Below, piece after piece: positions 1 to 54,531 of a stretch of 54,531 nt of DNA; within the stretch, counting starts at the first letter, position 1; each line of letters starts with the position of its first letter. The notes beneath the pieces were generated by a model. That model had not been told where the DNA came from and did no database searches. It saw nothing but the letters and a program-made list of their open reading frames with translations. Source of the DNA: Nitrospirota bacterium (GTDB taxonomy: Bacteria > Nitrospirota > Thermodesulfovibrionia > UBA6902); contig JACQZF010000048.1 of NCBI GenBank assembly GCA_016213945.1, positions 97,854 through 152,384 of the forward strand. The letters are read 5' to 3'. A program made the position numbers and the translations under genes.

Positions 1-1543
1 CTTTAGAAACAGGCGCGTCAACACTGACAACCGATATGGACTTGCCTCCCTGTTTTTCCCTTCCAAACTGCATCCGCGCAATATTTATATTATGCCTGGC
101 GAGCACAGTCCCTATGCCGCCGATAACGCCTGGCTTGTCGTTGTTTGACAGCACCAGCATTTCCCCTTCAGGCACGACCTCCACGGGGAAATTATTGATC
201 GCTATGATGCGCGGCTCCTTTTTACCGTAAAGGACACCCGCGACCATGCTTTCTTTCGCTCCTGATTTTATCTTGATGATTATCATGTTGTGATAATCCC
301 CGGCCTCACCGGTGGTGATCTCTTTTACCGTTATCCCTCTTTCCTTTGCGATCAAAGTGGCGTTGATGAAATTTACCGTCTCTTCAAGGATCGGAGTCAG
401 GACGCCTTTTAACGCGGCAACGGTTACCGGCTCCAGTGAAAGTCCCGCGACCTCGCCGCGGTATTCTATGGTAATGCTTTCGATGCCGCCGTCAAAAATC
501 TGAGAGAGGAAGCTCCCCATCTTTTCCGCGAGATCTATATAAGGCTGCATAAGGGGCCGCATGTCTGCCGAGACGGACGGGAAATTGACCGCGTTGCGTA
601 TGGTCCCGTACAACAGGTAATCAACGATCTGATGGGAAACCGCTATGGCAACATTCTCCTGCGCGTCTTCTGTTGATGCCCCGAGATGAGGGGTGCAGAT
701 GAAATTATCCATCTCAAGAAGCGGGGATTCGCCCGGCGGCTCTTTTTCAAATACATCAAGGGCGGCAGCGGCAACGTGTCCTGATTTCAACGCGTCATGC
801 AGCGCCTTTTCGTCAACAATGCCTCCGCGAGATGCGTTAATGATCCTTACCCCTTTTTTCATTATGCCGATGGATTTGGTGTTTATCATGTTTCTTGTTT
901 CATTTGTCATCGGGACGTGAATGGTGATGAAATCGGATGTCCTTATCAACTCGTCCAGCTCCACTACTGTAACTCCGAGGGTCTTTGCCTTTTCCTCGCT
1001 TAGAAACGGGTCATAAGTTATGACCTTCATGCCCATTCCAAGCGCTATCTTTGCGACATGAGCGCCTATGTTACCGAGTCCGATGATCCCGAGGGTCTTA
1101 TTGCAAAGCTCAACGCCCATGAATTTCTTCTTTTCCCATTTGCCCTGTTTCATAGAAGCCGTGGCCTGAGGTATCTGCCTCGCCATGGAAAAGAGCAATG
1201 CCATCGTGTGCTCAGCGGTTGTGACTGTGTTACCGCCGGGCGTGTTCATCACGACAATGCCCTGCTTTGTGGCAGCAGTCTTGTCAACGTTATCAAGCCC
1301 TGATCCAGCTCGCCCGATAACTTTTAATTTTTTCGCGTGCTCCACAATATCGGCGGTCACCTTTGTAGCGCTGCGGACCACAAGGGCATCATACTTGCCG
1401 ATCTCTTTTTTCAGCTCCTCGGGCGGCATACCTGTTTTTACGTCGACAGTCAGTCCCGCCTTTTTCAGTATGTCCACACCTTTCGGGGAGATGTTGTCGC
1501 TGACAAGTACTTTTAATTCTTTCTGTTCACTGCTTTTCTTCAT
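1..1543 (-). CDS. serA: D-3-phosphoglycerate dehydrogenase, 3' end cut by window
   Basis: The protein oxidises 3-phosphoglycerate to 3-phosphohydroxypyruvate, the first step of serine synthesis in the cytoplasm. I translated the minus strand from the ATG at 1543 and the frame stays open to the window edge, giving 514 residues without a stop. It shows the NAD-binding glycine motif (IIGLGNIGAHVA), the NASRGGIVDE segment and the TPHLGAST segment of D-2-hydroxyacid dehydrogenases. A long C-terminal part follows, with an intervening domain and an ACT-like end, so this is the long (about 525-residue) form; roughly the last 10-20 residues are missing. It lies 48 bases downstream of serC on the same strand, so the two are probably one transcript. 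Identification is firm; only the C-terminus is unseen. Confidence 0.95.
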   Translation of the reverse strand, partial: MKKSSEQKELKVLVSDNISPKGVDILKKAGLTVDVKTGMPPEELKKEIGKYDALVVRSATKVTADIVEHAKKLKVIGRAGSGLDNVDKTAATKQGIVVMNTPGGNTVTTAEHTMALLFSMARQIPQATASMKQGKWEKKKFMGVELCNKTLGIIGLGNIGAHVAKIALGMGMKVITYDPFLSEEKAKTLGVTVVELDELIRTSDFITIHVPMTNETRNMINTKSIGIMKKGVRIINASRGGIVDEKALHDALKSGHVAAAALDVFEKEPPGESPLLEMDNFICTPHLGASTEDAQENVAIAVSHQIVDYLLYGTIRNAVNFPSVSADMRPLMQPYIDLAEKMGSFLSQIFDGGIESITIEYRGEVAGLSLEPVTVAALKGVLTPILEETVNFINATLIAKERGITVKEITTGEAGDYHNMIIIKIKSGAKESMVAGVLYGKKEPRIIAINNFPVEVVPEGEMLVLSNNDKPGVIGGIGTVLARHNINIARMQFGREKQGGKSISVVSVDAPVSK

Positions 1544-1591
1544 ATTTTTTCTCTCTTTGTCAAGAAGGGCGCGTTGAACGTGCCCCTGCAA

Positions 1592-2674
1592 TTACCCGTT
1601 CTTCTTTTGAAATTCCTGCATAAATGTTATCAGGGTGTCAACGCCCTCTTCCGGCATGGCGTTATAAATGCTGGCCCTCATGCCCCCGACGCTGCGATGG
1701 CCTTTAAGCGCAACTAATCCGGCAGCCTTTGCCCCTTCAAGAAATTTACTGTCGAGTTCGGCATTCTTCAGGGTAAACGGTATGTTCATCCATGAGCGGT
1801 ATTTCGGATCGACCGGATTTTTATAAAACCCTGATCTGTCAATAGCGGTATACAGCTTATCAGCCTTGCGTTTATTTATCTCCGCCATCTCCGTCAGGCC
1901 GCCCTTTCTCTTTATCCATTCAAACACCAGCCCCGCGATATACCACGCGTAAGTAGGCGGCGTGTTGTACATGGAATCATTTTCAGCATGGGTCTTGTAA
2001 CTGAACATTACAGGCGTTCCTGGAAGCGGTTCGCCGATCAGGTCTTCTCTGATTATTACGATAGTCAAGCCGGCCGGGCCGATATTCTTCTGTGCCCCCG
2101 CGTAAATGAGGCCGAACTTAGACACCTCGACCGGACGTGAAAGGATTGTTGAAGACATGTCGGCAACGATCGGGACATTGCCCGCGTCCGGGATGGAATC
2201 GAACTCCACTCCGCCGATGGTTTCATTTGGCGTGTAATGGAAATATGCGGCATCAGGATTGAGTTTCCATTCAGACCCCGGCGGCACGGTTGTGAAATTA
2301 TTGGCCTCGCTCGTTGCAGCAACGTTCACATTGCCGTAACGCTTGCCCTCTGAGATCGCCTTCTTTGACCATTGCCCGGTGTTGATGTAATCGGCGGTCT
2401 TTTTATCTCGCAGCAAATTCATGGGTATCATCGCAAACTGGGCTGACGCCCCGCCCTGAAGGAAAAGGACTTTGTAATTATTGGGGACCCCCATTATTTC
2501 CCTCAGGTCTGTTTCAGCCTTTTTAGCAATGGAGATATATTCCTTGCCCCTGTGGCTCATCTCCATCACGGACATGCCGCTCCCGCGCCAGTCAAGCATC
2601 TCGGCGGCAGCCTGCTCCAAAACTTCCTGCGGCAGCATTGCCGGCCCTGCGCTGAAATTAAATACCCGTGACAT
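1592..2674 (-). CDS. serC: Phosphoserine aminotransferase
   Basis: This PLP enzyme transfers an amino group from glutamate to 3-phosphohydroxypyruvate, the second step of serine synthesis. The 360-residue protein starts MSRVFNFSAGPAMLP, the typical SerC N-terminus, and carries the PLP lysine in AGAQKNIGP (K196). I chose the ATG at 2674 because GGAGC lies just upstream and the family N-terminus begins there. The frame is open 75 bases further to 2749, but that extension has no family resemblance. It is followed on the same strand by serA, so the serine pathway is encoded together; serB is not in the window. The 5' side is a long AT-rich intergenic stretch that should hold the operon promoter. 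Confidence 0.96.
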   Translation of the reverse strand: MSRVFNFSAGPAMLPQEVLEQAAAEMLDWRGSGMSVMEMSHRGKEYISIAKKAETDLREIMGVPNNYKVLFLQGGASAQFAMIPMNLLRDKKTADYINTGQWSKKAISEGKRYGNVNVAATSEANNFTTVPPGSEWKLNPDAAYFHYTPNETIGGVEFDSIPDAGNVPIVADMSSTILSRPVEVSKFGLIYAGAQKNIGPAGLTIVIIREDLIGEPLPGTPVMFSYKTHAENDSMYNTPPTYAWYIAGLVFEWIKRKGGLTEMAEINKRKADKLYTAIDRSGFYKNPVDPKYRSWMNIPFTLKNAELDSKFLEGAKAAGLVALKGHRSVGGMRASIYNAMPEEGVDTLITFMQEFQKKNG

Positions 2675-3211
2675 CTTTTGCTCCTTTTTCAGCAACTGTA
2701 TAAATCCTGTGGAACAATGCCGGATAGTTGTTAGTAACTCCGACGTCATTGTTTACTGACACCCTTCTTTTTGAAACCATCTGTGATAAATATATTTTCA
2801 TCTTATCTTCTTTAGTTTAGAGTTTATGAGCTGTATACAATAAGGGAACATTGACGATTCCGGCATGTGATTTAACTAATCTTATCGACTTTGAAGGGTA
2901 TCATTTCAACCGTGTTTTGTCAAGTTGGTTACCTCTTAAAACCTCAACAAATTATCAACAGCTGTTTTCCCTTTTCTTTTATGTCCAGTTGCCTTCTAAT
3001 CAACAATGCCAACAACCTTTCTACTCTTTTTTATTTTAAATATAAAAAGATAAAAAGAATAAGACAGAGAGAAAACTATATTCAGAAAAATAAAAAACTC
3101 CTTGCTCAACGAAGACAGAATTGTATATACTCTTTCAGACCAAACTGCGAGCAGGCAAAAGACTCCGAAACTACTATAACTTCTTAAACCCGTTTTATTT
3201 TTAAAAACAGA
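2675..3211. other. AT-rich intergenic region between divergent serC and aminopeptidase genes
   Basis: About 540 bases separate the divergent serC and aminopeptidase starts. I see no convincing coding frame; the short open frames here have no Shine-Dalgarno sequence and no recognisable content. The region is strongly AT-rich from about 2990 to 3100, with long A runs. It must hold promoters for both directions; the only one I can point to is on the plus strand near 3102-3131. I found no T-box, serine-responsive or other riboswitch architecture. Confidence 0.5.
3102..3131 (+). promoter_or_regulatory. Putative sigma-70-type promoter of the M29 aminopeptidase gene
   Basis: TTGCTC (3102-3107) and TATACT (3126-3131) are separated by 18 bases, about 80 bases before the ATG at 3212. 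The match to -35/-10 consensus is good but not perfect, and the AT-rich surroundings raise the chance of a random match. Confidence 0.4.
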
Positions 3212-4309
3212 ATGAGTAATCAAGCCAGCAAAGCCATTGACAGCATTTATAGAATCAACCTCGGTGTGAAGAAGACGGAAAGGGCCATTGTCTTTACAGA
3301 CGGATATAACAGCAAGCTGAGAAAGATCACAAAGCGAATTGCGGAGTCAGGGGTAAAATTTACTCCGCACATCAGCTACATCGAATACCAGCCAACAGGC
3401 AGTCACGGAATTGAGCCGCCGGAAGGAATGTGGAGAGAGGCATTTGGGGAGAATGTTCACAAGGAAATAAAACGCAGAAGGCTTTTCAAACCTCTGCTTG
3501 CCAAGAAAACATCAGAGGCCCAGAACAGGGAGATCGAAAAGATCATAAAGGCGCACAGGGAAGAAGCCGTTGACGCGGTGATCGCGCTTTCATATTATTC
3601 AACAAGCCACACGAAATTCAGGGACCTGTTAAACCGTATCTGCGGGACGAGATACGCGAGTATGCCGCTTTTTGACGAGGAAATGCTTTCAGGGGCGATG
3701 AAGGTAAATTACAAGAAGATGCTTGAGCGGACGACAAAAATCGCCAGGGCGGTGAATAAGAGCGAACAGATAGAGATCAAGACCCCGAACGGGACTTTAA
3801 TCACACTTTCAAAAAAGGGCCGCGAGGCGAAGGCAGACACAGGCATTATCACAAAGCCTGGGACGTTCAGCAACCTCCCGGCGGGAGAGGTTTACCTTGC
3901 CCCGCTTGAAGGCACCGCAAACGGCAGGCTCGTGCTTGACTGGGCGCCGACAAGGAAATTGAAAAGCCCGATGACCCTTCATGTTGAAAAAGGCATGGCG
4001 ATAAAGGTCGGGGGCAAAGAGAAGTACGTAGAATATTTACAGGCTAAACTTTCCGAAAAAAAGGAGAACGCAAATATAGCGGAGCTCGGAATAGGCATGA
4101 ACGACAAAGCTTCAAGGCCTGATAACATCCTTGAGTCTGAAAAGATCTTTGGCACAATCCATATTGCGCTTGGAGACAACAGCACCTTCGGCGGAAAAGT
4201 CAGGGCGTCATTTCACCAGGACTTTGTGTTTTTCAAACCCACAGTGACATTGGTTTATAAAAACGGAAGAAAAAAACATCTCCTGAGAAACGGCAAGCTG
4301 ATCACTTAA
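3212..4309 (+). CDS. M29-family metallo-aminopeptidase
   Basis: The 365-residue protein resembles the M29 (AmpS/AmpT/PepS) family, which removes N-terminal amino acids from peptides using two metal ions in the cytoplasm. The family core is visible: NLPAGEVYLAP with E226, the second glutamate E291 (NIAELGIG), H317 in GTIHIALGDN, and the H335-x-D337 pair. The order and spacing match the known metal ligands E, E, H, H, D. Length is a little short of the usual 370-410. The ATG at 3212 follows a putative promoter at 3102-3131 without an obvious strong Shine-Dalgarno sequence. Its 3' end overlaps the 3' end of convergent purB by four bases. The exact peptide substrate cannot be told from sequence. 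Confidence 0.85.
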   Translation: MSNQASKAIDSIYRINLGVKKTERAIVFTDGYNSKLRKITKRIAESGVKFTPHISYIEYQPTGSHGIEPPEGMWREAFGENVHKEIKRRRLFKPLLAKKTSEAQNREIEKIIKAHREEAVDAVIALSYYSTSHTKFRDLLNRICGTRYASMPLFDEEMLSGAMKVNYKKMLERTTKIARAVNKSEQIEIKTPNGTLITLSKKGREAKADTGIITKPGTFSNLPAGEVYLAPLEGTANGRLVLDWAPTRKLKSPMTLHVEKGMAIKVGGKEKYVEYLQAKLSEKKENANIAELGIGMNDKASRPDNILESEKIFGTIHIALGDNSTFGGKVRASFHQDFVFFKPTVTLVYKNGRKKHLLRNGKLIT

Positions 4310-5595
4310 AAAACCCTCTTGAATATGTAATTCACGTTCTTCAGGTAATAGGACAGCTCAAAGAGCTTTTCTATTTCTTTTGTAGAGAGATAATTTTTTA
4401 TTTCTTTATCCTCTTTCAAAAACTCTTTAAACTCCCTCTTGGCGCTCCAGCTTTCCATGGCGTTTCTCTGCACAAACTGGTAGGCGTCCTCCCGGCTCAT
4501 TCCTTTTTCAATCAGCGCAAGCAGGACACGCTGCGAATTGTAAAGCCCGAAGCTTTTATTGATGTTCTCAAGCATCCTCTCCGGGTAAACGTTAAGCCCT
4601 TTGAGGATCTTTGTCAGCCTTGCAAGCATGTAGTCAATGAGTATGGTACTGTCCGGTATGATTATCCTTTCAACGGAAGAATGGCTGATGTCCCGCTCGT
4701 GCCAAAGTGCGATATTCTCCATGGCCGCCATTGCGTTTGAGCGCACAATGCGCGCAAGGCCGCTCAGGTTTTCGCATCCAATTGGATTCCGCTTATGCGG
4801 CATCGCGGAAGAGCCTTTCTGCCCCTTCTCAAACGGCTCCTCGGCCTCAAGCACCTCTGTCCGCTGGAGATGCCTGATCTCAACTGCGATCTTTTCAATT
4901 GTCCCTGCCACAAGCGCAAGGGCGTTCATGAATTCAGCATGACGGTCTCTCTGGACTATCTGGGTTGATACAGGCGCCGGCTGCAGCCCGAGTTCCTTAC
5001 AGACATGCTGTTCGATGAACGGGGGAATGTTTGAAAAAGTCCCTACCGGGCCTGAAAGCTTTCCGTAGCTTATAGTTTCTCTTGCGGAGTGCAGGCGGAA
5101 GAGGTTGCGCTTCATCTCTTCATACCACAGGGCAAACAAAAGCCCGAAAGTTGTAGGCTCCGCGTGGATGCCGTGGCTGCGTCCCATGCGAAGTGTGTTT
5201 TTATATTTGATGGCGTTTGTTCTCAGCACCTTCAAAAGCTCTTTGACATCGCTGATGATAATGTCCGAGGCCTCTCTCATCTGAAGCGCGAGGGCTGTGT
5301 CGAGAACGTCTGAAGATGTAAGTCCCTTATGGATAAATCGTGAATCCGGGCCGACGTGTTCGGCAACGGATGTCAGGAATGCAATGACGTCATGCTTGAC
5401 GGTCTTTTCAATTTTATCGATACGCCTGATGTTGAACGCCGCTTTTTTCCTGATCACGGCAAGGCTCTTCTTCGGGACCTCTCCAAGCTTTGCCCATGCC
5501 CCGCAGGCCGCGATCTCAACATCGAGCCACTTCTGGTATTTATTCTCCGGCTCCCATATTTTTGCCATCTCAGGCCTTGTGTAACGTGGTATCAA
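4306..5595 (-). CDS. purB: Adenylosuccinate lyase
   Basis: PurB cleaves SAICAR and adenylosuccinate, releasing fumarate, in two steps of purine synthesis. The 429-residue protein has the fumarase/aspartase superfamily signature SSAMPHKRNP (S262-P271) and the GRSHGIHAEPTTFG segment containing catalytic H141. It starts at TTG (5595); an excellent GGAGGG Shine-Dalgarno sequence five bases upstream supports this non-ATG start, and the next in-frame ATG would lose the conserved N-terminus. It is encoded downstream of the DAHP synthase on the same strand with a 216-base gap. Length is normal for the bacterial type. Confidence 0.96.
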   Translation of the reverse strand: MIPRYTRPEMAKIWEPENKYQKWLDVEIAACGAWAKLGEVPKKSLAVIRKKAAFNIRRIDKIEKTVKHDVIAFLTSVAEHVGPDSRFIHKGLTSSDVLDTALALQMREASDIIISDVKELLKVLRTNAIKYKNTLRMGRSHGIHAEPTTFGLLFALWYEEMKRNLFRLHSARETISYGKLSGPVGTFSNIPPFIEQHVCKELGLQPAPVSTQIVQRDRHAEFMNALALVAGTIEKIAVEIRHLQRTEVLEAEEPFEKGQKGSSAMPHKRNPIGCENLSGLARIVRSNAMAAMENIALWHERDISHSSVERIIIPDSTILIDYMLARLTKILKGLNVYPERMLENINKSFGLYNSQRVLLALIEKGMSREDAYQFVQRNAMESWSAKREFKEFLKEDKEIKNYLSTKEIEKLFELSYYLKNVNYIFKRVF

Positions 5596-5751
5596 TTTGC
5601 CCTCCTGTAAAATAAATCAAAAATAAAAAATTAAGGAAGTTGATGTTTATAGTTGTTTGTGCAAATACTATATCACAAGATACCCGTTTGATTTCTACGG
5701 CATTTTCCAATTAACAAAATGGTCTTCTCAGGATCGAGTATGTGAGACAAG

Positions 5752-5775
5752 GGAACAATCATTACGGATTGTTCC
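5752..5775 (-). other. Perfect 9-bp stem hairpin downstream of DAHP synthase gene
   Basis: GGAACAATC and GATTGTTCC form a perfect 9-bp stem with a six-base loop, 37 bases after the stop of the DAHP synthase gene on the minus strand. No T run follows in either direction, so it is not a clear intrinsic terminator. It may stabilise the 3' end or be a processing site. Confidence 0.45.
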
Positions 5776-5811
5776 AGTTGATGGCGCAGGAATTTATTCA
5801 GCGGTTTTTGT

Positions 5812-6843
5812 TCAGACTAATTCAGCAAGCTCTCTAACGAGACGCTCCGAGTCTTCCCATCCAAGACAGGGATCGGTGATAGATTTTCCATAGACATTCT
5901 CGGATATTTTTTGTGAGCCTTCGACGAGATAGCTTTCGATCATCAGGCCCTTCACCCTGCTTTTAAGCGTCTTGGAATATTTGCGGCTCCTCATCACCTC
6001 TTTAGCTATCCTTGGCTGTTCGAGAAACTTTTTGTTCGAGTTGGCGTGGTTGGTGTCTACGATTATCGCCGGGAACTTGAGCTCACGTTTCTTGTAAGCA
6101 TCCGAAAGCTTCATCATGTCTTCGTAATGATAGTTCGGGATGCTTGCCCCGCATGAGCCGTCCACCCCTCCCCGAAGTATGCAATGGGTCAGGGGATTGC
6201 CTGAGGTCTTGACCTCCCAACCGTTATAAACAAAGATGTGCGGCATCTGGGCAGCCTGCACCGAATTCAGCATCACCTCGATATCACCGCTTGTCGGGTT
6301 CTTCATGCCCGCAGGCACGTCAAGCCCGCTGATGGTCAGGCGGTGCAGCTGGTTTTCTACTGAACGCGCGCCTACCGCGACGTAGCTCAGTATGTCTTCA
6401 AGGTACGGATAATTGCCGGGATAAAGCATTTCGTCCGCTGCTGTAAGATGGGATTCCTTCATTGCCCGGATGTGCATCCTGCGGATCGCCTTAAGTCCTT
6501 TAACCATGTTTGGCGCTTCAGTGGGCTTCGGCTGGTGGGCCATGCCTTTATACCCTTCTCCGGTTGTACGCGGCTTGTTTGTGTAAATCCTCGGGATGAG
6601 AATTATCTTTTCCCTCACCTCTTCCTGCAGACTGGCAAGCCGGGAAACATATTCGCAGACCGAGTCTTCGTTGTCAGCGGAGCAGGGGCCGATTATCACT
6701 ATGAACTTCTCGCTTTCTCCCCTGAAGACCGCGATGATTTCCGCGTCCGTTTGCCTCTTAACTCTTCTGAGGTCTTCAGAAAGCGGAATCGACTCAAGGA
6801 CCGCATCTACATGCGGCATCTCTCTGATATATTGGAAACTCAT
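5812..6843 (-). CDS. aroG: 3-deoxy-7-phosphoheptulonate (DAHP) synthase, class I alpha type
   Basis: This enzyme condenses phosphoenolpyruvate and erythrose-4-phosphate, the committed step of aromatic amino acid synthesis. The 343-residue protein has the AroF/AroG/AroH layout: an N-terminal extension before the barrel, VIIGPCSADN, a RIYTNKPRTT-type segment, GARSVENQLHR, and DTNHANSNKK towards the end. Length is close to E. coli AroG (350). The ATG at 6843 has GGAGC just upstream. The N-terminal extension suggests feedback control, but which amino acid inhibits it cannot be read here. Assignment to this family is firm; the symbol aroG rather than aroF or aroH is a convention. Confidence 0.93.
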   Translation of the reverse strand: MSFQYIREMPHVDAVLESIPLSEDLRRVKRQTDAEIIAVFRGESEKFIVIIGPCSADNEDSVCEYVSRLASLQEEVREKIILIPRIYTNKPRTTGEGYKGMAHQPKPTEAPNMVKGLKAIRRMHIRAMKESHLTAADEMLYPGNYPYLEDILSYVAVGARSVENQLHRLTISGLDVPAGMKNPTSGDIEVMLNSVQAAQMPHIFVYNGWEVKTSGNPLTHCILRGGVDGSCGASIPNYHYEDMMKLSDAYKKRELKFPAIIVDTNHANSNKKFLEQPRIAKEVMRSRKYSKTLKSRVKGLMIESYLVEGSQKISENVYGKSITDPCLGWEDSERLVRELAELV

Positions 6844-6957
6844 ATTTGCTCCGAAGGTATTTTACTATAATTGCGGAGACAGGAGCAAAGCTTTTTTCAA
6901 TATAATCTCATAATGAATGCATTAAGGTTTATGCAGAAGAACGGAAGCAGTGAAGAA

Positions 6958-7458
6958 TCAGGATGATTGCATGAACCCTTTTTTGATCATCAGGTCTTCT
7001 ATTTTATCTACATGGATTCTTTCAGCCGAGAGTATCTTCTGGCTCAATGTGGCGTAATCGAAGGCGAAAAGATTTGCGGATAATTCATTTGCAAATATTT
7101 CAACCATCGATTCCTCAAGGTGCAACGCTATTTTCAGGGCGGCTTCAAGAGTAACGGCGCTGAGATTAATCTGCCTGACCATGGTGTTTGCGAACTTAAG
7201 ACTGTTTTCGATAAGCTCCCGTGACGGCAGCAAATCTATTGACGGCAATAGGTCGATCGATTCAATGAGAGCGGGGTCTGTCAACCAGAGCTGATGCTCC
7301 AGTTCATCCCTTGCAAGGTCTTCCCAAAAAGATTTCTCTTCAGGAAATAATCGCATGAAAGTGCTGTATATGGACGCGACAGCTCCCTCCATTTCAATGC
7401 AGCCATTAATTATATTATCTAATTCCATGCCCGTCTGAGAATTAATCCGTGCTGGCAT
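6958..7458 (-). CDS. Ferritin-like (rubrerythrin-like) four-helix protein
   Basis: The 166-residue protein is mostly helical and has two copies of the diiron pattern of ferritin-like domains. The first is an upstream glutamate (E24) with E52-x-x-H55, and the second is E115/E116 with E146-x-x-H149. This fits a rubrerythrin-like carboxylate-bridged diiron site, with no rubredoxin domain at either end. The hexapeptide IDLLPS occurs twice in a row (residues 68-79), a small internal duplication. The start is uncertain: the ATG at 7458 lacks a clear ribosome site, and the Met at residue 11 is an alternative. It stands alone. Its role could be peroxide or iron handling, but that is inference from the fold. 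Confidence 0.6.
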   Translation of the reverse strand: MPARINSQTGMELDNIINGCIEMEGAVASIYSTFMRLFPEEKSFWEDLARDELEHQLWLTDPALIESIDLLPSIDLLPSRELIENSLKFANTMVRQINLSAVTLEAALKIALHLEESMVEIFANELSANLFAFDYATLSQKILSAERIHVDKIEDLMIKKGFMQSS

Positions 7459-7585
7459 ATCATAATCACGCGCGAGGTGATTTTCAAGCGAAAAAAGCTG
7501 TCAGCTTTCAGATGCACCTCTTGCCTGACTCCTTTGAATATAATAATATTTAATTGCACGGCCCTTGTTTGCCGTGCTGATCATT

Positions 7586-8035
7586 ATGCAAACAGACCCT
7601 ATTTTACTGAGATGCAAGTCATGTCATACTCTTAACCGGCTTCCCGCGGGCAAGCTCGGACACCACCCGGTGTGCGGGAAATGCAAGGCCCCGCTTGCTT
7701 TCCCAAGGACGCCGGTTTACGCGGCTGCCTCAATATTTGACCGTGAAGTGAATGATTGGCCCATGTTGCTGCTTGTTGAATTTTTTGCGCAGTGGTGCGG
7801 TCATTGCCGCGCGATCGAACCTGTTGTTAATGATATTGCTGCAAGGAGAGCAGGTTTTTTGAAAGTGCTGAAGGTAGACGTGGACAGGGAGCCGGCCCTC
7901 TCAAGCAGGTTCTCAGTCAAAGGCATACCAACATTTTTGCTCTATAGAAACGGACGTTTTCTGGGGCGTATTGACGGAGCGCCCAAGGCCCACAACGAGC
8001 TGGAAGAATGGATACTTCAAACGTCACATGCATAA
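7586..8035 (+). CDS. trxC: Thioredoxin 2-type protein with N-terminal zinc ribbon
   Basis: The 149-residue protein has the TrxC arrangement: an N-terminal zinc ribbon with C10-x2-C13 and C30-x2-C33, then a thioredoxin fold. The active site is W70-C-G-H-C74, and GIPTFLLY supplies the cis-proline. The active-site residue between G and the second Cys is His rather than the usual Pro, which in other thiol-disulphide proteins makes the disulphide more oxidising. It would reduce disulphides in the cytoplasm; no signal peptide is visible. I chose the ATG at 7586; a TTG at 7565 is in frame but adds only seven unconserved residues. No operon partner is obvious. Confidence 0.85.
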   Translation: MQTDPILLRCKSCHTLNRLPAGKLGHHPVCGKCKAPLAFPRTPVYAAASIFDREVNDWPMLLLVEFFAQWCGHCRAIEPVVNDIAARRAGFLKVLKVDVDREPALSSRFSVKGIPTFLLYRNGRFLGRIDGAPKAHNELEEWILQTSHA

Positions 8036-8122
8036 AGTGAATAAATTGGGTGGATCGGACAGCGGTGATAAGATGCTACTTTATGTAAGCACCGCTCTTA
8101 ATGTATAGTAGAGTTGCACGAA

Positions 8123-9427
8123 ATGAGATTTGATGAACTTAATATCCCTGAAAAGGTCCTTGAGGGGATCAGGGCCGCAGGGTTTACAGAATGTACACCG
8201 GTGCAGGAGCAGACCCTGCCTGAGGCGCTGCGGGGCAAAGATATCGCGGCCCAGGCACAGACAGGCACAGGCAAGACAGCGGCGTTTCTTATCGCCGTAT
8301 TCTCGCGTATGCTCATGAAGCCCTCGCCGGGACGAGGCCCCTCGCCGCGCGCCCTCATCATAGCTCCGACCCGCGAACTCGTAGTGCAGATAGCCGCTGA
8401 GGCGAAACTGCTTAGCGGTTCGGCCGGTTTCAGGATCCTTCCAGTCTACGGCGGCATTGACTACCGGAAACAGCGCGAGGAGATCAGTGAAGGCGTTGAC
8501 ATACTCATCGGCACACCGGGCAGGCTCATCGATTATCTCAAGCAGAGGGTCTACAGCCTGAAGAAGACACAGTTCCTCGTGATCGACGAGGCGGACCGGC
8601 TTTTCGATATGGGCTTTATCGCAGACCTCAGGTTTCTGCTCAGAAGGATGTCCCCTTACGATATGAGGCAGTCCATGCTCTTTTCCGCCACCTTGTCCAA
8701 CCGCGTGCTTGAACTCTGCTATGAACATATGAACAACCCGGTGCGGTTTTCTCTGACGCCTGAGAATATAACAGTGGAACAGATCGAACAGGAGATCTAT
8801 CATGCCGGCAGGTCCGAGAAGATCGGCCTGCTCCTCGGAATACTCAAACGCGAGCCTGACGGGCGATATCTCGTTTTCTGCAACACCAGGGCGGCAGTGG
8901 AAAGGCTTGACGGCGTTCTCAATGCCAACGGCTTTGCAACCGCATCCATCACCGGAGACCTTGATCAGCGGAAGCGGATGAGGGTGCTGGCACAATTCAA
9001 AGAAGGCACTCTGCCGATACTTGTAGCCACAGACGTGGCGAGCCGGGGGCTGCATATCGACGGGGTGACGCACGTGATCAACTACGACCTGCCCCAGGAC
9101 CCGGAAGATTATGTGCACAGGATCGGCAGGACCGCGCGCGCAGGCGCAGCAGGAAAGGCGATAAGCCTGGCCTGCGAGGAATACGTCCATTCCCTTCCCG
9201 ACATCGAAGACTACATCAGGCTAAAGATCCCGGTCATCCCGGTGTCGGATGAAATTATTGTTAGAGGATATCGCAGGCCCTCGGGGAGTTTTAAGAAACA
9301 GGGTGTCTATTCACAAAGAAAAGAACATCATGGAATGCGCCCGAAAGAAAAACAGTCTCGCACAGGCAGCACCTCTCGCGGCCCCCGGCCGGCCGGCCGT
9401 ATCAACACCGGCAGAAAAAGGCCTTAA
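8123..9427 (+). CDS. rhlE: DEAD-box ATP-dependent RNA helicase, RhlE-like
   Basis: The protein (about 434 residues) carries the complete DEAD-box series: the Q motif region (FTECTPVQEQTLP), motif I AQTGTGKT, Ia PTRELVVQI, GTPGRLIDY, II DEADRLFDMGF, III SATL, then in the second domain VATDVASRGLHIDG and HRIGRTAR. The basic, low-complexity C-terminus (R, G, K, P rich after about residue 390) is typical of RhlE-group RNA helicases that remodel rRNA or mRNA. A TTG at 8114 is three codons upstream and cannot be excluded; the ATG at 8123 fits the family start (MRFDELNI). It converges with ettA, with a 44-base gap. Confidence 0.92.
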   Translation: MRFDELNIPEKVLEGIRAAGFTECTPVQEQTLPEALRGKDIAAQAQTGTGKTAAFLIAVFSRMLMKPSPGRGPSPRALIIAPTRELVVQIAAEAKLLSGSAGFRILPVYGGIDYRKQREEISEGVDILIGTPGRLIDYLKQRVYSLKKTQFLVIDEADRLFDMGFIADLRFLLRRMSPYDMRQSMLFSATLSNRVLELCYEHMNNPVRFSLTPENITVEQIEQEIYHAGRSEKIGLLLGILKREPDGRYLVFCNTRAAVERLDGVLNANGFATASITGDLDQRKRMRVLAQFKEGTLPILVATDVASRGLHIDGVTHVINYDLPQDPEDYVHRIGRTARAGAAGKAISLACEEYVHSLPDIEDYIRLKIPVIPVSDEIIVRGYRRPSGSFKKQGVYSQRKEHHGMRPKEKQSRTGSTSRGPRPAGRINTGRKRP

Positions 9428-9471
9428 GCAAATCACACCGGTCCGCTCTCCGTGTCTTCTACAACCAGTCT

Positions 9472-11157
9472 TTATCCTCTCGTCAAATGCCGGTACTTGA
9501 TTCTGTGGGGCTGGTCCGCTGCTGCGCCGAGACGGGCTTTTCTGTCAGCCTCATATTCCGAATAATTCCCGTCGAACCAGACCACCTTGCTGTCGCCTTC
9601 AAATGCGAGCATATGTGTTGCGATGCGGTCGAGGAACCATCTGTCGTGACTGATGACAACTGCGCAGCCCGCGAAATTCTCCAATGCCTCTTCAAGCGCG
9701 CGCATGGTGTTTACATCAAGGTCATTTGTTGGTTCATCAAGCAAAAGGACGTTGGCCTCTTCCTTCAGCATCCGCGCCAGGTGAACGCGGTTCCTCTCGC
9801 CGCCCGAAAGCATGGAAACCTTCTTCTGCTGATCGCTCCCGGAGAAATTAAAGCGCGCCACATACGCGCGTGAGTTGAGCTGCTTCTTGCCAAGCTGGAC
9901 CACATCCAGCCCGTCGGAGATGATCTCCCATATAGTTTTGCTGGAGTCAAGGTCGTCGCGGCTCTGATCTATATACGCGAGCTTTACAGTCTCTCCTATT
10001 TTAAATGTCCCCGCATCGGGCTTCTCCTGTCCGGTGATCATCCGGAAAAGAGTGGTCTTTCCGGCCCCGTTCGGCCCGATCACGCCGACGATCCCGCCGG
10101 GCGGAAGAGAAAAGGTCATGCCCTCCACGAGGATATTGTCGCCGTATGCCTTTCTCACGTTATCGGCTTCAATGACCACATTGCCCAGACGCGGCCCGGG
10201 CGGAATATAGATCTCAAGGTCCTTTGAACTTTTTTCGACGTCCTGGCTGAGGAGCGCCTCATAAGAGGTGATACGCGCCTTTGATTTTGCATGGCGTCCC
10301 CTGGGTGACATCCGTATCCACTCAAGCTCGCGCTGAAGGGTCTTCTGCCTTTCGCTTTCGGACTTCTCTTCCTTTTGCAGGCGGTCTTTCTTCTGCTCCA
10401 GCCATGAGGAGTAATTGCCTTTCCAGGGAATTCCCTGTCCCCTGTCTAATTCGAGGATCCACCCCGCAACATTGTCAAGGAAATAACGGTCGTGCGTCAC
10501 TGCAATGATAGTGCCGGGATAATTTTGCAGATGATGTTCCAGCCACGCTACTGTCTCAGCGTCGAGGTGGTTGGTTGGCTCATCCAATAGTAGAATGTCC
10601 GGTTTTTGCAGGAGCAGCCTGCAAAGAGCCGCACGCCGCTTTTCTCCGCCGGAGAGCACTTTCACCGGCGTGTCTCCTGACGGACAGCGAAGGGCGTCAA
10701 TTGCCATCTCAAGGCGTGAATCCAGGTCCCACGCATCCATTGCGTCAAGCTTCTCCTGCACCTTCCCCTGACGCTCGATGAGCTTGTTCATCTCATCATC
10801 AGACATCGGCTCAGCGAATTTTTCATTAATCAGATTGTATTCTTTCAAGGCATCGACTACTTCCTGTACCCCTTCTTCCACAATCTCCCGCACGGTTTTA
10901 CTGCCGTCTAATTGAGGCTCCTGCTCAAGGAATCCCACGGAGTGCCCGGGTGAGAGCACGGTCTCGCCGTTGAACTCTTTGTCCCTGCCAGCAAGGATAC
11001 GGAGGAGGGAGCTTTTCCCCGACCCGTTAAGGCCGAGCACCCCGATCTTCGCTCCATAGAAATAAGAAAGATAGATATCTTTCAGTACAGGCTTCTTGTC
11101 ATAAAACTTGCTCACCCCGATCATGGAGTAAATGACTTTGTTAGGCTCATTGCTCAT
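9472..11157 (-). CDS. ettA: ABC-F protein EttA, energy-dependent translational throttle
   Basis: EttA binds the ribosomal E site and gates the first elongation steps according to ATP/ADP. The 561-residue protein has two ABC ATPase domains without membrane segments. The first has Walker A GLNGSGKSS, signature LSGGEKRR and LLLDEPTNHLD; the second has GPNGAGKTT, LSGGERNR and LLLDEPTNDLD. A charged linker (about residues 245-305) contains SKARITSYEALL, the P-site tRNA interaction motif region. Length and linker match EttA (about 555) better than Uup or YheS. It converges with the helicase gene. Not every ABC-F subgroup can be separated by eye, but the EttA call is strong. Confidence 0.93.
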   Translation of the reverse strand: MSNEPNKVIYSMIGVSKFYDKKPVLKDIYLSYFYGAKIGVLGLNGSGKSSLLRILAGRDKEFNGETVLSPGHSVGFLEQEPQLDGSKTVREIVEEGVQEVVDALKEYNLINEKFAEPMSDDEMNKLIERQGKVQEKLDAMDAWDLDSRLEMAIDALRCPSGDTPVKVLSGGEKRRAALCRLLLQKPDILLLDEPTNHLDAETVAWLEHHLQNYPGTIIAVTHDRYFLDNVAGWILELDRGQGIPWKGNYSSWLEQKKDRLQKEEKSESERQKTLQRELEWIRMSPRGRHAKSKARITSYEALLSQDVEKSSKDLEIYIPPGPRLGNVVIEADNVRKAYGDNILVEGMTFSLPPGGIVGVIGPNGAGKTTLFRMITGQEKPDAGTFKIGETVKLAYIDQSRDDLDSSKTIWEIISDGLDVVQLGKKQLNSRAYVARFNFSGSDQQKKVSMLSGGERNRVHLARMLKEEANVLLLDEPTNDLDVNTMRALEEALENFAGCAVVISHDRWFLDRIATHMLAFEGDSKVVWFDGNYSEYEADRKARLGAAADQPHRIKYRHLTRG

Positions 11158-11358
11158 CGTTTATCAAATCCTTTCTTTCAGCAGGGCGAGGTTTAAACCC
11201 GCCCTAAAATCCGGTTTTGAAGTATACCATAATCAGGACAGCGCGCCTATAAATTTTCCGACAGGACTAAATTATTTTGAAAAGCCGTATGGTATACTAC
11301 TCATGATTTTTTTTAATCGAAATTAGGTTACTAATATAATCTTCAAAAACACGGATTC

Positions 11359-12966
<1,608 letters not shown>

Positions 12967-12967
12967 G

Positions 12968-13045
12968 ACAGTAACGAGTGACAAGTGATGAGTAACGAGA
13001 CAAAAACTCTTTTACCCGTCACGCGTTACCGATACTCGTTACTGT
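12968..13045. repeat. GTAACGAGTGAC-type heptamer repeat with 12-bp inverted ends
   Basis: The 72-base gap between guaA and the convergent propeller gene is filled by repeats of the type GTAACGAGTGAC. ACAGTAACGAGT (12968-12979) and ACTCGTTACTGT (13034-13045) are a perfect 12-bp inverted repeat; the right arm runs into the stop region of the minus-strand gene. It can fold as a long imperfect hairpin and may end transcription from both sides. It belongs to the same motif family as the insert in guaA. Confidence 0.7.
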
Positions 13046-14685
13046 TTATTCAGTCTTTTTGAAAGATATGAGTCTGTCATGGCGTCAATGTCCGCTGTCA
13101 GTTCCTGCAGGCGGAGTTCTTTTTCGATCTTTTCATTGATCTCTTCGGCAGGAGAGAGAAGCATGGCGATCTGCAATTTCCTTCTCTCAAAATAAAGTCT
13201 CGTGACCTCATTCAATACGTCATCCCGCAACTGGACCATAAGCCTTGACCTTGTGTCAATCGCGGTCTGTGCCGCATTCCATACAAGGTCTCCGAGCTCC
13301 CATGTGACAGAGACAGACCATGCCTTATCGTCACCGCGTGTGATGTCATTGTCTTTGTATTTTTCTGCGGCAGTGCTGTAGAAATAGTCGCCCTTCTGCC
13401 AGTCAATGTTCTTCTGGTATGCGAACTTGAGCTGAGGCAGCAGCGCCTTTGCTGCGGCTGCCCTTCTCCATTCACTGATCTTGTCCGGCTGCACTTCGGC
13501 GTATGCTATCGCAGCCTCCCTGATCTCCTCTATGGAGGGTTCATGAGCAAATTTAGCAAGGACATGTTCAGTCTTCACGGCATTGCCGGGGAAACCGGCA
13601 TTCTGTTCTTCCGCACCTGTTTTAAACACCCCCTTTTTTGTTGCAGCCCATAGTGTAATATTCTGATCAAGAGGATTGGAGATTGCCGCAAGATAACGGG
13701 CGTCTTGAGAAGCCATGCCGTTATAAAGCTCCTGCCAGCTTTCTGACTTTTTTGAATATGCGAATACTCCCCTGGCTGTTGCCGCATAAAGATTTTCAGG
13801 GTCTTTTGAGCTGACCGCGAGACAGCGTATATCACGGCTGAATAAACCTGAACTGCTTGCCGTATTCCATGTTGCGCCGCCGTCTTTTGTAATTAAAAGG
13901 CCCGCTGATGTGCCGGCGTATATAATTTTATTATCGGAGGCATCAACAGCAATGCTCCTTATCTTTGCCTCGCCTTTAATTTCATCGATATCCATTGTAT
14001 CTTCAGCAATAGACAGCACGTCCTCATTTTCAAAAGAAGCTTTCACAAGTATCCTCTGCCAGTCTTCCCCGCTGCCGGCGCTTTTATAAAGCCCGTTGTC
14101 CGCGGCAGCGTAGATAGTAGAAGGCCCTGAAGCATCTATGATAATTGACGTCACTGCGGACTCTTCCGGCAGGTTCCGCGCCTGCTTCCATTCCTTCCCG
14201 TTATTGTCTGTCTGAAAAAGTCCCGCCCTGGTCCCGATAAAAATAATCTCCGTATTCATAGGATGGACAGCGATGGAAAGGACGGAATTCTTAAGCTCCC
14301 CTATGCCTCTGAAGATCCTTTCCCACTGCATCCCGCCGTCACTGTTTCTGTAGCTTCTGTACACGCCTTCATCGGTCCCGATAAATACGTAAGACCCTGA
14401 ATCGGCCGGAGCCGCTGAAACAGCATTGATAATTCCTCCCGTGTGCCTGAAGATCTCCCGCCAGTTTTTCCCGCCGTCAACGGTTTTATAGAGGACCTGC
14501 TCGGAGCTTACATAAACAATGTCAGCGTTATCAGGAGCGATTGCCACCCGCTGCAGGTCGGCGTCGCTGATACCGCTGCTTACGTCCTTCCAGATTATTT
14601 CCCCGTCGCCTGCATGGATTGGTGAAGTTGAAAGATGAAGAAAAAAACATACTGCCGCAACTAAAGTGATACGATGTCCCCTCAT
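13039..14685 (-). CDS. Secreted BNR/sortilin-like propeller protein with TolC-like C-terminal region
   Basis: The 548-residue protein begins with a Sec signal peptide (cleavage likely after residue 25, SPIHA). Residues about 27-365 hold repeated KTVDGGKNW / QTDNNGKEW / ITKDGGATW units with DNADIVYV-type strands, typical of BNR or sortilin-like beta-propellers (also seen in Ycf48-like assembly factors). After about residue 385 the sequence changes to a helical stretch with LLPQLKFAY, VSVTWELGDL and LNEVTRLYFERRKLQ, which resembles half of a TolC-family outer-membrane efflux protein. The ATG at 14685 has GAGGGGAG upstream. Nothing adjacent suggests a transporter operon. The function is unknown; an envelope-associated role is inference. 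Confidence 0.65.
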   Translation of the reverse strand: MRGHRITLVAAVCFFLHLSTSPIHAGDGEIIWKDVSSGISDADLQRVAIAPDNADIVYVSSEQVLYKTVDGGKNWREIFRHTGGIINAVSAAPADSGSYVFIGTDEGVYRSYRNSDGGMQWERIFRGIGELKNSVLSIAVHPMNTEIIFIGTRAGLFQTDNNGKEWKQARNLPEESAVTSIIIDASGPSTIYAAADNGLYKSAGSGEDWQRILVKASFENEDVLSIAEDTMDIDEIKGEAKIRSIAVDASDNKIIYAGTSAGLLITKDGGATWNTASSSGLFSRDIRCLAVSSKDPENLYAATARGVFAYSKKSESWQELYNGMASQDARYLAAISNPLDQNITLWAATKKGVFKTGAEEQNAGFPGNAVKTEHVLAKFAHEPSIEEIREAAIAYAEVQPDKISEWRRAAAAKALLPQLKFAYQKNIDWQKGDYFYSTAAEKYKDNDITRGDDKAWSVSVTWELGDLVWNAAQTAIDTRSRLMVQLRDDVLNEVTRLYFERRKLQIAMLLSPAEEINEKIEKELRLQELTADIDAMTDSYLSKRLNKQ

Positions 14686-14837
14686 AACAATATTCTCCCC
14701 TCAAAAGATATGTGTTCCCCCCAATGGGGGTGAAAAGTTTTTAAAGACAAGATTTGAAATTTCTTCCCAAGAGCCGGTTATATTATATTGATTGCAGGAC
14801 AAGACTTCAAGACGCCGGATTGCTGTAAAATAAATAT

Positions 14838-15575
14838 GTGACGGAGAACCAGTTAAAGCAAAAGACAGACACCGAGATTTCATTCCAGGAAGATTCTACC
14901 TGTCCGTACTTTGATGACGGAAGGACATCTTCAATAGAATATTTAATCCCCGCCAAGAAACGGATTCCGAATTTTCACGAACTTCTGTCAAAAGGGTACA
15001 GGCGTATCGGGAGCGTGTTTTACCGCAATGTCTGTAAGACATGTTCAGCCTGCATCCCCCTGCGTATTGAAGTAGAAAAATTTCAATTGAGCAGAAGCCA
15101 GAAAAGGACCATCGGCAAAAATAAAGACATCCGTGTGGAAGTCCAAAGAAGACCGTCCATCACCCCGGAGAAGGTCGTGCTTTACGATAAATACATAGCC
15201 GTGAAGCATAAGGATGACAAGAAAGAAGAAACTCGTAATCCCCTGCCTTTTCTTCTTGCAATGCATTCGGGTTACGACCATATAATCGAAATGGATTATT
15301 ACTGCGGGGGCAAGCTTATAGCCGTAGGGATCGTTGATGAGGCAGCGGATTCGCTTTCGTCCAATTACTTTTACTATGACACTGATCATCTTGACAGGAG
15401 GCCCGGCGTGTTCAGCATTATCCAGGAAATTTATCTCGCCAGGAAAATGGGAAAGAGATATCTCTATCTTGGATTTTATATAGAAGAAAATCCGAAGATG
15501 CGCTATAAAAAGCTTTTCCGTCCCAACCAGATCTACAGGGATGATCAATGGCAGGATTACCTAAAGGGACAATGA
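14838..15575 (+). CDS. bpt: Bpt/Ate-type aminoacyl-tRNA protein transferase
   Basis: Enzymes of this family attach leucine (Bpt) or arginine (Ate) from charged tRNA to the N-terminus of proteins, marking them for N-end-rule degradation. The 245-residue protein has the family N-terminal region CPYFDDGRTSSIEYLIP, the cysteine-rich NVCKTCSACIPLRI segment, and a GNAT-like second half with YYFYDTDHLDRRPG and YLYLGFYI. The start is GTG at 14838. The last 28 bases overlap the next gene, implying translational coupling. Whether leucine or arginine is the donated residue cannot be told by eye. The ClpAP/ClpS partners are not in this window. Confidence 0.85.
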   Translation: MTENQLKQKTDTEISFQEDSTCPYFDDGRTSSIEYLIPAKKRIPNFHELLSKGYRRIGSVFYRNVCKTCSACIPLRIEVEKFQLSRSQKRTIGKNKDIRVEVQRRPSITPEKVVLYDKYIAVKHKDDKKEETRNPLPFLLAMHSGYDHIIEMDYYCGGKLIAVGIVDEAADSLSSNYFYYDTDHLDRRPGVFSIIQEIYLARKMGKRYLYLGFYIEENPKMRYKKLFRPNQIYRDDQWQDYLKGQ

Positions 15576-17023
15576 AAAAACCGGGACCCCAGCCTTTCAA
15601 ACTCATTATCTTAGCCGCCCTGAAAAAAGAGGTCCCTAAAGACCTGCTTGCATCTCACGGCATCCCTGTTCACACCCTTGCGGCTCTTAAAGCAGGGGCG
15701 CTTGACCAGCGCAGCCCATCGGGAATTATGGTTGTGATAACCGGCGTGGGTCATAAAGCAAGCGAAGAGGCCGCGCGCTATGTGCGTGATAACCTGGCCC
15801 CCCTGTTCGTCCTTAACATAGGCACTTGCGGGGTAACAAATAAAAAATACCCGCTTGGCAAATGGATACTTCCTGAGCACGTCACAAATGAAGAAGGCGA
15901 CATGCTGAAATTAGACACGAGGCTGCCTGTTCCGCGCCCTGAAAAGATGATAAATGTTCGCTCGCTTATCAGCGTCAGGAAGTCTTCAATAAATGAGTTG
16001 CCCGAATCATGGAAAGGGCACGAGGCCATCGATATGGAATGTCATGCGCAGGCAAAGGTATTTCACGATGCAAAGATCAATTTCCACTGCCTGAAATTCA
16101 GCACTGACCATTCAGACAACAACACCTTCTCTAATTTCAACCGCAACTTTGAACTTTTTGCCGGAGAGGTAAAAAAGCTTTTCAACTTTATCGATGACGA
16201 TCACAAGGTGACCGTAATTGTTCCTGTCTACAACCGCCAGCATACAATAAGGCGCGCAATTGATTCCATTCTTGCTCAGTCCCTGCAGCCGGAAGAGATC
16301 ATCGTTGTTGACGACTGTTCCACTGACGGCACAAAGGAGACACTGAAAAGCTACGGCGATAAGCTGACCTGCGTTTTCCTGTCCGAAAACTCAGGGCCGT
16401 CAAGGGCAAGAAATGAAGGCGTTAAATGCGCAAAGACGGAGTGGATTGCTTTCCTGGATTCCGATGACTGCTGGGAAAAAGACAAACTGAAAAACCAGAT
16501 CGCGTACCTCACGAGATGTCCTTTTTATCAGATACTGCAATCGGAAGAAATGTGGATAAGAAACGGCGTGCGTGTTAATCCATGCAAACATCATAAGAAG
16601 CCGAAAGTCTGGATATGGGAGCAATCGCTTGAGAGATGCCTTGTCTCGCCATCAGGAGTTCTTGTGAAGAGGTCCCTGCTTGAGCGTTACGGATCATTCG
16701 ATGAAGAGTTTCCGGTTTGCGAGGATTATGACCTGTGGCTAAAGATATCAAGACATCATCCTGTCGGGCTTGAACCCGGTTTGTCAGTGATAAAATACGG
16801 CGGTCACAGCGACCAGCTTTCGCGGAAATATCCCGCAATGGATATGTTCAGGGTGAGGTCATTGATCAGATTATTAGAGAACGAACCGCATCCCGAATTC
16901 AGAGAAAAGATCATCGACGTCCTTGCAAGGAAGCTGAATATACTTATCAAAGGGTATGAGAAGAGGAAGAAGACAGAAGAGGCGGAGAAGTGCAGGGAGA
17001 TGCTCGCTTTCATGAGTAAATAA
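15548..17023 (+). CDS. Fusion of nucleoside phosphorylase-like domain and GT2 glycosyltransferase
   Basis: The 491-residue protein joins two enzyme folds. Residues about 14-205 look like a nucleoside phosphorylase or MTA/SAH nucleosidase: VITGVGHKASEEAA, LNIGTCG (89-95), IDMECHAQA with E164, and STDHSD with D190 at the place of the catalytic Asp. Residues 220-450 are a GT-A glycosyltransferase family 2 domain: KVTVIVPVYNR, EIIVVDDCSTDGT, and the metal-binding FLDSDD (D304-D307), followed by an acceptor-side region ending in WLKISRHHP. No membrane segment or signal peptide is seen, so it is cytoplasmic. Its start overlaps bpt by 28 bases. The pairing is unusual and the combined function is unknown; a nucleoside released by one half might be linked to sugar-nucleotide use by the other, but that is speculation. 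Confidence 0.75.
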   Translation: MAGLPKGTMKKPGPQPFKLIILAALKKEVPKDLLASHGIPVHTLAALKAGALDQRSPSGIMVVITGVGHKASEEAARYVRDNLAPLFVLNIGTCGVTNKKYPLGKWILPEHVTNEEGDMLKLDTRLPVPRPEKMINVRSLISVRKSSINELPESWKGHEAIDMECHAQAKVFHDAKINFHCLKFSTDHSDNNTFSNFNRNFELFAGEVKKLFNFIDDDHKVTVIVPVYNRQHTIRRAIDSILAQSLQPEEIIVVDDCSTDGTKETLKSYGDKLTCVFLSENSGPSRARNEGVKCAKTEWIAFLDSDDCWEKDKLKNQIAYLTRCPFYQILQSEEMWIRNGVRVNPCKHHKKPKVWIWEQSLERCLVSPSGVLVKRSLLERYGSFDEEFPVCEDYDLWLKISRHHPVGLEPGLSVIKYGGHSDQLSRKYPAMDMFRVRSLIRLLENEPHPEFREKIIDVLARKLNILIKGYEKRKKTEEAEKCREMLAFMSK

Positions 17024-17049
17024 GGGAAGGAGATGGTGTAAAATATTTC

Positions 17050-18021
17050 ATGTTAGTCCAAAATATAAGTGTCAATGACGTCCTCGTTGAGCAAAGCCTT
17101 TTTTCGCTAAAAGGTTTTCTCTTTGAATCAAAAAGTCTTGAAACCTCTCTTGAAGATTCTTTCAAGCAGCTTGGCATACTGCATCCGGTTATTCTTTACA
17201 AAGATAAAGACGGAATGTTTCATCTGATTGATGGAAGGAAGCGCATTAATTTTGCAAGGCAGAACCAGGTTCAGACAGTCAGCGCAAACGTCCTGACGGA
17301 AGCAACACCGGTTACAGACATCATTACCTTGGTCCTCTGTGACAAGAGACTTGAGATCGAGCAAAGCATTATGAACAAAATCCGGTTCATCTGTTTCGCA
17401 CTTTATCTCAAAGCGCCTGAAGCATGGATACTGAATTTCCTCTGCATTCAATTCAGCTTTAAACCTTACAGTGAATTTCTGCGGGACTGCGAGCGCATGA
17501 ACGAGCTGCCTGTGGAATTAAAGTCCTTCTGCCATGAAAAAAAATACTCCCTGAAACAGATACTCAATTTAACTTCCTATCCGAAGGATATCCTTTTGCA
17601 GTTGATGGCGTGGAAGCCGATACTGCAATTGACCGCCTCCACGCTTGATGAGATCGCCTCAAATTTAAAAGATCATCTCAGCGCGCAAAACAAGACCATC
17701 AATGATTTTCTCGATGGGCCTGATGTTCAGGAAATGATCCGGTCTTCATTAGGCCCCCGTGACAGGACTGAAAGACTGCGTCAGTTTATTTACACAAAGC
17801 GGTTCCCTACCCTTTCCGAGACAAACGCAAGGATGCAGAAGACAGTTGAAGGCCTGAAGCTTCCGCAGGCTCTATCCATTAACTGGGACAGGACGCTGGA
17901 GAATAAAAATGTGGACATTGTTGTCCATGTGCAGGATTCTAAAAAGCTGACAGGGCTGTTAAGCACTTTGAACTCGGATGAGATGAAGAAGGCGGTGGAG
18001 GGAATACTGGATGAGCTTTGA
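17050..18021 (+). CDS. ParB/sulfiredoxin-fold domain protein paired with SPL-like gene
   Basis: The 323-residue protein has an N-terminal ParB-like nuclease/NTPase domain (about 20-100): a QLGILHPVILY strand-turn, then HLIDGRKRINFARQ matching the ParB box that binds CTP or ATP in related proteins. Residues about 105-260 are helical and could hold a helix-turn-helix region, but I see no clear chromosomal ParB (Spo0J) parS-binding signature. The ATG at 17050 has AGGAGATGG upstream, 26 bases after the fusion gene. It is probably not the segregation ParB. The next gene is a spore-photoproduct-lyase-like radical SAM protein, which suggests a shared DNA-related role, by inference. Confidence 0.65.
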   Translation: MLVQNISVNDVLVEQSLFSLKGFLFESKSLETSLEDSFKQLGILHPVILYKDKDGMFHLIDGRKRINFARQNQVQTVSANVLTEATPVTDIITLVLCDKRLEIEQSIMNKIRFICFALYLKAPEAWILNFLCIQFSFKPYSEFLRDCERMNELPVELKSFCHEKKYSLKQILNLTSYPKDILLQLMAWKPILQLTASTLDEIASNLKDHLSAQNKTINDFLDGPDVQEMIRSSLGPRDRTERLRQFIYTKRFPTLSETNARMQKTVEGLKLPQALSINWDRTLENKNVDIVVHVQDSKKLTGLLSTLNSDEMKKAVEGILDEL

Positions 18022-18028
18022 GCGGTAC

Positions 18029-18197
18029 AAGAAAACCGGAAGTCTCATAAACACAATGAATCGACGGGATATTGAAAGGGCAAGCCCTGTTTTGCAAGAA
18101 AAATCTTTTATGGCCCATTTCCATAAATTCATCTTGCAAGATGTAGTCTGATTTTTAAAGGTGTCGTCCTTGTGTTTATGAGCCATCCGGTTTTCTT
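18029..18197. repeat. 169-bp element with 28-bp terminal inverted repeats
   Basis: The arms at 18029-18056 and 18170-18197 are inverted copies matching at 26 of 28 positions, both built around AAGAAAACCGGA and CTCATAAACACAA. The 113-base interior is itself structured: CATCTTGCAAGATG (18130-18143) is a perfect 14-bp palindrome, and TATGG/CCATA (18109-18125) forms a small stem. There is no coding frame. It could be a MITE-like non-autonomous element, or a structured RNA between the ParB-like and SPL-like genes. I see no clear target-site duplication. Confidence 0.7.
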
Positions 18198-18231
18198 ATT
18201 GCAAGTTTTATTCGGACAACAGTGATTGAGA

Positions 18232-19245
18232 ATGATGAACTACAGAGACGGGAAAAGAGAAGTACAGTCGATTACAAAAAAAGGCGAGGCAATGGGCACG
18301 TGTGCTACGTTCAACAGAAAGTACCTCTGCTGTCATGTGTATGTATTGAAGTCCGTCCACAACTGCCCGTTTGAATGTTCATACTGCTTCCTTCAAAATT
18401 ATATGAACGACGGCGCGACAAAGATCGTGGACGATATTGACGCGTTGATGGAAGAGGTGAAAAGCAAAACCGCCAGTGGGCCGCAGAGGCTGTTCCGCAT
18501 CGGCACGTGGGAGCTTGGCGACAGCCTTGCGCTGGAAGGAGAGACAGGACAGGCCGCAAGGCTTATCCGGGAATTTTCCACTATGGGAAATGCCGTTCTT
18601 GAACTCAAGACGAAATCAAATAATGTTGATCCGATTCTAAATATCTCTCACAATGGAAGGACGGTTGTCTCGTGGTCTCTGAATACGGAGTACATCATAA
18701 ACACAGAAGAGCACAGGACCGCGCCTCTTGAAGAGCGGCTTCTTGCCATGCGAAAAGTTTCTAAGGCAGGCTATTTGATCGGCCTGCATTTCGATCCGAT
18801 GATCTTTCACGAGGGATGGGAAGAAGGATATGCAGGGCTTGTGGACCGGGTCTTTGATTCGGTATCACCTGAGCGGGTCGCGTGGATATCGATCGGCAGC
18901 CTCCGCTTCAACCCTGAGATGAAAAAGAAGATGGAAAACAACTACCCGGACAACCGCCTGACATGCGCGGAGATGGTGCTTGGTGATGACGCAAAGATGC
19001 GGTATGTAAAACCGCTGCGGGTAAAGATGTACAAACGCCTTTACAGCGCATTACACAAACATATTTCGGAAGACAATCTTGTATATCTTTGCATGGAACG
19101 GTGGGATGTCTGGGAAAAGGTCTTCGGCAATCGCCCTGATACGATCGAACACCTGGACTTCCTCTTCGCGCAATCGCTTTACAAAAGATTCGGACTGATG
19201 AATGGACCGCCGAAAATGGAGTTCTACGAAGAAATATCAAAGTGA
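18232..19245 (+). CDS. Spore photoproduct lyase-like radical SAM protein
   Basis: The protein (about 337 residues) has the SPL-type iron-sulphur motif C45-x3-C49-x2-C52 in NCPFECSYCFLQNYMND, which is more specific than the general radical SAM motif. Family features follow: FRIGTWELGDSLALE, ELKTKSNNVDPIL, VVSWSLNTEYI and GYLIGLHFDPM. SPL repairs thymine photoproducts in Bacillus spores; this kind of organism is not expected to sporulate, so the substrate may be another DNA or nucleotide lesion. The start may be the TTG at 18226 or ATG at 18232 or 18235; I took 18232. It follows the ParB-like gene after the 169-bp inverted-repeat element. Confidence 0.82.
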   Translation: MMNYRDGKREVQSITKKGEAMGTCATFNRKYLCCHVYVLKSVHNCPFECSYCFLQNYMNDGATKIVDDIDALMEEVKSKTASGPQRLFRIGTWELGDSLALEGETGQAARLIREFSTMGNAVLELKTKSNNVDPILNISHNGRTVVSWSLNTEYIINTEEHRTAPLEERLLAMRKVSKAGYLIGLHFDPMIFHEGWEEGYAGLVDRVFDSVSPERVAWISIGSLRFNPEMKKKMENNYPDNRLTCAEMVLGDDAKMRYVKPLRVKMYKRLYSALHKHISEDNLVYLCMERWDVWEKVFGNRPDTIEHLDFLFAQSLYKRFGLMNGPPKMEFYEEISK

Positions 19246-19258
19246 ATTCAGGCTAATT

Positions 19259-19672
19259 TTAATCTTCACGAGACGGGTGATAAGAACGTTTTTCTTTTTT
19301 CATGGATTGCAGGTGTTTCCCTGCAAGCATCTTTTCCTTTGCGCGTTTTGAGCGTTTGCGTTTCTGCCGCCTGATCTTTTCGATCCGCTGTTCTTCCTCG
19401 CTCTCCTTGCCTTTTATCAGGCGTTCCACTTTTTCAAAAAGCAGCACACGGGCATAATAGCGGTTCATTCCCTGAGTGCGCGCCTTCTGGCATTTGACCT
19501 CAACACCGGTTGGAATATGTTTAAGGTAAACACAGGTTGCGACCTTGTTGACATTCTGCCCGCCGTGCCCTCCTGAGCGGACAAACGATTCCTCAATGTC
19601 CTTTTCATGAATGCCGAGGCTGTCGAGCCTGGCCTTGAGAGACTTTTCTTTTTCCAGGCTTACAGGGAACAT
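19259..19672 (-). CDS. Release-factor-like protein with GGQ motif (ArfB/C12orf65-like)
   Basis: The 137-residue protein is a stand-alone RF-1 domain: [11 protein letters not shown] holds the GGQ motif (37-39) that triggers peptidyl-tRNA hydrolysis in the ribosomal centre, followed by [15 protein letters not shown]. It lacks the codon-recognition domains of RF1/RF2. The tail from about residue 90 is very basic, as in ribosome-rescue factors (ArfB/YaeJ) that place the tail in the empty mRNA channel. It may thus rescue stalled ribosomes. The ATG at 19672 has no Shine-Dalgarno sequence, but a TATAAT hexamer sits only five bases upstream, so the message may be leaderless. Its 3' end faces the SPL-like gene. 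Confidence 0.8.
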
Positions 19673-19677
19673 GCTTA

Positions 19678-19683
19678 ATTATA
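19678..19683 (-). promoter_or_regulatory. TATAAT -10 element directly before the RF-like gene
   Basis: On the minus strand TATAAT ends five bases before the ATG at 19672, placing the expected transcription start at or next to the start codon. No good -35 box is visible at the usual distance. If used, it gives a leaderless mRNA. Confidence 0.35.
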
Positions 19684-19783
19684 CACAAGTTACAGCGCTT
19701 AAAAGCAGAGGGCAAGGGGCAGAGAGCATAGAGGGCCTTCTTGCATTAAGCAATCCATGCAATATACAATATTTCCAATAAAT

Positions 19784-19858
<75 letters not shown>

Positions 19859-19914
19859 ATTTAAAAACAGTTGAAAGTGAAAAGCCGGATGGTTGAAAGA
19901 AAACTACTCCGGCA

Positions 19915-20961
19915 TTATTTTGGAACAGTGAAGATAAAATTAGGATGGTTGTCCCAGGTGTTCTCGTACCACATGTCGCCGCCGTGCTTTTTAATGAGGT
20001 TCCGGCAAATCGCAAGGCCAAGGCCTGAGCTGTCGCTGCTCTCAAATTTTTCAAAGATATTAGTCCGTCTTTCTTCCGGGACAGGCGGTCCGCTGTTATA
20101 GACGTTCAGCCTGTAATGGTCTCCTTTGTCTTCAAAGCCAAAAGCGATTTGCCCGGAAGCCGCATACTTTATCGCATTACGGATAAGATTTCTGTACACG
20201 ATCTTGATCCATCGCGCATTTGCCTTTATGATGACCTTGTTGCCGGGGATGGCCCCCAAACGGCTGTCTATCCTGATCATGCTTTCTTCTATTTCCGCTG
20301 CGAATTCCTCGAGGATGGGGTCGATGATGTCCTGCCGCAGGTCGAGATATTCCTTCTCAGGCATTTTAACGTTCATCATCGAAGATTTACAGAGGTACTC
20401 ACCCAATAACTTTTCGAGGCGGATTATTCTGCCGGAAATATCAGAAAGAGTGACCTTGACGCTTTCATCGATAAAACCGAACGCCCCGCGCATGAGCAGT
20501 TTTATCATGCTGCCGATCGAGCTTAAGGGCCCCCTTATGTCATGTGTCGCAATACTCAGCATGTCGAGAATATGTCTTTCTCTGTCGATCCTTTCAGTGA
20601 CCTCTCTGCACATGCAAATTAGACCCACAATTTCTCCGGCGCTGTCTTTCCACGGAAACTTGGTAACCGAAATCCATATCTCTGAGCCGTTTGGACAGAC
20701 CCTTTTCTCTATTTTGTCCTTGACCGCCTCCCCTGTTTCGATGATCTTCTTGTCCTCAAGAAACATCGCTTCAGCCTGTTCTCCGGGGAAGAAGTCGAGA
20801 TCAGATTTGCCTATCATATCGGTGACAACGCTGCCCGAATGAATTGCGACATTGTCACTGACGGCAACGTATTTGCCGTTCAGGTCCTTGAAATAGATAA
20901 AATCAGGTGTGCTGTGCAGAAGCGCTTCTATCAGATCAGTTCTTAAAATAGTATTTCCCAT
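19915..20961 (-). CDS. PAS-domain sensor histidine kinase, cytoplasmic
   Basis: The 348-residue protein has a PAS domain (about 10-125; LLHSTPDFIYFKDLNGKY, then a PAC-like tail with VTKFPWKDSAGEIVG). A HisKA dimerisation helix follows with phospho-acceptor H140 in ATHDIRGPLSS, then an HATPase domain with NLIRNAIKYA (N box) and SGLGLAICRNLIKKHGG (G2 box). No membrane segment is present, so it senses a cytoplasmic signal, perhaps through a ligand in the PAS domain. No response regulator is adjacent; it is an orphan here, next to the tRNA-Gly gene. The ATG at 20961 matches the start of the PAS region. Confidence 0.88.
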   Translation of the reverse strand: MGNTILRTDLIEALLHSTPDFIYFKDLNGKYVAVSDNVAIHSGSVVTDMIGKSDLDFFPGEQAEAMFLEDKKIIETGEAVKDKIEKRVCPNGSEIWISVTKFPWKDSAGEIVGLICMCREVTERIDRERHILDMLSIATHDIRGPLSSIGSMIKLLMRGAFGFIDESVKVTLSDISGRIIRLEKLLGEYLCKSSMMNVKMPEKEYLDLRQDIIDPILEEFAAEIEESMIRIDSRLGAIPGNKVIIKANARWIKIVYRNLIRNAIKYAASGQIAFGFEDKGDHYRLNVYNSGPPVPEERRTNIFEKFESSDSSGLGLAICRNLIKKHGGDMWYENTWDNHPNFIFTVPK

Positions 20962-21146
20962 AGATTAACCGTTCACCTATATTATTCAATATTACCATGT
21001 TGTAAATCGAATTGTTGCGTTACTATTCGGATTTTTTTCATAAATCATTAAGGTTTGATGGAGAAACGCTGTTATGGTAAATTATATCATGCCAAAAAAG
21101 AAAAGCCCCGCGTTAAGCGGCGTTCACTATACCATTTAAACTAATT

Positions 21147-21674
21147 ATGTCCAAAGGACTTATACATGTATACACGGGCGAAGGCAAAGGCAAGACCACT
21201 GCGGCTTTCGGTCTTGCCAAGAGGGCTGCCGGGCATGGCAGGAATGTTTTGATCCTGCAATTTCTAAAGAGCCGGACAAAAGACTCCGGCGAGATTGTCA
21301 TTGCAAGAAAAGCAGGAATAAACGTTGTAAGATTCAAAGATCAGACCACGCCTCTCTTTGACCCAAGTGTAGATTTGAAAAAGTTGAAAGCCGCTATCAG
21401 GAAAGCGATAACATTCTCTGTAAAAGAAATAAAAAGTGGTGCACACGATGTCGTCATTATGGATGAATTTATCACTGTGCTAAGCTGCGGCTTTGCTACC
21501 ATAAAAGACGCTGAGAAGATTATCGCCGCAAAGCCTGAACGGCTTGAACTTATATTCACAGGAAGAGGCGCGCCAGAAGAATTGATAGAGGCGGCGGACT
21601 ATGTAACGGAGATGAGGATGATCAAGCATCCTTTTAACAAAGGTGTCAAGGCGCGAAAAGGTATCGAGTTTTAA
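21147..21674 (+). CDS. cobO: Cob(I)alamin adenosyltransferase, CobO/BtuR type
   Basis: The enzyme adenosylates cobalamin or its precursors with ATP, producing the adenosylcobalamin branch. The 175-residue protein has the family P-loop GEGKGKTT (11-18) in HVYTGEGKGKTTAAFGLA, then VIMDEFI (Walker B) and ELIFTGRGAPEELIEAADYVTEM. Length is standard. The ATG at 21147 lacks a clear Shine-Dalgarno sequence. I looked for a cobalamin riboswitch in the 185 bases upstream and saw none. The rhodanese gene follows after 21 bases and is likely co-transcribed. Confidence 0.93.
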   Translation: MSKGLIHVYTGEGKGKTTAAFGLAKRAAGHGRNVLILQFLKSRTKDSGEIVIARKAGINVVRFKDQTTPLFDPSVDLKKLKAAIRKAITFSVKEIKSGAHDVVIMDEFITVLSCGFATIKDAEKIIAAKPERLELIFTGRGAPEELIEAADYVTEMRMIKHPFNKGVKARKGIEF

Positions 21675-21695
21675 ATAAAGCAAGGGAGAGAATGT

Positions 21696-22046
21696 ATGTC
21701 ATACCAGAAAGAAATTACTTTATCTTTGGAGTGCATCAGCAAGGAAGAGCTCCTGAAGCGTATAGATGATAAAGCCGGCTTCGTGCTTGTTGATACTGTG
21801 GGCAAGTACGACGGGAACAGATTCAGGATCAAAGGAGCAAAGACTATCCCGTATCCTGAAGTGATAGACCGAAGGAAAGAGTTGGTCCCTTACAATGAGA
21901 TTATAATTTACTGCAAGCATAAAGACTGTGTCGCCTCAAAAAAAGTCGCCCTCGGTTTGAAATTACTTAACGTCAAAAACGTAAAGGTCTATGAAGGCGG
22001 GATAGATGAGTGGGTCGCAAGCAACCTGCCGGTTGAAGAAGAGTAG
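21696..22046 (+). CDS. Single-domain rhodanese-like protein
   Basis: The 116-residue protein is one rhodanese domain: ISKEELLKRID, FVLVDTVGKYDGNRFRIKGA (CH2A-like part), and a candidate persulphide cysteine C73 in IIIYCKHKDCVASKKVA, with GLKLLNVKNVKVYEGGIDEW at the end. Such proteins carry or transfer sulphane sulphur, or act as regulators. The active loop after C73 is short. A GGGAGAG ribosome site precedes the ATG at 21696. It follows cobO by 21 bases, but a functional link with cobalamin is not established. Confidence 0.85.
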   Translation: MSYQKEITLSLECISKEELLKRIDDKAGFVLVDTVGKYDGNRFRIKGAKTIPYPEVIDRRKELVPYNEIIIYCKHKDCVASKKVALGLKLLNVKNVKVYEGGIDEWVASNLPVEEE

Positions 22047-22062
22047 GTTTGAAAGAGGAAAG

Positions 22063-22081
22063 ATTCCGGACGAGCCGGAAT
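22063..22081. repeat. ATTCCGG palindromic repeat copy
   Basis: ATTCCGG and CCGGAAT flank a five-base spacer (ACGAG), forming a 7-bp stem followed by TGA. The same motif with spacer ACAAG is at 31638-31656, and a variant is at 23659-23677. It lies between the convergent rhodanese and agmatinase genes, where it may also act as a terminator-like hairpin. Confidence 0.6.
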
Positions 22082-22119
22082 GATAAGTCAGAGCATCCCT
22101 TCCGGGCTGGCATAATTGA

Positions 22120-22977
22120 TTAAGCGAACTTCAAACTCAAAAGCTTGTAAATCAACTTTGCTGCGAGGAAGTCGGGGGCCAGGTTATTTTTTGACGGGCA
22201 GAATTCAACAACATCGAGGCCCACGACGTTTTTATTTTTCATAACGCCCTCCATTAGATCCAATACTTCATACCAGCCCAGCCCGCCGGGTTCCGGCGTG
22301 CCTGTAGAAGGCATTATTGAAGGGTCGAACACGTCAAGGTCAATTGAGACGTAAACATTTTCTGATAACTTTTTCACAACCTGTTTGATCCAGTCTTTTG
22401 ACCTGCGGATATCCGACGCATAGAATGTATTCCGTTTATTAATATTCTTCAATTCCGATGAATCGCTGCTCCTTATTCCAACGGAAACTATGTTCTTTGT
22501 GACTTCCTTTGCCCTTGCCATGATGCAGGCGTGGCTGTATTTATCGCCTTCGTATGAATCCCTCATGTCGGAGTGGGCGTCAAGATGGAGGACGCTGATG
22601 TTTTTATAAACCTCCGCGTGGGCCTGAATAGTTCCAAGAGACACGGAGTGTTCTCCGCCAACTACAACGACGAATTTTTTGTCCGCTAATAATGTGCCGG
22701 TCCTTTCCCTGACCTTGTCCGCTAATGCGCGTGCAGTTACAGCGTTGATCGCCTTTGCCGTGTGGATACCTTTTTTATAAACCTCGGTATCAGTCTCGAT
22801 GTCGTAGAGTTCCATATTCCGGGAGGCGTTGATGATCGCGCGCGGGCCTTTGTCAGAGCCTTTGATCCACGAACTGGTTTTATCAAAGGGAACAGGCAGG
22901 ATGATTATGCCTGAATTTTTATACGAGGAATATTTAACAGGCAAGCCGCCGAAATTATTTGGTAGAGAGTTTCCCAA
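22120..22977 (-). CDS. speB: Agmatinase (agmatine ureohydrolase)
   Basis: SpeB hydrolyses agmatine to putrescine and urea with a dinuclear Mn site. The 285-residue protein has the ureohydrolase motifs GGEHSVSLG, LDAHSDMRD and SIDLDVFDPS, plus GTPEPGGL near the end. It begins at TTG directly after the TAA stop of the upstream decarboxylase gene, so it depends on translational coupling; the N-terminal GLPVKYSSY segment matches the family, which supports this early start. Together with the decarboxylase it makes putrescine from arginine in two steps. Confidence 0.93.
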   Translation of the reverse strand: MGNSLPNNFGGLPVKYSSYKNSGIIILPVPFDKTSSWIKGSDKGPRAIINASRNMELYDIETDTEVYKKGIHTAKAINAVTARALADKVRERTGTLLADKKFVVVVGGEHSVSLGTIQAHAEVYKNISVLHLDAHSDMRDSYEGDKYSHACIMARAKEVTKNIVSVGIRSSDSSELKNINKRNTFYASDIRRSKDWIKQVVKKLSENVYVSIDLDVFDPSIMPSTGTPEPGGLGWYEVLDLMEGVMKNKNVVGLDVVEFCPSKNNLAPDFLAAKLIYKLLSLKFA

Positions 22978-23535
22978 TTATTCCAGTAACATCATTGCAG
23001 CAGCGACTACGGTGGTCCAGAGTCCGTCCTTATGGCCTTCCGCAGACTGACAGATCTGGGTTGATTTGAAGATGTATCTGCTTGCCTTGTAAACCTGTTT
23101 TCTCGCGTCCCATGCGAGGTCCGGGTCAAAGGGGATGCCGAGTGTAGTTGCAAGCATTGTAGCAGCGAGGTCTTCCGCGTATTCACCGGATTTCTTTGCG
23201 GTCTCGCCGAATGTGTGGTGTTCGGATATATAGCCGTAGTTTTTCCTGTCCGATGGAACTGCCAGACCGATTGCAGAGGAAATAAGCCTGTTGGCCTCAT
23301 TAGTCTCATTACGCGCCATTACGCAGAAGGTTATCTGACCGGGCTTAATTAATGAGAGCCCCTTATCTTTGCTGATTATCTTGCAGTTTGGGGGGAATAT
23401 ACTGGAAACATAAACGAGGTTGCATTTTTCTATACCAGCCTGTCTGAGGGCAAGCTCAAAGGATGCAAGTTTGTCCTTATGGATTCCGACGCCTTTTGTG
23501 AAGAAGATCTTTTTGGGTATCAAGTAATCTATCAT
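22978..23535 (-). CDS. pdaD: Pyruvoyl-dependent arginine decarboxylase
   Basis: The enzyme decarboxylates arginine to agmatine; the proenzyme cleaves itself before a serine that becomes the pyruvoyl group. The 185-residue protein has the cleavage region [13 protein letters not shown] with the adjacent serine pair, then [13 protein letters not shown] and [12 protein letters not shown] of the PvlArgDC family. I chose the ATG at 23535 because GGGGGTGAG lies just before it; a GTG two codons upstream at 23541 is within that ribosome site. Agmatinase follows without a gap. This replaces the PLP-dependent SpeA found in many bacteria. Confidence 0.93.
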
Positions 23536-23850
23536 TCTCACCCCCGAACGAGGAAATATTTTGTGCGCAGGTACTGTAACGCATACGAGCAGATTTTTTC
23601 AAGTGCTTTAATTAAGTATTACACCCTGTTGTCTCTGCCACAGTTCCAAATTTCTGTCATTCCGGCTTGTCAGGAATCTTTCCGGAAGGATTCCCGACGC
23701 GCTTCGCTTGCGGGAATGACACCAAAAAATAAAATTTCAAATAATAAATGCACTGTGGTCTTTGCCGCAGGGTTCTTTACAACTATGACTCTTTTCTGGA
23801 GGAAAGGTGTCTCTGAAAATTCGTCAAGTTAATTGTTTATAATAAAAACC
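23536..23850. other. Intergenic region between divergent decarboxylase and HAD genes
   Basis: About 315 bases between divergent genes. The middle (23656-23720) is a palindromic repeat of the ATTCCGG family; the rest is AT-rich. A tiny frame, GTG at 23806 with GGAGGAAAG before it, would encode about 12 residues ending just before the HAD gene. I do not call it a gene. Confidence 0.5.
23656..23720. repeat. 65-bp intergenic palindromic repeat (GTCATTCC ... GGAATGAC)
   Basis: The element begins GTCATTCCGGCTTG and ends GCGGGAATGAC, so its ends are inverted copies. It contains ATTCCGGCTTGTCAGGAAT, a variant of the motif at 22063 and 31638, followed by a second GC-rich half with CGCTTCGCTTGCG. This is a typical dispersed REP-like unit. 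Confidence 0.7.
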
Positions 23851-24540
23851 ATGAATGACGGAATGAGAAAGCTGGTCCTCTTTGACATCGACGGGACCTT
23901 GATAACCGCAGGAGGGGCCGGCACGAGGTCGCTGAACATGGCGTTTCACGCGCTATTCAATATTGAGGCCGCTTTTAAAGATATAACAATGGCCGGGAAA
24001 ACCGATATTCAGATAATAAAAGAAGGCCTCGGCACTCATGGCTATTCCATGGACGGCAATGTGAAGAGGATGCAGGAAACGTACCTGCGCTTTCTTCAAA
24101 TTGAGATCAACAACCCGAAGAAGAAAATGAAACCCGGGATAAAAGAAACGCTCGATTTGTTGAGAGATATGGAAATGCCTCTCGGCCTGCTCACCGGCAA
24201 CCTCGAAGGCGGCGCGAGGATAAAGCTTCACCCTTTCGGGCTGAATGAATATTTCCCTGACGGCGCGTTCGGCAGTGATGATGAAGACAGGGACAAGCTT
24301 TTGCCCATTGCAATTGAGAAATTTTCAAGAAGGGGATTTGAATTCACGCCGCGTGAATGCGTTGTTGTTGGAGACACGCCGAGGGACGTAAGATGTGCGA
24401 AAATCCACGGGGCACACTGTATTGCTGTAGCAACAGGACCTTATTCAAAAGAAGAGCTGCTGAAGACCGGCGCGGACATTGTCTTTGATTCGCTTGAGGA
24501 TGTCAGCGCCTTCATAAGCTTTATTACAAAATCACTGTAA
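23851..24540 (+). CDS. HAD-superfamily hydrolase, phosphoglycolate phosphatase-like
   Basis: The protein (about 229 residues) is a class I cap HAD phosphatase: motif I LFDIDGTLI, motif II LLTGN, motif III lysine near DRDKLLP, and motif IV VVVGDTPRDVRCA. The alpha-helical cap spans about residues 20-95. It most resembles Gph-like phosphatases, but the substrate could be another small phosphate ester. The start is uncertain: ATG 23851 and ATG 23863 are both possible, and a TTG at 23833 extends the frame. A bidirectional terminator follows. Confidence 0.8.
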   Translation: MNDGMRKLVLFDIDGTLITAGGAGTRSLNMAFHALFNIEAAFKDITMAGKTDIQIIKEGLGTHGYSMDGNVKRMQETYLRFLQIEINNPKKKMKPGIKETLDLLRDMEMPLGLLTGNLEGGARIKLHPFGLNEYFPDGAFGSDDEDRDKLLPIAIEKFSRRGFEFTPRECVVVGDTPRDVRCAKIHGAHCIAVATGPYSKEELLKTGADIVFDSLEDVSAFISFITKSL

Positions 24541-24579
24541 CCCGATTGTCCTCCGGCCGGACTGCTTTCGGCAAAATAG

Positions 24580-24625
24580 CACAGCAGTGAATCTCCTTTA
24601 CCCGGAGATCCACTGCTGTGTTTTT
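24580..24625. terminator. Bidirectional intrinsic terminator
   Basis: CACAGCAGTGAATCTCC (24580-24596) pairs with GGAGATCCACTGCTGTG (24604-24620), a 17-bp stem with one mismatch. TTTTT follows on the plus strand, and on the minus strand TATTTT follows shortly after. It sits between the HAD gene and the 3' end of the cytochrome gene and would serve both. Confidence 0.85.
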
Positions 24626-24663
24626 CGGTCGCGGCATTCAGCCGCTGATTTTCATTACTTCAT

Positions 24664-27600
24664 CTACGGGTGTATGCCAGCCGCCGCCGCTTTGGCCTGG
24701 TCCTCTGTAAGAGGTATGCCGATGTAGCTGCTCATTGAAGAGTCATGGCACTTGCCGCAGGCGTACTTAACGGAGATGGCGTTAGCCGCCACGTTCGTGA
24801 ATCCATTTGATCTGGTGATTGTGGTTGCAGCAGGATCGATCTTGAAGATGTGGGTCTTCACGTCTCCATTTCTGCCCCATGTTCCGTCAGGCGATTCGTT
24901 AGTCGCAGATTTCGTGGCCTCTGCCATATGGCAGTCAGAGCACTTGATGCCGCTTACATGATAACTGAGAGCTGATACTTTCAAATCAGCCCCTCCTCCT
25001 GCCGCATCAGGTGTGCCCGGTTGATGGCAGCTTTCGCAGGAGACTACAGCGCCCCTTTCCTCTGCCGTGAGGTTGTTGTCAGTTATTCCAAGAACAGACG
25101 CTATAGTGTCCGTCAGCTTGTGTGAGCGCTTGTGAGGATCATGGCATTGCACGCAGTTCAGATTTCTGTGCACACCGTCATTTAAACCGACAAGCTCGTT
25201 GTACTGCTCATGGTGGTTGATGTAGTCGCCGGTTATCTTTGCGCCGTTAGCCAGATAACTTGCGACATTTAAACCTGCATTCGGTCCGCCGCACTCGGCG
25301 TTGCCGACAGCGCCTGTCTTTGCAGTGTTTTCAGCCCTCATGTGACACACGCCGCAGACGTCCTTTGATGCATTCACCGTCATTGCATTAACAGAAGGAC
25401 TCTTCACATGATTCGCTCCTGTCCCGTGACAGGCCTCGCACTGAACGCCGCTGAGCGACCACTCGCTGTAGAAGCCGCCATGGTTTACAGGGTTCAGTCC
25501 TGTTGACGCCCATGGCTCGGTGCGGGCCCCGGAATCTACATAGCAGTCATATCCCGGTGTAAAAATCGCGCCATTTGTATTGTGGCATGTCGCGCACTCA
25601 TACTTCTTGCTTTGTCCCGAAGCGCTCCCGTAGGTAGACCAGTCAGCCCTTTTGCCCATCGGGTCGAGAGCCGGATCTGCTGCAAGCATATTGAACTGTG
25701 CTCCGACTCCGCCTGATAATGCCGCGCTGGACCAGACATAACCGGTCTTGTCGTCACCGGAGGTGTCTTTAATCCCCCACCTTGCCTTCCATCCATAACC
25801 GCCGATAACATAACTTACTGACGACCAGTCGAGCCTTCCGTCGGCGTTCAGATCAATCTGGAAATCCGGCACACTCACATCATCGTTTAAAGCCGCCAGG
25901 GTCGGCATGGTCATGCTTAGAAGAGCCGAAAGCGGGTCTGTATCCAAGGACGGGGTAGCGCCGTTGGTGATTCTTAATTTATACGGGTGTCCTGACTGGA
26001 CAAAGTCGTTGTACTTTGCTGTATGGCAGCCTGAGCAGGACTCAGAGCCGACAAAGCCGCCGTCAATTCCCGTTACGTTGTGATAACCTGTCGCTTCGGC
26101 TGATGCGTCTGCCTTTGTTGCAAATACAGTGGTTGTTCCGGCAAGACCGTCCTTGCCTCCTGCCTCAGCATGACATTTGCCGCACGCATACTCAAGAGAG
26201 AGATAATTGTATGCAACTGCAGGGCTTCCAGTGCCTGATGCAGTGTCCGGAGCTGTGGCAGAGGGGTTTATCTTAAAGATATGGGTCTTCGCATCACCCA
26301 TCTTTCCCCAGCTTCCTGTTGACGCATGGGTTGCAGATTTTGTCGCCTCTGCCATGTGACAGTCGGCACAGGTGACGCCTGCTGTTTTGTGAGCAAATAT
26401 CTTACCTGATGTTGCTGCATCATCAGCATTTCTCTGTGCCGGATGGCAGGCTGCGCAGGAAGTCACCGCACCTCTTTCCTCTGCAGAAAGGTGATTGTCC
26501 GTTATGCCGAGGGCTGCTGCGACTGCGTCTGTTACCTTATGTGAGCGTTTATGAGGGTCATGGCATGTTACGCATGTCAGGCTTGAATGCACGCCCGGTG
26601 CAGATACGGTTCCGACCATCTCGTTATACTGCTCATGATGTTTAATGTAGCCTCCGCCGACCAATGCGCCGCCTGTTCCGGTTCCGTAGCATTCCTGATC
26701 GGTAAGGATTCTGGTATGGCATTTGCCGCAGGTCTCAAGCGATGTATTTTTAGTAATGTTTAATACTGACGGAGCATTCACATGGCTCTCGCCGGGGCCG
26801 TGGCAGGCCTCGCACTGTACTCCGTCAAAAGTCCACTCACTGTAATACCCGCCGTGATTGGTTTGATCCAGGAATGGATTTGAAGCCCACGGCTCTGTAC
26901 GCCCGCCAGGCGCCTCGTAACAGGATTGGGCCGGGTCTATGTTTTTGCCGTTAGTGTTATGGCAAACCGCGCAATTGTATTTCTTTGATTGTCCGGTTGT
27001 TGAGCCGTAACTGGACCAATCCGCCCTTCTGCCATAAGGGTCAAGCGTTGAATCCGCAGCCATCATGTTGAACTGGGCAGCCGAAGTGCTCGACCAGACG
27101 TATCCGGTCTTCTGTAACGTGCCCGTATCCAATGTGTTATCCTTTATGCCCCAGCGCGCCTTCCAGCCAAAACCGCCGATGACGTAATTCGCTGACGACC
27201 AATCAAGATGTCCTGTCCCGTCATCCGCCGGTGTAACATTGGCGTCAGTGTTCAAAGCCGCAAGCAAAGGCATATATGTTGAAAGTATCGCTGAAAGCGG
27301 ATCTGCTTCCGGCGAGGGTATTGCGCCGCCTGTCGTCCTGTACTTGTATGGATGTCCTGACCTGTCGAAGTCTGCTTTCTGTGTTGTGTGGCATGAACCG
27401 CAGACTGACGAGCCTACATAGCCGTTGTCGATTGCCGGTGGCGCAAATTTAAATCCCTCGGAATGCACGTGGCAGTCTGTACATTTTTGCCCGTCGTAAT
27501 GTCCGACATAGTTACTGCCTGCATCCAAATCTCCGGGGGCTGAGCCGTCATTCCTGTGATGGTTTGTCTGTGTATGGCATGTCTCACAGATATTTTGATT

Positions 27601-29121
27601 ATTAGGTACTCCATCTGCAAATGAACCTGCTCCGGAAGCAGCGGTGAAAAGAATGTAGTCTCTTGTGCTTGTTCCGGTGACAGGATTGTCATAGCAGAGG
27701 TATTCCTTGATATACTTACCGTAAGTTGCGCCGTATGCAAGGTCCTGCTCCTGCTGATGCGGGTTATGGCAGGTTAAACAGTCCATTGTCCAGCCGCCGT
27801 ATTTTGTCCCGGCTACGGACGATGAGTGCATTTTTACATTCTTTGCCGTGCCGAATCCATATGGAGGATTTGCCGGATACTGCGCCTTCAAAACTCCGTT
27901 TAAAGGATCGGATGTGTCCGCAGGGTCAGAATGGCATCTCTGACAGGACCTTCTCTGGTCAATGACGCCTGAATCATCAAAGTGACACCAGTTGCAGGAT
28001 GTTTTATTAGTTGACCCGTCGCCATTCAAGAGGTTAAACACATGCACGCCGTCATTGGGGTTTGTCTTTGTAGTGCACGAAGGCTGAGCGCAATCAGCGT
28101 CTGTGGCATCTACCCTGCTGTCGCAGTCATTGTCAATGCCGTCGCTGCAGGTCGGGTCGCCGTAGCTTCCTTCTTTGTTTCCCGGGAAGCGATTGGCGTT
28201 ATTGTCATCGCAGTCGCCTGCGCACCATGCAACTCCGTCGTGGTCTTTATCTTCGTCTGTAGAGAAATCTTTTCTGCCGTCGCAGTCGCTGTCTTTGCCG
28301 TCGCATATGCGCTGCGCGCCGGGATGAACATTTGCATCATTGTCGTCACAGTCAACAGCGCCGCATCCTATGCCGCCTACAAAGTAATTATCTCCGTCAG
28401 CGTCTACGCAATACGCAGGACATCCTGTTGCATTTGGGTCCTGTATATCGGTGATGCCGTCACAGTCATTGTCTTTGCCGTCTGCACAGAGTTCAGCCGC
28501 TCCAAGATAAACTGTGTTGTCATTGTCGTTACAGTCTGTGCCGCCACAGGCCTGTAATGTCTGGCCATCTCCATCTGCATCCGGGCATATACAGGCGGCC
28601 TCATCAATCTGCCCGTTACAGTTGTTGTCTTTCGTGTCGCTGCAGTATTCCTGGACTCCGGGATTGACGCTGAAATCATTGTCATTACAGTCAGCAGGCG
28701 AACTGCAGATACGGTAGCCGTCCTGGTCCAGGTCCTTTTCCGCGGCCGGCACTCCTCCTACGCAGTCGTTATCTATGCCGTCGCATATTTCGGGATTGCC
28801 GGGGAATCTGTTCGGGTTGTTGTCGTCACAGTCACCCGCGCACCACATGACACCGTCATGATCTTTGTCCTCGTCAGTGCTGAAATCCTTTCTTCCGTCA
28901 CAGTTGTTGTCTTTGCCGTCGCATATTTTGGGTGCGCCGGGGTAGACTTTGTTGTCGTTGTCATTACAGTCTGTTGTCTTTCCCTTCGGACATGAAATGT
29001 CTCCGGGGCTGCCGTAGCCGTCCCCATCCAGGTCTGTACATGCCGCGTGAACCGGAACAAATGACAGGGCAAGCACGAGTACAGAAAACAGGATGATAAA
29101 GATTGATCGATACTTTAACAT
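24664..29121 (-). CDS. Secreted MopE-like repeat and 21-haem c-type cytochrome
   Basis: The 1485-residue protein starts MLKYRSIFIILFSV, a clear Sec signal peptide ending near FVPVHA, at an ATG preceded by GGAGGAGG; an in-frame extension to 29226 has no such support. Residues about 23-350 hold six acidic, cysteine-rich MopE-like repeats (such as CDGKDNNCDG with DLDGDGYG), likely calcium- or metal-binding. From residue 376 there are 21 CxxCH motifs: five, then eight (574 to about 1020), then eight (1029-1459). The last two blocks are tandem copies sharing HPYKxR, VIGGxGWKARWGIKD, KRADWS, CEACHG and HHEQYNE landmarks. No haem motif is broken. The CEACHGPG-type units recall cytochrome c554-like folds. 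It is probably periplasmic or outside the cell in electron transfer; the redox partner is unknown. A two-component pair lies upstream on the same strand. Confidence 0.9.
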   Translation of the reverse strand: MLKYRSIFIILFSVLVLALSFVPVHAACTDLDGDGYGSPGDISCPKGKTTDCNDNDNKVYPGAPKICDGKDNNCDGRKDFSTDEDKDHDGVMWCAGDCDDNNPNRFPGNPEICDGIDNDCVGGVPAAEKDLDQDGYRICSSPADCNDNDFSVNPGVQEYCSDTKDNNCNGQIDEAACICPDADGDGQTLQACGGTDCNDNDNTVYLGAAELCADGKDNDCDGITDIQDPNATGCPAYCVDADGDNYFVGGIGCGAVDCDDNDANVHPGAQRICDGKDSDCDGRKDFSTDEDKDHDGVAWCAGDCDDNNANRFPGNKEGSYGDPTCSDGIDNDCDSRVDATDADCAQPSCTTKTNPNDGVHVFNLLNGDGSTNKTSCNWCHFDDSGVIDQRRSCQRCHSDPADTSDPLNGVLKAQYPANPPYGFGTAKNVKMHSSSVAGTKYGGWTMDCLTCHNPHQQEQDLAYGATYGKYIKEYLCYDNPVTGTSTRDYILFTAASGAGSFADGVPNNQNICETCHTQTNHHRNDGSAPGDLDAGSNYVGHYDGQKCTDCHVHSEGFKFAPPAIDNGYVGSSVCGSCHTTQKADFDRSGHPYKYRTTGGAIPSPEADPLSAILSTYMPLLAALNTDANVTPADDGTGHLDWSSANYVIGGFGWKARWGIKDNTLDTGTLQKTGYVWSSTSAAQFNMMAADSTLDPYGRRADWSSYGSTTGQSKKYNCAVCHNTNGKNIDPAQSCYEAPGGRTEPWASNPFLDQTNHGGYYSEWTFDGVQCEACHGPGESHVNAPSVLNITKNTSLETCGKCHTRILTDQECYGTGTGGALVGGGYIKHHEQYNEMVGTVSAPGVHSSLTCVTCHDPHKRSHKVTDAVAAALGITDNHLSAEERGAVTSCAACHPAQRNADDAATSGKIFAHKTAGVTCADCHMAEATKSATHASTGSWGKMGDAKTHIFKINPSATAPDTASGTGSPAVAYNYLSLEYACGKCHAEAGGKDGLAGTTTVFATKADASAEATGYHNVTGIDGGFVGSESCSGCHTAKYNDFVQSGHPYKLRITNGATPSLDTDPLSALLSMTMPTLAALNDDVSVPDFQIDLNADGRLDWSSVSYVIGGYGWKARWGIKDTSGDDKTGYVWSSAALSGGVGAQFNMLAADPALDPMGKRADWSTYGSASGQSKKYECATCHNTNGAIFTPGYDCYVDSGARTEPWASTGLNPVNHGGFYSEWSLSGVQCEACHGTGANHVKSPSVNAMTVNASKDVCGVCHMRAENTAKTGAVGNAECGGPNAGLNVASYLANGAKITGDYINHHEQYNELVGLNDGVHRNLNCVQCHDPHKRSHKLTDTIASVLGITDNNLTAEERGAVVSCESCHQPGTPDAAGGGADLKVSALSYHVSGIKCSDCHMAEATKSATNESPDGTWGRNGDVKTHIFKIDPAATTITRSNGFTNVAANAISVKYACGKCHDSSMSSYIGIPLTEDQAKAAAAGIHP

Positions 29122-29184
29122 GGTCCCTCCTCCTTCTATTAAACCTTTAATTGGTTTTATTCCAACGTGTTTGATTTGTACGCT

Positions 29185-29210
29185 GGTACTTATATTTAAT
29201 TTAAAGTACC
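29185..29210 (-). promoter_or_regulatory. Inverted repeat upstream of the multihaem cytochrome gene, possible operator
   Basis: GGTACTT (29185-29191) and AAGTACC (29204-29210) are a perfect 7-bp inverted repeat around an AT-only spacer, 64-89 bases before the cytochrome ATG. A second, weaker one, TGTGAA/TTCACA, lies at about 29257-29274. Either could be the binding site of the neighbouring response regulator; that link is inference. Confidence 0.4.
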
Positions 29211-29318
29211 GCAGGGAAGGATTCAATAGAAATCTTACTTACTGATTCGGGTGTTTTGTGAAGAAAAATTCACAGATCGAGGGGGAATCGACTTAAAAAA
29301 CAAGGTTGAATTGCCGGA

Positions 29319-29969
29319 TCATCTTGAGAGGTAATTCTCTAAAATCTTCATGCACTCCAGTGTCTTTTCACCTTCTTTGGTAAGAAAATATGATTTCTCT
29401 TTGTCCTGCTCAATGATCCCTGACTCTTTAAGATTCTTAAGATGAAAAACTACTTTTGTGTGGTCTTCTATGTCCAGCGCCTTTGTTATTTCCATAAGAT
29501 GCAGGCCTCTATTCTGGTGGAGCAATTTGATAACTTTTCTCCTTATGGAATTGGTCAAAGAGCTTAGGGTAAAATCCATGTCCAGTTTTTTTATGCCTTC
29601 TTCAAATCTGGACTCTTCCAGCGCGCGTCTTATTATTGCATCCAGGTCCTCTATCTTGAAGGGCTTGGATATGTAGTCGCTGGCGCCTTTTTTTATCGCC
29701 TTGACTGCGTTATCGACTGTGGCAAAGGCGGTAAGCATAATTACCTTTGTCCCCGGACTGCGCTTCCTGATTTCTGCAAGCGCATCCATGCCGCTCATCT
29801 TCGGCATCATAAGGTCCAGAAGCATAACATCAAATTTCTTTGCTGTAGCTTTATCAATAGCTTCTATCCCTGTGGACGCTTCGTCTGTATGGTATCCCTT
29901 CTTGCTCAGTATCTCGGAGAGATTGACCCTGAGTTCGCTATCGTCATCAACTATAAGGATGTTTTTCAT
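29319..29969 (-). CDS. Response regulator with ArsR-like winged-helix output domain
   Basis: The 216-residue protein has a receiver domain (1-120) with the acidic pocket D8/D9/D10, phospho-acceptor D52 (MLLDLMMP), T80 and K102 (ISKPFK). The C-terminal part (about 135-216) is not OmpR-, NarL- or NtrC-like: it reads as an ArsR/MarR-type winged helix (NSIRRKVIKLLHQNRGLHLMEI, then TKVVFHLKNLKESGIIE). The combination is uncommon. The gene overlaps the kinase gene upstream by four bases (ATGA), so the two are one unit. The nearest downstream gene on this strand is the 21-haem cytochrome, 197 bases away, a plausible target. Confidence 0.9.
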   Translation of the reverse strand: MKNILIVDDDSELRVNLSEILSKKGYHTDEASTGIEAIDKATAKKFDVMLLDLMMPKMSGMDALAEIRKRSPGTKVIMLTAFATVDNAVKAIKKGASDYISKPFKIEDLDAIIRRALEESRFEEGIKKLDMDFTLSSLTNSIRRKVIKLLHQNRGLHLMEITKALDIEDHTKVVFHLKNLKESGIIEQDKEKSYFLTKEGEKTLECMKILENYLSR

Positions 29970-31414
29970 ATTCCCAATTTTCCTGAAGTCTTCCCGTTTG
30001 CCATAGGGAGACTGACAGTAACTGTCGTCCCCGGTCCTTTCCTGCTCTCTATGTCTATCTCGCCATTGTGCTGGTTAATGATGCCGAAGCATAGTGATAA
30101 ACCAAGCCCTGTGCCGCCTCCGACTTCCTTTGTAGAAAAAAAAGGATCAAATACTTTTAGCAAGTTTTCCTGAGAGATCCCTGTTCCGGTGTCGGTTATC
30201 TTTATTTTGACCCAGCCGCCGGAATGCGAGCTTTCTATGTTGATATGGCCGCCCTCAGGCATAGCTTGAATGGAATTAGTCAGAATGTTTATAAAAACCT
30301 GCGTTAATTGTACCGCATCTCCCATCACATTTGATACGTTCGATAGCGTCTTGTATACAATCACATCCCTTAATTTATTCTTAAGGAATGCAAGCGCTTC
30401 CTCTATGGCGATATTTATGTTAACGGGCTGTTGTACAGGCTCAGTTATACGGGAAAACTGCAGCAGGTCTTTTGTAATGACGGCTACCCTGTCTGTATTT
30501 TTTTCTATAGAGTCAACTCTTCTTATAATCTCATGATTGTCCATGCCTTCTAATTCATCTCTCAGCATTTGTATATTTAATGATATGCTCGTAAGCGGAT
30601 TGTTTATCTCATGCGCAGTGCCGGCGGCAAGCCGTCCGAGGGGCGCTAATTTTTCGTAACGCGCAAGCCGCCTTACCTGTTGTTCCAGCCTGCTCTTGGT
30701 TTCTGTATCGAATATATTCAATGCCCTAACGACGAAATAAGTAATAAGGACAGCACACAGGCCGCGCAAGCCTTCTACCGGGATTAGAAGATAAGACACT
30801 ACTATGCGGGAGGGGAATAGTCCTGCAAAGACACCATAAAGGAAAAAGATGACGCCGGCATAGAAAAGCTTTCGTGAAACAGGAAGGCTTAAGCCATCTT
30901 CCTTCAGTGAATACATTATTAATCCGTAAGCTGTCAGAATCCCTCCGGCAAAACCCAAGGTCTTTCTCGTCACAATTTCTAATTGTTCAAAAAATTGATG
31001 ACCTGTACTGAATCCCGCATTCAATAGATATATGCCCCAGAAGAGGAACAGTATCACAGGAATTCCCCTTAACCATTTCTTAATGCTGTTATGGGTTAAT
31101 GACATAAGTGCTATGCCGAATAGCAACAGGAACAAGAATGAGAGTATAGCAACTAAGACCGCTATTAATTTTACCCAGAAGACCTCGTGCAACAATACAT
31201 ATCGTCCCTTTAAAAGCATGTAGAGTTCAAGCCATTCGTGTGTTCCATGTGTGAACCCGAACCACGCCAGCAGCCTAAGATGGTTCGCAAGTTTCAGGTC
31301 GTTTGTTTTTATCTTAAATGCAATGAAAAGGCCTAACAACAAAAAGGCAAGACCATAAAAGAAATACAGGTGACCCATAGGAGGGATGTCGGAAAACACG
31401 GCAAAATCAATCAT
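29966..31414 (-). CDS. Membrane sensor histidine kinase
   Basis: The 482-residue protein has about seven or eight hydrophobic segments in residues 15-235 with almost no periplasmic domain, so it probably senses something in or at the membrane. A short linker leads to the HisKA domain (H268 in AAGTAHEINNPLTS) and an HATPase domain with ILTNSIQAMPEGG, DTGTGIS and GGGTGLGLSLCFGI. It is coupled to the response regulator by a four-base overlap. The signal is unknown; the downstream multihaem cytochrome suggests redox or respiratory control, as inference from position. Confidence 0.9.
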   Translation of the reverse strand: MIDFAVFSDIPPMGHLYFFYGLAFLLLGLFIAFKIKTNDLKLANHLRLLAWFGFTHGTHEWLELYMLLKGRYVLLHEVFWVKLIAVLVAILSFLFLLLFGIALMSLTHNSIKKWLRGIPVILFLFWGIYLLNAGFSTGHQFFEQLEIVTRKTLGFAGGILTAYGLIMYSLKEDGLSLPVSRKLFYAGVIFFLYGVFAGLFPSRIVVSYLLIPVEGLRGLCAVLITYFVVRALNIFDTETKSRLEQQVRRLARYEKLAPLGRLAAGTAHEINNPLTSISLNIQMLRDELEGMDNHEIIRRVDSIEKNTDRVAVITKDLLQFSRITEPVQQPVNINIAIEEALAFLKNKLRDVIVYKTLSNVSNVMGDAVQLTQVFINILTNSIQAMPEGGHINIESSHSGGWVKIKITDTGTGISQENLLKVFDPFFSTKEVGGGTGLGLSLCFGIINQHNGEIDIESRKGPGTTVTVSLPMANGKTSGKLGI

Positions 31415-31749
31415 TCCTAAACCTCAAGGCTGCAGAGAAGGGCGCAGTAGCCTCCCCTTTTTTTATTTAATGGAAAAAAACTACCATAAAAATTAGAGCA
31501 AAAAAGATACCAAACAAAAGATATAGTAAAATCAAAGCATTGAACAGGCATAATGTATGATGGATTGTCATCCTGGCATGTCATTGCGGCACGAATCTCA
31601 ATCTCGGAGCCGGCAAGCCTTCTGAAAACAAAGAAAGATTCCGGACAAGCCGGAATGACAAAGGTGTCATCTTGAATGCAAAGTAGAATTATTATGCGAT
31701 CTGCGAGCCGTACAGTATTTTTATGAACTGTCAGTAATAATTATTTTTA
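31415..31749. other. Intergenic region upstream of the kinase gene
   Basis: About 335 bases. Positions 31450-31550 are AT-rich and should contain the kinase-regulator promoter, though I cannot pick one site with confidence. From about 31565 to 31672 there are repeat-like segments, including the ATTCCGG palindrome at 31638-31656. No coding frame is convincing. Confidence 0.45.
31638..31656. repeat. ATTCCGG palindromic repeat copy
   Basis: ATTCCGG-ACAAG-CCGGAAT, followed by GACA. It matches the copy at 22063-22081 except for one spacer base. The surrounding bases (AAAGATTCCGGAC before, GAATGA after) are also shared with that copy. Confidence 0.65.
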
Positions 31750-32037
31750 TTACTTCGGAACGATCGGCGCGTAAAAAGATTCCAACTGATAAGCCTTGTC
31801 AAAGTACTCTTTGGCCTCGTCCATCTTTTTCATCTTGTAATAAGCGTAGCCGATAAAGTAGTAGGTCTTCGGGTCAGGTTTTTTCCCGGCCTCATCTTTC
31901 ATAATGCTGATGGCCTCGTCCATTTTACCCTGGAAATAAAGAGAGTAGGCCTGTTCTATCGGCGTCTTCTGCGCCCATGCGAGAGATAAGGACAAGGTGA
32001 AAACAATAATTAAGAATGTTACGACGATTTTTTTCAT
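31750..32037 (-). CDS. Small secreted TPR protein
   Basis: The 95-residue protein begins MKKIVVTFLIIVFTLSLSLAWA, a Sec signal peptide, followed by two TPR units (about residues 25-92; AYSLYFQGKMDEAISIM and YYFIGYAYYKMKKMDEAKEYF). I chose the ATG at 32037 because GGGGAGGTG lies directly upstream. It is probably periplasmic and binds another protein. It stands alone downstream of the PBP1A gene on the same strand with a repeat-filled gap. No specific function can be given. Confidence 0.7.
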   Translation of the reverse strand: MKKIVVTFLIIVFTLSLSLAWAQKTPIEQAYSLYFQGKMDEAISIMKDEAGKKPDPKTYYFIGYAYYKMKKMDEAKEYFDKAYQLESFYAPIVPK

Positions 32038-32136
32038 AAGCACCTCCCCGTAAATGTTAGCATATTCCCCGAGTATTTTAAAAAGTATTTAAAACCATTT
32101 CTGTGATTGTAATCGCTACGTCACTCGTCACTTAAT

Positions 32137-32254
32137 ATTTAGTCCCTGTCCATAAGCTTAAACATTGAACTGTCATTCCCGCAGTCTGTTGAGCGGGAAT
32201 CCAGTCTTTTCAGTAGCTCTGGATGCCCGATTACTGACTTCGGGCATGACGAAA
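32137..32254 (-). repeat. Dispersed intergenic repeat, copy 1
   Basis: A roughly 118-base unit containing two palindromes: GTCATTCCC...GCGGGAATCC (32172-32201) and GGATGCCCGA...TCGGGCATGAC (32221-32250). It matches the copy at 43954-44094 in the opposite orientation over nearly its whole length, apart from a 22-base insertion in that copy and a few substitutions. A short CGTCACTCGTCACTT block at 32119-32133, related to the heptamer family near guaA, adjoins it. Confidence 0.8.
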
Positions 32255-32297
32255 TTTTAAACTTGCAATTTACGTACAATCACTATTCAATTGCAGC

Positions 32298-34646
32298 TCA
32301 ATCCGCTTCATGCTCAGGCTCTTCAGGCGCGCCGAATTCCGCTTTCTTTTTTCTGACGGCTTCCCGTTGGGCCTTTGATGAGTATGCCCTTGGAACGGTC
32401 CCCTCTTTAAAAAATTCCACCATCTTCTCCGTTTCATTAGTTGCAAGAAATCCGGTCAGCGGATCAATTACCGCGGTAACAATGCCTTTAGGTAAATGGA
32501 AGGTTTTTGCATCGTTATCACTGCCATGGGAAGCAGGCGTATCCTTCATAAAATTCATCCATATGGGCAGCGCGGCTTTTGCCCCTGTCTCCCTTGCCCC
32601 AAGCGGTCGCATGTTATCAAAGCCGACCCACACTCCCGCAGCCAATTCGGGTGTATATCCTACAAACCACGCGTCCTTGAAGTCGTTAGTCGTACCGGTC
32701 TTTCCTGCTATCGGTATCCGCAATTCCCTCGCACGCTTGGCGGTCCCGTATTTCACCACGTCCTCAAGCATTGATGTGGCAAGAAACGCGGTCTGAGCGC
32801 TGATGACCATTGCGCCTTTGGGCTGATTATTTTCAAGGACATTTCCATCAGCATCCATTATATACTTAATCGCGATCGGATCCATCTTCATTCCTTCATT
32901 GGCAAGTACGCAAAAGGCGGAGGTGAGTTCAAGAGGTGTGACGCTCAGGCTGCCAAGGGCAAGAGACAGGTTGTAAGGAAGCGGCCCGGGAATGCCGAGC
33001 GCACCGGCGAATTTAATAACGTCTTTAACGCCGACCTTTTCAAGCAGCTTTATCGTGACTATGTTTCTTGAATACGCGAGCGCCTCTCTCAATCTTGTGG
33101 GCCCGTGGAATTTCCTGTCGTAATTTTCCGGCCTCCACTCGCCGAACTGTTCAGTCGAATAACTTATCGGCTCATCCACTATCGTGCTTGCCGGAGTGTA
33201 GCCGCTGTCCATGGCCGCCGCGTAAATTACAGGCTTGAACGCGGAGCCTGCCTGCCTCTTCGCAAATACAGCCCGGTTGAATTCACTCTTTCCGAAATCA
33301 TATCCGCCGACGATGGCCTTGATATAACCGGTGGAAGGCTCCATGGCAACAATTGCCCCCTGTGCGAGGGGCTCCTGCTCAAGCTGAAAAACAGGCTCAT
33401 TGCCTATCATCTCTTTCACCTTCACCCGGATGACATCGCCTGATTTCAGAATGTCCGGGAGTTTGAAATATCTGAAATCCTTGATCACCTTGCCGCTTGA
33501 ATCAAGTAATCTTTTTGCCCATGTGGTGTCAGGCAGGAATATCCTTCCGGTAAAGCCCCTTGCTTTGACAATTGCCTGTGAGTCGGAAACTGTGATCACA
33601 ATTGCAGTCATGATGTCGCCCTGCCGCATTACAACTTTCCCGAACGGTTTTTCTTCCTTTAACTCATTCTCCAGGTTAATGTCTTTGTGTCCGATCGCCC
33701 CTCTGTAGCCCTGCCTTTTGTCCAGCTCCCGCAGGCCGTTTTGCATTGCCCTGACAGCGGCAGCCTGCATTCTTTTATTTAAGGTCGTATACACCTTGAG
33801 CCCGCCTTTATACACCTTTTCAACGCCGTATTCGTCTTCAAGATATTTTCTGATATATTCGAGGAAATAATTTTGCGTATACAGTTCATACCTCATACTT
33901 GAAAGATGCAGGGGCTGCCTGTATGCCTTTTCCGCTTCATCTTTGGTTATGTACTTTTCCTCCTCCATTCTTCTCAGAACGATATGCTGCCTTTCCTTTG
34001 CCTTGTCAAGGTCGCTGTATGGTGAAAATTTGCTCGGCGCCTTGACGAGTCCGCAGATAAGCGCGGCCTCCGCAAGGTTTAAATCAGAAACAGACTTGCC
34101 GAAATAAGTCCGCGCCGCCATCTCGACTCCGTAAGCGCCGTGTCCGAAGTAAACCTTATTCAGATAGAGTTCGAGGATCTCTTCTTTTTTCAGGTTCTTT
34201 TCGATCCTGAATGCCAGGGTTGCCTCTTTTAATTTTCTGACCACGGTCTTTTCAGGGGAAAGGAAGATCACCTTCGCAAGCTGCTGGGTGATAGTGCTTG
34301 CGCCTTCCTTTATCCTGCCCGCGATAATATCTTTTAATATCGCCCTTATGATCGCGATGTAATCAATGCCTTTATGCTGCCAGAACCTTGAATCCTCAAC
34401 AGCCACAACAGCGCGTATTAAGTTTTCAGGTATTTTACTTATGGGTACGAATATGCCTTTTTCAATCTTGAACTCGCCGACGAGGCTATCGTCATCTGCG
34501 TAGACCTTTGTCCCGTGCGCAGGGACATAGCCTTTGATCTCATTTACTTGCGGGATGTCCTTTATCAGCGCCAGATAGCCTCCCACAGCGGCGCCGGCTA
34601 TTAAGACGATGACAAAGATGAGAGTATTAAATAAAAACTTTTTCAT
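32298..34646 (-). CDS. mrcA: Class A penicillin-binding protein 1A
   Basis: PBP1A polymerises and crosslinks peptidoglycan. The 782-residue protein has one N-terminal membrane anchor (about 5-27), then a GT51 domain with catalytic E84 in AVVAVEDSRFWQHKG, GASTITQQLAK and ELYLNKVYFGHGAYG. A linker domain follows, then the transpeptidase with S468 in AGSAFKP (SxxK), SRN, and K649-T-G. All active-site motifs are present and the length is usual. The gene stands alone between ileS (divergent) and the small TPR gene. Confidence 0.95.
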   Translation of the reverse strand: MKKFLFNTLIFVIVLIAGAAVGGYLALIKDIPQVNEIKGYVPAHGTKVYADDDSLVGEFKIEKGIFVPISKIPENLIRAVVAVEDSRFWQHKGIDYIAIIRAILKDIIAGRIKEGASTITQQLAKVIFLSPEKTVVRKLKEATLAFRIEKNLKKEEILELYLNKVYFGHGAYGVEMAARTYFGKSVSDLNLAEAALICGLVKAPSKFSPYSDLDKAKERQHIVLRRMEEEKYITKDEAEKAYRQPLHLSSMRYELYTQNYFLEYIRKYLEDEYGVEKVYKGGLKVYTTLNKRMQAAAVRAMQNGLRELDKRQGYRGAIGHKDINLENELKEEKPFGKVVMRQGDIMTAIVITVSDSQAIVKARGFTGRIFLPDTTWAKRLLDSSGKVIKDFRYFKLPDILKSGDVIRVKVKEMIGNEPVFQLEQEPLAQGAIVAMEPSTGYIKAIVGGYDFGKSEFNRAVFAKRQAGSAFKPVIYAAAMDSGYTPASTIVDEPISYSTEQFGEWRPENYDRKFHGPTRLREALAYSRNIVTIKLLEKVGVKDVIKFAGALGIPGPLPYNLSLALGSLSVTPLELTSAFCVLANEGMKMDPIAIKYIMDADGNVLENNQPKGAMVISAQTAFLATSMLEDVVKYGTAKRARELRIPIAGKTGTTNDFKDAWFVGYTPELAAGVWVGFDNMRPLGARETGAKAALPIWMNFMKDTPASHGSDNDAKTFHLPKGIVTAVIDPLTGFLATNETEKMVEFFKEGTVPRAYSSKAQREAVRKKKAEFGAPEEPEHEAD

Positions 34647-34700
34647 ATCGATGATTATAGTAACGATTTATTTGAACTGTCAATTTGTTGTAGCGCGTTG

Positions 34701-34729
34701 TTGACACAAGCTTCTCAATGATGTTAAAT
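34701..34729 (+). promoter_or_regulatory. Putative promoter of ileS-lspA
   Basis: TTGACA (34701-34706) and TTAAAT (34724-34729) are separated by 17 bases, about 70 bases before the ileS ATG. A perfect TATAAT occurs closer to the gene (about 34774) but without a good -35 box. I saw no T-box antiterminator in the leader. Confidence 0.5.
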
Positions 34730-34799
34730 TTTTTGATTAAATCAGCCCTCTCCGTTTTAATACAAAAAGAGGTATAATTAATCTTGTCGCTCAAAATAT

Positions 34800-35552
34800 A
34801 TGACTACTGATTATAAGGATACATTAAATCTTCCCAATACATCATTTCCCATGAAGGCGAATTTGGCCCAGAAAGAGGTGGAGCTGCTTGCCGTCTGGGA
34901 GAAAAACGGGACTTACCAAAAGATGCAGCAAAAAGACCGGGCCAAAAGCTACATCCTGCATGACGGCCCTCCGTACGCAAACGGCAATATTCACCTTGGG
35001 CACGCCCTCAATAAGATCCTCAAGGACATGATCGTGAAATATAAGGCAATGAAAGGCCACTATGCGCCTTACGTACCGGGCTGGGACTGTCACGGCCTTC
35101 CCATTGAGCATCAGGTGGATAAAAACCTCGGGGCCAAAAAAGAGAACACGACCATAACGGAAAAGAGAAAACTTTGCAGGGAATACGCTGCGAAGTTTTT
35201 AGACATTCAACGGGAGGAGTTTAAACGCCTCGGAGTATTCGGCGACTGGCAGGACCCGTACATTACAATGGCTTTTCCCTATGAAGCGACCATTGTCAGG
35301 GAGCTTAACAGGTTTGTTCAAAATGGCTCTGTGTATAAAGGGAAGAAGCCCGTTCACTGGTGCCCGACTTGCGTGACTGCGCTTGCCGAGGCAGAGGTGG
35401 AATATGCTGACAAGGAGTCGCCGTCAGTCTATGTGAAATTCAGAGTGAAAGATCCAACTATAAAATTACAGACGGGGAATGGGCAGGCTCAGAGCTTGAA
35501 GGCATTGTTTGCAGACATCCGTGGATTGAAAGAGATGCACCGGCAATTTTAG
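34800..35552 (+). pseudogene. ileS: Isoleucyl-tRNA synthetase, N-terminal fragment (disrupted gene)
   Basis: This is the N-terminal part of IleS. Residues 1-217 are good IleS sequence with the HIGH-type motif ([12 protein letters not shown]) and the [15 protein letters not shown] segment, ending at [10 protein letters not shown]. From about 35457 the frame is wrong: the remaining 30 or so codons are out-of-frame read-through to a stop at 35552. The correct continuation is found in the +2-shifted frame (see the next entry). The missing part would hold the WTTTPWTLPAN region of the CP1 editing domain. No full-length product is possible from the sequence as given. The cause may be a real mutation or an assembly error. 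Confidence 0.85.
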
Positions 35553-35560
35553 GCGAACAT

Positions 35561-37405
35561 GTGACCCTGGACCAGGGCACCGGAATAGTTCATACAGCGC
35601 CGGGTCATGGTGAAGAAGATTATGAAATAGGATTGAAATACGGACTGGATGTGTATGCGCCGGTTGATAAGAAGGGCTGCTTCACTGAAGAGGTCGAAGG
35701 ATTTACCGGGCAATTTGTTTTTAAAGCCAATCAGGAAGTTATTAATAAGTTAAAAGAAGTACACGCACTACTCGGCTCGCCTGAAAATATAACTCATTCC
35801 TATCCTCATTGCTGGAGATGCAAAAGGCCTGTGATCTTCAGGGCAACTGAGCAGTGGTTCATCTCTATGGAGAAAAATGATCTGAGACATCGCGCCCTCG
35901 ATGAAATTAAAAAAACCGAATGGGTCCCGAAATGGGGCATGGACAGGATAAACGGAATGGTAGAGAACAGGCCTGACTGGTGCATTTCAAGACAAAGGTC
36001 GTGGGGTGTGCCGATAGCATTGTTCCGGTGCAAGAAATGCAAGCAATTCATAAACGACAAAGCGGTGATGGAAAAGATCGAGCAGGAATTTGCACAGCAT
36101 GGGGCGGACATCTGGTTTGAAAAGACCGAGGCGGAGCTGCTTCCCGCTAACTACAAATGCGCTAAGTGCGGCTTACAGGAATTTATAAAAGAGATGGACA
36201 TCCTTGATGTGTGGTTTGATTCAGGCGTAAGCCATGCGGCGGTCATGGAGGCTGATGAAAGGCTCACGAGTCCTGCTGACCTTTATCTTGAAGGCAGTGA
36301 TCAGCACAGGGGTTGGTTTCAGAGCTCGCTCCTCACTTCCGTCGGCACTCGCGGCAGGGCGCCGTATAAGGCAGTCCTTACCCACGGCTTTGTTGTGGAC
36401 GGGCAAGGGAAAAAGATGTCAAAGTCCCTCGGCAATGTTATTTCACCACAGGAAATTACAAAGAAACACGGCGCTGAGATACTGCGTCTCTGGACCTCAT
36501 CTGCCGATTACAGGGAGGACATGAGGATCTCAAATGAGATCATGTCCCGTCTTGTCGAGGCATATAGAAAGATCAGAAACACCTGCAGGTTCTTGCTTGG
36601 CAATATAAATGACTTTGATCCGGCAATGGCGGAATTAAGCAAGGTTCAAAAGGAAGATTTATTTGAGATAGACAGATATGCCCTGAGCATTCTTCAGGGA
36701 CTTATCAGGAAAGTAAGTAACGCTTATGAGACCTTTGCGTTTCATGAGGTCTACCATGCCATATATAAGTTCTGTGTAATCGATATGAGTTCATTCTATC
36801 TTGACATCCTGAAAGACAGGCTGTACACATTTAAGGCTGACTCAAAGGAGAGAAGGTCGGCACAAATAGTTTTATATAACATATTGATATCATTGACTAA
36901 AATGGTGGCTCCAGTCCTGTCTTTTACTGCGGAAGAGATCTGGCAGCATATCCCCGGTAAGAAGGAAGAAAGCGTTTTTCTTTCTGCCTTCCCGGAGGTA
37001 AAAGAAGAATTTATTGATACGGAACTGGAACAAACCTGGGAGAGGCTTGCAAAGGTTCGTGATGAAGTAAATAAGGCATTAGAAATTAAACGCCAGGAGA
37101 AAGTTATCGGCAATGCCCTTGAAGCAAAGGTCACATTATTCGTAAATGCAGAGTTGTCTCAACTCCTTGTAAAATATAATGAATTTCTGCCGACACTCTT
37201 TATAGTCTCTGCCGTGGAAGCCTTAAAAGATTCAAAGGCGGCTGAAACTGCCTATCAAAGCTCAGAAGTTGAAGGGCTTTCTGTCTTTGTAGAAAAGGCA
37301 GAGGGAAATAAGTGCCAGAGGTGCTGGAACTGGGACGTCAATGTTGGAAAATATGAGACCCATCCCGAACTGTGCAAAAAATGTTATGAAGTGATCGCAT
37401 CGTGA
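35561..37405 (+). pseudogene. ileS: Isoleucyl-tRNA synthetase, C-terminal fragment (disrupted gene)
   Basis: This carries the rest of IleS: VTLDQGTGIVHTAPGHGEEDY of the editing domain, the RPDWCISRQRSWGVP region, the KMSKS loop (GKKMSKSLGN), the anticodon-binding helices and a C-terminal zinc site (CQRCWNW...CKKCY). In this frame good IleS sequence already begins at about 35459 ([15 protein letters not shown]), upstream of the GTG at 35561 that opens the frame. N- and C-parts add up to about 868 codons against about 938 in E. coli, so roughly 70 codons are lost at the junction together with the frame. It overlaps lspA by four bases, the usual ileS-lspA order. Confidence 0.85.
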
Positions 37406-37866
37406 GGAAAGTCATGCTCATAGCTATAATTGCTTCTCTTGTAGCGATTACCGATTACATAACTAAAAAGGCTGTCGTCGCCAAACTTACCTTATTCGAT
37501 AAGATTGATGTATTGCCATTTTTACGTATAGTTCATGTGGAAAACAAAGGGGCCGCCTTTGGGCTTTTCGCTAATCTCGGCAATAATATCTTTATGGCAA
37601 TTTCAGTTATCGCAATTATTGCAATCCTGGTATATGTCTCCAGATTTGCTAAAGGAAGCGAGGTGTTTTCGTTTTCCCTGATTCTCGGCGGCGCAATCGG
37701 GAACTTGTTGGACAGGATTGCTACTGGCAAAGTGGTTGATTTTATTGACGTTTATATCAATAAATGGCACTGGCCGGCATTCAACGTGGCAGACTCTGCC
37801 TTAACAGTTGGAATAATATTATTTATCTGGTCGAGTCTGAGATCGGGGAAACCTAAAGAAATCTGA
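37402..37866 (+). CDS. lspA: Lipoprotein signal peptidase (signal peptidase II)
   Basis: LspA cleaves signal peptides of lipoproteins in the inner membrane. The 154-residue protein has four hydrophobic helices and the catalytic aspartates D113 in VVDFIDV and D131 in FNVADSA, plus [10 protein letters not shown]. The GTG at 37402 overlaps ileS by four bases; an ATG at 37414 has a better ribosome site (GAGG) but would drop the basic N-terminal residues before the first helix. A bamD lipoprotein gene in the same window is a potential client. The activity should be intact even though ileS is broken. Confidence 0.93.
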
Positions 37867-37922
37867 GAGATATGCCGTTAATCACTGTAAAATATAAAGA
37901 CACAAAATGAGAGGCAAAACCA

Positions 37923-38105
37923 ATGAATAAAACATGCGGGCATCATTCAACCTCACAGGATACGGAAAAGAAATCCAAAATTAAAAACTTCTTTGAACAG
38001 CAGGCGAACAAGCTGAAACTACGCAAATTCACCTGTCCGATTTGCAAAGAGGTCTTCCACGGACTCTCCAAAATGAGCGCCCATCTCAAGAAACACTGCA
38101 CGTGA
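37923..38105 (+). CDS. 60-residue protein with classical C2H2 zinc finger
   Basis: This small protein has a charged N-terminal helix (about 15-35, K/Q/E rich) followed by one zinc finger of the exact eukaryote-like spacing: C38-x2-C41-x12-H54-x3-H58 (FTCPICKEVF and MSAHLKKHC). A CGHH cluster near the N-terminus might bind a second metal. A GAGAGG ribosome site precedes the ATG. C2H2 fingers are rare in bacteria outside the Ros/MucR group, which has a different layout. It follows lspA by 56 bases and converges with tsaD. DNA, RNA or protein binding are all possible; the function is unknown. Confidence 0.7.
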   Translation: MNKTCGHHSTSQDTEKKSKIKNFFEQQANKLKLRKFTCPICKEVFHGLSKMSAHLKKHCT

Positions 38106-38119
38106 TAGCCTGTTGAAGG

Positions 38120-39118
38120 TCAGTCGTCGGCTGACCCAAGCGGCAGATAAGCCTTTGGATTTAAGGAAAGATCTACTGTTTTCCCGTTTATAAAATGATG
38201 ATATCCTGCGGCAGCTACCATCGCTGCATTATCAGTGCATAAGTGCAGCGATGGAAAATAAACCTCAAAATCTTTTTCAAGAGCTTCCCGTTTGATATTT
38301 TCTCGCAAGGCGCTGTTTGCGGCCACGCCACCTGAGAGAATAATCTTTTTTATGCCGGTTGCCCTCGTCACGTCTATTATTCTGTTTGTCAAACTTCCCA
38401 CGACAGCGGATTGAAAGCTTGCGGCAATATCCTCTTTGCTTACCTCAGGGTTTTTTCTGACATAGTTTAATACGGCGGTTTTTAATCCGCTAAAACTAAA
38501 ATCAAAACTGTCCTTAAGAAGCGCCTTGGGAAAGGCCACAGCTTCGGGATTCCCTTTTGAGGCAAGCGAATCAATGATCGTACCGCCGGGGTATCCAAAC
38601 CCGAGGAGCTTTGCAACCTTATCGTATGCTTCTCCCGCTGCATCATCCCTTGTCCTGCCCAATTCAATATATTGTCCAAAGCCGTCCACCTTGTATATGC
38701 TTGTGTGCCCGCCTGATACTACAAGGGCGAGAAAGGGAAACTCGGGCTTGGTCTCAAGAAATACTGAAAATATATGCCCCTCCAGATGATTCACAGCTAC
38801 AAGGGGTATAGTGTGGACAAATGAAAGTGATTTCGCAAAACAGACCCCGACAAGGAGCGAACCGATCAACCCCGGCCCATGACTTACTGCAATCGCGGAG
38901 ATCTCACGTATCCCAGCCCCAGCTTGCTTTATTGCCTCATCAACTACAGGGCAGATCATTTCCAGGTGCCTTCTTGATGCAAGCTCCGGGACTATGCCGC
39001 CATACCTCTTGTGGATTTCATTCTGGCTTGAGACGATATTTGAAATGATCCTGCTTCCGTCCTCAACAATAGAGGCGGCGGTGTCGTCACAGGATGTATC
39101 TATTCCCAAAATAAGCAT
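38120..39118 (-). CDS. tsaD: tRNA N6-threonylcarbamoyladenosine transferase
   Basis: TsaD places the threonylcarbamoyl group on A37 of ANN-reading tRNAs, together with TsaB and TsaE. The 332-residue protein has the ASKHA nucleotide fold starting GIDTSCDDTAASIVEDG, the metal-binding H111-x3-H115 in NHLEGHIFSVF, VSGGHT and ILSGGVAANSALR. Length matches the family (about 335-345). The ATG at 39118 is close to a consensus parS site upstream. TsaB and TsaE are not in the window. Confidence 0.96.
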   Translation of the reverse strand: MLILGIDTSCDDTAASIVEDGSRIISNIVSSQNEIHKRYGGIVPELASRRHLEMICPVVDEAIKQAGAGIREISAIAVSHGPGLIGSLLVGVCFAKSLSFVHTIPLVAVNHLEGHIFSVFLETKPEFPFLALVVSGGHTSIYKVDGFGQYIELGRTRDDAAGEAYDKVAKLLGFGYPGGTIIDSLASKGNPEAVAFPKALLKDSFDFSFSGLKTAVLNYVRKNPEVSKEDIAASFQSAVVGSLTNRIIDVTRATGIKKIILSGGVAANSALRENIKREALEKDFEVYFPSLHLCTDNAAMVAAAGYHHFINGKTVDLSLNPKAYLPLGSADD

Positions 39119-39131
39119 CGTTACATATCAT

Positions 39132-39147
39132 TGTTCCACGTGGAACA
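39132..39147. promoter_or_regulatory. parS-like centromere site
   Basis: TGTTCCACGTGGAACA is a perfect 16-bp palindrome that matches the consensus bacterial parS (TGTTNCACGTGNAACA) at every position. It lies in the 221-base gap between the tsaD start and the sirohaem-type dehydrogenase end, 14 bases before tsaD. ParB would load here for chromosome segregation. No other full match was found in the window. parS sites usually cluster near the replication origin. Confidence 0.85.
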
Positions 39148-39339
39148 TAATTTTCTTTAACCTAAAAACGGCAGTTAACCACAGCGTGCGCAGAGATAAA
39201 AGAATTCATATTCAGAAGCTTACTCAGTTAGTTGCATTGTTTTGCTTTTACCCAAAAAGGGAAATGACTTTATGTCTTAATTATAGTGACTTTCAGGTCT
39301 TTCTATGTGATCTCTGAGGTTCAATTGCTTTTTTTAGGT

Positions 39340-39960
39340 TTATGGACAAAGCCGTTGGTTAATATATTCAGAGGCAGCCCGGAAGCCGTTTTTTCTAAGA
39401 ATACGAAAGATGTTTTCTGAGGCAAGAGATTTAAGAAATTTCTCTCTCTTTTTAGTATCCGGTAGTTTCTTCATCGCCTTCTTACGGGTTACTTCGACAA
39501 CCTTTAAATAACATGCGAATTCTTTATCATAAAGTTTTTCCATTTCTTTTCTGACAGCCTTAGAGATTGCTGGACTCGCGCCTTCAGTTGAGATGGCAAT
39601 AGTCAAAGGCCCACGCCTTACAATTGAAGGTGCAATAAAATTACCCTCTGAGGGCAGATCAATTACATTTACGAGATGTCCCGCCTCACGCGCTATCTGG
39701 GTATTTACCTCAGTGGAAGATGTGCACGCGATTACGACAAAGGCGTCAGCAGTGTCTCCAGTTTTATAGGCTCTTTTTATATGTTTAATCTTCCCTTTAT
39801 CTTTAAGTATCCATAAGTTACGTGTAATTTCAGGACTTATTATTTTAACTAAAGCTCCAGCCTTGAGAAGTGTGCGCACCTTTCTTTCCGCAACACGGCC
39901 TCCTCCAACTACAACTGATTTTTTGTTTTTCAGATTTAAAAAGACGGGGTAATATTTCAC
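39340..39960 (-). CDS. Precorrin-2 dehydrogenase/sirohaem synthase N-terminal domain
   Basis: The 206-residue protein matches the dehydrogenase part of CysG (Met8-like), which oxidises precorrin-2 to sirohydrochlorin and in some forms inserts iron. It starts with YYPVFLNLKNKKSVVVGGGRVAERKV, has VIACTSSTEVN and NVIDLPSEGNFIAPSIVRRGPLTIAISTEGASPA, and ends with a helical dimerisation region. There is no methyltransferase domain. Products feed sirohaem or, in such bacteria, d1 haem or alternative haem synthesis. Its ATG overlaps the end of bamD by four bases. No other tetrapyrrole gene is adjacent apart from cobO at 21 kb. Confidence 0.88.
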   Translation of the reverse strand: MKYYPVFLNLKNKKSVVVGGGRVAERKVRTLLKAGALVKIISPEITRNLWILKDKGKIKHIKRAYKTGDTADAFVVIACTSSTEVNTQIAREAGHLVNVIDLPSEGNFIAPSIVRRGPLTIAISTEGASPAISKAVRKEMEKLYDKEFACYLKVVEVTRKKAMKKLPDTKKREKFLKSLASENIFRILRKNGFRAASEYINQRLCP

Positions 39961-40727
39961 TTTTTTTCTTTAAACGAAGTGATAAGCTCTCTCGCGTCAT
40001 TGGCACGTTTTATTGTGGGGAATTTTTCAATAAGAGAATTCAGGGCGGTTATCGCCTTGTCCCGCTGTCCCAGATTTTCATAAGAAAGACCGAGATAATA
40101 AAGGGTTTCAGATTCTTTCATGGAGTCAGGGTAGTTTTCAAGCAGGCCGGTAAAGCGCTGCACCGCCGCATTATAAGAGCCTTTTTTATAATAGAAATTT
40201 CCAATGGAGAATTCATATTCAGCAAGCACCCGCCGGCACACGGTTATCCTGTCCTCGACAATATCCATGTACGGGTTTCTGGGATAATCCCTTCTAAGCT
40301 TTTCAAATTCCTTTAAGGCCCGTTGAGCATAAGAATAGCTGATGTCAACGGATGTTATCCTTTTAAAAAAGCTCAGGGCCAGATTATATTGCGCGTAGGG
40401 CGCATACTTGCTATACGGATATGTATTAAGGAAGGTTTCATACTCAACCGCTGCTTCTTCATAGGAGGCGTCCTCAAAATATGTGTCAGCGATGCGAAGC
40501 CTGGCCAACGTTGAATATTGCTGAGAAGCATCCTTTAATTTAATTTTTTCAAGAAGCTCCCTCGCTTCCGCATAGGAGCCGGCAGATATAAGGTCATTTG
40601 CCTTTTTCAAAGTGCCTTCAGGGTCAAAAGGCGGTTCCTGGACCTGGGCAGTCGAGCATCCAAACATAATCAGGAGGATAAGTAGAAAAAAGATCTCCCG
40701 GACAGATGTAGTTTTTTTGTATTTCAT
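39957..40727 (-). CDS. bamD: Outer membrane assembly lipoprotein BamD
   Basis: BamD is part of the BAM complex inserting outer-membrane proteins. The 256-residue protein has a lipoprotein signal with lipobox LIMFGC (C24), then five TPR units (about 35-250) such as AEARELLEKIKL, EAAVEYETFLNTYPYSKYA and YYKKGSYNAAVQRFTGLLENYPDS. An AAGGGAAG ribosome site precedes the ATG. It shares a transcript with the dehydrogenase gene through a four-base overlap. Length matches E. coli BamD (about 245). Gram-negative envelope architecture follows from it. Confidence 0.9.
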   Translation of the reverse strand: MKYKKTTSVREIFFLLILLIMFGCSTAQVQEPPFDPEGTLKKANDLISAGSYAEARELLEKIKLKDASQQYSTLARLRIADTYFEDASYEEAAVEYETFLNTYPYSKYAPYAQYNLALSFFKRITSVDISYSYAQRALKEFEKLRRDYPRNPYMDIVEDRITVCRRVLAEYEFSIGNFYYKKGSYNAAVQRFTGLLENYPDSMKESETLYYLGLSYENLGQRDKAITALNSLIEKFPTIKRANDARELITSFKEKK

Positions 40728-40868
40728 AGCTTCCCTTTCTCTTAAAGTAAAATAATTTTATCTTAACGCAAGTATTTTTATCAAACTGTATCGCGCAATA
40801 AAAATAATAACTTTACAACTAATTGTTCAGTTTACTATCTGTCATGAATTTATTACAATTAACTTATT

Positions 40869-41675
40869 ATGAAAACAATAAAGACAGAAGAATATATTAT
40901 CGAAGAAGAGCCGTACTATCTGCCTTCAGGCAGGGAAATAGATATCTTTGAGGCAGCATACAAAAATCAGATACCGGTCATCTTGAAGGGACCAACCGGA
41001 TGCGGCAAGACCAGATTCATGCAGCACATGGCCTGGAGATTGAAGAGGCCTCTTCTCACGGTTTCCTGTCATGATGATCTAACTGCCTCCGACCTTGTTG
41101 GCAGGTATCTGGTGCGCGGAGGGGAGACGGTCTGGGTTGACGGGCCTCTTACAAAGGCCGTGAAGGTCGGTGGCTTCTGCTATCTCGATGAAATTGTCGA
41201 GGCGAGGAAGGACACCATAGTCGTGATCCATCCGTTAGCGGATGACAGGAGGATCCTGCCCATAGAGAAGCTGGGCGAGGCACTGCAGGCGCCTCCGGAA
41301 TTTCTCTTCAGCATATCTTACAATCCGGGATACCAGAGCATTCTAAAAGACCTCAAACAATCTACACGCCAGCGGTTTCTTGCAATTGAGTTCAGCTATC
41401 CTGACAAGAAGCTTGAAAAGGAAATCATTATTCACGAAACCGGGATTGATGAAACCACCGCTGAAAGGCTTGTGAGTTTCGCCGAAAAAACCCGAAATCT
41501 GAAAGACAGGGGGCTGATCGAGGGGGCAAGCACAAGGCTGTTAATTCACACGGCAAAATTAATCTCTTCCGGCATTGAAACGACAGAAGCCTGCAAGACC
41601 GCAATTGCCGAGCCTCTTACCGATGACCATGAAATGTTGTCGGCACTTTCCGAACTTATAAGCTCCATATTTTAA
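40869..41675 (+). CDS. norQ: CbbQ/NirQ/NorQ-type AAA+ ATPase
   Basis: The 268-residue MoxR-group ATPase has Walker A GPTGCGKT (41-48), Walker B FCYLDEI (D107-E108) and a C-terminal helical region with the VWA-partner segment. In CbbQ/CbbO and NorQ/NorD pairs the ATPase and its VWA partner activate or insert metals into Rubisco or nitric oxide reductase. It is followed directly by the VWA gene (stop and start share one base, TAATG). No cbbLS or norBC lies in the window, so the substrate enzyme is elsewhere or of another kind. Confidence 0.9.
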   Translation: MKTIKTEEYIIEEEPYYLPSGREIDIFEAAYKNQIPVILKGPTGCGKTRFMQHMAWRLKRPLLTVSCHDDLTASDLVGRYLVRGGETVWVDGPLTKAVKVGGFCYLDEIVEARKDTIVVIHPLADDRRILPIEKLGEALQAPPEFLFSISYNPGYQSILKDLKQSTRQRFLAIEFSYPDKKLEKEIIIHETGIDETTAERLVSFAEKTRNLKDRGLIEGASTRLLIHTAKLISSGIETTEACKTAIAEPLTDDHEMLSALSELISSIF

Positions 41676-43918
41676 TGCATGAGATTGAAGATAAATATAT
41701 TGAGCAATTAAAAGAAGAGATCATCAAAAATCTTCGCCTGGATTTTTTTGATGATGAAGAGATAAAAGCGATCTTGAGGGACCTAACGTCCTTTGATAAA
41801 AAGATAAGACAAAAAGCTGTTGCCCTCTGCCAAACCCTTTCCCACAAAAGTTCATCACTGGTCCCGACTACAATTAAACGCGTTAAGAACGCCTCCCGCT
41901 TCCTCGTGCCAAGAGAGATGGAAAAATGGATAAACCACGCCTATGATTTGTTAGACCATCAAGGGGTTGACCCTTTTTTAGGTTTTATTTCAAGGATGGA
42001 CGCTGAGACCCTTTGGAACTTTCTGATGCCGAAAGGGCTTTCACTTCAGGAAGTTACGCCATTTCTTGAAACTTATCTGAGGGGCATATCAGGGCTTGAA
42101 CTAAAGGTCATGCCAAACAAAGAATCTTTTACCAACACATCAACAATATATCTTCCGCCCTTTATAGACAAATATGAAGAACATGATAAGAACCTTCTTG
42201 TTTATAAATTCATGGCAGCCCACAAATGGGCACAAATTGTACAGGGCACACTGACTCCTGACGCAGCCACATTAAAAACCTTTCTGAAAGATGATGCCAC
42301 GGCCCATCCTGATATTGAGACCTTCTTCAGTCTTTTTCCTGAAAGGGAACTCGCGATCGATCTTTACAATATCATTGAAGCCTTCAGGCTTGAATCATTT
42401 CTTAAAAATGAGCTCCCCGGACTTATGAGAGGAGTGTGTAACATCAAGAAAGATTTCATTAAATTCAGGGCACCTCTTTCAAGCCTTTCAGAAAAAGCAG
42501 CGTTTGTCGAACTGCTTTATCAGTCTTATCTGAGGGCAGAAACTGAAACCTCTTTTTTAAATAAAGAGATCGGTGAAATTTTATATCTGAAGGAAGATGC
42601 CGGTAATCATGAAAGCATGACAGCCCTTTTTAAACTTTATAATATGGCAACTAAACTTGCAGGCGTTTACCAGCCGCGAAGTTATCTACTTCTTCTTGGC
42701 GCAATAAGGCCGGAAGATATCTCCCTTCACCTGAAGGAGGAGAGACGGGCGCACAAAAAGAGGCTTGAAGGTTTCGTCACGAAAATCATAAACATGCCCT
42801 CATTTGCCCCCCAGAAGATGTCCGCGCACAAGACACTCTTTCGGGACAGGATGGCTGACCCTGCGAAAGAATATCTGCTTATCAAAGGCAGGATAATCGA
42901 TCTTGACACCGAGACAAAAGACTTTATATCAGAGAAGGGCGGGATACCTGGCGGCGTAATGGTCAAGGGGGCAGACATTGGCGGGGCGGGAAGTCCTATC
43001 ACTCTGACCGAACTAATGGAAGAAGAGGAAATATTTCAAGAGACGACAGGCGGAATAAAGTATGACGAATGGGATTATAACAGGGGAGGCTACAAGAAAA
43101 AGTGGTGTACGCTTTATGAGCATAATATCCACCCGGGGCATGACTCATTTGTAGAGCAGACCCTCAGGCGTTACAGCGGACAAGTCAACATTCTGAGGAA
43201 GAAGTTTGAACTTTTAAACAGAGAGCCCAAGATAATCAGGAGACAGAAGGACGGAGAAGATATAGACATTGATGCAGTTGTCGATGCGTTTTCAGACATC
43301 CACGCAGGCCTTTCCCCGAGTGAAAATTACTTCACAAAATACGACAGGCAGCAAAGGAACCTCGCGGTACTATTTCTTATCGATATGAGCGGTTCCACGA
43401 AAGGCTGGGTAAATGAGGCTGAAAGAGAATCCCTTATACTCATGGCGGAGGCGCTTGAAGCGCTTGGTGACCGTTATGCTGTTTATGGTTTTTCCGGCAT
43501 GACAAGAAATAAGTGTGATTACTATTGCGTAAAGAGTTTTGACGAATCGTATTCAGATACTGTAAAGCGGCGTATCAGTGGAATAGTTTCAAAAGACTAC
43601 ACCCGCATGGGGCCGCCTATCAGGCATTCAATATCTCTTCTTAAATCCGTTGATGCAAGAACAAAGCTGCTAATCACCCTCAGCGACGGAAAGCCTGAGG
43701 ACTACGATGCGTATAAAGGCAACTACGGCATTGAAGATACCCGGAAGGCGCTTATAGAGGCAAAGGAATTTGGAATTCATTCCTTCTGCATCACAATTGA
43801 CAGAGAGGCAAGTTCGTACCTTAAACGCATGTACGGTGAGGTGAATTATACGGTCATAGATGACGTCAGGAAACTCCCGCACAGGATCACGGAGATCTAC
43901 CGGCGGCTTGCAACCTGA
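41675..43918 (+). CDS. norD: NorD/CbbO-type VWA domain protein
   Basis: The 747-residue protein ends in a von Willebrand A domain with the metal site D570-x-S572-x-S574 (DMSGSTKGW), MGPPIRHSI and TLSDGKPEDYD. Its long N-terminal part is helical with no clear known domain, as in NorD/CbbO. The partner of the preceding AAA+ ATPase, it would be the adaptor that binds the client enzyme. It is longer than many NorD proteins (about 600-640). The client cannot be named from this window. No signal peptide: cytoplasmic. Confidence 0.88.
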   Translation: MHEIEDKYIEQLKEEIIKNLRLDFFDDEEIKAILRDLTSFDKKIRQKAVALCQTLSHKSSSLVPTTIKRVKNASRFLVPREMEKWINHAYDLLDHQGVDPFLGFISRMDAETLWNFLMPKGLSLQEVTPFLETYLRGISGLELKVMPNKESFTNTSTIYLPPFIDKYEEHDKNLLVYKFMAAHKWAQIVQGTLTPDAATLKTFLKDDATAHPDIETFFSLFPERELAIDLYNIIEAFRLESFLKNELPGLMRGVCNIKKDFIKFRAPLSSLSEKAAFVELLYQSYLRAETETSFLNKEIGEILYLKEDAGNHESMTALFKLYNMATKLAGVYQPRSYLLLLGAIRPEDISLHLKEERRAHKKRLEGFVTKIINMPSFAPQKMSAHKTLFRDRMADPAKEYLLIKGRIIDLDTETKDFISEKGGIPGGVMVKGADIGGAGSPITLTELMEEEEIFQETTGGIKYDEWDYNRGGYKKKWCTLYEHNIHPGHDSFVEQTLRRYSGQVNILRKKFELLNREPKIIRRQKDGEDIDIDAVVDAFSDIHAGLSPSENYFTKYDRQQRNLAVLFLIDMSGSTKGWVNEAERESLILMAEALEALGDRYAVYGFSGMTRNKCDYYCVKSFDESYSDTVKRRISGIVSKDYTRMGPPIRHSISLLKSVDARTKLLITLSDGKPEDYDAYKGNYGIEDTRKALIEAKEFGIHSFCITIDREASSYLKRMYGEVNYTVIDDVRKLPHRITEIYRRLAT

Positions 43919-43953
43919 TTGAATGAGAATCTGTCTAAATTACTATTTTCTAT

Positions 43954-44094
43954 TTTCGTCATGCCCGAAGTCAGTAATCGGGCATCCAGAGCTGCTGAAA
44001 AGACTGGATTCCCGCTCAACAAACTGCCAACAGTAGGTGCTTTAGGCACGGGAATGACAGTTCAATGTTTGAGGTTATCAACAGACACTAATTA
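43954..44094 (+). repeat. Dispersed intergenic repeat, copy 2 (with 22-base insertion)
   Basis: Inverted relative to copy 1 at 32137-32254, with nearly the same sequence: TCGTCATGCCCGAAG at one end, a middle GACTGGATTCCCGCTCAACA and GGGAATGACAGTTCAATG towards the other end. A 22-base insertion lies between AACTGC and GGGAATGAC. It lies between norD and the aminotransferase gene. The high match suggests recent copying. Confidence 0.8.
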
Positions 44095-44110
44095 GCATCG
44101 GATTATAACT

Positions 44111-45259
44111 ATGAAAGAAGAGAGCCAAAATTATTTTGACAAAGAGTTCAATCTGCGCGAAGGTCTGATTTATCTCAATCATGCCGCGGTCTCCCCCTGG
44201 CCTGTTCGCACGGCAAAGGCCGTGCAGAGTTTTGCAGAAGAGAACATGGTCCAGGGTTCTTTAAATTATCTTAAATGGATCGAGGTTGACAACGGACTTC
44301 GCTCACAGGCGCAGGAACTTTTAAATGCCCGCACAAAAGACAGCATGGCCCTTGTCAAAAATACCTCTGAAGCCCTATCTTTTGTAGCATACGGGCTGGA
44401 CTGGAAAGAGAGTGATAACATTGTCAGCACCAATCAGGAATTTCCATCCAACCGCATTGTCTGGGAGTCGCTCCGTCAAAAAGGTGTTGAGTTCCGGGAG
44501 GCGGACATTAGCACTTCCAGCAGTCCGGAGGACGCAATTTTTTCTCTCACTGACAATCGCACACGTCTTATAACAATCAGCTCAGTACAATTTCCAACAG
44601 GTCTCAGGATGGAGCTTGCACGCATCGGCGAGTTCTGCAAAAGCAAAGGCATCCTGTTTTGCGTGGATGCGATCCAGAGCCTCGGAGCATTGCGGTTTGA
44701 TGTTGAAAGTATCGGCGCAGACTTTGTCATGGCAGACGGGCACAAGTGGATGCTCGGCCCTGAAGGGCTCGGCATTTTTTACTGCCGTCCTGAAGCAATG
44801 GAACGTTTAAATCTCACTCAATACGGCTGGCACATGGTTGAGGCTGTTGGGGATTTTGACCGCAGGGATTGGAGCATCGCAAAGACAGCCCGCCGCTTTG
44901 AATGCGGAAGCTCCAACACCCTTGGCATTTACGCACTCAGCGCGAGCCTTTCTCTTTTGCTGGAAACCGGAAAGGAGCAGGTGGAAAGAGATGTGCTGAA
45001 AAGAAGCGAATATCTTTTTGAGAAAATAAAATCAAACCCTGAGCTTGAATTGATCACCTCAACAGCGTCAGGCCGTTATTCAGGCATCGTCACCTTCAGG
45101 AGACGCAATGTTGATCCAGCAGCGCTTTACCGTCATTTGAGCCAGCACAATGTGGTATGCGCCTTGCGCGGAGGCGGTATTCGCCTGTCACCTCACTTCT
45201 ACACCCCATATGATCATCTCGACCGCGCGATAGATCTTGCCGAAGGATATATTCCTTGA
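44111..45259 (+). CDS. Class V aminotransferase (cysteine desulphurase-like)
   Basis: The 382-residue PLP protein has the class V fold: YLNHAAVSPWP, VKNTSEALSFVAYGL, D186 in FCVDAIQSLGA and the PLP lysine K212 in MADGHKWMLGPEGLGIFY, with R and FTTG-like residues later (LRGGGIRLSPHFYTP). Such proteins include cysteine desulphurases, isopenicillin-N epimerase-like and kynureninase-like enzymes; a desulphurase cysteine in the usual C-terminal loop is not clear to me. The ATG at 44111 lies 16 bases after the dispersed repeat. It has no obvious operon partner. Confidence 0.82.
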   Translation: MKEESQNYFDKEFNLREGLIYLNHAAVSPWPVRTAKAVQSFAEENMVQGSLNYLKWIEVDNGLRSQAQELLNARTKDSMALVKNTSEALSFVAYGLDWKESDNIVSTNQEFPSNRIVWESLRQKGVEFREADISTSSSPEDAIFSLTDNRTRLITISSVQFPTGLRMELARIGEFCKSKGILFCVDAIQSLGALRFDVESIGADFVMADGHKWMLGPEGLGIFYCRPEAMERLNLTQYGWHMVEAVGDFDRRDWSIAKTARRFECGSSNTLGIYALSASLSLLLETGKEQVERDVLKRSEYLFEKIKSNPELELITSTASGRYSGIVTFRRRNVDPAALYRHLSQHNVVCALRGGGIRLSPHFYTPYDHLDRAIDLAEGYIP

Positions 45260-45269
45260 ACGGCGGTTA

Positions 45270-45396
45270 TATCCACAGATTTCACAGATAACGAATGATA
45301 TAAATGAGAAAGGAATATATTTATATTCACCCAAACGGTTGTAGAGACGACCCGGGGGGTCGTCTCTACCCTGTGTTAATCTGTGAATAATATTTT
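45270..45396. repeat. Nested palindromes with a 12-bp GC-rich hairpin
   Basis: GTAGAGACGACC (45341-45352) pairs perfectly with GGTCGTCTCTAC (45358-45369) around a five-base loop. It is flanked by CCACAGATTTCACAG (about 45274-45288) and an inverted CTGTGTTAATCTGTG-like arm (45371-45385). Such GTAGAGACG palindromes and CACAGAT blocks are common intergenic repeats. It lies before the small membrane protein gene. Confidence 0.65.
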
Positions 45397-45408
45397 TAAG
45401 GTGTCTCT

Positions 45409-45792
45409 ATGCGTTCTAAATACAAACAAATATTTTCCGGCGGCATCCTGGCGGCAATCGGATATTTGCTGTCACCTCTCTCGTGGTGGAATGATTTGTA
45501 CCTGAATATCCCGTTGGCATATGTCGGCGCCTGGCTGGCAAGCTTATTATATAAGCCTGCATTTCTTCCCGCATTTGTTGTCGCCTACTGGATAACAAAC
45601 ATAACCGGCTTTGTACTGATGCATAAGGGAGTAGAAAAAATTGCCGGTAGAGAAGTCAAGAAAGCATATTCAAAAAAAGCCCTGTTAAAAGATCTCGCGC
45701 TTTCATTGGCGTATACTGTCTTGATAATCATCCTGATTAAATTACATATAATCAGACCCATCGAGCAGTACTTCACCAGCCCTGCTTTGTAA
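45409..45792 (+). CDS. Small membrane protein of unknown function
   Basis: The 127-residue protein has four likely membrane helices (about 9-27, 34-50, 53-75, 98-117) and a basic loop between the third and fourth (EVKKAYSKKALLK). AAGGTG lies before the ATG at 45409. It starts 39 bases after the hairpin of the repeat at 45270-45396, and uvrA follows after 39 bases, possibly on the same transcript. I do not recognise the family. Confidence 0.6.
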   Translation: MRSKYKQIFSGGILAAIGYLLSPLSWWNDLYLNIPLAYVGAWLASLLYKPAFLPAFVVAYWITNITGFVLMHKGVEKIAGREVKKAYSKKALLKDLALSLAYTVLIIILIKLHIIRPIEQYFTSPAL

Positions 45793-45831
45793 CCATTCCA
45801 AACCCCTCTCAATACCTGTTACAATATTCGG

Positions 45832-48525
45832 ATGTCCAGACACGAACTCATAATTGAAGGGGCCAGGCAGAATAACCTGCAGAATATCAGCCTCCGCCTG
45901 CCGCACAATACCTTCATCACAATAACAGGCGTTTCCGGCTCAGGCAAGTCTTCTCTTGCGTTTGATACGATCTTTGCCGAAGGCCAGTGGAGGTTCATAG
46001 AATCCCTTTCAACTTACGCACGGCTATTTCTTGAGAAGCTCGACCGTCCGGACGTTGATTCAATACGTAATATCAGGCCCGCGATCGCGCTTGAGCAGCG
46101 TAATACCGTCAAGACCTCACGCTCCACTGTTGGCACAACTACGGAGATATATGATTACCTCCGCCTGCTCTATGCAAAAATAGCTGAGCCTCACTGCCCG
46201 AAATGCGGCAGGAAATTAAAGTCGTGGAGTCCCTCCCTTGTGGTAAAGGAACTTATCGAAAAATATCCTGATAGAAAGGCGATGATCATCTTTGACTCGG
46301 ATGATACCGCGGAAGAATTACAGAAGAAGGGTTTTCACCGTCTTCGTGAAAAGGCCCCGTCCGGTCATGAAGTAATTCTCGACAGGCTAATCATAAAAGA
46401 CGAGCCGCGTTTGTCAGATTCAATTGAGACCGCGTGGGAGCACGGCAGCAAAAGCGTGAAGGTTGAGCTTGTCAGCGATAGGGAAGAAAAGAACGAAATC
46501 CTTCATTTTATTTCCGAGCTGAAATGCCTTGACTGCAATATTGAGATCATGAAGCCGCAGCCTTTGCTTTTTTCTTTCAACCATCCGCTCGGCGCGTGTC
46601 CGAAGTGCAAAGGCTTCGGCAACATACTTGAATACTCCGAGGACTGCCTCATTCCCGACAAGGACATCACACTTGAAAAGGGGGCCATCGAGCCCTGGAG
46701 CAAGCCTTCAAACAGATGGTGGTACAGGCAGTTTGCAAAGGCAGCCAAGGCGCGCGGCATAAATCTCAAGGTCCCTTACAGGGAGCTTTCCGATGAGGTG
46801 AAGGCGCTGATATTCAGCGGCGCAAGTGATTTTCACGGGATGAACGATTTCTTTGAATATCTTGAGGGCAGGCGGTACAAACTCCATGTGCGCGTGTTCT
46901 TAAGCAGGTACCGGAAGGCGGCCCCTTGCGATCATTGCCTTGGCAGCAGGCTCCGTCCGGAGGCGCTCGCGTTCACTGTCGGCGGATTGAATATAGCCCA
47001 GATGACAAACATGCCCGTCGCACAGATGAGCAGTTATTTTTCAACCCTCGGCCTCACTGAACACGAGCGGGATATCTCATCAGAGATACTCAGGCAGATC
47101 AATCTCAAGCTGAGTTTTTTAATGCGCGTCGGGATAGGTTATCTCACGTTAAACAGGGAAGCGAAGACCCTCTCAGGCGGCGAGTCTCAGAGGATAAATC
47201 TCGCAAATCAGCTCGCGTCAAAATTGACCGGGACCCTTTACGTCCTTGACGAGCCAACTGTTGGTCTCCATCCAAGGGACGTCGGCAGGATTGCTGAAAT
47301 TCTTAAAGAACTTGCCGCCGCTGGAAATACTGTCATCACAGTTGAGCATGACAAGGCCATTATCAATTCTTCGGACTGGATCGTTGAGATCGGCCCCGGC
47401 GGCGGGAACAGGGGAGGCAGGGTGCTTTTTTCAGGACAGAGAGAAGATTTTCTGAAGACGGATACGCTCACCGCAAATTATCTGAAAGATGTTGAATGGA
47501 TACCTGTTCCAAAGATCAGAAAAAAGGGCAGCGGCAAAAAACTCTCGATCAAGGGAGCAAGCGGAAATAATCTGAAGCACATAGACATCAATATTCCTCT
47601 TCAAACCCTGACCTGCATAACAGGCGTCTCAGGCTCAGGCAAGAGCACCATTGTTGAGGACACGATTTACAAGGCGCTTGCAAGGCATTTCAAAATCGAG
47701 TTTGAAACCCCTGACCCGTTTGAATCCGTCAAAGGACTTGAGTATCTGAAAGGGGTCAAGATCATTGACCAGCACCCGATCGGCAAAAGCCCGCGCTCAA
47801 ATCCTATCACATATATCAAGGCGTTTGACCACATAAGAAAGGTTTTTTCAGAACAGCATGAGGCAAAGATCATCGGACTTGCCCCCGGACACTTTTCATT
47901 TAATACGGAAGGCGGGCGCTGCGAGGCCTGCAGCGGCGCGGGTTATCAAAAGCTTGAGATGTATTTTTTTGAAGACCTGTTTGTAAAATGCGAAGTGTGC
48001 GGCGGCAAACGATACAAACCGGAAGTTCTCACCGTACATTATAACGGGAAAAATATTCATGAAGTCCTCGATCTCACGGTTGACGAGGCATTTGAGTTTT
48101 TCAAATCCATCCCTTCCCTTGCGGACAAATTAAAACTTATGTCCTCAGTCGGACTCGGCTATCTGAGGCTGGGACAACCTGCCACAACGCTTTCCGGCGG
48201 CGAGGCGCAGCGGCTGAAGATCTGTGCGGAATTAGGCGTCCTCAACAGGAGAGACTATCTCTACATCCTTGACGAACCCACAGTCGGTCTTCATTCTGAT
48301 GACATAAAAAAACTGCTGAAGGTCCTCAATCACCTTGTTGACGCAGGCAACACCGTGCTTCTGGTCGAGCACAATTTAGATGTAATAAAATGCGCTGACT
48401 GGGTCATCGACGTAGGCCCCGAAGGCGGTGACGAAGGCGGCTGCGTTGTAGCTGAGGGGACGCCTGAGAATATCATGATGAACACAACATCTCACACCGG
48501 ATTGTTCCTGAAAGAATATTTGTAA
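45832..48525 (+). CDS. uvrA: UvrA excinuclease subunit A
   Basis: UvrA recognises bulky DNA damage in nucleotide excision repair as a dimer. The 897-residue protein has two ABC ATPase domains with GVSGSGKSS (near residue 33) and GVSGSGKST later, LSGGESQR and LSGGEAQR signatures, plus zinc sites: CPKCGR near residue 120, CPKCKG, and the C-terminal pair CEACSG ... CEVCGG that binds damaged DNA. It differs from the standard form in the IRPAIALEQRNTVKTSRSTVG segment and is a little shorter than E. coli (940), so a divergent paralogue (for example UvrA2-like) is possible. UvrB and UvrC are not here. Confidence 0.88.
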   Translation: MSRHELIIEGARQNNLQNISLRLPHNTFITITGVSGSGKSSLAFDTIFAEGQWRFIESLSTYARLFLEKLDRPDVDSIRNIRPAIALEQRNTVKTSRSTVGTTTEIYDYLRLLYAKIAEPHCPKCGRKLKSWSPSLVVKELIEKYPDRKAMIIFDSDDTAEELQKKGFHRLREKAPSGHEVILDRLIIKDEPRLSDSIETAWEHGSKSVKVELVSDREEKNEILHFISELKCLDCNIEIMKPQPLLFSFNHPLGACPKCKGFGNILEYSEDCLIPDKDITLEKGAIEPWSKPSNRWWYRQFAKAAKARGINLKVPYRELSDEVKALIFSGASDFHGMNDFFEYLEGRRYKLHVRVFLSRYRKAAPCDHCLGSRLRPEALAFTVGGLNIAQMTNMPVAQMSSYFSTLGLTEHERDISSEILRQINLKLSFLMRVGIGYLTLNREAKTLSGGESQRINLANQLASKLTGTLYVLDEPTVGLHPRDVGRIAEILKELAAAGNTVITVEHDKAIINSSDWIVEIGPGGGNRGGRVLFSGQREDFLKTDTLTANYLKDVEWIPVPKIRKKGSGKKLSIKGASGNNLKHIDINIPLQTLTCITGVSGSGKSTIVEDTIYKALARHFKIEFETPDPFESVKGLEYLKGVKIIDQHPIGKSPRSNPITYIKAFDHIRKVFSEQHEAKIIGLAPGHFSFNTEGGRCEACSGAGYQKLEMYFFEDLFVKCEVCGGKRYKPEVLTVHYNGKNIHEVLDLTVDEAFEFFKSIPSLADKLKLMSSVGLGYLRLGQPATTLSGGEAQRLKICAELGVLNRRDYLYILDEPTVGLHSDDIKKLLKVLNHLVDAGNTVLLVEHNLDVIKCADWVIDVGPEGGDEGGCVVAEGTPENIMMNTTSHTGLFLKEYL

Positions 48526-48644
48526 GCCCGCCCCACCCTTTTTATAGAAAATATGATTTATATCATAGTAGCTGAGAGAGCATGGGATAATAATCTTAAG
48601 AGAGAATGATTCCAATGACCCTTATCAAGAAAAGGGGGGTACTT

Positions 48645-51600
48645 ATGAAAACGAAACAGCTTATGCTAAGCCGATACACAAATTTATTACTGCTGGCGTG
48701 TGTTATACTCATTCAGCCATACGCCGCCTGGGCTTCTGATTCAAAAGACCTTGAAGTGTCTATCACATCTCCACAAAACGGATTTGTAACAACCCAAAAA
48801 ACTGTTGATATAACCGTTCAATTTAGCGCCGAAGACGACGATCTTGCCGCAGCAAGCGGTTCCGCCAACAACTTACTGGCCGTCATTCTCAAGGCCAATG
48901 ATGTTGAAGTCGGCCGCCTGGAAAACCCGCCCCAAAACGGCAGCCACACCTTTTCAGTCGATCTATCTTCCTATCCGGAAGGGGTGCTCCACTTGCAGGC
49001 CTTCGCCCTCGAGAGCGAAGGTGATGAAACCGATATCGAAAAATCCAGACGGATCCGGCTGTTTATCGACCGCAGCCTTAGTGACGGCGTTAGGGTCGGC
49101 AGAGGAGGAGGCATCGTTTCCACTGCTGACGATAAGCTGACCATAACGATCCCCAAAGGCGCTCTCACAAGACCGCAGACGATTACCGTCAACCAGCTTG
49201 CGTTGCAGGACCTTCCGCAGCTTCCCGACGGAAGCCTTCCCGATAGCGGCTGGATGCTCGAACCGGACGGGCTTCAATTCAGGAAGCCGGTGGAGGTCAG
49301 ACTTGCTCTTGATCCCACCTCACCACCTTCTCCCGGCAGCATGTCAGCTAACCTCTCAGTTCTGCTTAGTCTGTCAGCAGGCACGTGGGAATTGCTGCAA
49401 CAGCAAACACTGACACAGGACAATGCAGGGAATAATACGCTGACCGCTAAACTCAGCCATTTCTCCACGCTGACAAAGTTCACAGAGTTCGATGTTCAAA
49501 TACAGATAACCGGCTTGCCTGACCAGCCGCTGCTGGTCGGACAGGAGTTTAACCCTGTTGCAACAGTCAGCGACACCACGTCGGCATTTAATGCTACGAG
49601 TGTAGTTTACCGAGATCGAAGCCGCGTCTCAATCGTTGTTGTAAATCCTCCGGATGGTATCGTATCGATGGGCGCACTGCGCCCAAGTCAGCCTGATTTG
49701 CTCACCACCGGCCCAATGACCTATCGCTGTAAAAAGCCCGGTGTTGGTTATTATGAACCGGCAATTGTGATAGAAGAATTTAATATTATGGTGGGGTTAG
49801 GTTTAGAACTTCCTTATCTATACAATCCATCATTTCCAATCATCTGCCAGGCTCCCGGCACGGAGGACGGACGGATTGAAATCCTTGATCCGGAAACTGC
49901 CTCTATGGCTGTCTACTCAATCGCGCCGGTGAATATCAGTAAAATGGTAGGGGAATCTTTCAATATTGACGCAATAGAAGATTTTGCAGCCACGATCACA
50001 AGAATCATTCCGCAACAGTTCTACATAAAAATTATGGAGTTGCCTCATCTCCTGTCACTTCCCCTTGTTACCGGGGCGACCGGCTCTCAGGGAGTGCTGA
50101 CACAAACAATAAAAAACAATTTTCTAGTCGTACAGCCAACGCGTGGGCAAAACTCCCAGTCCTTCTTATTTGCCTGCGAACGTGCAGGAAGAACGTGGGT
50201 AAACTTTGAATTCATCGGCGCATACGATGACCCGCTGTTCCCGGCTAATCTCGTAGCGGTTGTTCAGTGTACGCTGCCGGATTTTACCGGCCTCTCCGAA
50301 ACCCAAGCGATATTCGCAATAGCTTTAGAAGGGTTAGTTGCCGGAACCATCACCTATGAGCCGTCGGCGACCGTACCTGAAGGCAACGTGATCCACCAGG
50401 ATCCGCCGCCAGGATCCGCGGTTGATGCCGGCGCTACAGTTAACCTGGTAATCTCCAGCGGGCTGGTGAACGTCCCGCCGGGTTTTACTTCAACACCAAT
50501 AACTGCGGCTACTGTGGGCCAGCCTTACATCTACTTTGCCGAGGCAACCGACCCGAATGGCGACGCTCTTGAATACGCGCTTACGGAGGCGCCCGCCGGC
50601 ATGCTAATCGCCTCCCAAATTGGAACCATCGAATGGACTCCGACCGACGCAGATGTCGGTCAACATCAGGTGACGGTCATAGCCACAGACCCGGGCGGAC
50701 TTTCTGCCACGCAGAGTTTCATAATCAACGTATCATCACCGTCTTCCATTTGCGGCAACGGCTTTGTGGAAACTGCTGAAGACTGCGATGATGGTAATAT
50801 AAGCAGCAATGACGGATGTTCAACCATTTGCACGGTGGAGACTGGATACACTTGTACCGGGTCACCATCTGTATGCAGCCTAAATCCCACCCCAAATTCT
50901 GCTCCGAGATTTGTTACCACGCCAATAACAGTGGCTACTGTGGGGCAGCCTTACATCTACGATTCCATGGCTATCGATCAGGATCTTGACCTTTTAACAT
51001 ATGAACTCACACAAGCGCCTGCTGGCATGACAATCGATTCCATCAATTCCATAAGCGGGAAAATCAATTGGACACCGACTGACACACAAGTCGGCCGGCA
51101 TCCGGTGACTGTCACAGCCACCGACCCGGGCGGGCTTTCTGCTACACAAAGCTTCATTATCGATGTACCAGCGCCGGGCAGCCGCTTAACCAATCTATTC
51201 GCCACGTTGCTCGTCAGCACCCCAAGCGGCGGGCAGTTAGGCGTTAGTGGAGGTAATCCATCGGTTTCTGCTGATGGACGCTATGTAGCTTTCCAGAGCA
51301 CGGCCGGCAATCTTGTCGTTCCCAACGAGTCTACCGCTGTCATCGACTTTGATATCTTCGTAAAAGACATGCTGACCGGGACAACTGTGCGCGCCAGCTC
51401 CAACATCGCAGGAGGCGATACGTCGGCCCATAGCGAGAACCCTTCGATATCCGGTAACGGCCGATATGTTGCTTTTGACAGCCTGGCCAGGGACCTGGTT
51501 GTCATCGACACAAACAATAACAGGGATGTATTCGTCAGGGACCTCGTCACTAACCTGATATGGCGAGTCAGCACCACTGCCACCGAAGCGCAGGCTGCCG

Positions 51601-52769
51601 GCGGAGGCAGCAATCCCTCGATCTCCGCTGACGGCAGCCATGTCGCCTTCCAGGCCCCTGTTGTGCTGGGCACAGGTGACACAGATGCCTCTTTGGACAT
51701 TTACGTCAAAAATATTGTAACCGGCGCGATCAATCTATCCAGCACCGGCGTTGACGCCAACAAAGGATATGGGCCTGAGGGGGACTGCTTCAGTCCCGCG
51801 CTCTCGCCGGATGGCAGATTTGTCACCTTTGTCTGCACATTCAGAGACCCGTTCTTCCCCACACTGGCATTTGCCTATCAGGTATGGCTCAAGGATCTGC
51901 AGACCGGCGCTATTACGGAGATTATCTTGAGCAGTCCTGCCACCGGTGCTCTGCCGGCCGATGTTCCTGCTACGCCCGCAGTCTCCGAAGGCGGCGGCCT
52001 TGTCGCCTTCGTCAGTTCGCAGAACAATCTGGTCCCGGGCGACACTAATGCCGCCAGCGACATCTTCGTCAAGGATCTGTCAACCGGGGCGCTCATGCGC
52101 ATTAGTACCGACAGCGTCGGAATGCAGGCAAACGGTAGCAGCGCCAATCCATCGGTTTCCTCTGACGGACGCTATGTCGTATTTGAAAGCGTGGCCTCTA
52201 ATCTGGTAGCAGACGATACCAACGCTGCCAGCGACATTTTTATCAAGGATCTACAGACTGGCGCGATCAAGCGGGTCGGACAGGGCTTTGGTGCCGCAAT
52301 ATCCCCGGATGCCAATTACATCGCCTTCGGGACCGGCAACGTCGTGCTCAATGGTCCGGCGCTTCTCGGCGGCCCTGGTGACGATATTCTAATCGTGAGT
52401 TCTCCCACCATCTATCTGCTGGTGGATGGCGGCCCCGGCACTGACACGGTGAATATAGACGCGTCCGTCCTGGGATTCAACTTCACTGAGATTGCCGACA
52501 ACCGCTTTGCTGGCATTGAGAAGCTCGACATGAGCGGAGCCAACACCAATACGATAACGATGAACGCGCAAGACATATTGGCGTTCTCGAACACCACCGA
52601 CACCGTACTGATTAAGGGTGATCCGGGCGACGCAGTGTTATTGAGCGACCCCGGCTGGACGCAAGGTGTAACGGTTTTTGACCCGTTAGGCGAAGTTGGC
52701 ATATATGTCACCTACACCAATGGCGCGGCGACAGTGCTGGTGGAGCAGGAGCTGACCCAGCCATTTTGA
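48645..52769 (+). CDS. Large secreted mosaic protein (Ig-like, ZU5-like, PASTA, He_PIG, Cys-rich repeat, TolB-like propeller)
   Basis: The 1374-residue protein starts MKTKQLMLSRYTNLLLLA at an ATG preceded by AGGGGGGT, a Sec signal peptide ending near AAWA. Then come an Ig-like region (about 30-130), a ZU5-like segment (about 155-280; ITIPKGAL), a PASTA-like repeat (544-608), and two near-identical cadherin-like He_PIG domains (610-695 and 753-845). A Myxococcus-type cysteine repeat lies between them (702-745; CDDGNISSNDGCS). A seven-unit WD40/TolB-like propeller follows (866-1232; NPSVSADGRYVAF, KDLQTGA), then a C-terminal tail. It is exported and may be at the cell surface, but shows no LPxTG or other anchor. 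Function unknown. P460 follows 70 bases downstream. Confidence 0.8.
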   Translation: MKTKQLMLSRYTNLLLLACVILIQPYAAWASDSKDLEVSITSPQNGFVTTQKTVDITVQFSAEDDDLAAASGSANNLLAVILKANDVEVGRLENPPQNGSHTFSVDLSSYPEGVLHLQAFALESEGDETDIEKSRRIRLFIDRSLSDGVRVGRGGGIVSTADDKLTITIPKGALTRPQTITVNQLALQDLPQLPDGSLPDSGWMLEPDGLQFRKPVEVRLALDPTSPPSPGSMSANLSVLLSLSAGTWELLQQQTLTQDNAGNNTLTAKLSHFSTLTKFTEFDVQIQITGLPDQPLLVGQEFNPVATVSDTTSAFNATSVVYRDRSRVSIVVVNPPDGIVSMGALRPSQPDLLTTGPMTYRCKKPGVGYYEPAIVIEEFNIMVGLGLELPYLYNPSFPIICQAPGTEDGRIEILDPETASMAVYSIAPVNISKMVGESFNIDAIEDFAATITRIIPQQFYIKIMELPHLLSLPLVTGATGSQGVLTQTIKNNFLVVQPTRGQNSQSFLFACERAGRTWVNFEFIGAYDDPLFPANLVAVVQCTLPDFTGLSETQAIFAIALEGLVAGTITYEPSATVPEGNVIHQDPPPGSAVDAGATVNLVISSGLVNVPPGFTSTPITAATVGQPYIYFAEATDPNGDALEYALTEAPAGMLIASQIGTIEWTPTDADVGQHQVTVIATDPGGLSATQSFIINVSSPSSICGNGFVETAEDCDDGNISSNDGCSTICTVETGYTCTGSPSVCSLNPTPNSAPRFVTTPITVATVGQPYIYDSMAIDQDLDLLTYELTQAPAGMTIDSINSISGKINWTPTDTQVGRHPVTVTATDPGGLSATQSFIIDVPAPGSRLTNLFATLLVSTPSGGQLGVSGGNPSVSADGRYVAFQSTAGNLVVPNESTAVIDFDIFVKDMLTGTTVRASSNIAGGDTSAHSENPSISGNGRYVAFDSLARDLVVIDTNNNRDVFVRDLVTNLIWRVSTTATEAQAAGGGSNPSISADGSHVAFQAPVVLGTGDTDASLDIYVKNIVTGAINLSSTGVDANKGYGPEGDCFSPALSPDGRFVTFVCTFRDPFFPTLAFAYQVWLKDLQTGAITEIILSSPATGALPADVPATPAVSEGGGLVAFVSSQNNLVPGDTNAASDIFVKDLSTGALMRISTDSVGMQANGSSANPSVSSDGRYVVFESVASNLVADDTNAASDIFIKDLQTGAIKRVGQGFGAAISPDANYIAFGTGNVVLNGPALLGGPGDDILIVSSPTIYLLVDGGPGTDTVNIDASVLGFNFTEIADNRFAGIEKLDMSGANTNTITMNAQDILAFSNTTDTVLIKGDPGDAVLLSDPGWTQGVTVFDPLGEVGIYVTYTNGAATVLVEQELTQPF

Positions 52770-52839
52770 ATTAAGGTTGTCTGCTCCTTATTCCCCCTCC
52801 CATCCGGTGAGGGGGGGAAAGGAGATAGGAGGCAGGAAC

Positions 52840-53352
52840 ATGGGAAAAAGGTTTTTGTTCATTATAAGTCTTTTGTTAATAGCGGCAGGCATAACATTAA
52901 CATATGCAGTTCAAAAGCCTGTGCAGCCCGCCCCAAACGGGATTACAATGCCTGAGTCTTACAAAGACTGGCGAATCATTGCCCCGTCTCACCGCAGTGA
53001 TAACAACACTATCAGGGTTGTCCTTGGAAATACTACAGCGGTCCAGGCGGCAAGGAAAGGAAAGACCAATCCCTGGCCCGATGGAACGGTCTTTGCAAAA
53101 CTTGTATGGAAAAATAAGGCCCACGAGAATTGGCCTACCGCGACAATCCCCGGAGAATTTGTCCATGCGGAATTTATGATAAAGGATTCCAAAAAATATC
53201 CGGCAACCGGCGGCTGGGGTTTTGCCCGCTGGCTTGGCATGGAGCAAAAGCCTTATGGCAAGGACGCCGGCTTTGTGCAGGAGTGTTTCGGCTGTCATAC
53301 GCCGGTGAAGGAAAATGATTATGTGTTTACCCATCCGGTGGTGATGCCGTAA
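52840..53352 (+). CDS. Cytochrome P460
   Basis: The 170-residue protein has a Sec signal or anchor (1-22), then the P460 family body: WRIIAPSHRSDNNTIRVVLG, GKTNPWPDGTVFAKLVW, TIPGEFVHAEFMIKD and TGGWGFARW, with a c-type haem at C149-x2-C152-H153 (ECFGCH). P460 oxidises hydroxylamine or detoxifies NO in the periplasm; whether the lysine crosslink to haem is present cannot be judged by eye. GGAGATAGGAGG precedes the ATG. It is 70 bases after the mosaic secreted protein gene and ends at a terminator shared with the TPR gene. Confidence 0.88.
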   Translation: MGKRFLFIISLLLIAAGITLTYAVQKPVQPAPNGITMPESYKDWRIIAPSHRSDNNTIRVVLGNTTAVQAARKGKTNPWPDGTVFAKLVWKNKAHENWPTATIPGEFVHAEFMIKDSKKYPATGGWGFARWLGMEQKPYGKDAGFVQECFGCHTPVKENDYVFTHPVVMP

Positions 53353-53357
53353 GGTTA

Positions 53358-53395
53358 AACCCACCTCCTTGGAAAAAAGGCGGGTTCATTTTTCA
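53358..53395. terminator. Putative bidirectional terminator
   Basis: AACCCACCT (53358-53366) pairs with AGGCGGGTT (53378-53386) with one A-C mismatch; ATTTTT follows within four bases on the plus strand, and on the minus strand an AACC tail follows. It separates P460 from the convergent TPR gene, whose stop lies at 53393. Confidence 0.55.
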
Positions 53396-54115
53396 TGGTT
53401 CCGTGTTTTCTTGGTCTATGGCTCGTTTCGTCATCTCCCTGATTGTATTAACGGCCTGACGGCAATTATCTAACTCCAACAGTAGATCAGGCACTTGTGT
53501 TAAAAGTTCTGGATGTTGCTCAATAAGCTCTTCGAGATGTGCAAGCGCCCGAGGGTCCGATGCGTTTGCTCTGGTCGCTCTAACAAAGTTCTCCACCGCA
53601 GCTTGATAATTACCTGTTCCCGCGCACGATATCCCAAGATTCTTGTAAGCATTGTGGCGAGCTGAATTGATCTCTATAGCGGCTCGGCAGTATTTATCAG
53701 CCTCTTTATGCCTGCCTAATTGGTTTAGACAGTAACCTAAGTTATTGTTGATCAAATACCAATCGTCGCTATTGGTGGCTTTTAAAGAGAATGCCTGCGA
53801 ATAGAAAGTCACGGCATTTTCATAGTCACACATACTCTCCATAAGCTGTCCCTTGGAAAGATAACATCGAGTCTTAATTTCTGGATCATCAGTTATATCC
53901 GAAAGCTTCTGCATATACGTCAATGCCTTTACAGGTTGTCCCGACGTGCTGTAAAACCATGCCAATTTATATAAGCCATCTTGATAGCTGGCTTCACGCT
54001 CGGTAAAATCCAAAAGGAGCTTTCTTTCTTCTTCCTCAAATGAGGGTATATTGCCTATTTTTCGTTTTTGCAAATAGAAGGCAACGCCCTCAGGTATATT
54101 TAGATCATCTGACAT
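53393..54115 (-). CDS. TPR-repeat protein, cytoplasmic
   Basis: The 240-residue protein has no signal peptide and about five TPR units in residues 40-190 (ALTYMQKL, YENAVTFYSQAF, NLGYCLNQLGRHKEADKYC, NAYKNLGISCAGTGNYQAA), followed by a helical tail. AAGGGGAATATG lies near the start. Such proteins bind partners; which ones is not evident. It is on the minus strand, convergent with P460. Confidence 0.65.
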   Translation of the reverse strand: MSDDLNIPEGVAFYLQKRKIGNIPSFEEEERKLLLDFTEREASYQDGLYKLAWFYSTSGQPVKALTYMQKLSDITDDPEIKTRCYLSKGQLMESMCDYENAVTFYSQAFSLKATNSDDWYLINNNLGYCLNQLGRHKEADKYCRAAIEINSARHNAYKNLGISCAGTGNYQAAVENFVRATRANASDPRALAHLEELIEQHPELLTQVPDLLLELDNCRQAVNTIREMTKRAIDQENTEP

Positions 54116-54403
54116 ATCATATTCCCCTTATTAATTATCTATAGAATGGTTTGAGTGACCTATAGTGAAACATATGTGAATTATCAAGTGGCATTGGTTC
54201 AATTACCTTCGGCATATTTTATTATATGTGAGTAAAAAGTTTGGTATTATCCTACATCACCCTCGGTAGGTTATTATATCACTATTAACAGGCTGAATTA
54301 ATTTGTTTAAATCTTCGTTGGGTCAAACTCCCCGCGGCTTGCCGCATCAGAAACTGACTTTGTAAGTATTTGATACCCGTACGCTTGCGGCGGGATATTG
54401 AGG
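54116..54403. other. Intergenic region before the IS element
   Basis: About 288 bases. The part near 54220-54300 is AT-rich and may hold the TPR gene promoter; from 54331 to 54395 there are two short GC-rich inverted segments (CGCGGCTTGCCGC and CGCTTGCGGCG). I see no coding frame. Confidence 0.4.
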
Positions 54404-54531
54404 TGGACCCCAAAAATCGGACAATCGTGTAAAGTGTAAAACGACACGAAAGACGAAGGAGGTCAGACCGAGATGAGCAAGACGAAAAGGAATCGATATT
54501 CAGGGGAGTTCAAGGCGAAGGTAGCGCTTGA
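54404..54531 (+). mobile_element. Left end of an IS3-family insertion sequence, cut by window edge
   Basis: The segment starts TGGACCCCAAAAATCGGACA, the type of terminal inverted repeat found in IS3-family elements. An ATG at 54473, preceded by GAAGGAGGT, begins a protein with a KRNRYSGEFKAKVAL start, typical of IS3 OrfA (helix-turn-helix transposase subunit). Only 19 residues are visible before the edge. The rest, including OrfB and the right end, is outside. Confidence 0.75.
54473..54531 (+). CDS. IS3-family transposase OrfA, N-terminal fragment
   Basis: The first 19 residues (MSKTKRNRYSGEFKAKVAL) match the N-terminus of IS3-family OrfA. A strong GAAGGAGG ribosome site precedes the ATG. 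The frame is open at the window edge, so the length and integrity are unknown. Confidence 0.7.
   Translation, partial: MSKTKRNRYSGEFKAKVAL

Follow-up and report, generated by a model that had tools for sequence, protein, structure and literature searches.

Joint retention of a ParB-like protein, a spore photoproduct lyase-like radical SAM protein and a nucleosidase domain in Nitrospirota genomes

Introduction

An adenosylate-then-depurinate logic is followed in the futalosine pathway to menaquinone, where it is carried out by MqnE and MqnB. The hopanoid pathway pairs a radical SAM enzyme with a PNP-family protein in the same manner: HpnH is the radical SAM adenosylhopane synthase, HpnG is a putative phosphorylase proposed to remove the adenine afterwards, and the glycosyltransferase HpnI comes later in one branch (PMC12583986). 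A nucleosidase is also implicated in the scavenging that the radical SAM by-product 5'-deoxyadenosine requires (PMC6302742).

Spore photoproduct lyase (SPL, encoded by SplB) is a radical SAM enzyme whose B. subtilis mutants C141A and Y99F lose SAM recycling (PMC3742179). SplB-like genes elsewhere adjoin DNA-repair genes, namely SRAP/ImuB-C and SOS genes in bacteria and NreB in archaea, so that recurrent partners of an SPL-like radical SAM protein have precedents (PMC3765255, PMC4929162).

The locus described here lies in a stretch of 54,531 nucleotides, referred to as the window (positions 97854-152384 of contig C14 in genome G000), from a member of the Thermodesulfovibrionia (Nitrospirota) whose genome comprises 3.5 Mb in 101 contigs. 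The original prediction, made from the sequence alone, saw in it a pair formed by a ParB-like protein and an SPL-like radical SAM enzyme, proposed a DNA repair or modification unit, and suggested that the adjacent bpt and phosphorylase-glycosyltransferase genes might belong to it. Neither a pair of ParB and SPL-like proteins nor a module of an SPL-like protein and a nucleosidase was found described in the literature searched, which mostly left out subscription papers.

Results

Genes of the locus

All the genes considered are encoded on the + strand. The first in order is bpt (14838-15575), ahead of a nucleosidase/phosphorylase-glycosyltransferase fusion gene (NPGT, 15548-17023), which is situated upstream of the ParB-like gene and consists of a nucleosidase/phosphorylase half (PNP_UDP_1; 15548..16198; PF01048 at 30.4 bits, over the cut-off) and a glycosyltransferase family 2 (GT2) half (16199..17023; Pfam PF00535 at 121 bits). 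The ParB-like protein of 323 aa (17050..18021) is defined by its ORF, a profile and a predicted structure, while the SPL-like radical SAM protein of 336-337 aa (18232..19245) is defined by the Pfam SPL model and a structure model, with ATG at 18232 or 18235 as the likely start rather than the listed TTG at 18226. Both ORFs stand where the original prediction had placed them (17050-18021, and the frame ending at 19245), and their assignments hold.

The ParB-like and SPL-like genes stand about 200 bases apart, owing to an insertion that is found in the window genome alone. It contains an inverted repeat (18029..18197) with arms of 31 nt that are 90% complementary and lie 107 nt apart. The two genes overlap or almost touch in most relatives, and the nearest relative, G004, has an intergenic insertion that differs from that of the window. 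The inverted repeat was considered as a dispersed element and rejected as such, no second copy having been found in the window genome. The sole match in an Rfam search of the window is a tRNA (19784-19855).

Co-occurrence and linkage

The survey covered 322 distinct Nitrospirota genomes, made up of 37 genomes of the window's family (f1, G000-G036), 284 genomes of the phylum outside f1, and G332. A phylum sample of 295 genomes includes 11 f1 members; in the other f1 genomes the ParB-like family was searched with one sequence instead of a profile. The cut-offs for both families were set after the score gaps had been seen, at 219.7 versus 42.6 bits for the ParB-like family and at 436 bits (311.5 and 243.4 for the split pair in G289) versus 201 for the SPL-like subfamily, and distant SPL-like matches below the gap (12 genomes, 4 of them in family f35) were left out of the member count. 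Many of the genomes are metagenome bins, and contig ends or frame breaks truncate several of the copies, among them those of G006, G012, G024, G030 and G289. One protein search of the genome contigs gave 19 loci and missed positives that were later found by profile (e.g. G203, G308); the relatives it named bear titles that are mostly Nitrospirae, Nitrospiraceae or Thermodesulfovibrionia.

Both families are present in 33 of the 322 genomes, and one without the other in none, apart from G027, where a contig ends in an SPL-like fragment of 36 aa. Within the phylum sample, each family occurs in 14 of 295 genomes and the two sets are identical (G000, G003, G005, G008, G010, G015, G159, G203, G205, G207, G289, G293, G308 and G325); the chance of this under independent draws is about 3e-24, a figure that exaggerates the strength of the agreement, since relatives are not independent. 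The same 24 of the 37 f1 genomes are positive for the ParB-like protein, the SPL-like protein and the nucleosidase half, with neither ParB-like nor SPL-like protein in 12. Family f16 has 5 positive and 3 negative genomes in the sample, genera g5, g7 and g9 hold positive and negative genomes side by side, and G332 (from locus L052) adds one more genome with both genes.

The two genes are direct neighbours in 23 of the 33 genomes, and contig breaks in G020 and G035 fit adjacency. In 21 of the 33, NPGT or its nucleosidase half is found upstream of the ParB-like gene at a distance of no more than 1.6 kb, and the ParB-like gene stands between the nucleosidase and SPL-like genes in many genomes. In the remaining eight (G001, G002, G003, G159, G205, G207, G308 and G332) the pair is on different contigs, which contig ends do not explain, as there was room for the genes to be seen together; ParB-like, SPL-like and nucleosidase genes are all on different contigs in G003, G159, G205 and G207. 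Frequent separation in relatives had been named in advance as evidence against the pair, and separation in 8 of 33 genomes is literally of that kind, yet the link is not refuted by it because no genome keeps either gene alone. The conservation check that had been proposed thus finds both genes in the same genomes throughout, a pairing stronger than originally guessed.

Searches of plasmids and viral contigs gave no ParB-like relative. The viral contigs contain two distant SPL-like loci (29% identity), 17 plasmid records have SPL matches, all below 60% identity, and PHROGs returns weak ParB-like matches only. A phage or plasmid origin was rejected, given the absence of ParB-like relatives from the plasmids and viral contigs searched and the distance of the SPL matches. 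Anti-phage defence has little in its favour: for the ParB-like protein PADLOC offers only a marginal PD-T7-1 match at the C-terminus (E 0.0049), and for the other two proteins none.

The SPL-like protein

The SPL-like protein scores 103 bits against the 27-bit cut-off of Pfam SPL, and its predicted structure (pLDDT 86.8) matches G. thermodenitrificans SPL with Z ~30 over 279 residues, at 2.0 A and 22% identity. Between residues 2 and 290 the model resembles SPL, and no extra peptide-binding domain is evident. The fold and the CxxxCxxC motif are common to this protein and SplB (PF20903/TIGR04070; PDB 4fhc-4fhg, 4k9r, 4rh0). The motif is formed by C47, C51 and C54, numbered from the TTG at 18226, and is found in all 33 of 34 aligned rows that have residues there, while C26, C35, C36 and C289 are further conserved cysteines of the family. 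Also kept from SplB are the tyrosine before the third cluster cysteine, the lysine of 'KTK' and the aspartate after the donor site, residues with roles in SPL.

The SplB equivalog model, in contrast, gives the SPL-like protein 120 bits against a cut-off of 400, the gene partners differ, and both relay residues are exchanged. By ungapped alignment, E96 occupies the site of the SPL hydrogen-donor cysteine (C140 in G. thermodenitrificans, C141 in B. subtilis), and among 34 distinct SPL-like ORFs this site is glutamate in 31 (including the outlier L067), glutamine in one, glycine in one and a gap in one. F55 occupies the site of the relay tyrosine (Y98 and Y99, respectively), which is phenylalanine in 32 of the 34, isoleucine in L067 and a gap in one; the solved SPL mutant Y98F (4k9r) has a phenylalanine at the place aligned to this residue. 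Neither the donor cysteine nor the relay tyrosine is present in any of the rows that have a residue at the site. The substrate of the SPL-like protein is probably not the spore photoproduct.

The ParB-like protein

Pfam ParB_N gives the ParB-like protein 18.2 bits, under its cut-off of 26.3, and a 25-row profile of the family matches solved ParB/Noc chains at 3.4e-7 (4umk) to 4e-5. The predicted structure (pLDDT 88.9) is matched by KorB (Z 10.7, rmsd 6.7 A, 194 aligned), Noc (Z 10.6, rmsd 6.4 A, 193 aligned) and ParB (Z 9.7, rmsd 6.6 A, 182 aligned), all spanning approximately residues 1-215. As modelled, this is a divergent ParB-fold protein with the N-terminal and HTH-type fold, consisting of a ParB/Srx N-terminal domain (~1-104), a helical ParB HTH-type middle (~105-215) and a C-terminal domain of its own. 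The first two domains are shared with ParB, Noc and KorB (ParB_N; PDB 8qa9, 7nfu, 6t1f), whereas the score under the Pfam cut-off, the 'DGxKR' in place of GERR and the C-terminal domain distinguish the protein from them. The C-terminal domain carries a conserved W279-D280 and L283-E284, and H162 is also conserved in the family; structure matches confined to this domain had Z below 4 and were left out. Generic ParB matches, which occur in most genomes of the phylum sample, including one in the window genome (G000:C96), score far lower and are distinct from this family.

GERR is the motif of the ParB/Noc CTP site, and ENxxR is the motif that follows the GERR helix. Neither is kept in the 34-row alignment of the ParB-like family. 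GERR is replaced by D61-G62-x-K64-R65, where D and G are found in all 33 of the 34 rows with residues, position 63 is variable and K is found in 29 of 34; at the place of ENxxR, positions 99-102 vary, and the stretch that lies opposite ENLQRE of Noc in the profile alignment reads otherwise. The model is also matched by free serine kinase, at Z 8.6 over 76 aligned residues, and by sulfiredoxin, at Z 9.6 over 86, and since the ParB/Srx fold includes such ATP- or ADP-using enzymes, the protein may use a nucleotide in another way.

The nucleosidase-glycosyltransferase fusion and bpt

Among solved structures the nucleosidase half comes nearest to MTA/SAH nucleosidases (MtnN/Pfs), to which the similarity is weak: an 8-row profile matches them at 1.6e-5 with the ME and SD columns aligned. 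The glutamate and aspartate columns are kept, E164 (in DME) and D187 being invariant as the catalytic-type residues. TIGR03468 (HpnG) gives a weak match of 2.3e-7. A separate MTA/SAH nucleosidase is over the cut-off in 7 of the 14 module genomes, that of the window included, which rules out, for those 7, that the nucleosidase half is the sole MTA nucleosidase of its genome.

When the two halves of NPGT are scored apart, by coordinates, the nucleosidase half is found in all 33 genomes that carry the pair, which bears out the suggestion that the adjacent phosphorylase-glycosyltransferase belongs to it. NPGT is present in the same 14 of 295 genomes of the phylum sample, as the nucleosidase half only in G005 and in two pieces in G003 and G015, and the nucleosidase half recurs in 18 of 18 further pair-positive f1 genomes and in G332. 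The GT2 half is absent from 4 of the 24 positive f1 genomes (G005, G007, G009, G033), which indicates that GT2 is accessory and the nucleosidase the constant part. NPGT without the pair occurs in 3 of 13 pair-negative f1 genomes (G023, G025 and G031, which are 80, 78 and 85% complete). The suggested membership of bpt fails, as the gene occurs in 13 of 295 genomes overall and in no more than 4 of the 14 pair-bearing ones; bpt is thereby ruled out as a fourth module member.

A related arrangement in family f35

In family f35, all four SPL-like-positive genomes (G191, G209, G223, G292) possess a distant SPL-like protein together with GT2 and an unfused nucleosidase-like protein, while the fifth, G328, has neither the SPL-like nor the f35-type nucleosidase-like protein. 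Against the GT2 of NPGT, the f35 GT2 scores 252-322 bits, compared with at most 163.5 in other genomes outside the 14, and that of G292 is 39% identical over 258 aa. The order in G292 (locus L113) is GT2, nucleosidase-like, SPL-like and SDR, with frames separated by single stop codons in one operon. The f35 nucleosidase-like protein matches no Pfam model, aligns weakly with the window nucleosidase (hhalign probability 58%, E 1e-4) and matches a futalosine hydrolase model at E 0.0018. The only ParB matches in f35 are low-scoring, at best 1.6e-6, and the ParB-like family of the window type is absent.

Discussion

The reading that we tentatively favour, with a confidence somewhat short of even, is an obligate, SAM-consuming radical SAM module composed of the MTA-nucleosidase-like domain (usually fused to GT2), the ParB-like protein and the SPL-like protein, in which the nucleosidase removes adenine. 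Lacking the Cys/Tyr relay, the SPL-like enzyme would be unable to hand the hydrogen back and regenerate SAM in the manner of SPL; each turnover would use up SAM and give either a 5'-deoxyadenosyl adduct or 5'-deoxyadenosine. The nucleosidase domain would then take off the adenine, by the logic of HpnH followed by HpnG; GT2, where present, may glycosylate the product, and the ParB-like protein would be their dedicated partner, with the binding of a nucleotide or of the substrate, as an adaptor, as its most likely role. This model is built on the co-occurrence of the three genes, the intact cluster motif, the absent SPL relay and the conserved glutamate and aspartate of the nucleosidase. A nucleosidase always accompanies this relay-less SPL-like enzyme, which points to 5'-deoxyadenosine or a deoxyadenosyl adduct being produced at every turnover and subsequently processed.

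The f35 arrangement speaks for the model by linking a similar GT2 with divergent nucleosidase-like and SPL-like proteins. Against it, NPGT is found in 3 of 13 pair-negative f1 genomes, the nucleosidase likeness in f35 is weak, and the ParB-like protein is without a counterpart in the HpnH/HpnG analogy. SPL-like proteins elsewhere stand beside DNA-repair genes (PMC3765255, PMC4929162), which likewise counts against it. The nucleosidase could also simply clear 5'-deoxyadenosine, since cells need to scavenge this by-product and a nucleosidase has been implicated in the process (PMC6302742).

The analogy to the hopanoid enzymes is limited by the radical SAM partner, which is SPL-like and not HpnH. 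HpnH is over the cut-off in 137 of 295 phylum genomes and in none of the 14 module genomes, so that a hopanoid pathway with the fusion acting as HpnG is ruled out. A fuller version of the module model holds that the SPL-fold enzyme, without lesion reversal or SAM recycling, performs deoxyadenosyl transfer, that the fusion depurinates and glycosylates the product, and that the ParB-fold protein is an obligate partner. It would set the module beside those of hopanoids and futalosine, and it is offered as an unlikely proposal.

A DNA repair or modification unit, in which the ParB-like protein would bind or scan DNA and bring the SPL-like enzyme to some lesion or base distinct from the spore photoproduct, with the nucleosidase only clearing 5'-deoxyadenosine, is unlikely, although it deserves weight. 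Each of the two folds includes proteins that act on DNA, the ParB-like protein has a helical middle of pI 8.7 that can be aligned to the DNA-binding regions of ParB and SopB (4umk Z 6.0, 3mky Z 5.3), and in other lineages SplB-like genes are neighbours of SOS/ImuB-C genes or, in archaea, of NreB (PMC3765255, PMC4929162). The SPL cysteine and tyrosine relay is nevertheless absent, neither whole protein is basic (pI 6.6 for the ParB-like and ~6.8 for the SPL-like protein), and f35 keeps GT2, nucleosidase-like and SPL-like proteins without the ParB-like family. No repair gene was seen in the conserved neighbourhood, and inspection of the module loci read turned up no recognisable SRAP, ImuB-C or Nre gene; the partners at these loci, a ParB-fold protein and a nucleosidase, differ from those of the SRAP/ImuB-C and NreB systems. 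With the SPL cysteine and tyrosine replaced, GERR not kept and a nucleosidase as the constant companion, the repair or modification unit first proposed is not borne out, and DNA repair is the less likely reading.

That the SPL-like enzyme modifies or activates the ParB-like protein as its substrate or activated product is quite improbable. Strict co-occurrence even of unlinked genes is what an enzyme and its protein substrate would be expected to display, and H162, W279-D280 and L283-E284 are conserved in the ParB-like family, but f35 has an SPL-like module without that family, and the model of the SPL-like protein, SPL-like over its length from residue 2 to 290, reveals no added peptide-binding domain. 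Slightly less probable still, the ParB-like protein might be only a nucleotide-responsive, KorB-like transcriptional regulator of the nucleosidase and SPL-like genes, in line with KorB and Noc as the top structural matches and with its gene being flanked, in many genomes, by those of the two enzymes; against this, the gene is retained where all three are on different contigs (G003, G159, G205, G207), a GERR-type motif is not kept, and f35 manages without the protein. Chance vertical inheritance of neighbouring genes with no shared function is very improbable, for although all 33 positives are in related Nitrospirota lineages and 23 have the pair adjacent, the patterns inside families are patchy yet agree (24 positive and 13 negative in f1, 5 and 3 in f16), unlinked copies are still co-retained, and the neighbour bpt does not have the same pattern.

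SPL-like proteins without the SPL cysteine occur in non-sporing organisms, where they are labelled, for instance, 'spore photoproduct lyase family protein', and the strict association with a nucleosidase and a ParB-fold protein provides a concrete handle on the role of one SPL-like subfamily. If the ParB-like protein of the module is indeed a substrate-binding partner, it would represent a new use of the ParB fold.

Spacer between the ParB-like and SPL-like genes

The spacer separating the ParB-like gene (17050-18021, +) from the gene for the radical SAM enzyme resembling spore photoproduct lyase (SPL-like; 18232-19245, +) holds an inverted repeat at 18029-18197, with 31-nt arms that are 90% complementary and lie 107 nt apart. 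The stretch containing this repeat folds strongly (z -4.7), and a search of the window's own genome found no second copy of the repeat. Three near relatives (G004, G006, and G008) carry different inserts at the same site. Reading by eye also gave a small ORF, about 46 codons long (18013-18153), which overlaps the 3' end of the ParB-like gene and extends into the inverted repeat; it probably arose by chance.

Neighboring genes

In the window's genome and in two others of its family (G003 and G007), bpt (14838-15575, + in the window) lies immediately upstream of the nucleosidase/phosphorylase-glycosyltransferase fusion gene (15548-17023, +) or of its nucleosidase half. Despite adjoining it there, bpt is absent from most of the genomes in the phylum sample that carry the module of ParB-like, SPL-like, and nucleosidase components. 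The SPL-like gene is followed, on the opposite strand, by a gene for a stand-alone RF-1-domain protein, resembling peptide release factors (19259-19672, -).

Elsewhere in the window, a GuaA-like ORF (11359-12966) contains an in-frame stretch (ending ...SPVT) that by eye resembles a translated repeat element, and a very long multiheme cytochrome-like ORF (24664-29226, -) displays, again by eye, many CxxCH motifs and repeated acidic segments.

SPL-like genes at other loci

SPL-like genes also occur in other settings. In G292, from the distant Nitrospirota family f35, a compact run comprises, in this order, GT2, nucleosidase-like, SPL-like, and SDR genes (locus L113, 2221-5724). A separate SPL-like subfamily adjoins a three-Cys-motif partner protein (L069, 890-2895), the partner matching TIGR04474 at 218.5 bits against a cut-off of 53, and a further locus (L070, 356-2334) carries a pair resembling this one.

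Follow-up and report, generated by a model that had tools for sequence, protein, structure and literature searches.

The window analysed here, a stretch of 54,531 nucleotides from a Nitrospirota genome, carries a gene for a 1485-residue cytochrome at 24664..29121, recognised by its open reading frame, ribosome site, 21 CxxCH motifs and Pfam matches; it is on the minus strand, as are all the features described below. Translation begins at an ATG at 29121, behind a GGAGG-type ribosome site at 29125-29133, and ends with a stop codon at 24664-24666. The CxxCH motifs fall into three groups of 5+8+8: the first at residues 376, 393, 448, 512 and 547, the second at 574, 717, 770, 798, 850, 889, 918 and 980, and the third at 1029, 1176, 1228, 1256, 1323, 1362, 1394 and 1455. 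A putative Sec signal peptide was read from the sequence at residues 1-26 (29044..29121), with cleavage at about VHA/AC and no clear lipobox, and equivalent leaders are present in homologues. A motif scan of the whole protein found no CxxCK, the motif of the catalytic haem of NrfA. Leader, motif positions and Pfam matches agree with the preliminary description of the protein as a secreted chain of six MopE-like repeats and 5+8+8 haem motifs. The 21-haem cytochrome is a modular fusion, in which a lineage-specific head made of PF11617 repeats and a pentahaem module is joined to a pair of OcwA/MccA-type octahaem units.

Behind the leader lie six Asp/Cys-rich PF11617 repeats (residues 27-349; 28075..29043), each above the Pfam cut-off; the E-value is 2.6e-52 when the whole protein is searched and 6.4e-57 when only the repeat region is. 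Two DFSTDEDKDHDG segments among them, at residues 67-111 (28789..28923) and 273-317 (28171..28305), had been called near-copies, and 40 of 45 amino acids and 101 of 135 nucleotides are indeed identical. Because such repeats break other contigs of the genome (C12, C54, C70, C78 and C94 end inside them), the exact repeat number rests on one assembly. Six repeats above the cut-off might be taken as a sign of copper or other metal acquisition of the MopE kind, with the haems reducing metal for uptake, and IMAC work points to weak Cu(II) binding by the N-terminal 24 residues of MopE* (PMC3423442). However, in the PDB the repeats match the secreted MopE form (MopE*; 2vov) at residues 6-44 only, which are disordered or cleaved in crystals, while the Cu(I) site consists of Trp130/His132/His203, the first given as Trp/Kyn130 (PMC3423442). 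The PDB sequence match found no counterpart of these three residues in the repeats. Copper binding is thus unsupported, since the part of MopE that resembles the repeats does not include its copper site; a MopE-type copper function was rejected, and the metal-binding role suggested earlier is not retained. The same repeats also occur in many unrelated ORFs of the genome, which further argues against metal acquisition, and we consider that explanation very unlikely. MopE of Methylococcus capsulatus itself has one PF11617-type repeat near the MopE* N-terminus, with no haem motifs in the match.

The pentahaem module follows at residues 347-562 (27436..28083). Its five invariant extra histidines (432, 455, 522, 541 and 553) provide one distal ligand candidate per haem, and therefore probably all of its haems are bis-His. 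The MtrC/MtrF profile PF22113 scores 60.6 bits against the full-length protein and 26.3 bits against the pentahaem alone, with a cut-off of 30 bits, and it also matches unrelated multihaem proteins, so the module was not assigned to that domain. MtrC and MtrF are outer-membrane decahaem cytochromes with surface pentahaem domains, which the 21-haem protein recalls in its weak PF22113 matches; no Ig-like domains were recognised in it, and no MtrB was found in its genome. A single-sequence structure model of the pentahaem reached a pLDDT of 32, and no relatives of the module were found among the viral contigs searched. The combination of MopE repeats and pentahaem is a reusable head in this Nitrospirota lineage: 24 ORFs contain it, their tails being of at least five types, and there are about 4-7 copies per genome where present, each with a different haem tail. 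It is joined to an octahaem pair only in the window genome and one genus-mate. One paralogue in the same genome adjoins an OM-barrel-like protein, an NHL lipoprotein, a further lipoprotein and periplasmic multihaem cytochromes.

The remainder of the protein consists of two octahaem modules, B1 (residues 564-1012; 26086..27432) and B2 (residues 1019-1485; 24667..26067), with HH motifs at 828/829 and 1303/1304. The proposed kinship of the two blocks was confirmed by alignment: B1 and B2 (1019-1482) are 58.7% identical over 433 residues, and their score of 1261, or 1038 with the haem motifs masked, is far above the maximum of 142 from 200 shuffles in which the haem motifs were held in place. The cytochrome c554 profile PF13435 matches B2 at 28.8 bits (cut-off 20.8) and all eight members of A1. 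A structure model of the octahaem unit, of moderate confidence (pLDDT 72.8) and built without haems, matches OcwA at Z 13.5 over 313 residues, MccA at Z 13.3 over 353 residues and the S-layer undecahaem cytochrome 6qvm at Z 11.3, the next match having Z 5; Foldseek E-values range from 1e-8 to 3e-6. By the PF13435 match and the fold of this model, the octahaem modules fall in the cytochrome c554/NrfA/OcwA/MccA superfamily; they are members of a widespread cytochrome family that shares the predicted OcwA/MccA fold. Stand-alone octahaem cytochromes with HHEQYNE (L040, L053, L058-L131) from many phyla share this module, with its eight CxxCH motifs and its invariant histidines, but they are 350-450 residues long, mostly with one module per protein, and lack the MopE repeats.

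The best match both by fold and by profile (E 4.6e-36) is OcwA, the nonahaem cell-surface terminal reductase of Thermincola potens (PDB 6i5b, PMC6703420). OcwA differs from the present protein in having nine haems, a C-terminal helix bundle, one unit per chain and a Gram-positive host, and in lacking MopE repeats and a pentahaem head. It also has a second open haem, haem 5, and its C-terminal bundle has three helices (PMC6703420). These nonahaem features are absent from the octahaem modules, which have eight CxxCH each and whose match to OcwA ends at residue 464. The other best fold match, MccA, has a distinct active-site haem attachment and Cu. The Cu of MccA is mentioned in PMC6703420 as well. 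MccA (PDB 4rkm/4rkn) is an octahaem sulfite reductase and has eight haems in common with each module, but it is a single unit without a head.

In the close set, the invariant spare histidines number eight per octahaem block, for eight haems, just as the pentahaem has five for five. This would suit a bis-His wire or electron store, in which 21 low-spin haems would buffer charge or carry it along the cell surface, the protein itself having no catalytic site. However, the HH pair accounts for two of these eight histidines and aligns with HH281/282 of OcwA, a non-ligating motif over the open haem 2 of that protein, and we regard a pure wire as unlikely. The HH pair is invariant in 51 octahaem family members, and this may also be read as the mark of a soluble-substrate reductase rather than a mineral or electrode conduit, whose open haem 2 would reduce nitrite, hydroxylamine, sulfite or similar compounds while the head only anchors it. 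OcwA reduces nitrite and hydroxylamine, although its nitrite turnover is very low, at 1 per min, and it has been assigned to extracellular transfer (PMC6703420). MccA is a sulfite reductase, but haem 2 of the octahaem module is attached by an ordinary CxxCH, and the special active-site haem motif of MccA was not found in the sequence. On balance a soluble-substrate reductase seems rather improbable.

The preliminary description also held that the two blocks arose by tandem duplication, which, as an event in the window gene, is at odds with the tree. There B2 groups with the second block of a congener (G004), and less firmly with that of an unrelated MAG (L052), and block 1 of G004 groups with block 1 of G008. 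In this tree, which includes one long branch (G053_single), an AU test rejected the window B1 and B2 as one clade (p=1.1e-5) but did not reject a clade of B1 modules (p=0.11). Tandems of two modules and 16 haems per chain exist without MopE repeats or pentahaem head in G008/L054, Nitrospirae of the same genus, and in L052; G008 further differs in its PKD-like C-terminus and in the other regulators nearby. Since several contigs in this genome break off within MopE repeats, the fusion might be suspected of being an assembly chimera formed through them. A search for the domain order in other genomes, however, found repeat, pentahaem, octahaem and octahaem in a single frame in G004 (L024). On another contig, G004 has the same regulator and kinase with a gene start whose first 79 residues are 94% identical, and dN/dS between the window gene and its G004 counterpart is 0.08-0.18, with every part under purifying selection. 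Because of this single-frame recurrence and low dN/dS, the gene is neither a chance ORF nor an assembly chimera, the latter being extremely improbable.

The cytochrome gene lies directly downstream of a two-component pair: a membrane sensor histidine kinase with HisKA and HATPase_c domains (29966..31414) and a response regulator with a receiver and a winged helix (PF00072, PF12840; 29319..29969). The order of kinase, regulator and cytochrome is kept in G004, and that of regulator and octahaem gene in G041. The intergenic leader (29122..29318), about 91% conserved in G004, contains a conserved dyad, the predicted operator TGTGAA-N6-TTCACA (29257..29274), and a conserved box, TTTCTATTGAATC (29220-29232). 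A putative promoter assigned by eye (within 29198..29232) has a -35-like TTGAAT (29221-29226) that overlaps TTTCTATTGAATC, a 17-bp spacer and a -10-like TAAATT (29198-29203). The composite of TGTGAA-N6-TTCACA and the TTCTATTG box has 14 matches in 230 genomes, against about 0.02 expected and none for the reversed control. Twelve of the 14 lie at most 865 bp downstream of orthologous response regulators (co-occurrence p=4e-10), nearly always with multihaem genes next, and a multihaem gene follows the regulator orthologues within 2.5 kb on the same strand at 8 of 13 loci, or 6 of 7 at 60% identity or more, although both kinds of count are inflated by the shared ancestry of linked loci; the same measure for the control gene TsaD is 0/17. 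Among the exceptions, one regulator-linked site (in G110) precedes a non-haem gene, and two sites have no regulator nearby. By this association the response regulator is a candidate for binding the dyad.

An Mtr porin-cytochrome conduit was rejected for this genome on a profile search for porins of the MtrB/PioB type, which found no PF11854 match; no conduit genes lie beside the cytochrome gene. Both results count against the role proposed below, as does a T2SS secretin match that falls under its cut-off; in its favour, the cytochrome c maturation protein ResB is present. The earlier suggestion of a surface electron conduit is plausible insofar as the octahaem unit is folded like OcwA, a surface terminal reductase, while the surface location is putative.

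The leading reading, which we hold to be about as likely as not, is that this exported 21-haem c-type cytochrome is a protein for extracellular, or outer-surface, electron transfer and terminal oxidoreduction, induced by the two-component pair; its export, acceptor and regulator binding are what we infer for the system. The Asp/Cys repeats would serve as a spacer or docking stalk stabilised by Ca and linked by disulfides, the pentahaem would accept electrons from an envelope conduit, and the two octahaem units would pass them on to exit sites, of which haem 2 is the best candidate in each unit, with its distal HH pair as over the open, high-spin haem 2 of OcwA. In response to an acceptor or a redox signal, the phosphorylated regulator would bind the TGTGAA-N6-TTCACA dyad, which lies some 75 bp upstream of a sigma70-like start, and would turn on the cytochrome gene. 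More tentatively, this Nitrospirota lineage may build combinatorial cell-surface cytochromes from a constant head and swappable haem tails, and separately may use the kinase, regulator and operator (TGTGAA-N6-TTCACA with the TTCTATTG promoter box) as a portable switch before whichever multihaem cytochrome suits the current acceptor. The tails so described are the OcwA-type pair, a CxxxxCH-type, repeated pentahaem and a propeller; the cytochromes behind the switch have 8, 10, 14, 21 or 29 haems.

Each of the parts is known; what seems not to have been described is their combination, with a genetic switch of its own. Open-licence papers on MopE with multihaem cytochromes or with Nitrospirota held no description of this architecture, and, as had been supposed, no named system with the same layout was found in that literature or in the sequences searched. 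New here is the kinase and regulator pair before the cytochrome gene with the composite element between them. Electron transfer to outside acceptors by uncultured subsurface Nitrospirota is poorly known, and the locus is a defined candidate for it: a doubled OcwA-type terminal unit, a lineage-specific adapter and a predicted control element. Both the control element and the regulator are short and conserved and could be tested in a surrogate host; regulator and dyad together give a means of finding, from sequence, the cytochromes induced in each species, for which a count of haems is not sufficient.

The gene of the 21-haem cytochrome runs on the minus strand from an ATG at 29121 to 24664, has a ribosome site at 29125-29133 and encodes 1485 residues within a genome of 3.5 Mb. 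The protein has a cleavable leader at its N-terminus, six PF11617 (MopE) stretches by Pfam and 21 CxxCH motifs in groups of 5 + 8 + 8, which is the layout given in the preliminary description. Its two octahaem modules, B1 (residues 564-1012) and B2 (1019-1482), are similar, as had been claimed: they align with 58.7% identity over 433 positions and a score of 1261 (1038 with the haem motifs masked), while shuffles with the haem motifs fixed reach at most 142. Since the DFSTDEDKDHDG segments are also near-copies (40 of 45 positions identical), and the gene, motif grouping and block alignment are all confirmed, the earlier observation is correct.

Read as an event within this gene, the tandem duplication from which the same description derived the two octahaem blocks did not survive the trees. 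The window B2 clusters with B2 of genus-mate G004, which has the repeat-pentahaem-octahaem-octahaem order in one frame, and G004 B1 clusters with B1 of a second genus-mate, G008. Constraining the window B1 and B2 to one group was rejected (AU p 1.1e-5), as was a single group of all four window and G004 modules (p 4e-8); duplication within the gene is thus ruled out. Because synonymous divergence between window and G004 leaps from 0.57 in the pentahaem and 1.05 in B2 to saturation in B1 (3.7), the sequences suggest that B1 was exchanged. MopE-free tandem octahaem proteins are present in G008 (L054) and at locus L052. The latter, at 8504-12109 of that locus in a MAG labelled Deltaproteobacteria, is a 16-haem protein whose second module also clusters with the window B2 in the larger tree, possibly a case of horizontal transfer.

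A profile built from eight octahaem modules and run on species-level genomes found 232 related places, of which the best 80 are mostly stand-alone eight-haem proteins of 350-450 residues whose hosts span widely different phyla (Nitrospirota, Chloroflexi, Gemmatimonadota, Gammaproteobacteria, Archaeoglobi and others). The model predicted for B2 (pLDDT 72.8, pTM 0.79) has fold matches to OcwA, the nonahaem cell-surface terminal reductase of Thermincola potens (Z 13.5), to the octahaem sulfite reductase MccA (Z 13.3) and, at Z 11.3, to an S-layer undecahaem cytochrome, after which scores fall to Z 5. A live rival reading is that the 21-haem cytochrome is itself a small-molecule reductase. A 51-row octahaem profile matches OcwA with E 4.6e-36. 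The close set of modules has 16 invariant His positions, eight in CxxCH and eight others, most of which are still invariant in the 51-row alignment, an HH pair among them. In OcwA, haems 2 and 5 are without a distal ligand, and the HH pair 281/282 sits over the open face of haem 2 (PMC6703420). In the profile alignment the module HH (828/829 in B1, 1303/1304 in B2) falls on that pair, given a presumed numbering offset of 29 taken from the fold match, so each octahaem unit probably has one open haem. With the HH excluded, six invariant spare His are left for seven haems, one ligand short. For the protein as a whole, a pure bis-His wire is a second live rival reading.

On sequence grounds, the MopE repeats and pentahaem together are a lineage-specific cassette. 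With a ten-row pentahaem profile it turned up in 7 of 396 genomes sampled across the phylum, each with several copies; a wider search of 61 relatives added family members, and kindred N-terminal halves lie on own-genome contigs C73, C94, C70, C12, C54 and C78. What follows the head varies: paired octahaem modules (window and G004 only), eight haems with a propeller-like region, a CxxxxCH-containing tail, repeated pentahaem or a long polyhaem stretch. The pentahaem has five spare invariant His for five haems, which fits bis-His coordination. The repeats match the solved MopE, the Methylococcus capsulatus copper protein, only in residues 6-44, a stretch outside which its Cu(I) site lies, and from their Asp/Cys pattern we infer stabilisation by calcium and disulfides. 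Contigs C12, C54, C70, C78 and C94 (L017-L021) terminate within MopE repeats of paralogous cytochromes; the gene family therefore fragments the assembly, and paralogue repeat numbers are unreliable. Elsewhere in the window, 48606-52769 encodes a 1387-aa protein matching PASTA, Ig-like, cysteine-rich acidic repeat and TolB-like propeller families, and the isoleucyl-tRNA synthetase at 34800-37405 is in two frames: measured against G004, which has one ORF of 935 aa, it lacks about 62 codons (224-285) and is frameshifted. The split of this essential gene is probably an assembly error.

One own-genome paralogue, a fragment, belongs to the L021 cluster (G000:C78:44000-52778), together with a DsbA-like protein, multihaem cytochromes of periplasmic and lipoprotein type (4-haem, 5-haem and a 5-haem lipoprotein), an NHL lipoprotein and a 676-residue protein that resembles an outer-membrane barrel by eye and had no match in Pfam. 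This is the setting expected for a trans-envelope conduit, and L021 is likely an electron conduit locus. Its pentahaem paralogue has an in-frame TGA. PF22113 (MtrC/MtrF II/IV) is unfit as the sole basis for Mtr-type calls because it also matches unrelated multihaem proteins (window 27436-28071; L021 proteins).

Two regulatory genes lie upstream of the cytochrome, also on the minus strand: one for a response regulator (29319-29969), the other for a histidine kinase (29966-31414). Both are retained in G004 together with the cytochrome start. G041 belongs to another family; its regulator, 75% identical, stands before a stand-alone octahaem gene, and a small opposite-strand ORF between them (L140, 7405-7872) resembles a PIN-domain toxin by eye. 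Class-wide, a same-strand multihaem gene lies within 2.5 kb of the regulator orthologue at 8 of the 13 loci whose sequence extends far enough, and at 6 of 7 where identity is at least 60%, against 0 of 17 for the control gene TsaD (p 2e-4 and 5e-5, respectively). The regulator-cytochrome gaps have in common a TGTGAA-N6-TTCACA dyad, a GTGAA-like third half and TTTCTATTGAATC. The window's copy of the dyad, a predicted operator, is at 29257-29274 on the minus strand, and downstream of it come TTGAAT and TAAATT with 17 bp between them.

The exact composite of dyad and TTTCTATTGAATC occurs 14 times in 230 genomes (about 0.02 expected), and its reversed control had no matches in the same 230. Twelve of the 14 lie 3-865 bp behind the regulator, and 9 of the 10 regulator-linked sites with a readable next gene run into a multihaem gene, sometimes with a small gene between, that encodes 8, 21 or 29 haems or, in G022, a MopE-pentahaem fusion. 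The 29-CxxCH protein, of 1171 aa (L183 of G020, 7090-10605), comes immediately after the conserved regulator and dyad element. In G110 the next gene is non-haem, a 228-aa ORF (L258, G110:C60) resembling a Crp/Fnr-type protein by eye, not a cytochrome; the composites of G183 and G202 have no regulator nearby. Composite and regulator share a genome in 12 of 13 cases (Fisher p 4e-10), a p-value that, like those for the regulator's neighbours, overstates confidence, given related genomes and non-independent loci. We infer that the regulator itself would bind the dyad.

The reading we prefer is electron transfer to the outside. Most likely, the cytochrome would mature in the periplasm (ResB is found in the own genome) and then be exported, and electrons from the envelope would most likely enter via the pentahaem and pass into the two OcwA-like units, from which an acceptor outside would receive them, perhaps at open haem 2. 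The component families are already known; the searchable literature appears to hold no description of the architecture, of the reusable head or of the regulator-operator-cytochrome module, and the regulatory prediction for that module is testable.
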